DNA of 41,093 nucleotides from contig CACYCP010000042.1 in assembly GCA_902772985.1 (NCBI GenBank), forward strand, positions 1 to 41,093. Direction: 5' to 3'. The position numbers were made by a program, and so were the translations under genes. Under the pieces are notes generated by a model. That model searched no databases. It saw only the letters and a program-made list of their open reading frames with translations, and had not been told where the DNA came from. The stretch's first letter is position 1. Every line of letters begins with the position of its first letter. The DNA comes from an uncultured Bacteroidia bacterium (GTDB taxonomy: Bacteria > Bacteroidota > Bacteroidia > Bacteroidales > UBA932). Of this stretch, positions 1-41,093 are shown in pieces.

Positions 1-2
1 GG

Positions 3-506
3 AGCGCCGTGATGTTCCGTAACGGCGGTACCCACATCGAGTTCGTGAACAACATCGTGGCCGGCAACTGGTACTTCAAGCCGGGCGTAGCCGACAATCC
101 CACAGAGCATCCTGACCGTTACGACATGCCCATCAAGCCGCAGTATCTCCTTGAGATGCAGGTCCGCGTGGCCGACTTCAATGAAATCGGCGGTTCCGAT
201 GCCAACTACATTGTCCAGAGCAACATCCTCGGCGGTGTGGTTCAGGCCGAAGCTATCCACCGTGCAGGCAGTGACGCCGCCCGCGCCGCTGCGATTGCCG
301 CTTGTACCTTCGTTCCCAACAGCGACTACAACACCCTCTTCGTGGATGCCGCCGCCGGTGACTTCCATCCGGCTGGCGCCGCCCTCACTACCGGTGAGAA
401 CAGCGGTGTCGTGAGCGGTATCCTCGGTGCCTACACCAAGGATCTGGACGGTAATCCCCGTGTCACGGGCGGCAAGATCAACGCCGGTTGCTACCAGGCT
501 CAGTAA
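3..506 (+). CDS. C-terminal part of a secreted right-handed beta-helix (pectate-lyase-like) protein, 5' end outside window
   Basis: The reading frame is open from the left edge, so the true start lies outside the window; the GTG/ATG at 9-14 is internal. The visible 167 or so residues include short beta-strand repeats of the kind seen in parallel beta-helices (IEFVNNIVAGN, NYIVQSNILGG) and an ending, DLDGNPRVTGGKINAGCY, close to the one that closes many Bacteroidota polysaccharide-lyase-like or choice-of-anchor Q proteins (D.DGNPR..GG.ID.GAYE). No catalytic residues can be assigned from this fragment. It is followed by a strong terminator, so it probably ends an upstream transcription unit. 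Its beta-helix character would suit a pectin-directed neighbourhood, but a non-enzymatic surface protein is equally possible. Confidence 0.6.
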   Translation, partial: SAVMFRNGGTHIEFVNNIVAGNWYFKPGVADNPTEHPDRYDMPIKPQYLLEMQVRVADFNEIGGSDANYIVQSNILGGVVQAEAIHRAGSDAARAAAIAACTFVPNSDYNTLFVDAAAGDFHPAGAALTTGENSGVVSGILGAYTKDLDGNPRVTGGKINAGCYQAQ

Positions 507-527
507 GCTTTAATGACAAACTGAATT

Positions 528-561
528 GGAGCGGTTCTTCATAGGGGCCGCTCCTTTTTTT
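528..561 (+). terminator. Rho-independent terminator
   Basis: A perfect 7-bp inverted repeat, GGAGCGG (528-534) and CCGCTCC (548-554), encloses a 13-base loop and is followed at once by seven T residues (555-561). It lies 22 bases after the stop of the beta-helix fragment and before the -7 box of the next gene, so it separates two transcription units. Confidence 0.88.
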
Positions 562-588
562 GCTTTCTTTTTTTAAAAGAATTATTCG

Positions 589-596
589 TAAATTTG
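589..596 (+). promoter_or_regulatory. Bacteroidota-type -7 promoter box (TAAATTTG)
   Basis: TAAATTTG matches the TAnnTTTG -7 consensus of the Bacteroidota primary sigma factor. It sits just after the terminator and 23 bases before the ATG at 620. The context ATTCGTAAATTTG closely resembles the box before the GH106-CE15 gene (ATTCGTATATTTG). No convincing -33 TTTG at normal spacing is visible. Confidence 0.65.
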
Positions 597-619
597 TAAG
601 ACATAATAACGCTGAGTTT

Positions 620-5618
<4,999 letters not shown>

Positions 5619-5622
5619 AGCC

Positions 5623-8181
5623 ATGCGTCTCCTCTTGTGTTTGGCGCTTTGGGGCTTCATTGCGTCTGCATCAGCCCAGGAGCGTTTCCCGGATGGAAAG
5701 CCGGTCCCTGCTTGGTTCGGCCAGGCAGGGAAGGCCCCCCTGGAGAGCCTTGGGCGCCGTTATGTCCTTACCGATTACGCTGTAGAAGCGAATTCCCAAA
5801 AAGTACAGACAGAAGCCATACAGAAGGTTATTGACCTGGCTGCCCGAAAAGGCGGAGTGGTGGTAGTGCCAAAAGGCGTTTTCCACAGCGGCGCCTTGTA
5901 TTTTCGTCAGGGAACCCATCTTTGGGTGGAAGGCACTTTAGTGGGCTCGGACAGGGTGAAGGACTATCCGCTTACGACAACCCGCATCGAAGGGCAGACC
6001 TGCACCTATTTCCCGGCCCTCATAAACATAGACGGGGTAGATGGCTTCGTCCTGGGCGGCCCCGGACTCATAGACGGAAACGGAACCGAGTTCTGGCGGG
6101 AAATGAAGATTCGCTGGTCCTGGAAAAAGGAGGCCGAAAACAAGGACGGACAGCGCCCAAGGCTGCTTTACATATCCAACAGCTCAAACGTTACGCTGCA
6201 GGACGTAAGGATGAAGGACAGCCCATTCTGGACCAATCATGCCTATCGCAGCCATCATCTGCGTTTCCTGGACCTTCATATCACATCCCCTTCTTCAGGC
6301 GAGGTTGTTGGTTACAGCACCGACGCCATCGACCTTGACAATTGTCACGACGTGCTGGTAAAGGGCTGTTATATGGACGTTTGCGACGACGGCGTAGTGC
6401 TTAAAGGGGGCAAGGGCACCTGGGCCGATATCGCTCCGGAAAACGGTCCTAACAACGATATCATAATAGAGGACTGCATTTTCGGGCAGACCCATGCCTG
6501 CCTTACACTTGGAAGCGAATCCATTGAAGACAGGAACATAATTTTAAGGCGCTGCGTGTCTCTGGCCTCACATAATGTCTTGCACCTGAAACTTCGTCCG
6601 GATACTCCGCAGCACTATGAATACGTGAGGGTCGAGGATATCAGCGGCCGCTGCGGGTCCATCCTGCGCATACGCCCCTGGACACAGTACTACCGTATGG
6701 AGGAGAGGGACAATATGCCGGTATCGCTTTGCAACGACATTTCGCTGCAGCGTATAAGCACAGAATGCCGTCAGCAGTTGGATGCGCAGCTGTCGGACCA
6801 ATACCAGCTGGTGAATGTCACCCTGGAAGGAAGGGATGTGGCCGATATGCTCTCCGGCAGGGAAGAGGCAGGGGAAAGCAGCGTTCCGTCTTCGCGGGAG
6901 GGAATGTTGTCGGCCCAGGAGCAGCGACTGCTGCAAAATAAGGCCCATGCGCTGGTTAATTATGACCAGTCGGCCGTTACTCCATACACTCTGGAAGACC
7001 CCCTGCGTTTTGCCGATGGAGGGCGCCTGCGCTCGAAAAAGCAGTGGCCCGCAAGGCGGAAGGAGATACTTGACATCTTTCAGCGGGAGATGTACGGCCA
7101 GATGCCGCCCCCGAGTGACATTTATTGTGAAGTCCTGGAAGAAGGGATTACGCTGGCGGGTTTTGCCCGGCGCCGGCAACTGCGAATGTGGTTCAAACCA
7201 GATCACAGCGGCCCCCATATTGACTGGCTTGAGCTTATTCCCACCCAGGTTCAGGGGCCCTGTCCGGTAATCCTTTTGCTGAACTATACCGGAAATCACG
7301 AAATACTTGAGGACAAGGAGATTATCCTGACGGAATCCTGGCTGAGGCCGGCACCGCATAAAGCCTCCAGGCGGACTGCCGGAAAATTCAACAGGGACGG
7401 AAACAATAGCGTTTTCCCCGTGAGCAGCCTTCTGGCAAGAGGCTATGCCCTTGTCACGGCCTGTTATTCCGATATTTCCCCAGACCCGGACCCGCTTGTG
7501 GAAAAGGACGGCGTCATTCTCCAGGACAGTTTTGCCTATACCGGCGTTTTCGACCTCTGGGGTCCTCGGGACCCTTCAAGGGATGATAATACAGGTTCGC
7601 TGGCAGCTTGGGCCTGGGGCTTGATGAGGGGCATGGACATGTTGGAGCAGGATCCCGCACTGGACAGTAAGCGAGTTGTGCTCACCGGTTATTCCAGGCT
7701 TGGCAAGGCGGCCCTTATTGCAGGTGCTTTCGATGAGCGTTTCCCCCTTGTGGTACCGATTCAGACCGGCGGAGGAGGCGTTCCGCTGGCGAAGCGCAAT
7801 TTCGGGGAGACAATCGCCACGGAAGTATCCTCTTTCAGGCACTGGTATTGCCGGGCCTACGACAAATATGCCTACGATACGGCTTCGATGCCTTTCGATC
7901 AGCATCTTTTGCTTGCCTGCATAGCGCCACGCGGCCTGCTTGTAGAGGGCTTCGATGAAGACTGGTTCGATACGAAGGGGGAATTCCTTGCACTTCAGGC
8001 GGCTTCTCCCGTCTGGAGCTTCCTTGGAAAGGAGGCTTTGCCCCAGGTCCCCTGGCCGGCCGATTACGAGCGCTCTGCCATAGGCAGGGACATCGGCTAT
8101 GTAAGAAGAAACCAGGGACACGGTATATCGGCCCTGGATTGGATGTGGATGCTGGATTTTGCCGAGGGACTGTTCAATTAG
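5623..8181 (+). CDS. GH28 polygalacturonase-type glycosidase fused to CE15/CE19-like esterase
   Basis: An 852-residue secreted fusion; the Sec signal ends near ASAQ (about residue 19). Residues about 45-400 are a GH28 beta-helix. The aspartates are D234 (STDAID) and D255/D256 (CDDGV), followed by H291 and K323/R325, matching the NTD, DD, GHG and RIK motifs; the histidine motif reads THA rather than GHG. Residues about 453-852 are an alpha/beta hydrolase with nucleophile elbow GYSRLGK (S691) and catalytic H833 (NQGHG). This module is homologous to the end of the GH106 protein at 15403-18816 and to glucuronoyl esterases (CE15); the pectin methylesterase family CE19 is structurally related. Inference: one polypeptide removes an ester from galacturonan and cleaves the exposed chain. 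It is last in its operon and overlaps the convergent ROK gene by 4 bases. Confidence 0.85.
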   Translation: MRLLLCLALWGFIASASAQERFPDGKPVPAWFGQAGKAPLESLGRRYVLTDYAVEANSQKVQTEAIQKVIDLAARKGGVVVVPKGVFHSGALYFRQGTHLWVEGTLVGSDRVKDYPLTTTRIEGQTCTYFPALINIDGVDGFVLGGPGLIDGNGTEFWREMKIRWSWKKEAENKDGQRPRLLYISNSSNVTLQDVRMKDSPFWTNHAYRSHHLRFLDLHITSPSSGEVVGYSTDAIDLDNCHDVLVKGCYMDVCDDGVVLKGGKGTWADIAPENGPNNDIIIEDCIFGQTHACLTLGSESIEDRNIILRRCVSLASHNVLHLKLRPDTPQHYEYVRVEDISGRCGSILRIRPWTQYYRMEERDNMPVSLCNDISLQRISTECRQQLDAQLSDQYQLVNVTLEGRDVADMLSGREEAGESSVPSSREGMLSAQEQRLLQNKAHALVNYDQSAVTPYTLEDPLRFADGGRLRSKKQWPARRKEILDIFQREMYGQMPPPSDIYCEVLEEGITLAGFARRRQLRMWFKPDHSGPHIDWLELIPTQVQGPCPVILLLNYTGNHEILEDKEIILTESWLRPAPHKASRRTAGKFNRDGNNSVFPVSSLLARGYALVTACYSDISPDPDPLVEKDGVILQDSFAYTGVFDLWGPRDPSRDDNTGSLAAWAWGLMRGMDMLEQDPALDSKRVVLTGYSRLGKAALIAGAFDERFPLVVPIQTGGGGVPLAKRNFGETIATEVSSFRHWYCRAYDKYAYDTASMPFDQHLLLACIAPRGLLVEGFDEDWFDTKGEFLALQAASPVWSFLGKEALPQVPWPADYERSAIGRDIGYVRRNQGHGISALDWMWMLDFAEGLFN

Positions 8182-9008
8182 TCCTGCATGCAGAGCAGGG
8201 CTGCGCCCAGGATTCCGGCATTATCTACATCGGCTGTCTCTATTTTAAGGTTCTGAACACTTGCGGGGTAGGGGAATTCCCTTACCTGTTTCCACATGGC
8301 TTCCTTGTATAAGGGGAAGGCATTGGCTATGCTTCCGCCGAAGATGATGGCTCCCGGGTCAAAAGCGAACATTATCATCTGCACCAGTTTGCCAAGGTGG
8401 GTGCCAAACTCTTCCCATATTGCGAGGGCGGCCGCATCACCGGCCTTTGCGGCGATGGCTGCATCCTTTCCGCTGGTGCTTTTCCCAACGAAGAAGCGGC
8501 TGGAGCAATAATACTCATAGTCCTTGTCCAGATAAGGGATGCTGCCAATTTCGCCGGCGCCGGTGTTATGCCCGTTGAAAAGCTTTCCGTTGATGAGCAG
8601 GGAACTGCCAACACCCGTTCCAAGGGTTACGCACACCATTTCCTTGCTGCCGCGGAGCGAACCGTAATGGGCCACGCCAAGGGCGAAGCAGTTGCAGTCG
8701 TTATTAATGGCGACGGGAACGTTGAAGCGCTTTTTAAGCACATCGCAAAGATGGACTTCCTTCCAGGAGGGAATGCCCACGACATTATAGACTATTCCTT
8801 TTTCCCTGTCCACAACGGACGGCACACCAATGCCGATTCCTTCAACTTCCGGGGACATCAGCGGCTCGATGAGGCGGCAAATCTGGTCAAGTACTTCGCC
8901 CTCGCTGCCGCCCGACAGGGTGGGTTCGGTCAAAAGGCGGAGCAGAACGCCGTCCTGCACGCTTGCTACGCGAATGTTGGTTCCGCCAAGGTCTATTCCA
9001 AGGTACAT
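8178..9008 (-). CDS. ROK-family sugar kinase
   Basis: A 276-residue cytoplasmic protein with no signal. The ROK hallmarks are the phosphate loop LGIDLGGTNIRVA at the N-terminus, the catalytic aspartate D104 in INNDCNCFA, GTGVGSS (130-136) and GAGEIG (150-155). ROK enzymes of this size phosphorylate glucose, mannose, fructose, N-acetylhexosamines or allose. The usual zinc site (H, then CxCGxxGCxE) is absent: after GEIG the chain reads SIPYLDKDYEYYC. No DNA-binding helix-turn-helix precedes the kinase, so it is an enzyme rather than a ROK repressor. It is last in the minus-strand operon, 4 bases after the MGH1-like glycosidase, and would prime the released hexose, plausibly mannose given the GH92 at the operon head. 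Confidence 0.88.
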   Translation of the reverse strand: MYLGIDLGGTNIRVASVQDGVLLRLLTEPTLSGGSEGEVLDQICRLIEPLMSPEVEGIGIGVPSVVDREKGIVYNVVGIPSWKEVHLCDVLKKRFNVPVAINNDCNCFALGVAHYGSLRGSKEMVCVTLGTGVGSSLLINGKLFNGHNTGAGEIGSIPYLDKDYEYYCSSRFFVGKSTSGKDAAIAAKAGDAAALAIWEEFGTHLGKLVQMIMFAFDPGAIIFGGSIANAFPLYKEAMWKQVREFPYPASVQNLKIETADVDNAGILGAALLCMQD

Positions 9009-9012
9009 TTTG

Positions 9013-10617
9013 CTATAAATTTACTTTTCCACTTTTTTCTACTCGCACCGTAGCGCTCTGGCCTTCACCCCAGTAAACCGTAAGAGTGAAAGGAATGTTG
9101 GTATTGACTGTGATGGAGGGCTTATCCGTGGCGTTCTTGCGTCCGGCGGCCTTCAGTTCCACAACTCCTTCAGGGCCGAAGGGATAACGGCTGATGCCGT
9201 GGGCTTCCGTCTGCCGCAGATCCCATTCTATCTGGTCTTCGGCAAAATTGGAACGGATTCCCAGGATGCACTCGATGAACTCTGCGATGGGCGGCAGACC
9301 GGCCCAGCCAACGAAGTCCTTGCGGGCCATAAAACCAGGTTCAATGGATTCGGGCGCATAATATTCCCAGAAGGTGCCGGTGTCCTGCCAAACCTTGAAT
9401 ACGTTGTTGTAGTGGTTGTCGGCAATTTCGCGGCTCTGCTCCTTGTAGCCCTTCCTCCAAAGGCCGTCAATCACCATGTAATTGGTGCCGGGCCAGATGC
9501 CTCCCTGCCAGTATCGGCCAAGGGGATTGTATTTCTTGTGATCGGCACTCAGCGAAGGCACCCTGTGAGGGCGGTTGAACTCTTCCGGGCAGGCGAGGTG
9601 GGCTACCAGGCTGTCCAGCCTTTCCTTCGGCAGGATATCCGTCTGGAGGGCCCAGAAGGCCGATATTCCCTTGGTGTCGTTCCTTGAGCCATCGGCATAT
9701 ACATCGTAGAGGAAGCCGGTGCGGGGGTCCCACATATTTTCGTTTATCCAGCTTTTGAGGAACTTCATTTCGTCTTCCATTTCCTCTATTTCCTGCCAGC
9801 GTTCGGTATAGAAACCAATCTGCATAAGGCAGTTGTTCACCAGGTACTGCTGAAGGTTGGTGTCCAGCCAGCTCATGTGGCCGTTGGAGAAAATCTGGTT
9901 GTAACCTTCCGGAACGCGGGGCATATTGTCCATGCCGGTGCCCCAGCCGCTGCTCCAGTAAGTGCCGTCCGGCCAGGTGCGGTTCAGTTTCCACCACTGT
10001 GCATATGCCACCAGGGCCGGGAAAACGCGGTGCAGGCGGTCTATGTCGCCGAACTGCTCGTAGTAGAGGAGCTCGGCCCAGGGAAGGAGGTTCGGGCCTG
10101 TGCTCACCGGGTCGTAACGCTCGAAGCAGTCGGAGCCGTCGGCGCGAATCTCACGGCAGATGAAGCCGTCCTGGTGCTGTTTCGCATAGAAATTGTCCAA
10201 AGTTCTCTGGAAAGGGAAGAACCGGTAGCCGTAGCGGGCGAAGAGCATCATGAAGGAGTCGTCCCACATGAAGATATTGCCGTTGTAGGCCACGTCAAGA
10301 TAGGGCGAAACGAAACCGGAACCTTCCTGCGGCTGGCGGATGTTGCCAACGGCAATTTTCCAGGCATGCCAGTACATGTCAATCTGGGCCTGGTGCCCCT
10401 CCCAGAAGGGGGCGGGGAGCACTTTCTGCGCCTTGTCGAAATCGCCGGGCTTGATGGTCTCCCGCTTCATGCTGCGGTAAGGATTCTCGGCCACGAATAT
10501 ATTCTTCACATAGGTATTCTTGTACGGGAGCTCATAGGGGCCGCTCCTGAGGTCCTGGGCGTTGAGGCAAAGGCTCACAAAAAGCAGTGCCCAGGCAGCT
10601 GATATCCACTTTTTCAT
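9013..10617 (-). CDS. MGH1/GH63-like (alpha/alpha)6-barrel glycosidase, secreted
   Basis: A 534-residue protein with a Sec signal (about 1-20, ending LNAQ). The body resembles the mannosylglycerate-hydrolase-like/GH63/trehalase-type (alpha/alpha)6 barrels: FMWDDSFMMLFARYG with the candidate catalytic aspartate, QHQDGFICRE, RYWQGGIWPGTN and a late WEYYAPE that could carry the second catalytic acid. The substrate is probably a terminal alpha-linked glucose or mannose; the exact family and linkage are uncertain. The start codon overlaps the upstream stop as ATGA (10614-10617), a translational-coupling junction. Its place between a phosphatase and a hexose kinase in a GH92-led operon suggests it trims an alpha-linked hexose exposed by those enzymes. 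Confidence 0.72.
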   Translation of the reverse strand: MKKWISAAWALLFVSLCLNAQDLRSGPYELPYKNTYVKNIFVAENPYRSMKRETIKPGDFDKAQKVLPAPFWEGHQAQIDMYWHAWKIAVGNIRQPQEGSGFVSPYLDVAYNGNIFMWDDSFMMLFARYGYRFFPFQRTLDNFYAKQHQDGFICREIRADGSDCFERYDPVSTGPNLLPWAELLYYEQFGDIDRLHRVFPALVAYAQWWKLNRTWPDGTYWSSGWGTGMDNMPRVPEGYNQIFSNGHMSWLDTNLQQYLVNNCLMQIGFYTERWQEIEEMEDEMKFLKSWINENMWDPRTGFLYDVYADGSRNDTKGISAFWALQTDILPKERLDSLVAHLACPEEFNRPHRVPSLSADHKKYNPLGRYWQGGIWPGTNYMVIDGLWRKGYKEQSREIADNHYNNVFKVWQDTGTFWEYYAPESIEPGFMARKDFVGWAGLPPIAEFIECILGIRSNFAEDQIEWDLRQTEAHGISRYPFGPEGVVELKAAGRKNATDKPSITVNTNIPFTLTVYWGEGQSATVRVEKSGKVNL

Positions 10618-12542
10618 TTGCTTACCAGTTTCTTGATGGTTTGGGCGATGTATGTATTATTATAGGTGCCGATGAACTCGCGGGAACCGGGGCCGTAGGC
10701 GAATACGGGCACCACGGTGGGGGTATGGTCGTCACTGTTGTAGATGCCCAGCACGTGGCCGGTTTCGAGGTTCCCGTCCAGGAGGGTGAGGCCGCCGGTT
10801 TCGTGGTCGGCGGTAATGACAACCAGGGTTTCTCCGTTGGAGTCGGCGAAACGCAGGGCCTGGGCAATCGCACGGTCAAAGCCAAGCTGTTCCACTACCG
10901 AGGCGGGGAAGCATTCGGAATGTCCGGCATAGTCAATCTTTGCGCCCTCCACCATAAGGAAGAAGCCGTCAGGGGATTCCTTGGAAAGCTTATCGATGGA
11001 AGCACGGGTAATATCAGCCAGGAAATCAAGCGTTTCCTCGGTAGCATAGGCTCCCATCCGGTTGTCAAGGCACACCACCTTGCCGGGGGTCTTGTCAATG
11101 GCAAGTGCGTCGGTTATGTAGCTGTAGCCGTTCTCTTTCAGGCCTTTGCGCATATCCAGTCCGTCGGCGCGGCGGCCTTCCACATTGTCGCGTCCGCTGC
11201 CGCAGATAAGGTCCACGTCCGAAGTGAGCATGTAACTGGTGATGAGTTCCGTGCTGTCACGCTCGGAAGTGTGGCCGTAGAAGACGGCGGGGGTGGCATC
11301 GGCAATGTCCCCAAGGGAAACTACGCCGGTGGCTTTGCCCAGGGCCTTGAAATAGTCGGTCATGGGGGAGATTTCCTCCGAGCCGTCGAAATTGGCCGAT
11401 ATGTGGCGCGTCCAGGAGGGCTCACCGGTTGCAAGCGTGCTGCCTCCCGAGGCCGAATCCCCGATGAAATCGTCCTGGGGATTGTAGAACTGGATGCCTG
11501 TGCTCTTGACCTTCAAAAGCGTGAGATCCAGATTGTTGGCGTAGGCGCCGGCCACAATCTGGTTCACTCCCATTCCGTCGCCGATCATAAGTATCACGTT
11601 CTTGATCTTCTCGGGGCAGGCACCGTCGCTTTCATAGCTGGGGGTATAGGTCTCGATTGGCTTGGAAAGCTGAAGCTTCTCGTTCTGGAAGCCGGAGAAA
11701 TTACGCGTGGCCTTGTCCAGTTTGCGGGTGCCGGTAACCCCGGCTTCCACTTCGTGGCGGCCCATCGTGAAATTCTTGTTCTGCCAGTCGCTGAAGAAGA
11801 GGTTGGCGGTGGCAGGTTTGTCGGTGTTGATATAGTCGATTCCCAGTTTCCAGAAGGTGAAATAGACCGTAGTTCCTTCGGGAGCGTTCCAGAAGCGGAC
11901 CGGCTTTCCAAGGGAATGTGCTTTCTCAATGGCCTCCAGAAGGGGTTTCTTATCGTCCGGAATGAAATTGCCCTTGCCGTTCCACTTCTTGGCATAGCGG
12001 CGGAAGTTGTCGCTTAGGAGGGCCACCCTTTCCAGTTGCCCCTGGGTATAGACCTCTTCCAAATCCCCGTCGAACCATATCCATTTGGGATACTTGGCGA
12101 AATCCTTTGATGCGGGAGTCTTTCCGGTAATGGTTACGCGAACCCCGTCCGGGGTGCAGAAAACGTCGGGATATTGCTCCAGGAGGGCTATCACCGTGCT
12201 AAGCTGGGGTTCGGTATTGCTCTTGAGCTCTACCATTAGCTGCAGTTGCTGGTCGCTTCCTTTCCACATCCGTCCGCCATTCTCGCGGAAGGTCTTGACT
12301 ATGGGAAGTACATACATCGACAGGAAGTCCCGTTCGGGCTTCAGGTCTTTGAGATCGTGCCCCACAAGCAGTATTCCGTCCTTGAGGTGAAGATCGGCCT
12401 CTATGGACACGCAGTGCTGGGAATAAGCCTCCCAGAAAGGCGCAGTACGTTCATAATCGTTGTGCGAATGAAGCAGCACCGGATGCTGGGCTGCCGCTCC
12501 AAGGGGAAGCAAAAGAGCCAGAAAAAGGGAAAATCGTTTCAT
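10614..12542 (-). CDS. Secreted fusion of a PLC/GDPD-like phosphodiesterase domain and alkaline phosphatase
   Basis: A 642-residue protein with a Sec signal ending AAAQ (about 19). Residues about 20-250 resemble the PI-PLC/glycerophosphodiester phosphodiesterase TIM barrel: H27 in HSHNDY, E48 and D50 in SIEAD, H62 in VGHD. Residues about 312-642 are a PhoA-type alkaline phosphatase: D322 (IGDGMG), nucleophile S363 in GDSASGG, E532/D537/H541 (VEGAKIDYAGH), D579/H580 (TADHE) and H606. All metal ligands expected for the family can be seen. The pairing suggests a phosphodiester is first opened and the resulting monoester then removed, outside the cytoplasm. It is second in the operon, 2 bases after the GH92. 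Similar fusions are, as I recall, annotated simply as alkaline phosphatase in Bacteroides. Confidence 0.85.
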   Translation of the reverse strand: MKRFSLFLALLLPLGAAAQHPVLLHSHNDYERTAPFWEAYSQHCVSIEADLHLKDGILLVGHDLKDLKPERDFLSMYVLPIVKTFRENGGRMWKGSDQQLQLMVELKSNTEPQLSTVIALLEQYPDVFCTPDGVRVTITGKTPASKDFAKYPKWIWFDGDLEEVYTQGQLERVALLSDNFRRYAKKWNGKGNFIPDDKKPLLEAIEKAHSLGKPVRFWNAPEGTTVYFTFWKLGIDYINTDKPATANLFFSDWQNKNFTMGRHEVEAGVTGTRKLDKATRNFSGFQNEKLQLSKPIETYTPSYESDGACPEKIKNVILMIGDGMGVNQIVAGAYANNLDLTLLKVKSTGIQFYNPQDDFIGDSASGGSTLATGEPSWTRHISANFDGSEEISPMTDYFKALGKATGVVSLGDIADATPAVFYGHTSERDSTELITSYMLTSDVDLICGSGRDNVEGRRADGLDMRKGLKENGYSYITDALAIDKTPGKVVCLDNRMGAYATEETLDFLADITRASIDKLSKESPDGFFLMVEGAKIDYAGHSECFPASVVEQLGFDRAIAQALRFADSNGETLVVITADHETGGLTLLDGNLETGHVLGIYNSDDHTPTVVPVFAYGPGSREFIGTYNNTYIAQTIKKLVSK

Positions 12543-12544
12543 GC

Positions 12545-15349
12545 TTATTTATAAAAAATATTTTCGGAACGGATAGGAGACATTCTTTCGGCGCCGGGAG
12601 CCTTCCAGAGCCATGCCAGACGCTGTCCTTCGTAGTCTTCCAGATATATGAGCCTGAAGGGGTGCAGGCCTTTTTTCAGGGGGATGCGGCCGAAGGTTGC
12701 AAGGGCCGAATGGGTGCCGTCGTTATCGACCACCAGACTGCCGTCAATCTCCAGGACGGAGCCGTCGTCACTGATTAGGCAGAAATCCCAGATGCCGTCT
12801 TCGCTGATGTCCAGATAGCCGCTGAAAATGTAGCCGAAGTGGTCTTCGTCCGGAGCCTCACGGAGAGTGGGCCTCTGCATCACTCCGCGGGCGGCAACCG
12901 GGGAGGCCAGGACATCGGCCGTCTGGGAAAAGACGCCCCTGTGATAGCTGTAGCGGCAGCCGTTTTTAAGCCCGCTCACCTTGCTGGCTTCCCTGTAATA
13001 AGCCTTCTCGGCCTGAAGGAAGGCCTCGGGCGAAGGCTGCATTCCATCCTTGAATGCCTTTGCCCTGATTGGGGCCGATTTATCCAGGTCGAAGGGCCCT
13101 TCGTAAAGCGTACTGTTTTCGCAGGGCTCACTGCCGTCAAGGGTATAGTGTATGCGGGCACCGGGGGTGCGTGAGCTCATTTCCACCTTGGCGACATCGT
13201 CAAAGAGCTCCAGATGGCCAACGATGGCGGGAGGGGAAACCATCCCTTCGGTGGTCATGGAATAGGGGGCGGGAAGGTCGTCCCTGCTGTGGTCCGGCGT
13301 GGCGGAAAGCTTGAATTCCAGGGTGCCGCCGGCCATTATTTCATCGTAGGTGACGTAATTGCGCTCAAGTTTGGAGCCGTTCAGGAGAACGTCGGAAATA
13401 TAGGGGCAGAAAGGCTTGTCGGCCTTTATCTTGAGGGTGTTTCCGTTACCCAGGGCAATGTTGGCCTCCTTGAAAAGGGGAGCTGCCAGGATGTATTCGC
13501 CGCTGCCGGGGCAGGCGGGATAGATGCCCAGGGAGGAAAGGATGTACCAGGCACTCATCTGCCCGCAGTCCTCGTTTCCGCAAACACCGTCTGGTTCGGT
13601 GCTGTACATTTCCGTGAGAAGGCGGCGCACGGTGGCCTGGCTCTTCGAAGGTTCACCCACCCAGTTGTAGATGTGGGCCATATGGTGGCTGGGTTCGTTG
13701 CCGTGGGCATATTGTCCCATAAGTCCGGTGATGTCCGAAACGTGCACGTTTTCGCTGCGTTCCTCATAGGTGAAGAGGGAATCCAGGGCGGCGACCATGT
13801 TTTCACGGCTGCCGAAGAGCATTTCCAGTCCGGCGTGGTCGTGAGGAACGAAGAAGCGGGCCTGCCAGGGAATGGCCTCGGTATAGTCCCGTGTGCTGCT
13901 GATGGGGTCGAATGGGGTCATCCAATTGCCCTTGCTGCGGCGTCCGCGCATAAAGCCAGTGGAGGGGTCGAAAACATTCCTGTAACTGGCTGCACGGGCA
14001 TAATATTCAGCCGCGATTTCCTCGTGCCCAAGGTCTTCGGCCATACGGGCTATGCACCAGTCGTCGTAGGCATATTCCAGCGTCTGGGACACCGACTGCC
14101 CTTTCATATCGGCCGGAAGATAGCCGTATTTGATATAGAGGGCCGAATTGTTGTCCTTGTTCTTGCAGGACGATTCCACCATTGCCCGGAGGGCTTCCTC
14201 CCCGTCGAAAGTGCGGATTCCGCGAAGCCAGGCATCGGCAATGACAGGGACGCTGTGATAGCCTATCATACATCCTGTTTCGCCGTGGGCGAGAGGCCAG
14301 ATGGGAAGTTCGCCCCAGCTGCGGTACATTTCCAGCATACTTTCCACCATGTCTGAGACCAGTCCGGGATTGATGATGGTCTGGAGTGGATTCCAGCTGC
14401 GGAAGGTGTCCCAGAGCGAGAGGGTGGAATATTTTACCCCGCCGGGTGTTACGTCGTCAATCCTGTTGGGCGTGACAAGGGTGTGATAGAGGCAGGTATA
14501 AAATTGCTCCACGGGGCCTCCGCTTACAATGATAGAGCCAAGGGCCGATCCCCAGTCATCCTTTGTGATTGCCAGGATCTCATCGAACCCAAGCTCTCCG
14601 GCCTCGGCAATGCGGTTTTCCTTGGCACCCTGGGCGCTGTTGAAGGAAATGCCTGCCTTCACCGTGATTTCCTTTACATCCTTGCCGAAATCCAGAAGGA
14701 GTTTTCCCTCTCCGGCATCTTCGGCGGTGAAGGGCTCAGAGAAACTGGCCGAAAGGTAGCACTCCCTGTCCGGAATCCAGCCGGTCACGACCCTTTTGCC
14801 GCACACCTCTTTGTCTGAGACGGCTTCCAGGAGGGCCGTTGTTGCCTTGCTGCCCTCGCCGATGCAATGCGTGGCATCGATAAGAATCTTGCGGGCGCCT
14901 TCGCCGGTGAAGCTGTATCTATGCAGGCCAACCCTTGGCGAGGCGGTGAGTTCCACTCTGATTCCGGAGGGAAAAACCACTTTGTAATATCCCGGGCAGG
15001 CGTTTTCGTCCGAATGGGAGAAAGCCAGGGGACCGGGGACTCCTTCGCCCAGACCTGGGGTGAAAAGGAAGTCGCCAAGGTCGGCACATCCGGTTCCGCT
15101 AAGGTGAGTGTGGCTGAAGCCAAGGATGACGGAATCGGAATAATGGTAGCCGGAGCAGCCGTCCCAGCCGTAGGTGCGGGTGTCGGGACTAAGCTGCACA
15201 AGTCCGAAAGGAGTAGTGGCTCCGGGATAGGTGTGCCCGTGGAAGTCTGTGCCGTTGAATACGTTAACGGCATCTGACGGGCTTTGATATTTTCCGTTGT
15301 AGGAAAAAAGGATTGCGATTAATGCAAAAGCAGTAAAAACTTGTTTCAT
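12545..15349 (-). CDS. GH92 alpha-mannosidase with CHB_HEX-like and PA14 C-terminal domains
   Basis: A 934-residue exported protein. The ATG at 15349 is chosen because it starts a hydrophobic signal (MKQVFTAFALIAILFSY) and sits 18 bases downstream of a -7 box; the frame stays open upstream but has no signal there. GH92 hallmarks are VNVFNGTDFHGHTYPGAT, GFSHTHLSGTGC, LWDTFRSWNPL, GNEPSHH and CGNEDCGQMSAWY, which carry calcium ligands and catalytic acids in this exo-alpha-mannosidase family. Residues about 720-780 are a chitobiase-C-terminal-like module (IHYTLDGSEP) and about 795-934 a PA14 domain (EDHFGYIFSGYLDI, SDDGSVLEIDG). The second GH92 (33288-36119) has the same layout. It heads the four-gene minus-strand operon. 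Linkage (1,2, 1,3, 1,4 or 1,6) cannot be assigned. Confidence 0.92.
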   Translation of the reverse strand: MKQVFTAFALIAILFSYNGKYQSPSDAVNVFNGTDFHGHTYPGATTPFGLVQLSPDTRTYGWDGCSGYHYSDSVILGFSHTHLSGTGCADLGDFLFTPGLGEGVPGPLAFSHSDENACPGYYKVVFPSGIRVELTASPRVGLHRYSFTGEGARKILIDATHCIGEGSKATTALLEAVSDKEVCGKRVVTGWIPDRECYLSASFSEPFTAEDAGEGKLLLDFGKDVKEITVKAGISFNSAQGAKENRIAEAGELGFDEILAITKDDWGSALGSIIVSGGPVEQFYTCLYHTLVTPNRIDDVTPGGVKYSTLSLWDTFRSWNPLQTIINPGLVSDMVESMLEMYRSWGELPIWPLAHGETGCMIGYHSVPVIADAWLRGIRTFDGEEALRAMVESSCKNKDNNSALYIKYGYLPADMKGQSVSQTLEYAYDDWCIARMAEDLGHEEIAAEYYARAASYRNVFDPSTGFMRGRRSKGNWMTPFDPISSTRDYTEAIPWQARFFVPHDHAGLEMLFGSRENMVAALDSLFTYEERSENVHVSDITGLMGQYAHGNEPSHHMAHIYNWVGEPSKSQATVRRLLTEMYSTEPDGVCGNEDCGQMSAWYILSSLGIYPACPGSGEYILAAPLFKEANIALGNGNTLKIKADKPFCPYISDVLLNGSKLERNYVTYDEIMAGGTLEFKLSATPDHSRDDLPAPYSMTTEGMVSPPAIVGHLELFDDVAKVEMSSRTPGARIHYTLDGSEPCENSTLYEGPFDLDKSAPIRAKAFKDGMQPSPEAFLQAEKAYYREASKVSGLKNGCRYSYHRGVFSQTADVLASPVAARGVMQRPTLREAPDEDHFGYIFSGYLDISEDGIWDFCLISDDGSVLEIDGSLVVDNDGTHSALATFGRIPLKKGLHPFRLIYLEDYEGQRLAWLWKAPGAERMSPIRSENIFYK

Positions 15350-15367
15350 ATCAGTCTTTGTATTTAA

Positions 15368-15375
15368 CAAAGGTA
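15368..15375 (-). promoter_or_regulatory. -7 promoter box TACCTTTG for the minus-strand GH92 operon
   Basis: Read on the minus strand, 15375 to 15368 is TACCTTTG, a full match to TAnnTTTG, ending 18 bases before the GH92 ATG. It shares a 53-base intergenic region with the plus-strand box at 15389. No good -33 TTTG is seen; upstream lies an A/T-rich tract. Confidence 0.6.
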
Positions 15376-15388
15376 CGGAAAAAATTCG

Positions 15389-15396
15389 TATATTTG
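15389..15396 (+). promoter_or_regulatory. -7 promoter box TATATTTG for the GH106-CE15 unit
   Basis: TATATTTG matches TAnnTTTG and ends 6 bases before the chosen ATG at 15403, so the transcript would be nearly leaderless. Its flank ATTCGTATATTTG is almost the same as at 584-596. It is back to back with the minus-strand box at 15375-15368, only 13 bases apart, so polymerase binding at one should hinder the other. Confidence 0.6.
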
Positions 15397-15402
15397 AACG
15401 AT

Positions 15403-18400
15403 ATGAGAAAAACGATACTTTGGTTTCTGCCAACTTTGATTTTTGCTGCCCTTTGTGGCTGTTCGGATAAGAATGACAAGGCTTCCATGTTCCGGGAGCC
15501 GCCAATGGAGTATCGGCCCTATGTCTGGTGGCATTGGATGGGGCCCAATTATTCCAAGGAAGGCATACGCAAGGACCTGGAAGCAATGAAGGAGGCAGGT
15601 ATAGGCGGCGCAACAATCTTCAACATTGCATCGGCCGTACAGGAAACCCATCATCCCATAGGGAACAACCCGTGGCCGGAACAGACCTACCGCAGCGAGG
15701 CATATTGGGAAGCCATTGCCTATGCCGCCCAGGTGGCCCGTGAACTTGGCCTTAAGATAGGGCTTCACAATTCGCCGGGATACAGCACTACCGGCGGTCC
15801 CTGGATAGACGAGGAGAAGGGGATGCAAACCCTGGTCCACAGTCAGGTAGAGCTTGTGGGCGGAGCGCCGGTGAGCGTAGTGCTTCCGCGCCCTGAACTT
15901 CCGGTGTATGGCGGCTGGGGCAATTCCGGCCGCAAGGCCACTTTCTACCGTGACGTTGCGGTGATGGCCGTTCCGGTGAAGGCAGACGCCGCTACGGAGG
16001 ATGTCCTTGAACTTTCGGCCTTGATGGACGAGGACGGACTTCTGGAATGGGACGCCCCCAAGGGGAAATGGAAAATCCTGCGCATCGGGCACGCTCCCAC
16101 CCTTTCCAATCCGCATCCGCTTCCAGACGACCTTATAGGCAAGGCTCTGGAGGCCGATAAACTCAGCGCCGAAGTGTCGGCCTATCATTGGGACAATGTG
16201 CTTGGGCCGCTGGAAGAGCACGTGGGGAGGTATTTCGGCACGTCCTTTACCCATATACTTATAGACAGCTACGAGGCCGGAGACCAGAACTGGACGCCCG
16301 GTTTCAGGGAGGATTTCAAGCGGCAGTGCGGCTACGATCCTCTTCCCCGGATAGCCCTTTTGGAAGCCGATCCTTCGAATTCCCGCAACGCCTCCTTCAA
16401 GGAAGACTGGGATATAATAATCCAGCGCTCTTTCCTTGAAAACAGTTGGCAGGTCGCCCGTGACAAAGTGCACGAAAAGGGTCTCCTGCTGTTTTGGGAG
16501 CCATATTGGGGGCCTTTCAGCATCACTGAGTCGGTTTATGTGCCGGACCTTCCCATGGGCGAATTCTGGACCCACAGCGACGGACGCATAAGCAGTGCGA
16601 TCGTGGACAAGGCAAAGGAATATGGCAAGAATCTGGTTGGGGCAGAGGCCTTTACCGGCTGGCCTACCAACAGCCATTATACGGAGGATCCCGCTTTCCT
16701 GAAGCGTTCGGCCGACGGTGCCTTCGTCTCAGGGGTGAACCTGCTTTTCCTGCATCACTGGGTGCACCAGCCTTTCGACGACCGCTACCAGCCCGGCATG
16801 GGAATGGGTTGGTGGGGAACGCATTTCTCGCGTCACCAGACCTGGTTCGAGCCCGGCAAAGAATTCTTCACCTACCTTTCCCGCTGCCAGATGATGCTTC
16901 GGGAAGGAACTCTTGAGGAGCGCGGTGAAAACTGGATTCACAGAAAAAGCGGAAAGGCCGATATCTATTTTGTCGTAAACCAGGAGGACAAACCCCGAAG
17001 AACCAGTCTTCCCGCCGGGGAGTTCCCCGCTGAAATATGGGACCCTTACACCGCCGGCATTTCCCTGGCTCAGCCCGGGGATTCCGTAAATCTGGTCCTG
17101 GAGCCCGGTCAGTCGTTGTTTGTGGTGCTGCCTAAGGAAAAGACGAATTATGCCAAGCCTTACCAGCCATTCTCTCCCATGGTGAAATGGCGCAGCCTTG
17201 GGAAAATATGGAATGTGGATTTCAGCCCCAAGCTGGACGAGCCATTCAGCATCAAGGACTTCGAACTTGAGGACTTTAGCAAATGCGATGAGGAGCGTTT
17301 GAAATATTTCTCCGGCACTGCCAGCTACTGCTCAAGTTTCACACTTGCGCCTGAAGAACTAAAGGGCCGTCTGGAAATAGACCTTGGCAAGATGAATGAC
17401 ATCGCCCGTCTTTTCATAAACGGACGCCTTGTGGCAACGCTCTGGTACCCTCCTTTCAAAGCCGATGTCAGCGATTTTGTCAAGGCAGGAGAAAACAGCA
17501 TAAGGATAGAAGTTACCAACAACTGGGCGAACCGGCTTATTGGCGACGAGCAGCATGAGCCCGATTTCGAATGGGGACAGGACCGCGGAGAGGATTTCGG
17601 CCGGGCAATGAAAGCTTTCCCGGACTGGTTCCTGAAAGGGGAGCCCCGCCCCTCGGCCGGCCGCAAGGGCTTTGTCATCTGGTCCTATTTCCGCAAGGAT
17701 TCCCCGCTTCAGGAAGCAGGACTTGTGGGGCCGGTGAAACTCTATTTCTGCGGAAACGAATATCTGCCGGACCCCCTTGTTAAAAATGACGGAAAGAAGG
17801 TGAAGGACGCCGCCGAGTGGGAAACCGTCAGGCGGGGCGAGATACTGGAGATGTTCTCCAGTGAAATGTACGGGCACGTTCCCGCCAAGCCGGAGGGCCT
17901 CCATTTCCAGACGCTCTCGGAAGAAAGCGTGTATGACGGACTTGGAATTCGGAAAATCGTCAGGGTTTACCTGGACCGGGCGGGGGAGCACAGTTTTGAC
18001 ATCCTGCTGCATCTTCCTGCCGAGGCAAAGGCTCCGGTGCCTGTTTTTGCCGGACTCAATTTCAAGAGCAACGAAGCCACCCTGGATGAAAGGGCCAATT
18101 ACCGATGGCCCTATGAATTGGTTCTCCGTGCCGGAATGGGCGTCGCTACCGCCTGGCGTGATTCCATCCAGCCCGATGTGGTGGATGCACAGGGAGGAGT
18201 CCGCAGCTGGTACAACCTTGGAGGCGACTGGGGGACCATATCGGCCTGGGCCTGGGGGCTTAGCCGCATTATGGATTATCTGGAGACCGATCCTGCCGTA
18301 GATGCTTCCCGCGTTGCGGTGATAGGCCATTCGCGCCTTGGAAAAACCGCCCTCTGGGCAGGAGCGAACGACCTCCGTTTCCGTGCCGTTATCTCCAATA

Positions 18401-18816
18401 ATTCCGGCTGCTGCGGTGCGGCCATATCCCGCCGCAGGCACGGGGAGACCTTTAAAGCCATTGACAATTCTTTTCCGCACTGGTTCACCCGGGAATTCGA
18501 CAAGTATAAAGATGCGGATGACAGTTTCCCGGGAGACCAGCACTGGCTGTGCGCCCTTGCGGCGCCTCGTCCGCTGTATGTTGCCAGCGCTACGGAAGAC
18601 GACTGGGCCGACCCTGTAGGGGAATGGTTTTCGGCCCGTTCGGCTGCTCCGGTTTACGGGCTTTACGGGCTGGAGGGAGTCGGCCCTGAATATCCTGCGC
18701 CGGACAGTCCTGATGCCGGAAATACCGTGGCTTATCACGTCCGCACCGGACTTCATGGAATCTTTGCCTATGACTGGGCCCAGTATGTGCGGTGGTTTGA
18801 AAAAAATACAAAATGA
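15403..18816 (+). CDS. GH106 alpha-L-rhamnosidase-type glycosidase fused to CE15 glucuronoyl-esterase-type domain
   Basis: A 1137-residue lipoprotein. The ATG at 15403 gives a signal ending CGC (Cys about 17-19); the longer TTG frame from 15358 adds only non-signal residues. Residues about 25-785 are GH106-like: the YRPYVWWHWMGPNYSKEGI opening, GLHNSPGYSTTGGPW, the DSYEAGDQNWTPGF region, and a galactose-binding-like sandwich before the fusion point (LFINGRLVATLWYPPFKADV). Residues about 786-1137 are CE15-like, starting LPDPLVKNDGKKV, with nucleophile S977 in GHSRLGKTALW, the SNNSGCCGAA segment and H1118 (GLHG). It should remove alpha-L-rhamnose and cut an ester on an adjacent uronic acid, consistent with rhamnogalacturonan or decorated side chains. 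It is first in a unit with GH127 6 bases downstream. GH106 enzymes are usually about 1000 residues or more, so the GH106 part is short. Confidence 0.86.
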   Translation: MRKTILWFLPTLIFAALCGCSDKNDKASMFREPPMEYRPYVWWHWMGPNYSKEGIRKDLEAMKEAGIGGATIFNIASAVQETHHPIGNNPWPEQTYRSEAYWEAIAYAAQVARELGLKIGLHNSPGYSTTGGPWIDEEKGMQTLVHSQVELVGGAPVSVVLPRPELPVYGGWGNSGRKATFYRDVAVMAVPVKADAATEDVLELSALMDEDGLLEWDAPKGKWKILRIGHAPTLSNPHPLPDDLIGKALEADKLSAEVSAYHWDNVLGPLEEHVGRYFGTSFTHILIDSYEAGDQNWTPGFREDFKRQCGYDPLPRIALLEADPSNSRNASFKEDWDIIIQRSFLENSWQVARDKVHEKGLLLFWEPYWGPFSITESVYVPDLPMGEFWTHSDGRISSAIVDKAKEYGKNLVGAEAFTGWPTNSHYTEDPAFLKRSADGAFVSGVNLLFLHHWVHQPFDDRYQPGMGMGWWGTHFSRHQTWFEPGKEFFTYLSRCQMMLREGTLEERGENWIHRKSGKADIYFVVNQEDKPRRTSLPAGEFPAEIWDPYTAGISLAQPGDSVNLVLEPGQSLFVVLPKEKTNYAKPYQPFSPMVKWRSLGKIWNVDFSPKLDEPFSIKDFELEDFSKCDEERLKYFSGTASYCSSFTLAPEELKGRLEIDLGKMNDIARLFINGRLVATLWYPPFKADVSDFVKAGENSIRIEVTNNWANRLIGDEQHEPDFEWGQDRGEDFGRAMKAFPDWFLKGEPRPSAGRKGFVIWSYFRKDSPLQEAGLVGPVKLYFCGNEYLPDPLVKNDGKKVKDAAEWETVRRGEILEMFSSEMYGHVPAKPEGLHFQTLSEESVYDGLGIRKIVRVYLDRAGEHSFDILLHLPAEAKAPVPVFAGLNFKSNEATLDERANYRWPYELVLRAGMGVATAWRDSIQPDVVDAQGGVRSWYNLGGDWGTISAWAWGLSRIMDYLETDPAVDASRVAVIGHSRLGKTALWAGANDLRFRAVISNNSGCCGAAISRRRHGETFKAIDNSFPHWFTREFDKYKDADDSFPGDQHWLCALAAPRPLYVASATEDDWADPVGEWFSARSAAPVYGLYGLEGVGPEYPAPDSPDAGNTVAYHVRTGLHGIFAYDWAQYVRWFEKNTK

Positions 18817-18822
18817 TATAGA

Positions 18823-20682
18823 ATGTTTAGGAAAGTATTATTCTTTGCAATGGCGGTGCTGGCTTTGGCCTCTTGCGGCAAGAAGGAGCAGGATTTGAAG
18901 CCAATTACCGCTGTCAGTTTTTCGGATGTCAGGATTAATGACGATTTCTGGTCGCAGCGCCTGTCGGTGCATCTTGGCGAGACCATTCCGCTTTGCATAG
19001 ACCAGATTGAAAACCAGACCGGCCGCATCCGCAATTTCGAGAACGCCGCAAAAGGGGAAGGGGAGCACTCCGGTATCTTTTTCGATGATTCCGACGTTTA
19101 CAAGGCCCTGGAGGGCATGGCTTATTCCTATCAGATTTCCAAGGACCCTTTTATTATGGCCAAGTGTGACGAGTGGATAGACAAGTTCGCAGCCGCCCAG
19201 CAGCCGGACGGATATCTGAACACCTATTATATCCTTACCGGCCTGGACAAGCGCTGGACCGACATAGACAAGCACGAAATGTACTGCGCCGGACACATGA
19301 TAGAGGCCGCCGTGGCCTATTACAAGGCTAGCGGAAAGCGTAAACTACTGGATGTGAGTGAGAAGATGGTGGCTCACATGATGAGCGTCTTCGGTCCGGA
19401 TAAGCGTCATTGGGTTCCGGGGCACGAGGAAATCGAGCTGGCCCTTGTGAAGCTCTTTGAAGTGACCGGGAAGAAGGAATACCTGGATTTCGCCGCCTGG
19501 CTGCTGGATCAGCGCGGACACGGCTATGGCGCCTATGTGGGAAGGGATGAAAAATACTGGAAGGAACATTACCAGGATGAGTTCCCGGTGCGGGAACTTT
19601 CCCGTATTTCCGGCCACGCCGTTAGGGCCATGTACCTTTACTGCGGCATGGCCGATGTGGCCGCCTATACCGGAGACACCCAGCTTATCGACGCCCTGAA
19701 CCGCCTCTGGGACCATGTTGTCATGCGTAATATGTACATTACCGGCGGCATCGGCCAGTCGGCCAGGAATGAAGGCATCACCCAGGATTATGACCTCCCG
19801 AACAAGGAAGCCTACTGCGAAACCTGCGCTTCGGTGGGTATGGTCTTCTGGAACCAGAGGATGTTCCAGTTCACCGGCGACGGAAAGTATGCCGATGTGG
19901 TGGAGCGCAGCCTGTATAACGGCACCCTTGCCGGCGTTTCCCTCTCCGGAAGGCTTTTCTTCTATGTGAATCCGCTCGAATCCGACGGCAACCATCACCG
20001 CCAGAGATGGTATGGCTGTGCCTGCTGCCCCAGCCAGATATGCCGCTTCATCCCTTCCATCGGCAGTTACATTTACAGCACTTCGAAGGAAGGTCTTTGG
20101 GTGAACCAGTACATAGGCAATTCGGCGAAAATTGAGGTCAAGGGGCAGGACGTGAAACTGAAACTTGAAAGCCAGATGCCGGTGGACGGCCACGTTATGC
20201 TCACTCTTGGTCTTGGGAAGAGTCTCAAGACCGATGTCCGCCTGCGCATTCCCGCCTGGTGCAAGGACTACACCATTGCCATTAACGGCCAAATCGTCAG
20301 CGTCCCGGAAGACAAGGGCTATGCCGTCCTGTACCGCAAATGGAGCGACGGCGACCAGGTGGAAATGATACTGGACATGCCCGTGGAACTTGTCGCTGCC
20401 GACCCCAGAGTGAAGCAGAACGTAGGAAAACGCGCCATCCAGCGCGGAGCATTGGTGTATTGCCTGGAGGAAGTTGACAATCCTGTAGATTTCGACAATC
20501 TTTCCATTACGGAAAATGCCGATTTCTCCCTGGAAAGGCTTAACCTGAAGGAAGGCTTCGGCTATCCCTTGCAAAGGATTACTGCCACCACTCCCACCCA
20601 GACTCTTCGTTTCGTGCCCTACCTGGCCTGGGACAACAGGGCGCCGGGCAAAATGAAGGTCTGGATTCCGCTTTCCGAATAA
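18823..20682 (+). CDS. GH127 beta-L-arabinofuranosidase (DUF1680), lipoprotein
   Basis: A 619-residue protein with lipoprotein signal MFRKVLFFAMAVLALASC (Cys18). Family features are VRINDDFWSQR near the start, PDGYLNTYY, ITGGIGQSARNEG and AYCETCAS. Mapped on the known GH127 enzyme HypBA1, E317 aligns with the acid/base, E333 and C335 with two zinc ligands, and C401/C402 in WYGCACCPSQ with the nucleophile cysteine and last ligand. The spacing E317-E333-C335 is the same as in HypBA1, so the unusual cysteine-zinc active site is intact. It should release L-arabinofuranose (or another furanose in related families GH137/GH146) in the periplasm or at the surface. It follows GH106-CE15 by 6 bases and precedes glutamine synthetase by 15. 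Confidence 0.9.
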   Translation: MFRKVLFFAMAVLALASCGKKEQDLKPITAVSFSDVRINDDFWSQRLSVHLGETIPLCIDQIENQTGRIRNFENAAKGEGEHSGIFFDDSDVYKALEGMAYSYQISKDPFIMAKCDEWIDKFAAAQQPDGYLNTYYILTGLDKRWTDIDKHEMYCAGHMIEAAVAYYKASGKRKLLDVSEKMVAHMMSVFGPDKRHWVPGHEEIELALVKLFEVTGKKEYLDFAAWLLDQRGHGYGAYVGRDEKYWKEHYQDEFPVRELSRISGHAVRAMYLYCGMADVAAYTGDTQLIDALNRLWDHVVMRNMYITGGIGQSARNEGITQDYDLPNKEAYCETCASVGMVFWNQRMFQFTGDGKYADVVERSLYNGTLAGVSLSGRLFFYVNPLESDGNHHRQRWYGCACCPSQICRFIPSIGSYIYSTSKEGLWVNQYIGNSAKIEVKGQDVKLKLESQMPVDGHVMLTLGLGKSLKTDVRLRIPAWCKDYTIAINGQIVSVPEDKGYAVLYRKWSDGDQVEMILDMPVELVAADPRVKQNVGKRAIQRGALVYCLEEVDNPVDFDNLSITENADFSLERLNLKEGFGYPLQRITATTPTQTLRFVPYLAWDNRAPGKMKVWIPLSE

Positions 20683-20697
20683 ATAACGCTAATTACA

Positions 20698-22212
20698 ATG
20701 GATAAAAACATAGCTTTGAACCCCAACGAGGTTGTGGCTTTCCTCCAAAAAAGGCCGGAAGAATTTACGCGCGAAGACATACTGCGCTTCATCAGCGAGA
20801 AGGGCATCAGGATGATTGATTTCATGTATCCGGCCGAAGACGGTAGGGTTAAGACCCTGAATTTCAGCGTGAACAGCCTCGCATATGCCGAAACCGTGCT
20901 TTCAGAAGGGGAGAGGGTGGACGGCTCCAGTCTTTTCCCCTCCTTCATTGAGGCTGGAAACAGCGATTTATATGTGATTCCGCGTTATCGGACCGCATTT
21001 GTGGATCCTTTCATCCAGATTCCAACCCTATGTCTCCTTTGCGGCTTCTATGACAAAAACGGGGAGCCGTTCGATTGCGCTCCGCACGCCACCCTCATGC
21101 GGGCCGAAAAGGCATTCGAAGCATCCACGGGCCTTCAGTTCGAGGCCATGGGAGAGCTGGAATACTATGTAATCTGCAATGAGGACACGCTTTTCCCCGC
21201 CACGGACCAGAAGGGTTATCACGAGAGCGAACCCTTTGCCAAGCTGAACGATTTTCGCCGCGAATGCATGGACTTCGTCGCAAAAACCGGCGGTCAGATC
21301 AAGTATGGCCACAGTGAAGTGGGTAACTTTACCCTGGACGGAAAAATCTATGAGCAGAACGAAATCGAGTTCCTGCCCTGTCCCGTGGAAACGGCCGCCG
21401 ACCAGCTTCTGCTGGCGAAATGGGTGATACGGAACCTGGCCTGCCGCTACAAACTGGACGTGAGTTTCGCCCCCAAGATTACAACCGGCAAAGCTGGTTC
21501 GGGCATGCACATCCACATGCGCCTGATGAAAGACGGCCGTAACGTAACTCTTGGCGCCGACAACCGCCTGTCGGAGGAATCCCTACGCGCCATTGCCGGC
21601 CTTATGACCCTGGCTCCGTCCATCACTGCCTTCGGCAATAAGAATCCCACCTCCTATTTCCGCCTTGTGCCACATCAGGAGGCTCCCACCAATGTGTGCT
21701 GGGGCGACTGCAACCGAAGTGCCCTGGTTCGCGTTCCCCTTGGCTGGAGCGCCGGAGTGGACATGTGCTCCCGCGCCAACCCTCTGGAAAAGGCCGGGGC
21801 CAAGGACACGCGAGGCAAGCAAACCTTCGAGATGCGCAGCCCGGATTGCTCGGCCGATATCTATCAGCTTATGGCAGGCCTTTGCGTCGCTGCCCGGAAG
21901 GGCCTTGAAATGCCCCGGGAGCAGGCTTTGCAGATAGCCCGCGAAAAATACGTGGACATGGACATCCACCGTAGTGAGAATGCCGACCGCCTGGCCAGTC
22001 TTGACTCCCTTCCCACTTGCTGCACCCAGAGCGCCAGGTGCCTGGAAAAAGACCGTGCCGTGTATGAGGAGGCCGACGTTTTCAGGCCCCGCATGATTGA
22101 CGGTATAATCAAGGCCCTTCGCTCTTACGATGACGCCCAGCTTCACCGCGAAGCCCGGGGCGACACCAAGCTTATGCGAAAACTCGTTGCCCAATATTTT
22201 TATTGCGGATAA
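20698..22212 (+). CDS. glnA: Type I glutamine synthetase-like protein
   Basis: A 504-residue cytoplasmic protein without signal. It shows GS type I blocks: the beta-grasp domain (IDFMYPAEDGRVKTL), GELEYYV, YEQNEIEF, GSGMHIHM (ATP/metal site), NPTSYFRLVPHQEAPTN and NRSALVRVP. It would make glutamine from glutamate, ammonia and ATP. The segment that in adenylylated enzymes reads NLYxLP is here ASLDSLPTCC, so the modifiable tyrosine is missing and adenylyl control is not expected. The setting is odd: 15 bases after GH127 and 3 bases before an exported metallohydrolase, in a unit otherwise devoted to glycan breakdown. A gamma-glutamyl-polyamine or other amide-ligase role within the GS family cannot be excluded, but the ammonia and ATP site motifs look ordinary. 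Confidence 0.88.
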   Translation: MDKNIALNPNEVVAFLQKRPEEFTREDILRFISEKGIRMIDFMYPAEDGRVKTLNFSVNSLAYAETVLSEGERVDGSSLFPSFIEAGNSDLYVIPRYRTAFVDPFIQIPTLCLLCGFYDKNGEPFDCAPHATLMRAEKAFEASTGLQFEAMGELEYYVICNEDTLFPATDQKGYHESEPFAKLNDFRRECMDFVAKTGGQIKYGHSEVGNFTLDGKIYEQNEIEFLPCPVETAADQLLLAKWVIRNLACRYKLDVSFAPKITTGKAGSGMHIHMRLMKDGRNVTLGADNRLSEESLRAIAGLMTLAPSITAFGNKNPTSYFRLVPHQEAPTNVCWGDCNRSALVRVPLGWSAGVDMCSRANPLEKAGAKDTRGKQTFEMRSPDCSADIYQLMAGLCVAARKGLEMPREQALQIAREKYVDMDIHRSENADRLASLDSLPTCCTQSARCLEKDRAVYEEADVFRPRMIDGIIKALRSYDDAQLHREARGDTKLMRKLVAQYFYCG

Positions 22213-22215
22213 ATT

Positions 22216-23103
22216 ATGGACAGAAGAGATTTCATTAAGATTTCAGGGACCGCCGCCGCAGGTATGGCCCTGGTGGGCTGTGGCAGCTCCTCCTCGGAAA
22301 AGCTTGGTCATTTTTCACTTACCCAGATTTCATCGGCAACCGATACCATAGGTGAGTCATACCTGATGAAAACCTCCGGAGGAAAGGTCATTATGGTGGA
22401 CGGAGGCTATGCATCCGATGTGGAAAAACTTCGCGGTCACCTTGCAAAGGCCGGGAATCACGTGGACCTGTGGTTCATCACCCATCCGCACGAGGATCAT
22501 ATGGAGGCCCTTGCAACCATTTTGAACGATCCCAAGGATATCACCATCGGCAAGGTGATTTATTCCCGCGTACCGGATGAATTCCTGAACTGTGAGCCCG
22601 GTAGCGCCGACGCCGCCCGTTCCTATTACCGTGCCCTGGATGACTTCATGGACGGTACCGATTTCATCAACGTGCATCAGGCAGGAGAGCGTTTCGACAT
22701 TGACGGCGTCGGAATCATGATTCTTAGCGTGGCCGATATGAGCCTTCCCGTGAAGCATTTCAACGAACAGTCGATGATTATCCGAATGTGGGACGACAGC
22801 AAGAGCGTTGTGTTCCTGGGAGATGCCGAAGTGTGCCGCGGTGACAGCGTGCTGGCTCAGTACAAAGAGTATCTGGACTGTGACTACCTTCAGATGGCAC
22901 ACCACGGCCAGAACGGCTGCTCGGAGGATTTCTACAAGGCAATCAATTTCCGCGCTTGTCTCTGGCCCACACCTTCATGGGTTTGGGCGCCGTCTCCGGA
23001 AAACACTTGGCTGAAAACCTGGGACACCCGCCGCTGGATGGATGAAAAGGGTATTACCGAGCATCATGCCAGCTGCGAGGAAGAGGACTGGACTTTGGAA
23101 TAG
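22216..23103 (+). CDS. Tat-signal metallo-beta-lactamase-fold hydrolase
   Basis: A 295-residue protein. MDRRDFIKISG is a twin-arginine motif, followed by a hydrophobic stretch and a lipobox-like LVGC (Cys22), so it is probably a Tat-exported lipoprotein. The MBL fold is shown by IMVDGG (D62), the metal motif THPHEDHME (H90, H92, D94, H95), a later FLGDAE and MAHHGQNG. This arrangement is closest to ComEC/Rec2-type MBL hydrolases, which often act on phosphodiesters; the substrate here is unknown. It starts 3 bases after the glutamine synthetase stop and is the last intact gene of the unit. The 139 bases after it hold a decayed PA14 fragment. Confidence 0.82.
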   Translation: MDRRDFIKISGTAAAGMALVGCGSSSSEKLGHFSLTQISSATDTIGESYLMKTSGGKVIMVDGGYASDVEKLRGHLAKAGNHVDLWFITHPHEDHMEALATILNDPKDITIGKVIYSRVPDEFLNCEPGSADAARSYYRALDDFMDGTDFINVHQAGERFDIDGVGIMILSVADMSLPVKHFNEQSMIIRMWDDSKSVVFLGDAEVCRGDSVLAQYKEYLDCDYLQMAHHGQNGCSEDFYKAINFRACLWPTPSWVWAPSPENTWLKTWDTRRWMDEKGITEHHASCEEEDWTLE

Positions 23104-23116
23104 CCGTGAAATGTAA

Positions 23117-23230
23117 GAGATTAGTTATTATTTCGAGGACTGTGAGGGCCAGGTCCTGGACGCATGGCTTGCCGGCCCCGGCGGGCAGATGATAGCTTTG
23201 GCCGAATGGAATCTATACCGAAACGAATAA
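23117..23230 (+). pseudogene. Decayed C-terminus of a PA14-tailed enzyme (GH92-like tail)
   Basis: Between the MBL gene and the GH78-GH3 gene, one frame is open for 37 codons without a usable start. Its product contains YYFEDCEGQVLDAWLAGPGG and ends LYRNE. This aligns with the extreme C-terminus of both GH92 proteins here (LLYFEDYEGQQLSWSWKAPG ... RLFYK; LIYLEDYEGQRLAWLWKAPG ... NIFYK), sharing the FED-EGQ-L-W-GP/APG pattern and the distance to the stop. An in-frame TAA at 23114-23116 closes it upstream. It is best explained as the last 35 or so residues of a deleted PA14-tailed gene. Chance similarity over so short a stretch is unlikely but not excluded. Confidence 0.65.
23193..23200 (+). 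promoter_or_regulatory. Possible -7 box TAGCTTTG before GH78-GH3
   Basis: TAGCTTTG matches TAnnTTTG and lies 42 bases before the ATG at 23243, inside the PA14 remnant. It is the only full match on this strand in the 139-base gap. With no -33 element seen, a chance match is quite possible. Confidence 0.3.
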
Positions 23231-23242
23231 TTTGAAATATTG

Positions 23243-26200
23243 ATGAGAAGAGTAGTATTTGCATTGGCGGCAATCCTGCTGGCGGAATGCCGGCAAACAG
23301 CCGTTACCCCCGAAAACACCGCAGTGTGGACTCCGCCGCAGGAGGAAATCCTTGCCGCTCCACAAACCCTTGGTTGCGCCCAGGCCACATCGGCCCCCAA
23401 TCAATGGATTGCTTTCCGTAAGGATGTAAAACTGGATGCCGTGCCAGGCTCGGCCCTTGCACGAATTGCCGTGGACAGTAAGTACTGGCTGTGGGTGAAC
23501 GGGGAGCCGGTGATTTTTGAAGGAGGCCTGAAACGCGGCCCTAATCCCGGCGACAGCTATTTTGACGCTGTTGAACTGGCCCCTTACCTGAAGGCGGGGG
23601 AGAACCGCATTGCACTGCTTCTCTGGTATTTCGGCAAGGATGGTTTTTCGCATCTGAGCAGTGGTACGCCGCAGCTTTGGTTCGACTGTCCGGCCCTTGG
23701 AGAAGGAGGATGGCTTTGCCGTGTACATCCTGCTTACGGAACGGCAAGCGAACTCCCGGCTCCGAATTACCGCCTTCCGGAATCCAGCATTGCTTTCGAT
23801 GCCAGGGCCGATATCGGCTTCTGGCAGGACGGCAGTCTTGAGGGCTTTGCTCCGGCCGTTACATTGGAGGGCAGCCTGGGCGCCTTGCACATCCGTCCCA
23901 TTCCGCAGTGGAAAGACTTCGGCATTAAGGAGGTAGCCTTTGAAACTCACCCTGGTCCTGCGGCCGATACCCTTGTAGCCATTCTTCCGCACAATATGCA
24001 GATGACGCCGATTTTGTCGGTAGAAGACCCCGACGGCGGGCATCATATTATTATTGAAACCGACCACGCCAAAGTAGGGGAGCAGTGCCTGAGGGCATCA
24101 TATACCACCAAGGCCGGCGCACAGGAGTACGAGTCCCTGGGCTGGCTTAGCGGACAAAAGATTATCCTTACCGTAGAGCATGGAGCCCGGGTTACTGGCC
24201 TGAAATACAGGGAAACCGGTTATGACACCGCCCCGGAAGGAAGGTTCAGTTGCTCCGATCCTTTCTTCAACCGCTTCTGGGAGAAGGGCTTACGCACAAT
24301 ATACGTCAATTCCCGTGACAGTTTCTTCGATTGTCCGGATCGTGAGCGCGCCCAGTGGTGGGGAGACATTGTTACCATTCTGGGGGAGAGTTTCTATACC
24401 TACACACCCTCTTTGCATGGACTTATCCGCAAGGGAATCCGCGAACTGGTTGACTGGCAGCGCCCGGATGACATCCTTTTTTCGCCCATTCCCGGCAATT
24501 ATGGCGTTGAACTGCCCTGTCAGATGCTGGCTGCCGTAGGCCGTTATGGCATCTGGACTTATTACATGAATACCGGTGACGTGGAGACCATACGCTATGC
24601 CTTCCCCAAGATCAAGAAGTATCTGGATACTTATCATATCGGCCCTGACGGACTGCTGGAGTGGCACAACGGTGACTGGAACTGGGGCGACTGGGGGGGC
24701 AATCGTGATATGCGCCTGCTGCAGAACCTTTGGTATGTGCTTGCCCTTCAAGCCCTTTCCGATATGGCCGACATCGTTGGAGAGGAAGGTGAGGGCGGCG
24801 CCATCTGGGACCGGATGACTTCGCTTCGAAAAGCCGTCAACCAGGTTTGCTGGAATGGCAGTTGTTACAGGCATCCCGGCTACGATGGGGAAACCGACGA
24901 CCGGGTGCAGGCCCTTGCAGTGCTTTCCGGTACGGCAAGCCGGGAAAAGTATGACGCCATTTTCGAGGTCCTGAAAACCCAGGAACACGCCAGTCCTTAT
25001 ATGGAAAAATATGTAATGGAAGCGTTGTTCGCGATTGGCCATGGCGACTATGCCCTGGAACGTGAGCGCCGCCGCTACGAATTCATGGTTAACCATCCTT
25101 TCCACGATACTCTCTTCGAAAACTGGAACGTGGGTGTGGACGGAGACTGGGACTGCGGCAGCGTGAACCACGCCTGGAGCGGCGGCCCCCTGGCCGTTTT
25201 CCCCACCAGGATGTTCGGCGCAGTGCCAACCGAGCCGGGCTGGAAAGCTTTCTCTGTGAGACTTGATCCGAATATTTTCCCTTCCTGCAGCCTTTCTTTC
25301 CCCACGGTGGCCGGATCAGTGTCGCTCGCTTACGATGCCAAAGCCGCCACTTTGGAAGTGCAGGTTCCAAAGGGCTCATCGGCCAATGTGGATATTCCTT
25401 GGGTGGCGAAAAATTATACCCTGGGGCCCGGAAAGCACAAGTTGGAATTTGGAAAAAAGGATTCTGCCAAGGGGGCATATCTTTACCAGGACCCTTCCCA
25501 GCCGGTGGAAAAGAGGGTCAAGGATTTGATGAAAAGGATGAGCCTGGAAGAAAAAACGGCCCAGCTGACGGCCCAGCTGCTGTTTATGGATAATTATTAT
25601 GCCGAGCGGAATTATAATGCCGGACATATCAGAAATGTAGGGCACTTCCTTCCGGACGGAGGTCTTCGGAACGATCCCGCTACGGTTGCCCAGCGTATCA
25701 ATGACGATACCCGCCGCTCCATAGAGGCCAGCCGATGGGGCATTCCTGTCCTTCAGCACGGTGAGGCGCTGCACGGTGCCCAGTGGGGTAATGCCACCTG
25801 TTTTCCGCAGAGCATAGGCATGGCTGCGACCTTCGATGAAAATCTGTATTACCAGGTGGGACAGGTCGTGGCAGAGGAACTTCGGGCCGTAGGCGTAAGG
25901 CAGGTCTATGCGCCGGTGATTAACATCACCCGTGACCAGCGCTGGGGCCGCGGCCAGGAAAGCTACGGCGAGGACGTGCTGCTGAACTCCCGTATGGGTG
26001 TTGCCTATGTCAAGGCCCTGGAAGAGGGCGGCGTGGTGGCCACTCCCAAGCATTTCGTGGACAATTACGGAGAGGGCGGCCACGATTCCTTTGCCTCCAT
26101 CACATCCTGGCGGGAGCTCCGGGAAGTATATCTGGAGCCGTTCCGTGCCTGTGTTCAGGAGGGCGGAGCCAGAGGAATAATGAGCGCCTACAATTCTGTG

Positions 26201-27637
26201 GACGGCATTCCTGCCAGTTGCAGCAAAGTGCTGCTAAGGGACATTCTCAAAGATGAATGGGGCTTCAAGGGAATAGTGGTTTCGGATTACGGTGCAGTGG
26301 AAATCGTAAACAATCACCACCGTCTTACCGAAAACGAGGAGGAGGCGCTGGCCTTATGCATCAATAACGGTTTGGATTTGCAGCTTGCAAATACCAACAG
26401 CAAAATACAGATGCTCGTCGAAGATGGAAGCATAGACCGCAAGGCACTTGACCAGGCTGTGGAGCGCGTTCTCAGGATTAAGTTTGAACTTGGCCTTTTT
26501 GACCAGCCTTATGCCGATCCGGAAAAGGCCGCGGCCCTGGTGCGCAGCGATGCCCACAGGGAATTGGCCTATGAAGCGGCCTGCAAGTCTATGACTCTCC
26601 TTAAGAACAATGGTATCCTGCCGCTAAAACCGGGTTCGGTACGCCGGATTGGACTTTTCGGCCCTGCTGCCAATATGCTGAACCTGGGCGATTACAGCGG
26701 AGGCCGGGGCGGATGGAAAGGAGAAGGCGGAATTACTCCCTACCAAGGGCTGAAGAAAGCTTTCGAGGGAAAGGGAGAGGTCCTGCTGAATCCCGATCCA
26801 AAAAGTTGCGACGTGCTGCTGTTCTTCCCCACTATCACCGAGGAAGAAGGCCAGGACCGCAGCAGTTTCGCCCTGCCATCGGCTCACGAAACCCGCTATG
26901 TGGAATCTTCCGGCGGTCTTATCGTTGCCGGTATCAGCGAGAGGGTTATAGAGGTGGACCAGGAAAAGATGGTGCGCGATCTTATTGCAACGGGAAAGCC
27001 GGTGGTGGCCGTGCTTCATAACGGTGCCGTAATCGATATCTCCGGCTGGGTTGACGATGCTGCTGCCGTTCTGGAGGCTTGGTATTCCGGAGAACAGGGT
27101 GGCCGCGCCATTGCCGATATTCTTACGGGAGAGCGCAACCCTGGAGGACGTCTCCCCATGAGCTGGGTGCGGAACATCGGCCAGAATCCTTATTACTATT
27201 CCATCAAGCCCAGCGGCCGCGGTTACGGATATGTCGAGAATGACGGTTCCCCGCTCTTCCCCTTTGGCTTCGGGCTAAGTTATACTACCTTTGAATACAG
27301 TGACTTCCGGCTGCCAGATCAGTTGGAGGCGGGAGAAAGCCTGAAAGTGAAAGTGACGCTTACCAATACCGGCTCCGTCTCCGGCGACGAGGTGGTCCAG
27401 CTTTATGCGCATGACGAGGTCGCTTCGGTAGTGCGCCCCATGAAGGAACTGGTGGCCTTCACGCGTGTTACACTTGCTCCCGGAGAGTCCCGGGAAGTGG
27501 AACTGGAAGTGCCCTACAGGCGTTTTGCCCTTTGGGATGCCAATATGGTGCAGCGCATGGAAGAAGGCTGGTTCTCGCTATGGCTTGGGCGTGATGCTTC
27601 CACCAAAATCATCGGCGGAAGGGTTTATGTGAAATAA
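23243..27637 (+). CDS. GH78-like alpha-L-rhamnosidase fused to GH3 glycosidase
   Basis: A 1464-residue protein from the ATG at 23243; a TTG just before it is less likely. The N-terminus MRRVVFALAAILLAEC is signal-like with a possible lipidated Cys. Residues about 30-350 are beta-sandwich domains of the GH78 type (YWLWVNGEPVIFEGG). The (alpha/alpha)6 barrel follows with DCPDRERAQWWGD (363-375) and E626 in DTLFENW, then NHAWSGGP. Without a break the chain continues at about 748 with YLYQDPSQPVEKRVKDLMKR, a standard GH3 start. D1015 (VVSDYG) is the GH3 nucleophile, the acid/base is probably in EEEGQDR, and a fibronectin-III-like domain (TNTGSVSGDEVVQLYAHD) ends it. Both catalytic modules look complete. 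Expected action: release of alpha-L-rhamnose plus a beta-linked sugar next to it, on one oligosaccharide. Confidence 0.86.
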   Translation: MRRVVFALAAILLAECRQTAVTPENTAVWTPPQEEILAAPQTLGCAQATSAPNQWIAFRKDVKLDAVPGSALARIAVDSKYWLWVNGEPVIFEGGLKRGPNPGDSYFDAVELAPYLKAGENRIALLLWYFGKDGFSHLSSGTPQLWFDCPALGEGGWLCRVHPAYGTASELPAPNYRLPESSIAFDARADIGFWQDGSLEGFAPAVTLEGSLGALHIRPIPQWKDFGIKEVAFETHPGPAADTLVAILPHNMQMTPILSVEDPDGGHHIIIETDHAKVGEQCLRASYTTKAGAQEYESLGWLSGQKIILTVEHGARVTGLKYRETGYDTAPEGRFSCSDPFFNRFWEKGLRTIYVNSRDSFFDCPDRERAQWWGDIVTILGESFYTYTPSLHGLIRKGIRELVDWQRPDDILFSPIPGNYGVELPCQMLAAVGRYGIWTYYMNTGDVETIRYAFPKIKKYLDTYHIGPDGLLEWHNGDWNWGDWGGNRDMRLLQNLWYVLALQALSDMADIVGEEGEGGAIWDRMTSLRKAVNQVCWNGSCYRHPGYDGETDDRVQALAVLSGTASREKYDAIFEVLKTQEHASPYMEKYVMEALFAIGHGDYALERERRRYEFMVNHPFHDTLFENWNVGVDGDWDCGSVNHAWSGGPLAVFPTRMFGAVPTEPGWKAFSVRLDPNIFPSCSLSFPTVAGSVSLAYDAKAATLEVQVPKGSSANVDIPWVAKNYTLGPGKHKLEFGKKDSAKGAYLYQDPSQPVEKRVKDLMKRMSLEEKTAQLTAQLLFMDNYYAERNYNAGHIRNVGHFLPDGGLRNDPATVAQRINDDTRRSIEASRWGIPVLQHGEALHGAQWGNATCFPQSIGMAATFDENLYYQVGQVVAEELRAVGVRQVYAPVINITRDQRWGRGQESYGEDVLLNSRMGVAYVKALEEGGVVATPKHFVDNYGEGGHDSFASITSWRELREVYLEPFRACVQEGGARGIMSAYNSVDGIPASCSKVLLRDILKDEWGFKGIVVSDYGAVEIVNNHHRLTENEEEALALCINNGLDLQLANTNSKIQMLVEDGSIDRKALDQAVERVLRIKFELGLFDQPYADPEKAAALVRSDAHRELAYEAACKSMTLLKNNGILPLKPGSVRRIGLFGPAANMLNLGDYSGGRGGWKGEGGITPYQGLKKAFEGKGEVLLNPDPKSCDVLLFFPTITEEEGQDRSSFALPSAHETRYVESSGGLIVAGISERVIEVDQEKMVRDLIATGKPVVAVLHNGAVIDISGWVDDAAAVLEAWYSGEQGGRAIADILTGERNPGGRLPMSWVRNIGQNPYYYSIKPSGRGYGYVENDGSPLFPFGFGLSYTTFEYSDFRLPDQLEAGESLKVKVTLTNTGSVSGDEVVQLYAHDEVASVVRPMKELVAFTRVTLAPGESREVELEVPYRRFALWDANMVQRMEEGWFSLWLGRDASTKIIGGRVYVK

Positions 27638-27675
27638 TCAGACCGGGGAAAAGAAACAAGATTCAATAAGAGTAT

Positions 27676-28707
27676 ATGGACAGGAGAAAATTCATCAAAG
27701 TGACGGGCACAACTGCTCTGATGGCCGGGACTATGCCCATATCTTCTTCATGCAACAGGAAAAAAGAGCTTGCAGGGGCGCTTCCGCCCATCGATCCCTC
27801 CCAAATTACCCGCGACGTGGATGTGCTCCCGCCGCTCAACGTCAAGGAAATCCGCATTAAAATTGGCGCCACCGCCCCTTTCGGCGTACTGCACCTTTCC
27901 GACACTCACATTGTCCGGGCCGATGACCGCGACGACGAAAGGAAAATCGCCCTGGCCTCCCGCCGGGTCCGGAGTATGGCCTATGGGGAGCATTACCTGG
28001 ACGAGGCAATACGCTATGCCAGGGACAATGGCCTGTATATGATGCATACCGGGGACCTTTACGACTTTGTCTCCGAGGCCAATCTGGACAGCTGCGCCCA
28101 GCACATGCTGGCTGCCGACTGGTTCGTGTGCGCCGGCAATCACGAATATTCCAAATATGTGGGGGAAGCCAAGGAGGACGAGGCCTACAAAGCCAGCAGC
28201 AGGGAGGCCGTACAAGGTGCGTTCCCTAACGATCTTACTTTTGCCAGCCGCATCATCAACGGAGTAAATTTCGTGGCCCTGGACGATGTTTATTATAATT
28301 TCACGGAGCGTCAGCACGAGCTTATGCAGGAGGAAATGAAAAAGGGCCTTCCCGTGGTTATGCTGTGCCATGTGCCGCTGTACACACCCCAGGCTCTCTC
28401 CGATGAACTTCGTTTCACCGACGGCAACTGCGGATATTTGACCGGCGTTCCGGAGGAATTCACTTCGAAGTACGACCCCGGTGTCACCTATCCTCCGGGG
28501 CAGGAATGGCGCTACCGCAAGGTGCAGCAGCACTCCGACAAGCCAACCCTGGATTTCCTGGCCTGGCTCAAGGAGCAGAAGCTTTTGAAAGCCATACTTT
28601 GCGGGCACTGCCACCGCTATTACGAAGAAAGATTTTCCAAAACAGCAATCCTGTATGCCGTCACTGCAACCTACAAGGGCGGTGTTCAGGCAGTTTATTT
28701 CGAATAG
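27676..28707 (+). CDS. Tat-signal calcineurin-like metallophosphoesterase
   Basis: A 343-residue protein. MDRRKFIKVTG is a twin-arginine motif; SSSC (about 23-26) could be a lipobox. The five metallophosphoesterase blocks appear in order: LSDTHI (D, H), HTGDLYDF (D), AGNHEYS (N, H), CHVPLY (H) and CGHCHRYYE (H, H). This is a complete dinuclear metal site. The family hydrolyses phosphomonoesters or diesters; the substrate here is unknown. It lies 38 bases after GH78-GH3 and 1 base before the GH43 gene, so it is tightly co-transcribed with an arabinan-type enzyme. Confidence 0.85.
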   Translation: MDRRKFIKVTGTTALMAGTMPISSSCNRKKELAGALPPIDPSQITRDVDVLPPLNVKEIRIKIGATAPFGVLHLSDTHIVRADDRDDERKIALASRRVRSMAYGEHYLDEAIRYARDNGLYMMHTGDLYDFVSEANLDSCAQHMLAADWFVCAGNHEYSKYVGEAKEDEAYKASSREAVQGAFPNDLTFASRIINGVNFVALDDVYYNFTERQHELMQEEMKKGLPVVMLCHVPLYTPQALSDELRFTDGNCGYLTGVPEEFTSKYDPGVTYPPGQEWRYRKVQQHSDKPTLDFLAWLKEQKLLKAILCGHCHRYYEERFSKTAILYAVTATYKGGVQAVYFE

Positions 28708-28708
28708 T

Positions 28709-30073
28709 ATGAAGAAGACATTTTTATTGACGATGATTGCCTTCATAGCCGTTTCTTGCGGCCAGAAGGTTCAGGAGGTTACAGAGCAGGGACGGACAGA
28801 CCTTGGCTATAATCCCATATGCCCCATGGGCGTATATATGGCCGATCCCAGCGCCAAAGTAATTGACGGAAAACTATATGTGGCCTGTTCCCTGGACCTC
28901 ACGGAGGAATACTGGTGTTCGGCCTACCATCACATGCTCTCTTCCGAGGATGCCCTTTCCTGGACTCTACACCGGGATATTTTCGCTACTAAAGGGCCGA
29001 ATGACCAGGTTTCTTACAGCGACGCAGACCTTTATGCCCCGGACATTGCGGAAAAGGACGGAAAGTATTACCTCTACTACGACATGTCCGACTGGACGGA
29101 AGGCGTAGCCGAAGGGGACAGCCCGGCGGGCCCTTACCGTAACGGACAGCGCATAGGGGACATAACCGGCATCGACCCCTGCGTTTTCATAGACGATGAC
29201 GGGGAGGCCTATTATTTCTGGGACCAGTTCAGTGCCCGCGGAGCCAAACTTAATCCGGACATGAAGACCCTGGATATGAGCACTTTGCATGAGGGTATAG
29301 TCACAGAGGATGAGCATTTCTTCCACGAAGGGAGTTTCGTTTTCAAACGCGACGGCTGGTACTATTTCGTGTATGCCGATGTCAGCCGGCAGAACATGCC
29401 CACCTGCATCGGCTACTCCATGTCCCGGAACATTTGGGGACCCTATGAATACAAAGGGGTGATTGTGGACAGTAACGGTTGCGACCCTGGTGTATGGAAC
29501 AACCACGGCTCCGTGGTGGAATTCAATGGGCAGTGGTATGTGCTGTACCACCGTTCCACCCATTACGGCAGCAAGTTTCGCAAGGCCTGCATAGAGCCCA
29601 TCACTTTCAATGCCGACGGTACCATCAATGAGGTTGAAATGACCTCCCAGGGCGCTGGAGCGCCGTTATCGGCCTATGAAACCATCGACGCCGCCCGCGC
29701 CTGCCTCTTCAACGGCGGACCGCACATCCGTCTGATGGACGGGCGCACGGACCGGGAAATCGTTTCCGGCATCCTGGACGGCAGCAAGGCCGCCTGGAAG
29801 TATGTGGCATTCGGACCCGACACCCGGAAACTGACGGTCCGTGTGCGTGCGCTGGCCGGCGGAACCATCACCGTGGCCCAGGACCAGTCTTTTTCCGGCC
29901 GCATCGCCCGGCTGGACGTCCCTGCCGGGAAAGGCGAATGGGAAACCCTGTCATGCGAGGTGGAAAACGCAGAGGCGGGCCCTCATGCCCTCTGGTTCAT
30001 GTTCAGCGGCCCCGGCGGATCCTGGAAGGAAAGGCCGGAACTCTTCGACATAGACTGGATGGTATTTGAATAA
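28709..30073 (+). CDS. GH43 glycosidase lipoprotein with C-terminal CBM6-like domain
   Basis: A 454-residue protein. The ATG at 28709 is chosen because it gives a lipoprotein signal (MKKTFLLTMIAFIAVSC, Cys17) 1 base after the upstream stop. Residues about 35-320 form the GH43 five-bladed propeller with the triad D46 (MADPSA), D156 (GIDPCVF) and E207 (FFHEGSF). Residues about 325-454 are a beta-sandwich resembling CBM6 (KYVAFGPDTRKLTVRVRA, ending DIDWMVFE). GH43 enzymes of this layout act as alpha-L-arabinofuranosidases, beta-xylosidases or galactan exo-beta-1,3-galactosidases; pectin context favours arabinan or arabinogalactan. It is the last gene before a 241-base gap. Confidence 0.88.
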   Translation: MKKTFLLTMIAFIAVSCGQKVQEVTEQGRTDLGYNPICPMGVYMADPSAKVIDGKLYVACSLDLTEEYWCSAYHHMLSSEDALSWTLHRDIFATKGPNDQVSYSDADLYAPDIAEKDGKYYLYYDMSDWTEGVAEGDSPAGPYRNGQRIGDITGIDPCVFIDDDGEAYYFWDQFSARGAKLNPDMKTLDMSTLHEGIVTEDEHFFHEGSFVFKRDGWYYFVYADVSRQNMPTCIGYSMSRNIWGPYEYKGVIVDSNGCDPGVWNNHGSVVEFNGQWYVLYHRSTHYGSKFRKACIEPITFNADGTINEVEMTSQGAGAPLSAYETIDAARACLFNGGPHIRLMDGRTDREIVSGILDGSKAAWKYVAFGPDTRKLTVRVRALAGGTITVAQDQSFSGRIARLDVPAGKGEWETLSCEVENAEAGPHALWFMFSGPGGSWKERPELFDIDWMVFE

Positions 30074-30191
30074 ATGCTTATGAAAAGGCTGCTTTCCACC
30101 GCTGCGATCCCCGCGAGGTGCCGCTGAGGGATGTCTTACCGGCATGGGGCATCTTGTGCCAGAAGAATAATGCTATCCACGAAAAAAATTG

Positions 30192-30199
30192 TATCTTTA
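30192..30199 (+). promoter_or_regulatory. Near-match -7 box (TATCTTTA), possibly vestigial
   Basis: TATCTTTA differs from TAnnTTTG only in the last base. Its flank (AATTGTATCTTTAAG) resembles the two good promoter contexts at 589 and 15389. It lies 23 bases before the ATG of the decayed fragment at 30223, at normal promoter spacing for this window, so it may be the leftover promoter of a deleted gene. Confidence 0.3.
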
Positions 30200-30222
30200 A
30201 GCACTTAAATCTGATACCGGAT

Positions 30223-30285
30223 ATGGCACAGGAGCGTTTCCCGGACGGGAAGAAGATATCGGCCCTGGGTCCGCAGGATAGATGA
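30223..30285 (+). pseudogene. Decayed 5' fragment of a GH28-like secreted enzyme
   Basis: A 20-codon frame reads MAQERFPDGKKISALGPQDR and stops. Its start matches the mature N-terminus of the GH28-CE protein just after signal cleavage (AQERFPDGKPVPAW), and the DNA is nearly the same over the stretch coding QERFPDGK (5681-5704 in that gene). The phrase RFPDG after a cleaved signal is common in secreted Bacteroidota pectinases. The signal peptide and everything downstream are missing. It is best seen as the remains of a second gene of this kind; a functional micropeptide is much less likely. Confidence 0.55.
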
Positions 30286-30287
30286 TT

Positions 30288-30295
30288 TAGATTTG
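30288..30295 (+). promoter_or_regulatory. -7 promoter box TAGATTTG for the 30315 unit
   Basis: TAGATTTG matches TAnnTTTG and ends 19 bases before the ATG at 30315, a spacing like that of the other boxes in the window. It follows the decayed fragment directly and would drive the last plus-strand unit. Confidence 0.55.
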
Positions 30296-30314
30296 TTACA
30301 ATAATGACACAGAT

Positions 30315-31646
30315 ATGGATAGACGAGATTTTCTGAAAAGTACCGCAGCGGTAGCCGTGGCGGCATCTGGCGCCGAAGGCTTGGTGCAGGCGGCTGAAAG
30401 GGTCCGGACGGCCCTGCCGGAGGAAGAAACGGGGCAGTTGCTGGCATCGGCCCCCATGCTGCAGAATTTTGCCGAGACATCGATAGGCGTGGCCTTTACG
30501 GTGAATGCACTTGCGAACGGGTATGTCCTCATTGGAGAAAAGCCGGACCTTTCCGAAGCGCGGAAAATCCTGTGCGGAGGCTATCGCCTGGCCGATATTG
30601 ACGAGCGCGTGATTCATGTCAGGGTTACGGGCCTTCGTCCGGCCACGCGATATTACTATCGTATAGGCGCCGACCGTATCCATTACGGAGGCGGATACGA
30701 TATGAAAATCCTGGGAAATGAGGAAGACTCCCGTGTGTACAGCTTCGTTACGGCTGGTAAGAAGCTGAAGGGAAGCAGTTTCTGCGTCATTAACGACACC
30801 CACGACCGCTGGAATGCCATCGGCCCGGTGCTGGACAAGGTGGCTGCCATTTCTCCCTCCTGTGTGGTCTGGAACGGCGATGCCTCCAATACCGAGGAGA
30901 AACTGGAAGACCAGCTTAGGATATTCCTGGAGCACCCGCTGGAGAGGAAGGACTATGCGGCAGAGATTCCCTATCTTTTCTGCCCCGGAAACCACGATTC
31001 CAGAGGCCGGGCAAACAGGCATCTTGAGAGGGTATGGATGTACCGCCAGCCGGAAGAAAGGAATGTGCGGGACTGGGACCTTGGACGAAACTTTGCCGTG
31101 AGGATGGGCGATATCGCAATGATTGGCCTGGATACGGCCGAGGACAAGCTGGATACCAATCCCATTTTCGCCGGCCTTTTCAAGAGCGAGGAATACCGTC
31201 AGGCCCAGACTGCGTGGCTGCAGGAGGCCCTGAAGCGGCCGGAAATAGCCGGTGCACCTTTCCTGGTGGCTTTCTGCCACATTCCACTTTTCGACGATGG
31301 TCCAGACCACAATCCCGGCGATGTGGCTCCGGCCGATTATGATCCCAAATATACGACGGACTATGCTTATTGGCAGCGTACTTGCTCCAGGATGTGGGGG
31401 CCCTTGCTTCACAAGGCTGGCTGCCAGGCCCTTATTGTGGGCCATCTGCACCGTTACCGCGTATATGAACCTGCTCCCGGCCGCTGCTGGACGCAGATTG
31501 TGGGCGGAGGTCCTCAGATGAATGACGTCGGTTACCCTACGGTAATTGAAGGGAGGGTTGATGGGGGGAAACTCAAGATAACCGCGCATAATGTTTTCTC
31601 GGGAAAGGTTCAGGGAGAACTGGAATTTGAAAAACGCAAGAAATGA
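30315..31646 (+). CDS. Tat-signal metallophosphoesterase with purple-acid-phosphatase-like N-terminal domain
   Basis: A 443-residue protein. MDRRDFLKSTAAVAVAASG is a twin-arginine signal without a lipobox cysteine, so the product is probably a soluble periplasmic protein. Residues about 40-150 form an FN3-like domain as in purple acid phosphatases (VRVTGLRPATRYYYRIG). Residues about 155-400 hold the metallophosphoesterase blocks VINDTHD, WNGDASN, CPGNHDS, FCHIPLF and VGHLHRYRV. The site looks complete, but the exact substrate is unknown. It is the first gene of the last unit, 28 bases before a GH43, mirroring the metallophosphatase-GH43 pair at 27676-30073. The two metallophosphatases are not close copies. 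Confidence 0.84.
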   Translation: MDRRDFLKSTAAVAVAASGAEGLVQAAERVRTALPEEETGQLLASAPMLQNFAETSIGVAFTVNALANGYVLIGEKPDLSEARKILCGGYRLADIDERVIHVRVTGLRPATRYYYRIGADRIHYGGGYDMKILGNEEDSRVYSFVTAGKKLKGSSFCVINDTHDRWNAIGPVLDKVAAISPSCVVWNGDASNTEEKLEDQLRIFLEHPLERKDYAAEIPYLFCPGNHDSRGRANRHLERVWMYRQPEERNVRDWDLGRNFAVRMGDIAMIGLDTAEDKLDTNPIFAGLFKSEEYRQAQTAWLQEALKRPEIAGAPFLVAFCHIPLFDDGPDHNPGDVAPADYDPKYTTDYAYWQRTCSRMWGPLLHKAGCQALIVGHLHRYRVYEPAPGRCWTQIVGGGPQMNDVGYPTVIEGRVDGGKLKITAHNVFSGKVQGELEFEKRKK

Positions 31647-31674
31647 TGAGGAGAAATAGTTTATTGTGGAAAAA

Positions 31675-33282
31675 ATGAAAAGATCAGGTTTATTTATTGA
31701 ATTGCTTGCATTGCCCCTGGCCATCGCTTGCCAGCAGCCCGCTGCCGGAGAATGGACGCTGGACAGGCTTGCCACCATGGTGGATGAGGGGGGCTGTGTC
31801 CAATTGAATACAAAAGGAAAGCCTTCAGGCAGCTTGGTCTGGACTTCCGGCGATGAGACTGTCGCCACGGTGGATGATAAAGGCCTTGTGAGGGGGATCT
31901 CTTTCGGAGATGCCTGGATTAAGGCTCGATGCCCTAAAAGCGCAGAAGTGGATTCCTGCCTTGTCTCTGTGGGCTATCTGGCCCAGAACCCCATTCTTCC
32001 CCCTTCCTGGGAACTTTTCATAGCCGACGGAGAGCCGCATCTTTTTGACGGCCGGATGTATATCTACGGTTCAAGGGATAATTACAACGGCTTGGGGAAT
32101 GATGGAAAGATTGACTGGTGCTCGGACAATTACCACGTCATCTGGTCCGATGACCTTCTTCATTGGAACGATGCAGGAGAAGCCTTGAACCTGAAGGATA
32201 TTCCCGATGAAGTGAAGGGGACCGGCCGCCGTCTCTGGGCGCCGGACGTGTTCCGGGACCCGCAGACGGGCAAATACCATATGCTGGCGTGCACCAACAG
32301 CGCGAAAGTGTTCATCCTGGATGCCGACAGCCCGGAAGGGCCGTTCGTCAATGCCCGTACCGTCACTTTGGACGGAAAGGAGTTAGGCCACATAGACCCC
32401 GGTGCCTTGGTTGACGATGACGGGAGAGTGTATCTGGCTTTGCCGGAATTCATAGTCGCCCAGCTGGACCCGGCCGATTATTCCCGCGTCCTTCCGGAAA
32501 CTGTCCGGGACCTGACTCCCGCAATGCCACAGGACAATGAGCCCTTCGAAGGCCCTTCACTCCGAAAGCGCGGGGACACCTACTACTACATTTACATCCA
32601 GAATCACGGGAAAAAGGCCGATGGCCCTTTGCCCACCCGTATGGCCTATCTGACCTCAAAAAATCCTCTCAGCCCTTATACTTATCAAGGCCTCATCGTT
32701 ACCAATCACGATTATCCGGATGCCGGAAATGTTCACGGCTCTTTCGAATGTATTGATGGGAAGTGGTATCTTCAGTATCACAGGAGCGTGCCCAGTCTGG
32801 TTTTGACCCGCGAAGCGTGCCTTGACCCCCTTGAGTTCAACGAGGATGGAACCATCTGCGAGGTCAAGATGTCTTCCTCAGGTGTGAGGGGCGCCTTCGG
32901 CCTTGGCGAGAAAATCCAAGCCTCGGCTGCCGTAGAGTATTCCACAGGACGGAAAGGCGGGTTGATGGAACTGAAAAGGAAGGAATATCCTATTATCAGT
33001 TTTAACGAAAACCTCCAGTGGACAGGTTACAGGTATGTCGATTTCTCCAAAGTTCCTTTCAATGTCACTGTCAGTGTCAAATCGGGTGGGCCCGGCGGAA
33101 AGCTGGAGCTCCGAAAAGGTTCTCCGGACGGCCCTGCTATCGCTGTGCTGGATATTCCCGACACCGGCTGGAAGTGGAAGGAAGTATCGGCCCGCATCCA
33201 AATTGAAGCCTCTGGAAAAGATGCAGTATATCTGGTGGCAACCCGGGCTCCATTCAGCGTCAAGTATTTTATTTTCCGTTAA
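31675..33282 (+). CDS. GH43 glycosidase lipoprotein with Big2-like N-terminal and CBM6-like C-terminal domains
   Basis: A 535-residue protein. The ATG at 31675 is preferred over the GTG at 31666 because it opens a lipoprotein signal (MKRSGLFIELLALPLAIAC). Residues about 30-100 resemble a bacterial Ig-like group 2 domain (WTSGDETVATVDDKGLV). The GH43 propeller (about 105-390) carries D118 (IADGEPHLF), D241 (HIDPGAL) and E292 (PFEGPSL). A CBM6-like sandwich fills about 405-535 (YRYVDFSKVPFNVTVSVKS). It is likely an arabinofuranosidase or exo-galactosidase; subfamily cannot be assigned by eye. It differs from the first GH43 by the added Ig-like domain and by longer loops. The GH92 follows 5 bases downstream. 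Confidence 0.87.
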   Translation: MKRSGLFIELLALPLAIACQQPAAGEWTLDRLATMVDEGGCVQLNTKGKPSGSLVWTSGDETVATVDDKGLVRGISFGDAWIKARCPKSAEVDSCLVSVGYLAQNPILPPSWELFIADGEPHLFDGRMYIYGSRDNYNGLGNDGKIDWCSDNYHVIWSDDLLHWNDAGEALNLKDIPDEVKGTGRRLWAPDVFRDPQTGKYHMLACTNSAKVFILDADSPEGPFVNARTVTLDGKELGHIDPGALVDDDGRVYLALPEFIVAQLDPADYSRVLPETVRDLTPAMPQDNEPFEGPSLRKRGDTYYYIYIQNHGKKADGPLPTRMAYLTSKNPLSPYTYQGLIVTNHDYPDAGNVHGSFECIDGKWYLQYHRSVPSLVLTREACLDPLEFNEDGTICEVKMSSSGVRGAFGLGEKIQASAAVEYSTGRKGGLMELKRKEYPIISFNENLQWTGYRYVDFSKVPFNVTVSVKSGGPGGKLELRKGSPDGPAIAVLDIPDTGWKWKEVSARIQIEASGKDAVYLVATRAPFSVKYFIFR

Positions 33283-33287
33283 TTGAT

Positions 33288-36119
33288 ATGATGAATAAAC
33301 CTTTCTTGCTGGCACTTTCACTTGCACTGTTTTCCTGCTCGGCAAAGCAGGAACCTGTGGCACTTGTAAACGTCTTCAACGGAACGGATGCTGCCGGAAA
33401 TACATATCCTGGTGCAAGCCTTCCTTATGGGATGGTGCAGTTGAGCCCGGATACCGACGGCGAAACCGCGTCCGGATACCGCTACGCCCATAGCACCATC
33501 CTGGGCTTCAGCCATAACCATCTCTCCGGTACCGGCTGCCCGGACCTGGGTGACTTCCTTATCACCCCCGGCCTTGACAACGTGTGTGCCTTGCCTTTCT
33601 CCCATAAGGACGAAAGCGCCTCTCCAGGCTACTACAAGGTGGTTTTTCCCGAGAAGGGGATAACGGTTGAACTCACGGCGACAGAGCGTGCCGGAGTGCA
33701 CCGCTACAGTTTTCGTGGTGAAGGGCGGCGCCTGATTCGCCTGGATGCAAACCATTGCGTAGGCGGTTGGTGCAGCGCATCGGATGTGAGAGTCGGCCTG
33801 GAAGGGACGGAGGTTACGGCCTCCAGGCGCGTAGTCGGTTGGGCCCACGGCAGGGATACTTATTTTTCGGCCGTTTTCTCGGAGCCCTTCCTGTCGGTGG
33901 AAGAAACGGCTCCGGGAGAGCTCACTTTCCGTTTTGCAGATGATCTGGAAGAACTGACGCTTTTCGCCGGTATCTCCGGGGTGGATCTGGAAGGTGCCAG
34001 GGGCAACCGTCTGGCAGAAACGTCCGGAGAAAGCTTCGACAGCGTGTATGCCAAGGCTAAGGAAGCCTGGGCTAAGGCCCTTGGCCGCATCAGCGTGAAA
34101 GGCGGCCCTGCCGACGTTTTCTATACCAATTACTACCATACTTTCCTTACGCCTAATAAGATTGATGATGTGGACGGCCGATATCGGGATCAATCGGCAC
34201 GGAACCGTCAGCTTCCCCAGGGACAGCAATTCTATTCCACCCTGTCGCTCTGGGACACTTTCCGTTCCTGGAATCCCTTGCAGACGCTTACGGATCCGTC
34301 CCTGGTGAACGATATGGTGCGCAGCATGCTGGACCAGTACGATTGCCGTGGAGAGCTTCCCATCTGGCCCCTTGCCAGCGACGAGACCTTCTGTATGATC
34401 GGCTACCACAGCGTTTCCGTCATCGCCGACGCCTGGCTTAGCGGTATCCGAGGGTTTGACGGCGAGAAAGCCCTGGAAGCCATGATAGTATCCTCCAATA
34501 AGAACAATGCCAATGCATCGGAACTGTACAATGCCTTCGGTTATATTCCTGCCGACTTGAAAGTGGAAACCGTTTCCCAGACGCTGGAATTTGCCTATGA
34601 CGACTGGTGCATCGCCCGTATGGCGGAGTCCCTGGGGCACGCCGACATTGCTGCGGAATATGATGCCCGTTCCCTTCGCTATCGTGCCCTCTTTGACCCC
34701 ACCACCGGCTTTTTCCGCGGCAAAAAGACCGATGGCAACTGGACGGAACCTTTCCGTCAGCTTGAGGGCTCCCGTGACTACACGGAAGCTACTCCCTGGC
34801 ATTACCGCTTCTTCATCCCTCACGACATGGCCGGGGTCCAGGCCATGGTGGGCGGTCGTGATGCCTTGTACAGTGCGCTGGATTCACTCTTTACCTACAG
34901 GCCGCAGGACCATAAGTCCGTAGATCCGGACATCGGCGGCCTTCTGGGACAATATGCTCATGGAAACGAGCCCAGCCATAATATGGCCTGGCTGTTCAAT
35001 TGGGTAGGGGCACCTTCCCGCACGCAGGAAGCGGTTCGTTCCATACTTACAACCATGTACACAACGGCTCCTGACGGAATCTGCGGAAACGAAGACTGTG
35101 GCCAGATGAGCGCCTGGTATGTCCTGGGCGCCCTGGGCCTGTTCCCCGCCTGCCCCGGCTCCGGCGAGTATCAGCTGGCGGCGCCCCTTTTCAAGGAGGC
35201 CGTCTTGCAGCTCGGCAATGGCAAAAGCCTTCGTATCAAGGCCGACCATCCTTCCAGGCCATATATCGCCGATGTCACTCTGAATGGCGAGCCCGTCCGC
35301 CAGCATTTCCTCACTTATCGGCAAATCATGGAAGGGGGAGAACTGTCATTCAAATTATCGGCCAAGCCCTGTCACGACCGTGACGGACTGCCGGCTCCGT
35401 ATTCCCTGACCCATGAAGACCTGGTGTGCCCGCCGGCCATCGAAGGGGACATTGTCCTTTTCCCGGACCAGGCGCAGGTGAAGATGCGCTCCAGAACGGA
35501 GGGCGCGGCCATCCGCTATACCCTGGACGGCAGTGAACCCAATTTGGAAAGCCTTCTTTACACCGGCCCCGTCAGCATCACCGAGTCCTGTGTAATAAAG
35601 GCAAGAGCTTTCAAGGAAGGCATGCCGCCATCCCAGGTGGTCAGCCGTACTGCCCACAAGCTTCTTTTCCACGCGGCTACAGACCGCAAGGGCATGCAGC
35701 CAGGCTGCCGTTATACCTACCATACCGCCAATTTCGTTTTGATCGGCCAGATTGAGGGAGACCCGGCCGAGGCCTCCGGCATTCTCCGGGAGCCTTCCAT
35801 CGCCGGTGCTCCGGACGAAGACCATTTCGCTTTCCTCTTCTCAGGATTCATCGACATTCCGGAAGGTGGCGTCTGGAGCTTCGCCACTTGCAGCGACGAC
35901 GGCAGCGCCCTGTACATTGACGGTGTCTGTGTGGTAAACAACGATGGCTCTCACAGCCCTGTGACCGTCGAGGGGCAGATTCCGCTGGAAAAGGGCCTGC
36001 ACCCTTACAAACTGCTCTACTTCGAGGACTACGAGGGCCAGCAGCTCTCCTGGAGCTGGAAGGCTCCCGGGGCATCCGATTTCGTCCCGGTCCCGGCTTC
36101 CCGGCTCTTCTATAAGTAG
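33288..36119 (+). CDS. GH92 alpha-mannosidase lipoprotein with CHB_HEX-like and PA14 C-terminal domains
   Basis: A 943-residue protein with lipoprotein signal ending LFSC (Cys17 or so); the start may be either of two adjacent ATGs (33288 or 33291). GH92 blocks are VNVFNGTDAAGNTYPGAS, GFSHNHLSGTGC, LWDTFRSWNPL, HGNEPSHNM and CGNEDCGQMSAWY. Residues about 725-785 are chitobiase-C-like (IRYTLDGSEP) and about 805-943 are PA14 (EDHFAFLFSGFIDI, SDDGSALYIDG). It is an obvious paralogue of the GH92 at 12545-15349 along its whole length, with a short extra segment (DGRYRDQSARNRQLPQGQ) in the catalytic half that the other lacks. This insertion may alter the substrate pocket. Predicted exo-alpha-mannosidase, calcium dependent. 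Confidence 0.92.
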   Translation: MMNKPFLLALSLALFSCSAKQEPVALVNVFNGTDAAGNTYPGASLPYGMVQLSPDTDGETASGYRYAHSTILGFSHNHLSGTGCPDLGDFLITPGLDNVCALPFSHKDESASPGYYKVVFPEKGITVELTATERAGVHRYSFRGEGRRLIRLDANHCVGGWCSASDVRVGLEGTEVTASRRVVGWAHGRDTYFSAVFSEPFLSVEETAPGELTFRFADDLEELTLFAGISGVDLEGARGNRLAETSGESFDSVYAKAKEAWAKALGRISVKGGPADVFYTNYYHTFLTPNKIDDVDGRYRDQSARNRQLPQGQQFYSTLSLWDTFRSWNPLQTLTDPSLVNDMVRSMLDQYDCRGELPIWPLASDETFCMIGYHSVSVIADAWLSGIRGFDGEKALEAMIVSSNKNNANASELYNAFGYIPADLKVETVSQTLEFAYDDWCIARMAESLGHADIAAEYDARSLRYRALFDPTTGFFRGKKTDGNWTEPFRQLEGSRDYTEATPWHYRFFIPHDMAGVQAMVGGRDALYSALDSLFTYRPQDHKSVDPDIGGLLGQYAHGNEPSHNMAWLFNWVGAPSRTQEAVRSILTTMYTTAPDGICGNEDCGQMSAWYVLGALGLFPACPGSGEYQLAAPLFKEAVLQLGNGKSLRIKADHPSRPYIADVTLNGEPVRQHFLTYRQIMEGGELSFKLSAKPCHDRDGLPAPYSLTHEDLVCPPAIEGDIVLFPDQAQVKMRSRTEGAAIRYTLDGSEPNLESLLYTGPVSITESCVIKARAFKEGMPPSQVVSRTAHKLLFHAATDRKGMQPGCRYTYHTANFVLIGQIEGDPAEASGILREPSIAGAPDEDHFAFLFSGFIDIPEGGVWSFATCSDDGSALYIDGVCVVNNDGSHSPVTVEGQIPLEKGLHPYKLLYFEDYEGQQLSWSWKAPGASDFVPVPASRLFYK

Positions 36120-36166
36120 CCGTGTGATTTGGAAATGTATGGATACAGTTTAATAAATTATCGATA

Positions 36167-38854
36167 ATGAATAAATTACATCTCTTACTCGTTGTGGCAG
36201 CCGCTTTATTGCTAAGTTTGCCGGCTGCAGCACAGCCCCGGTTGAGGGAGAACAACATCGATGAGGTTCTATCGGCCATGTCTTTAGAGGAAAAAGCCGC
36301 CCTTTTGGTAGGAACCAGTTCCGATAACCTGGTGCAGGGGCTGGCTGGCGGAACACGCCCTATTCCCCGTCTGGGTATTCCTCAGACCATTTTCTCCGAT
36401 GGCCCGGCCGGGGTTCGCATTGACCCTGAACGGGATCCTGCACATACCGTGGCAACAGGCTTTCCGGTAGGGACGCTTCTGGCCAGTTCCTGGGACACGG
36501 ACCTGGTGGAAAGGACCACCGCTGTCCTGGGCAACGAGGTATTGGAGTACGGGGTGGATGTCCTTTTGGCTCCCGGTATGAACATTCATCGCAATCCGCT
36601 CAACGGTCGTAATTTCGAGTATTTCTCGGAGGACCCTGTTCTGAGCGGCAAGATGGCGGCGGCTTATGTGAGAGGTGTCCAAAGTAATGGTGTGGGTACT
36701 TCCATCAAGCATTATGCGGCCAATAACCAGGAGACCAACCGTGACGAGAATAATGCCCTTGTCACACGCAGGGCCTTGAGGGAGATTTACTTAAAGAACT
36801 TCGAAATTGCCGTCAAAGAGGGAAAACCTTGGACCGTAATGAGCTCATACAATAAACTTAACGGCAACTACACCCAGCAGGATTACGACCTTCTGTCCAC
36901 CGTCCTTCGTGACGAGTGGGGATATGATGGAATTGTAATAACGGACTGGGGACTCAAGGACAATACGGAGCTTTCGGTCAAGGCCGGTAACGACCTCATG
37001 GATCCGGGGGATCCTGTGGAAATCGAGCGTATTCTGGAAGGCGTGCGCAATGGCTCCATTTCGATGGAGGAGTTGGACCGCAATGTGCGTCGGATTCTGG
37101 AATATGTGGTGAAAACGCCCCATTTCCGCCAGTATGCCTTCTCCAGCCATCCCAATCTGGAGGAGCATGCAAAAATGGCGCGGGAAGCTGCTGCACAGTC
37201 CATAGTCCTTCTTCGCAACCAACGCAATACTTTGCCGCTGAAAGGTTCGGAGAGGGTTGCCCTGTATGGTGTCAGCAGTGAGAATTTCATTGCAGGAGGC
37301 ACCGGTTCCGGCGAAGTGAACAAACCCTATGTGGTAACAATGACTCAGGCCATGGAATCGGCCGGATTTACCCTGGACCAGAACCTGAAGCAGTATTACG
37401 AAGTGGCTGCCAAGGCCTTGCAGCTGCGTTTTGACATGGAGTTCTGGGAAGACCGCGAACATCGTGAGGAACTGTTCCTGACTTCATCGGCCATATCTTA
37501 CCAGGCATCGGTGAACGACGTGGCGGTGGTAGTTTTCGGACGCCAGGCCGGCGAGGGAAAGGACCGCCGTCTGGAAGGGGACTTCGAACTTTCCCAGACC
37601 GAGCGTGAACTCCTTGTGAATCTTCACAATGCCTACCATCCAAGGGGAAAGAGGGTGGTGGTGATACTCAACATTGGCGGAGTCATTGAAACCGCTTCCT
37701 GGAAGCATCTGGTGGATGCAATCGTCCTTCCCTGGTCTCCCGGACAGGAAGGTGCCAACGCCATTGCCGACATACTCAGCGGCAAGGTGAATCCTTCCGG
37801 CAAGCTGCCCATGACCTTCCCCAACAACTATCTGGACATCCCTTCGGCGGCCGATTTCCCCTATGACTACGACCCCTTGGCCCCTTACCACAAGGTTGAA
37901 AACAAGGACTTTACCTTCTACTCCGAGGATATCTGGGTGGGTTATCGCTATTATCAGACGGTGGGAATGGACGTTTCCTATCCCTTCGGCTTTGGCCTCA
38001 GTTACACCAGTTTTGCTTATTCCAAGCCGCTTGTAAAGGCCGGGGCCGATGGTTTCACGGCCTCCATCACAATCACCAACACTGGCTCCGTAGCCGGTAA
38101 GGAAGTGGCCCAGCTTTATGTCAGCGCCCCTTCCGGCGCTATGGAGAAGCCTGCCCTTGAGCTTAAGGCCTTTGCCAAGACGAAGCTATTGCAACCGGGT
38201 GAAAGCCAGGTGCTTACGATGAGGCTCGACAACTACTCGCTGGCCTCTTTCAACGAGTCCACTTCGGCCTGGGAAGCAGATGCCGGGAACTACCAGCTCC
38301 TTTTTGGCGCATCTGTGGCTGATATACGGGCATCGGCCTCCTATACTCTCAAGAAGCCAATGGCATGGCCGGTTAATGATGTCCTGAAGATGCAGGGCGG
38401 TACTTTCTTCCCGGCCGTCAAGGATGCCAGGCCTGCCGGTAACGGACTTCGCTACAGCTACAGGGAAGGCGAATACTTGTCTGTTGCCTCTTTCCTTGGC
38501 GCTCCGGAGAAATCTTCCGGCATCAGCCCTGTAATTACCGCTACGCTTAAGGAAAGGGAAGACCATTTCGCACTCATTTTCAAGGGACTCTTGAAGGTGG
38601 AAAGGGACGGACTGTACCGCTTGTCCATGCGTTCCGATGACGGCTCACGCCTGTTGCTGGACGGGCAACTCATTGTTGACCTGGACCGTGACGGCGGCGG
38701 TTCCGAGGATGTTTGGCTCACCTTGGAGGCGGGCTTCCATCGTCTGGAAATCGGTTTTTGGGACAATTTTGACGAGGAGTCCATAGAAGTGGGCCTGAAA
38801 GGCCCGGGTATCTCCGTGGAGAACCTGCCTTCCTCCATACTTTATTACGAATAA
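36167..38854 (+). CDS. GH3 glycosidase with C-terminal PA14 domain
   Basis: An 895-residue secreted enzyme with a Sec signal ending AAAQ (about 23). Domain order is GH3 N-terminal barrel (about 25-320) with nucleophile D260 in VITDWG, GH3 C-terminal alpha/beta domain with acid/base E463 in AGEGKDR, FN3-like domain (about 630-715, TNTGSVAGKEVAQLYVS) and PA14 (about 760-895). Unlike the common GH3 enzymes that carry PA14 inserted in the catalytic region, this PA14 is appended at the very end and is nearly the same as the tail of the phosphohydrolase at 620-2143 (LRYSY, REDHF, SDDGS, LEVGL/IEVGLKGPGIS, NLP, LYYE). It probably releases terminal beta-glucose, xylose or a related sugar. It lies 47 bases after the GH92. 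Confidence 0.92.
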   Translation: MNKLHLLLVVAAALLLSLPAAAQPRLRENNIDEVLSAMSLEEKAALLVGTSSDNLVQGLAGGTRPIPRLGIPQTIFSDGPAGVRIDPERDPAHTVATGFPVGTLLASSWDTDLVERTTAVLGNEVLEYGVDVLLAPGMNIHRNPLNGRNFEYFSEDPVLSGKMAAAYVRGVQSNGVGTSIKHYAANNQETNRDENNALVTRRALREIYLKNFEIAVKEGKPWTVMSSYNKLNGNYTQQDYDLLSTVLRDEWGYDGIVITDWGLKDNTELSVKAGNDLMDPGDPVEIERILEGVRNGSISMEELDRNVRRILEYVVKTPHFRQYAFSSHPNLEEHAKMAREAAAQSIVLLRNQRNTLPLKGSERVALYGVSSENFIAGGTGSGEVNKPYVVTMTQAMESAGFTLDQNLKQYYEVAAKALQLRFDMEFWEDREHREELFLTSSAISYQASVNDVAVVVFGRQAGEGKDRRLEGDFELSQTERELLVNLHNAYHPRGKRVVVILNIGGVIETASWKHLVDAIVLPWSPGQEGANAIADILSGKVNPSGKLPMTFPNNYLDIPSAADFPYDYDPLAPYHKVENKDFTFYSEDIWVGYRYYQTVGMDVSYPFGFGLSYTSFAYSKPLVKAGADGFTASITITNTGSVAGKEVAQLYVSAPSGAMEKPALELKAFAKTKLLQPGESQVLTMRLDNYSLASFNESTSAWEADAGNYQLLFGASVADIRASASYTLKKPMAWPVNDVLKMQGGTFFPAVKDARPAGNGLRYSYREGEYLSVASFLGAPEKSSGISPVITATLKEREDHFALIFKGLLKVERDGLYRLSMRSDDGSRLLLDGQLIVDLDRDGGGSEDVWLTLEAGFHRLEIGFWDNFDEESIEVGLKGPGISVENLPSSILYYE

Positions 38855-38916
38855 ACTGTTCGCTGTCCTTTGTCGGGGAGGTGAATTAATGGGAAATAAG
38901 ACTTTATAATGGATTT

Positions 38917-40365
38917 ATGAGTACACAAAAGAAACTGATGACAAATTGGCGCTGGTGGATTTGCAGCCTGCTGCTTGTAGCAACCACGGTGAACTACCTT
39001 GACAGGCAGGTGCTTTCTCTGACATACAAGGAGTTTATCGCGCCGGTCTTCCATTGGACTGATGCCGAATATGGCACAATCACGTCGATGTTTTCAATCC
39101 TTTATGCCGTAGCTTGCCTTTTCGCAGGCAAGTTCGTGGATTGGATGGGGACCAAGAAGGGCTATCTGATAGCCGTTTTCGTATGGTCGGTAGGTGCTGT
39201 TATGCATGCCGCTTGCGGGATTGCCGCCACTTGGTTTGTAGATGAACTGGATTCCATAGAGGCTCTCTGGGCCGTTGAGGCCGGCTCTTCTCTTGCGCTG
39301 ACCGTTTCCACCGTAAGCGTGTATCTGTTCCTTTTATGCAGGGCTATCCTGGCGATTGGAGAGGGAGGTAATTTCCCTGCAGCCGTAAAGACGGCGGCCG
39401 AGTATTTTCCAAAGAAAGACCGAGCGTTCGCCACTTCAATTTTCAATGCCGGCGCATCCGTGGGTGCATTGGCCGCACCGCTTTTGATTCCACCGATTGC
39501 AAAAAGTCTTGGATGGGAAATGGCGTTCATCATTATCGGCGCACTTGGCTTTATTTGGATGTTCTTCTGGCAGTTCATGTATGAAAAGCCTCAGGAGAGC
39601 AAGCGTGTGAATGCGGCGGAACTTGAGTATATTCAACAGGACGACGTTCAGGAAGCCAAGGATGCGGCCGAGCTTGCCTCACAGAAAGCCATTCCCTTGC
39701 TCCAGTGTTTCCGCTACAGGCAGACCTGGTCCTTCGCCATAGGAAAATTTCTTACCGATGGCGTATGGTGGTTTTTCCTTTTCTGGGCTCCGGCTTATTT
39801 CCAGGACCAGTTCGACGCTCCGGCAAGTTCACCGCTTGGCCGAGGCTTGATTTTTACCTTGTATGCCATTGTTACGGTGATATCGCTATTCGGAGGTTAC
39901 CTGCCAAAACTCTTTGTGGAGAAAAAGGGCATGAATCCATACAATGGGCGTATGCTTGCCATGCTCATCTTCGCGTTTTTCCCGCTTGTGTCGCTTGCGG
40001 CCCAGCCCATGGGTGTAAGAAGCCCTTGGTGGCCTGCAATATTGATTGGTATAGCCGCTGCAGCGCATCAGGCCTGGAGTGCCAATATTTACTCTACCGT
40101 GGGAGATATGTTCCCTAAGAGCAGCGTGGCTTCCATTATCGGTATCGGTGCAATGGCAGGCGGAGTGGGCTCCATGATCATTCAGTTTGTGGCCGGCCGC
40201 TTGTTCACCTATGCCCAAGCCAAAGGTGCAGCCTTCCACTTCCTGGGTTTTGAGGGCAAACCTGCCGGATATTTCATCTTGTTCTGTTTCTGTGGTTTGG
40301 CTTATTTGCTGGCATGGATAATAATGAAGACCCTTGTACCCAAGTATAAATTGATAGAGATTTAA
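38917..40365 (+). CDS. MFS permease of the anion:cation symporter (hexuronate, ExuT-like) family
   Basis: A 482-residue inner-membrane protein with about 12 hydrophobic segments. The first helix ends with NYLDRQVLSL, a signature of the ACS family (ExuT, GudP, GarP). GEGGNFPAAVKTAAEYFP and NAGASVGALAAPLL are other typical blocks. Members import galacturonate, glucuronate or aldarates with protons. An insert of about 25 residues after helix 3 (FVDELDSIEALWAVEAGSSL) makes it a little longer than usual; it resembles inserts I would expect in Bacteroidota members, though this was not checked. With GH28 and CE modules nearby, galacturonate from pectin is the natural substrate. It follows the GH3 by 62 bases and precedes the next gene by 6. 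Confidence 0.88.
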   Translation: MSTQKKLMTNWRWWICSLLLVATTVNYLDRQVLSLTYKEFIAPVFHWTDAEYGTITSMFSILYAVACLFAGKFVDWMGTKKGYLIAVFVWSVGAVMHAACGIAATWFVDELDSIEALWAVEAGSSLALTVSTVSVYLFLLCRAILAIGEGGNFPAAVKTAAEYFPKKDRAFATSIFNAGASVGALAAPLLIPPIAKSLGWEMAFIIIGALGFIWMFFWQFMYEKPQESKRVNAAELEYIQQDDVQEAKDAAELASQKAIPLLQCFRYRQTWSFAIGKFLTDGVWWFFLFWAPAYFQDQFDAPASSPLGRGLIFTLYAIVTVISLFGGYLPKLFVEKKGMNPYNGRMLAMLIFAFFPLVSLAAQPMGVRSPWWPAILIGIAAAAHQAWSANIYSTVGDMFPKSSVASIIGIGAMAGGVGSMIIQFVAGRLFTYAQAKGAAFHFLGFEGKPAGYFILFCFCGLAYLLAWIIMKTLVPKYKLIEI

Positions 40366-40371
40366 TATATT

Positions 40372-41093
40372 ATGAAAAAACTGTTTTTGGTATTGGGCCT
40401 TGCCCTCTCGCTGGTTTCATTATCGGCCCAGCAAAAGTACGATGTTGCGGCATATCTTTATCCTGCCTATGCTGCAGGGGATCCTCGGCTGAGACCTTTC
40501 TGGCCCATGGGTATGGGCGAATGGGAAACGGTGCTCACAATGCAGCAGCGTTATCCCCGTCACGACTGGAACCGCCATCCCGTCTGGGGATATATAAATG
40601 AGGCCGATCCTACCGTAATGGAGATGGAGATTGACCAGGCGACGGCTCATGGCGTGAACGTTTTCATCTTCGACTGGTATTGGTTCGACGGCCGTCCCTG
40701 GATGGAAACCACCCTTACTGATGGCTTCCTGAAGGCCGGAAACCGTGACAAGATGCAGTTCTACCTGATGTGGGCCAACCACAATGTGGGGAACGACTGG
40801 GATACCCGCATTTCGCATTTGTGGGACTCAAACATCATCTACCGCGGCGGCGTGAACCGGGAAGAGTTCGAAAAAATTTGCAAGCGCAATATAGAGTTGT
40901 TTTTCAAGCAGCCCAATTACTACAAGATAGAAGGAAAACCGGTGTTCATGATTTACGAAGTGAACACCTTCATCGAGGGAATCGGTGGCGTGGATGCTGC
41001 CCGGGACGCCCTGGCCTGGTTCCGGAAGGAGGTGAAAAAAGCCGGTTTCCCGGACCTGGAACTGCAGTTCACCATGTGGGACAGCCAGTTCAA
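40372..41093 (+). CDS. GH99-like (WbsX-type) secreted glycan-acting protein, 3' end outside window
   Basis: An open frame runs from the ATG at 40372 to the right edge, about 240 residues. MKKLFLVLGLALSLVSLSAQ is a Sec signal. The mature part begins YDVAAYLYPAYAAGDPRLRP and contains HGVNVFIFDWYWFDGRPW, QFYLMWANH and KPVFMIYEVN, which match the glycoside hydrolase family 99-like/WbsX proteins. GH99 itself comprises endo-alpha-mannosidases and mannanases, but the wider 99-like group includes many uncharacterized secreted proteins near Bacteroidota CAZyme loci. It lies 6 bases after the MFS gene. The catalytic residues cannot be judged because the gene is cut. Confidence 0.8.
   Translation, partial: MKKLFLVLGLALSLVSLSAQQKYDVAAYLYPAYAAGDPRLRPFWPMGMGEWETVLTMQQRYPRHDWNRHPVWGYINEADPTVMEMEIDQATAHGVNVFIFDWYWFDGRPWMETTLTDGFLKAGNRDKMQFYLMWANHNVGNDWDTRISHLWDSNIIYRGGVNREEFEKICKRNIELFFKQPNYYKIEGKPVFMIYEVNTFIEGIGGVDAARDALAWFRKEVKKAGFPDLELQFTMWDSQF

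What the first reader, a model, noticed from the sequence alone, without database searches (positions are those of the whole stretch)
5623..8181. GH28 fused to a CE15/CE19-like esterase
GH28 catalytic aspartates (D234, D255, D256) and an SxR-type serine hydrolase (S691, H833) share one polypeptide. CE15 enzymes cut glucuronoyl esters, while the structurally related CE19 founder is a pectin methylesterase. Next to GH28, methyl-ester removal from galacturonan is the simplest idea: demethylate, then cleave. The elbow GYSRLGK differs from the GHSRLGK of the second CE module, and the GH28 histidine motif is THA rather than GHG, so specificity may be new.
Basis: partly seen in the sequence, partly recalled or inferred. 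Interest (0 to 1): 0.7.

Follow-up and report, generated by a model that had tools for sequence, protein, structure and literature searches.

The report
Pectin-cutting enzyme fused to uronate esterase
A gut bacterium makes one protein that joins an enzyme resembling those that trim the rhamnogalacturonan part of pectin to an esterase from an untested-looking branch of the glucuronoyl esterases, a pairing that appears to have arisen at least twice and hints that this esterase works on pectin.

Summary
In detail: ORF 5623-8181 (852 aa) carries a GH28 half and a serine-esterase half with the named residues in place. The interpretation needs correction. The esterase is CE15 by sequence and predicted fold; CE19 is not matched. 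The GH28 half is nearest the BT4153-type rhamnogalacturonidases (545 bits, under the 650 cut-off), far above two polygalacturonase models (97 and 95). THA is ordinary variation. Homogalacturonan demethylation is disfavoured: published CE15 enzymes assayed for pectin methylesterase activity had none.

New here: 21 of the 80 CE15 relatives kept from a genome-collection scan carry the same fusion. Both domain trees reject one fused clade (p-AU 1e-11 and 0.001), so the pairing probably arose at least twice. This CE15 clade has Gln at the fungal-type acid position (84 of 84) and an acid at the bacterial-type position in only 20 of 84, against 11 of 11 distant CE15s, so its catalytic acid has probably moved. 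The window also holds a GH106-CE15 fusion. Best reading: a secreted exo-enzyme that de-esterifies a terminal uronate on rhamnogalacturonan fragments and removes GalA. No activity was tested.

The parts
5623..8181 (+). Whole gene, 852 aa, GH28-CE15 fusion
5623..5679 (+). Probable Sec signal peptide, residues 1-19 (hydrophobic stretch ending ASAQ, no lipobox), judged by eye
   Evidence: sequence; no predictor was run
5680..6849 (+). GH28 beta-helix domain, residues about 20-409, BT4153-like
   Evidence: NCBIfam NF049899 545.4 bits over residues 6-407; strand pattern; Foldseek rows 3JUR and 5OLP
6322..6324 (+). D234 of the GH28 motif (STDAID)
   Evidence: D in 19 of 19 fused rows of A2
6385..6390 (+). 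D255-D256 of the GH28 motif (CDDG)
   Evidence: DD in 19 of 19 fused rows of A2
6493..6495 (+). H291 of the GH28 histidine motif (THA)
6850..6957 (+). Inter-domain linker, residues about 410-445, partly of low confidence
   Evidence: pLDDT under 50 at 413-424
6958..8169 (+). CE15 alpha/beta-hydrolase domain, residues about 446-849
7693..7698 (+). S691 (nucleophile) and R692 (oxyanion arginine) in GYSRLGK
   Evidence: S 84/84 and R 84/84 in the clade
7762..7764 (+). Q714, where OtCE15A has E290 and fungal enzymes their catalytic Glu
   Evidence: Q in 84/84; register counted from the alignment
7945..7965 (+). Shortened acid loop E775 G F D778 E D W781; candidate catalytic acids E775 and D778
8119..8121 (+). 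H833, catalytic histidine
   Evidence: H in 82 of 82 rows with a letter there, 2 gaps
15403..18816 (+). GH106-CE15 fusion from its likely ATG, with a lipoprotein-type signal (LCGC, by eye); its CE15 belongs to another CE15 branch with the usual motifs

Best explanation
The protein is a secreted two-enzyme machine for rhamnogalacturonan fragments. The GH28 half is most likely an exo-acting rhamnogalacturonan galacturonohydrolase of the BT4153 type that takes GalA off the non-reducing end. The CE15 half, from a branch that looks uncharacterised, most likely hydrolyses an ester on a terminal uronate (GalA at the chain end, or a GlcA side group) that would otherwise block that trimming. The GH106-CE15 fusion in the same window would fit the alternate step, removal of the terminal rhamnose. 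Shown by computation: the domain assignments, the conserved active-site residues apart from an unplaced catalytic acid, and the recurrence of the fusion in at least two clades. Inferred: substrate, terminal action, order of steps, secretion.
For: GH28 nearest to BT4153 rhamnogalacturonidase: 545 bits against 51-97 for the four other GH28 models listed; 10 of 10 fusions scanned give 476-551 bits; of 10 stand-alone relatives scanned, 7 pass the 650 cut-off, among them L015 and L016, which join the window's fused clade in the tree. A review names BT4153 as a GH28 rhamnogalacturonidase that acts with a GH106 in RG-I breakdown (PMC8002723 passages). CE15: PDB sequence matches at E about 1e-72; Foldseek TM 0.85-0.92 by target length to the OtCE15A, MZ0003, PvCE15 and SuCE15C entries. 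Recurrent fusion in 21 of 80 loci; one fused clade rejected in the CE15 tree (p-AU 1.0e-11) and the GH28 tree (p-AU 0.001). In 4 of 59 stand-alone loci a GH28 relative lies in the flank, in L094, L136 and L137 directly before the CE15 gene. Terminal rather than main-chain uronate: structural argument and negative assays in PMC10807430. OtCE15C, a CE15-GH106 fusion, cleaves MeGlcA and MeGalA alike (PMC6069808 table). Own genome has one GH28, this one, and no hit for GH88/105, RGI_lyase PF18370 or CE8, which fits an exo-hydrolytic route. Beside fused loci, GH78-type rhamnosidase domains in 6, GH3 in 7 and GH43 in 3 of 60 ORFs.
Against: No activity was measured. The GH28 of the window and of 10 of 10 scanned fusions falls under the BT4153 cut-off of 650. 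Neighbours of stand-alone CE15s of the clade are not clearly pectin-related: GH28 in 3 and altronate dehydratase in 2 of 90 ORFs scanned. In L014 (599 aa) the GH28 half has shrunk and lost its catalytic region while the CE15 keeps its motifs, so the two are not strictly bound together. L066 has a histidine-phosphatase-like half instead of GH28 (Pfam E only 0.25). The window's GH106 matches the RG-I-specific BT4145 model weakly (157 bits, cut-off 1300). The genome is 88% complete, so the absences are weak evidence. The catalytic acid could not be placed.
Confidence: 0.5

Rival explanations
1. One reading: the CE15 half is a pectin methylesterase that demethylates galacturonan and the GH28 half is a polygalacturonase that then cuts it.
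For: GH28 includes polygalacturonases; the own genome has no CE8 pectinesterase hit, so another enzyme would have to demethylate; the CE15 clade looks untested.
Against: The GH28 is far closer to BT4153; CE15 enzymes active on MeGalA gave no methanol from pectin (PMC6069808 passages) and PvCE15 no pectin methylesterase activity (PMC10807430).
Confidence: 0.1
2. The CE15 half cuts (4-O-methyl)glucuronoyl esters (to lignin, methyl or other alcohols) on side chains or on other polysaccharides, and the fusion only keeps two cell-wall activities together.
For: All ten bacterial CE15 enzymes in the table of PMC6069808 act on GlcA esters. Residues that bind GlcA in PvCE15 (Lys268, Glu302, Trp355) correspond by spacing to K695, E729 and W781, kept in 84, 83 and 84 of 84. 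CE15 modules in genomes of the same genus are also fused to GH43 and fucosidase-family domains.
Against: The same partner subfamily appears fused in two separate GH28 clades, which speaks for a more specific tie.
Confidence: 0.27
3. The CE15 clade has changed chemistry, for example a rhamnogalacturonan acetylesterase, or is a weak or dead esterase, because the usual catalytic acids are mostly gone.
For: Q714 in 84 of 84 and an acid at W-2 in only 20 of 84; 6 of 84 lack an acid at both 775 and 778. The best fold match MZ0003 is titled a promiscuous CE15 esterase.
Against: Ser, Arg and Lys are invariant in 84 of 84, His in 82 of 82 rows with a letter, and 78 of 84 keep an acid at 775 or 778.
Confidence: 0.13

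Closest known systems
BT4153, GH28 rhamnogalacturonidase of the B. thetaiotaomicron RG-I pathway (NCBIfam NF049899)
   Same: Best family match of the GH28 half, profile positions 6-409 of 432
   Different: Fused to CE15; 545 bits, under the 650 cut-off; the last part of the profile is not matched
OtCE15A, MZ0003, PvCE15, SuCE15C (bacterial CE15 enzymes with solved structures)
   Same: Fold, SRLGK elbow, and by spacing the Arg, Lys, Glu, Trp and His of the active site
   Different: 33-38% identity in the fold matches; loop before the Trp one residue shorter, no Asp at W-2 (E779 in the window, mostly no acid in the clade), Q714 at the E290 position, F782 where these have a small residue
OtCE15C, a CE15-GH106 fusion (PMC10807430)
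   Same: CE15 joined to a pectin-related glycoside hydrolase family; the window's second fusion pairs the same two families
   Different: Partner GH106, not GH28; OtCE15C's sequence was not compared here
BT1017, CE19 pectin methylesterase (PMC7939467 passages)
   Same: Serine esterase; its catalytic module is also reported in association with GH28 in some proteins
   Different: GxSxGG elbow, Zn site; 6GOC not matched by sequence
BeCE15A-Rex8A, a CE15-GH8 enzyme (PMC8417218 passages)
   Same: Two-enzyme CE15 fusion of a gut Bacteroides
   Different: Xylan partner; CE15 nearer the fungal type, with Glu253

Membership tests
CE15 | Sequence match to CE15 proteins over the domain | tested here: met
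   phmmer 6ehn E 4.5e-73, 6syu 1.9e-72, 8q6s 9.5e-68; PF22244 117.3 bits
CE15 | CE15 alpha/beta-hydrolase fold | tested here: met
   Model pLDDT 87.2; Foldseek TM by target 0.85-0.92 to OtCE15A, MZ0003, PvCE15, SuCE15C entries
CE15 | Ser and Arg of GxSRxGK, and His | tested here: met
   S691, R692, H833; 84/84, 84/84 and 82/82 in the clade
CE15 | Acid of the triad at the fungal-type (S+23) or bacterial-type (W-2) position | tested here: inconclusive
   S+23 is Q714 (Q 84/84); W-2 is E779 in the window and an acid in 20/84; alternatives D778 (58/84) and E775 (58/84); no coordinates to measure distances
CE15 | Uronoyl esterase activity | not testable with these tools
   needs an assay
CE19 | Sequence match to BT1017 (6GOC) | tested here: not met
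   6GOC absent from the 41 PDB sequences matched at E up to 10; not among the 50 Foldseek rows shown of 1141
CE19 | GxSxGG elbow | tested here: not met
   GYSRLGK; BT1017 motif from PMC7939467
GH28 | Pfam GH28 and three Asp | tested here: met
   PF00295 63.2 bits, cut-off 22.9; D234, D255, D256, 19/19 in the fused rows of A2
BT4153 rhamnogalacturonidase (NF049899) | Equivalog cut-off of 650 bits | tested here: not met
   545.4 bits; so it is called BT4153-like, not a member
BT4153 rhamnogalacturonidase (NF049899) | Groups with stand-alone proteins that pass the cut-off | tested here: met
   Nine fused rows joined by L015 (731 bits) and L016 (695 bits), support 95/99
Pectin methylesterase (function) | Methanol release from methyl-galacturonan | not testable with these tools
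   Published CE15 enzymes assayed were negative

The most novel reading that the evidence does not exclude
This CE15 branch is a dedicated rhamnogalacturonan uronoyl esterase with a relocated catalytic acid, which frees the ester-capped terminal GalA that appears each time rhamnose is removed. Its repeated fusion to exo-rhamnogalacturonidases would mean that esterified GalA in RG-I is a regular obstacle in plant feed, and would give the missing substrate for the CE15 enzymes found in pectin loci.
Probability: 0.27. Interest if true: 0.66.

Novelty: new variant of a known kind. Interest (0 to 1): 0.46.

Why it matters
What CE15 enzymes do in pectin loci is an open question in print: PMC10807430 proposes uronate esters in rhamnogalacturonans without a proven substrate. 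A fusion to a BT4153-like GH28 that seems to have arisen at least twice ties a CE15 branch to a specific kind of linkage and gives a directly testable enzyme pair. The branch also departs from both known positions of the triad acid, so a structure would show how the family tolerates that.

Tried and rejected
CE19 membership: rejected. THA as a new motif: rejected. One fused clade: rejected by both trees, although one ancestral fusion followed by many separations is not formally excluded. Fusion as an assembly error: rejected. Neighbourhood test of stand-alone CE15s: gave little. A structural check of which acid meets H833: not possible, no coordinates are laid in the box. L131 looked like a 1112-aa fusion, but its first about 670 residues look like a spurious frame (by eye). 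Paper searches for the fusion: six spellings of GH28-CE15 and GH106-CE15 in either order, 0 papers; CE15, GH28, fusion and rumen together, 0 papers; CE15, rhamnogalacturonan, GH106 and GH28 together, 3 papers, all on fungi by title, not read; CE15, glucuronoyl esterase, GH28 and CE19, at least three of them, 21 papers, of which I read passages of one, PMC7939467. So 'not described' holds only for this open-access library and these terms.

Rows left out and biases: the 80 loci are the best of 211 by likeness to the window's module, so they fall in its clade by selection, and near-copies count more than once in the k of 84 figures. Alignment A2 used the window, 18 of 21 fused proteins (the 3 open ones left out) and 15 of 59 stand-alone loci. 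Neighbour scans used 60 of 68 ORFs (fused loci) and 90 of 304 (stand-alone loci), picked by eye to drop cut, doubtful or near-duplicate ones. The CE15 tree (95 rows) holds the 80 loci, both window modules and 13 loci of the genome search; L007, L008, L012, L043, L048 and L052 were not added, and L004, L005 and L006 are present as L069, L114 and L117. L014 counts there as 'alone', since its shrunken GH28 half gave no hit. In the GH28 tree L006 and L117 are the same protein, so the clade of 14 fused rows has 13 different ones. The order-wide scan scored at most two candidates per genome.

Full report
What is there. The frame 5623-8181 on the + strand encodes 852 residues. Pfam gives GH28 and the glucuronoyl esterase family PF22244, both over cut-off. 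The N-terminus looks like a Sec signal without a lipobox (by eye). The AlphaFold model has mean pLDDT 87.2 and pTM 0.57, so the domains are mostly confident and their mutual placement is not.

The GH28 half. Against NCBIfam it scores 545 bits with the BT4153 rhamnogalacturonidase model, 97 and 95 with two polygalacturonase models, 91 with BT4155 and 51 with BT4146. The BT4153 cut-off is 650, so it is BT4153-like, not a called member. Its match ends at profile position 409 of 432. Ten other fusions give 476-551 bits, none over the cut-off. Of ten stand-alone relatives scanned, seven pass 650 (670-780 bits) and three do not (544-623); L015 and L016, which join the window's fused clade in the tree, pass. 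A review lists BT4153 as one of three GH28 rhamnogalacturonidases acting with the GH106 BT4145 in RG-I breakdown (PMC8002723, passages). Foldseek's best GH28 structures are 3JUR, titled an exopolygalacturonase, and 5OLP, titled a galacturonidase. The three Asp are kept in 19 of 19 fused rows of A2. THA is ordinary variation: most stand-alone relatives read VHG, CHG, CHS, AHS or SHG around the same His, and three of the same genus have no His there. A second class of fusions has the His two residues earlier, in GHG (9 rows), or a Tyr there (2 rows), of 19.

The esterase half. Its best PDB sequences are CE15 enzymes: MZ0003, OtCE15A, PvCE15 and SuCE15C; the CE19 entry 6GOC is not matched at E up to 10. 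The fold search agrees. In a tree of 95 CE15 domains the window's module lies in a group of 84 rows parted from 11 ordinary CE15s by a branch with support 100/100; the window's GH106-linked CE15 lies with the 11. The 84 rows differ in motifs: elbow GxSRL with x = Y 38, S 24, C 18, F 3, A 1, never H; Q at the position of OtCE15A E290 in 84 of 84; an acid at W-2, the position of OtCE15A D356, in 20 of 84, against 11 of 11 ordinary CE15s (two of which lack the W). The loop is one residue shorter, so the register is uncertain. An acid stands at 778 in 58 of 84 and at 775 in 58 of 84; 78 of 84 have at least one, 6 have neither. The register of E290 and D356 was counted from S267 in the alignment and agrees with the numbering S264, D353, W355 given for PvCE15. 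PMC6069808 says that all but three of its bacterial enzymes have a small residue and an Asp at these positions and that the three keep the fungal residue pattern there (passage), so none of that set appears to share this clade's pattern; this is an inference, their sequences were not compared. My reading is that the acid has shifted to D778 or E775; without coordinates it is not shown.

The fusion recurs. The one scan of genome contigs found 211 relatives and kept the best 80. Many record titles name rumen, other ruminant gut sites or horse faeces; most are Bacteroidales or Bacteroidia, some Kiritimatiellota, Lentisphaerota and Verrucomicrobiota. In 21 of 80 GH28 and CE15 share a frame. In the GH28 tree of 53 rows the fused ones form two clades, of 9 and 14 rows, with stand-alone proteins between; holding them together is rejected (p-AU 0.001). 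In the CE15 tree holding the 22 fused rows together is rejected (p-AU 1.0e-11). So at least two fusions, or one with many separations. In 4 of the 59 stand-alone loci (L094, L103, L136, L137) a GH28 relative lies in the flank, in three directly before the CE15 gene. In an order-wide sample of 393 genomes, 65 with a match at E 1e-30, only the window's own frame is listed with both halves; most other matches lie in frames of stand-alone length, three in frames over 900 aa (G058, G167, G247), of which only G058 was looked at and shows a GH28 match without CE15.

Surroundings. The window holds GH2 with a ricin-type domain, GH106-CE15, GH127, GH78-GH3, two GH43, two GH92, GH3 and others, a set that would suit pectin side chains and other glycans. 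The own genome (88% complete, 1.8 Mb) has this one GH28, three GH106 proteins, two SusD hits, and no hit for GH88/105, RGI_lyase or CE8. Absence in an incomplete genome is weak evidence. Of 60 ORFs beside fused loci, 6 hold GH78-type rhamnosidase, 7 GH3 and 3 GH43 domains. Of 90 ORFs beside stand-alone members, 6 hold GFO/IDH/MocA oxidoreductase, 4 GH31, 3 GH28 and 2 altronate dehydratase domains; this neither supports nor excludes a pectin role for the whole clade.

Organism. Three contigs of genomes in the window's genus have the same lengths as named records: G012:C19 and JAGHSA010000006 (Candidatus Cryptobacteroides onthequi, 30074), G033:C1 and CACZCQ010000001 (296249), G011:C82 and CACZEU010000082 (7869). 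So the window most likely comes from Cryptobacteroides, order Bacteroidales; inferred from lengths.

Function. PMC10807430 (abstract, passages, the structure section and the discussion) studied CE15 enzymes from loci thought to target pectin. PvCE15 was not a pectin methylesterase, the pocket seems to fit only terminal or branching uronates, and the authors suggest uronate esters of rhamnogalacturonans. PMC6069808 (passages) reports no methanol from pectin for its CE15 enzymes most active on MeGalA. An exo-acting GH28 partner would fit terminal action, since trimming makes each backbone GalA terminal in turn (inference). This is why I prefer de-esterification of a terminal uronate and release of GalA over the demethylate-then-cleave idea. 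The GH106-CE15 fusion would fit the rhamnose step, but its GH106 matches the RG-I model BT4145 only weakly, so its substrate is open.

Verdict. A real fusion of two known enzyme families, not found in the papers searched, with an unusual CE15 branch. Moderately interesting and directly testable.

Noticed in passing
L066:3558-6266: The same CE15 clade, beside L093 in the tree, with a half that looks like a histidine acid phosphatase (RHGSR motif by eye, Pfam His_Phos_2 only E 0.25) in place of GH28.
   Followed up: partly
L014:304-2103 (also L057): A 599-aa relative whose GH28 half has shrunk and lost its catalytic region while the CE15 half keeps its motifs.
   Followed up: partly
L046:6018-8858, L048:3645-7283, L051:2441-4492, L054:2248-4329: CE15 modules of genomes in the same genus fused to GH43, to an alpha-L-fucosidase-family domain and to DUF4886.
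   Followed up: no
window 23240-27637: One frame of 1465 aa joins a GH78-type rhamnosidase and a GH3.
   Followed up: no
window 12545-15616 and 15358-18816: The listed ORFs overlap only because of upstream TTG starts; likely ATG starts are about 15349 (GH92, - strand) and 15403 (GH106-CE15, + strand), so the genes are divergent.
   Followed up: yes
L113, L115, L116, L128, L130, L132, L134, L135, L138-L141: The CE15 clade reaches records titled Kiritimatiellae, Lentisphaeria and Verrucomicrobia, which suggests transfer between phyla or an old shared origin.
   Followed up: no
L010, L011, L013: Stand-alone BT4153-like GH28 of the same genus with GPGS in place of the His motif.
   Followed up: no
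window 560-2143, 12545-15616, 33288-36119, 36167-38854: PA14 domains near the C-terminus of four enzymes of the window, perhaps a shared carbohydrate-binding or anchoring tail.
   Followed up: no
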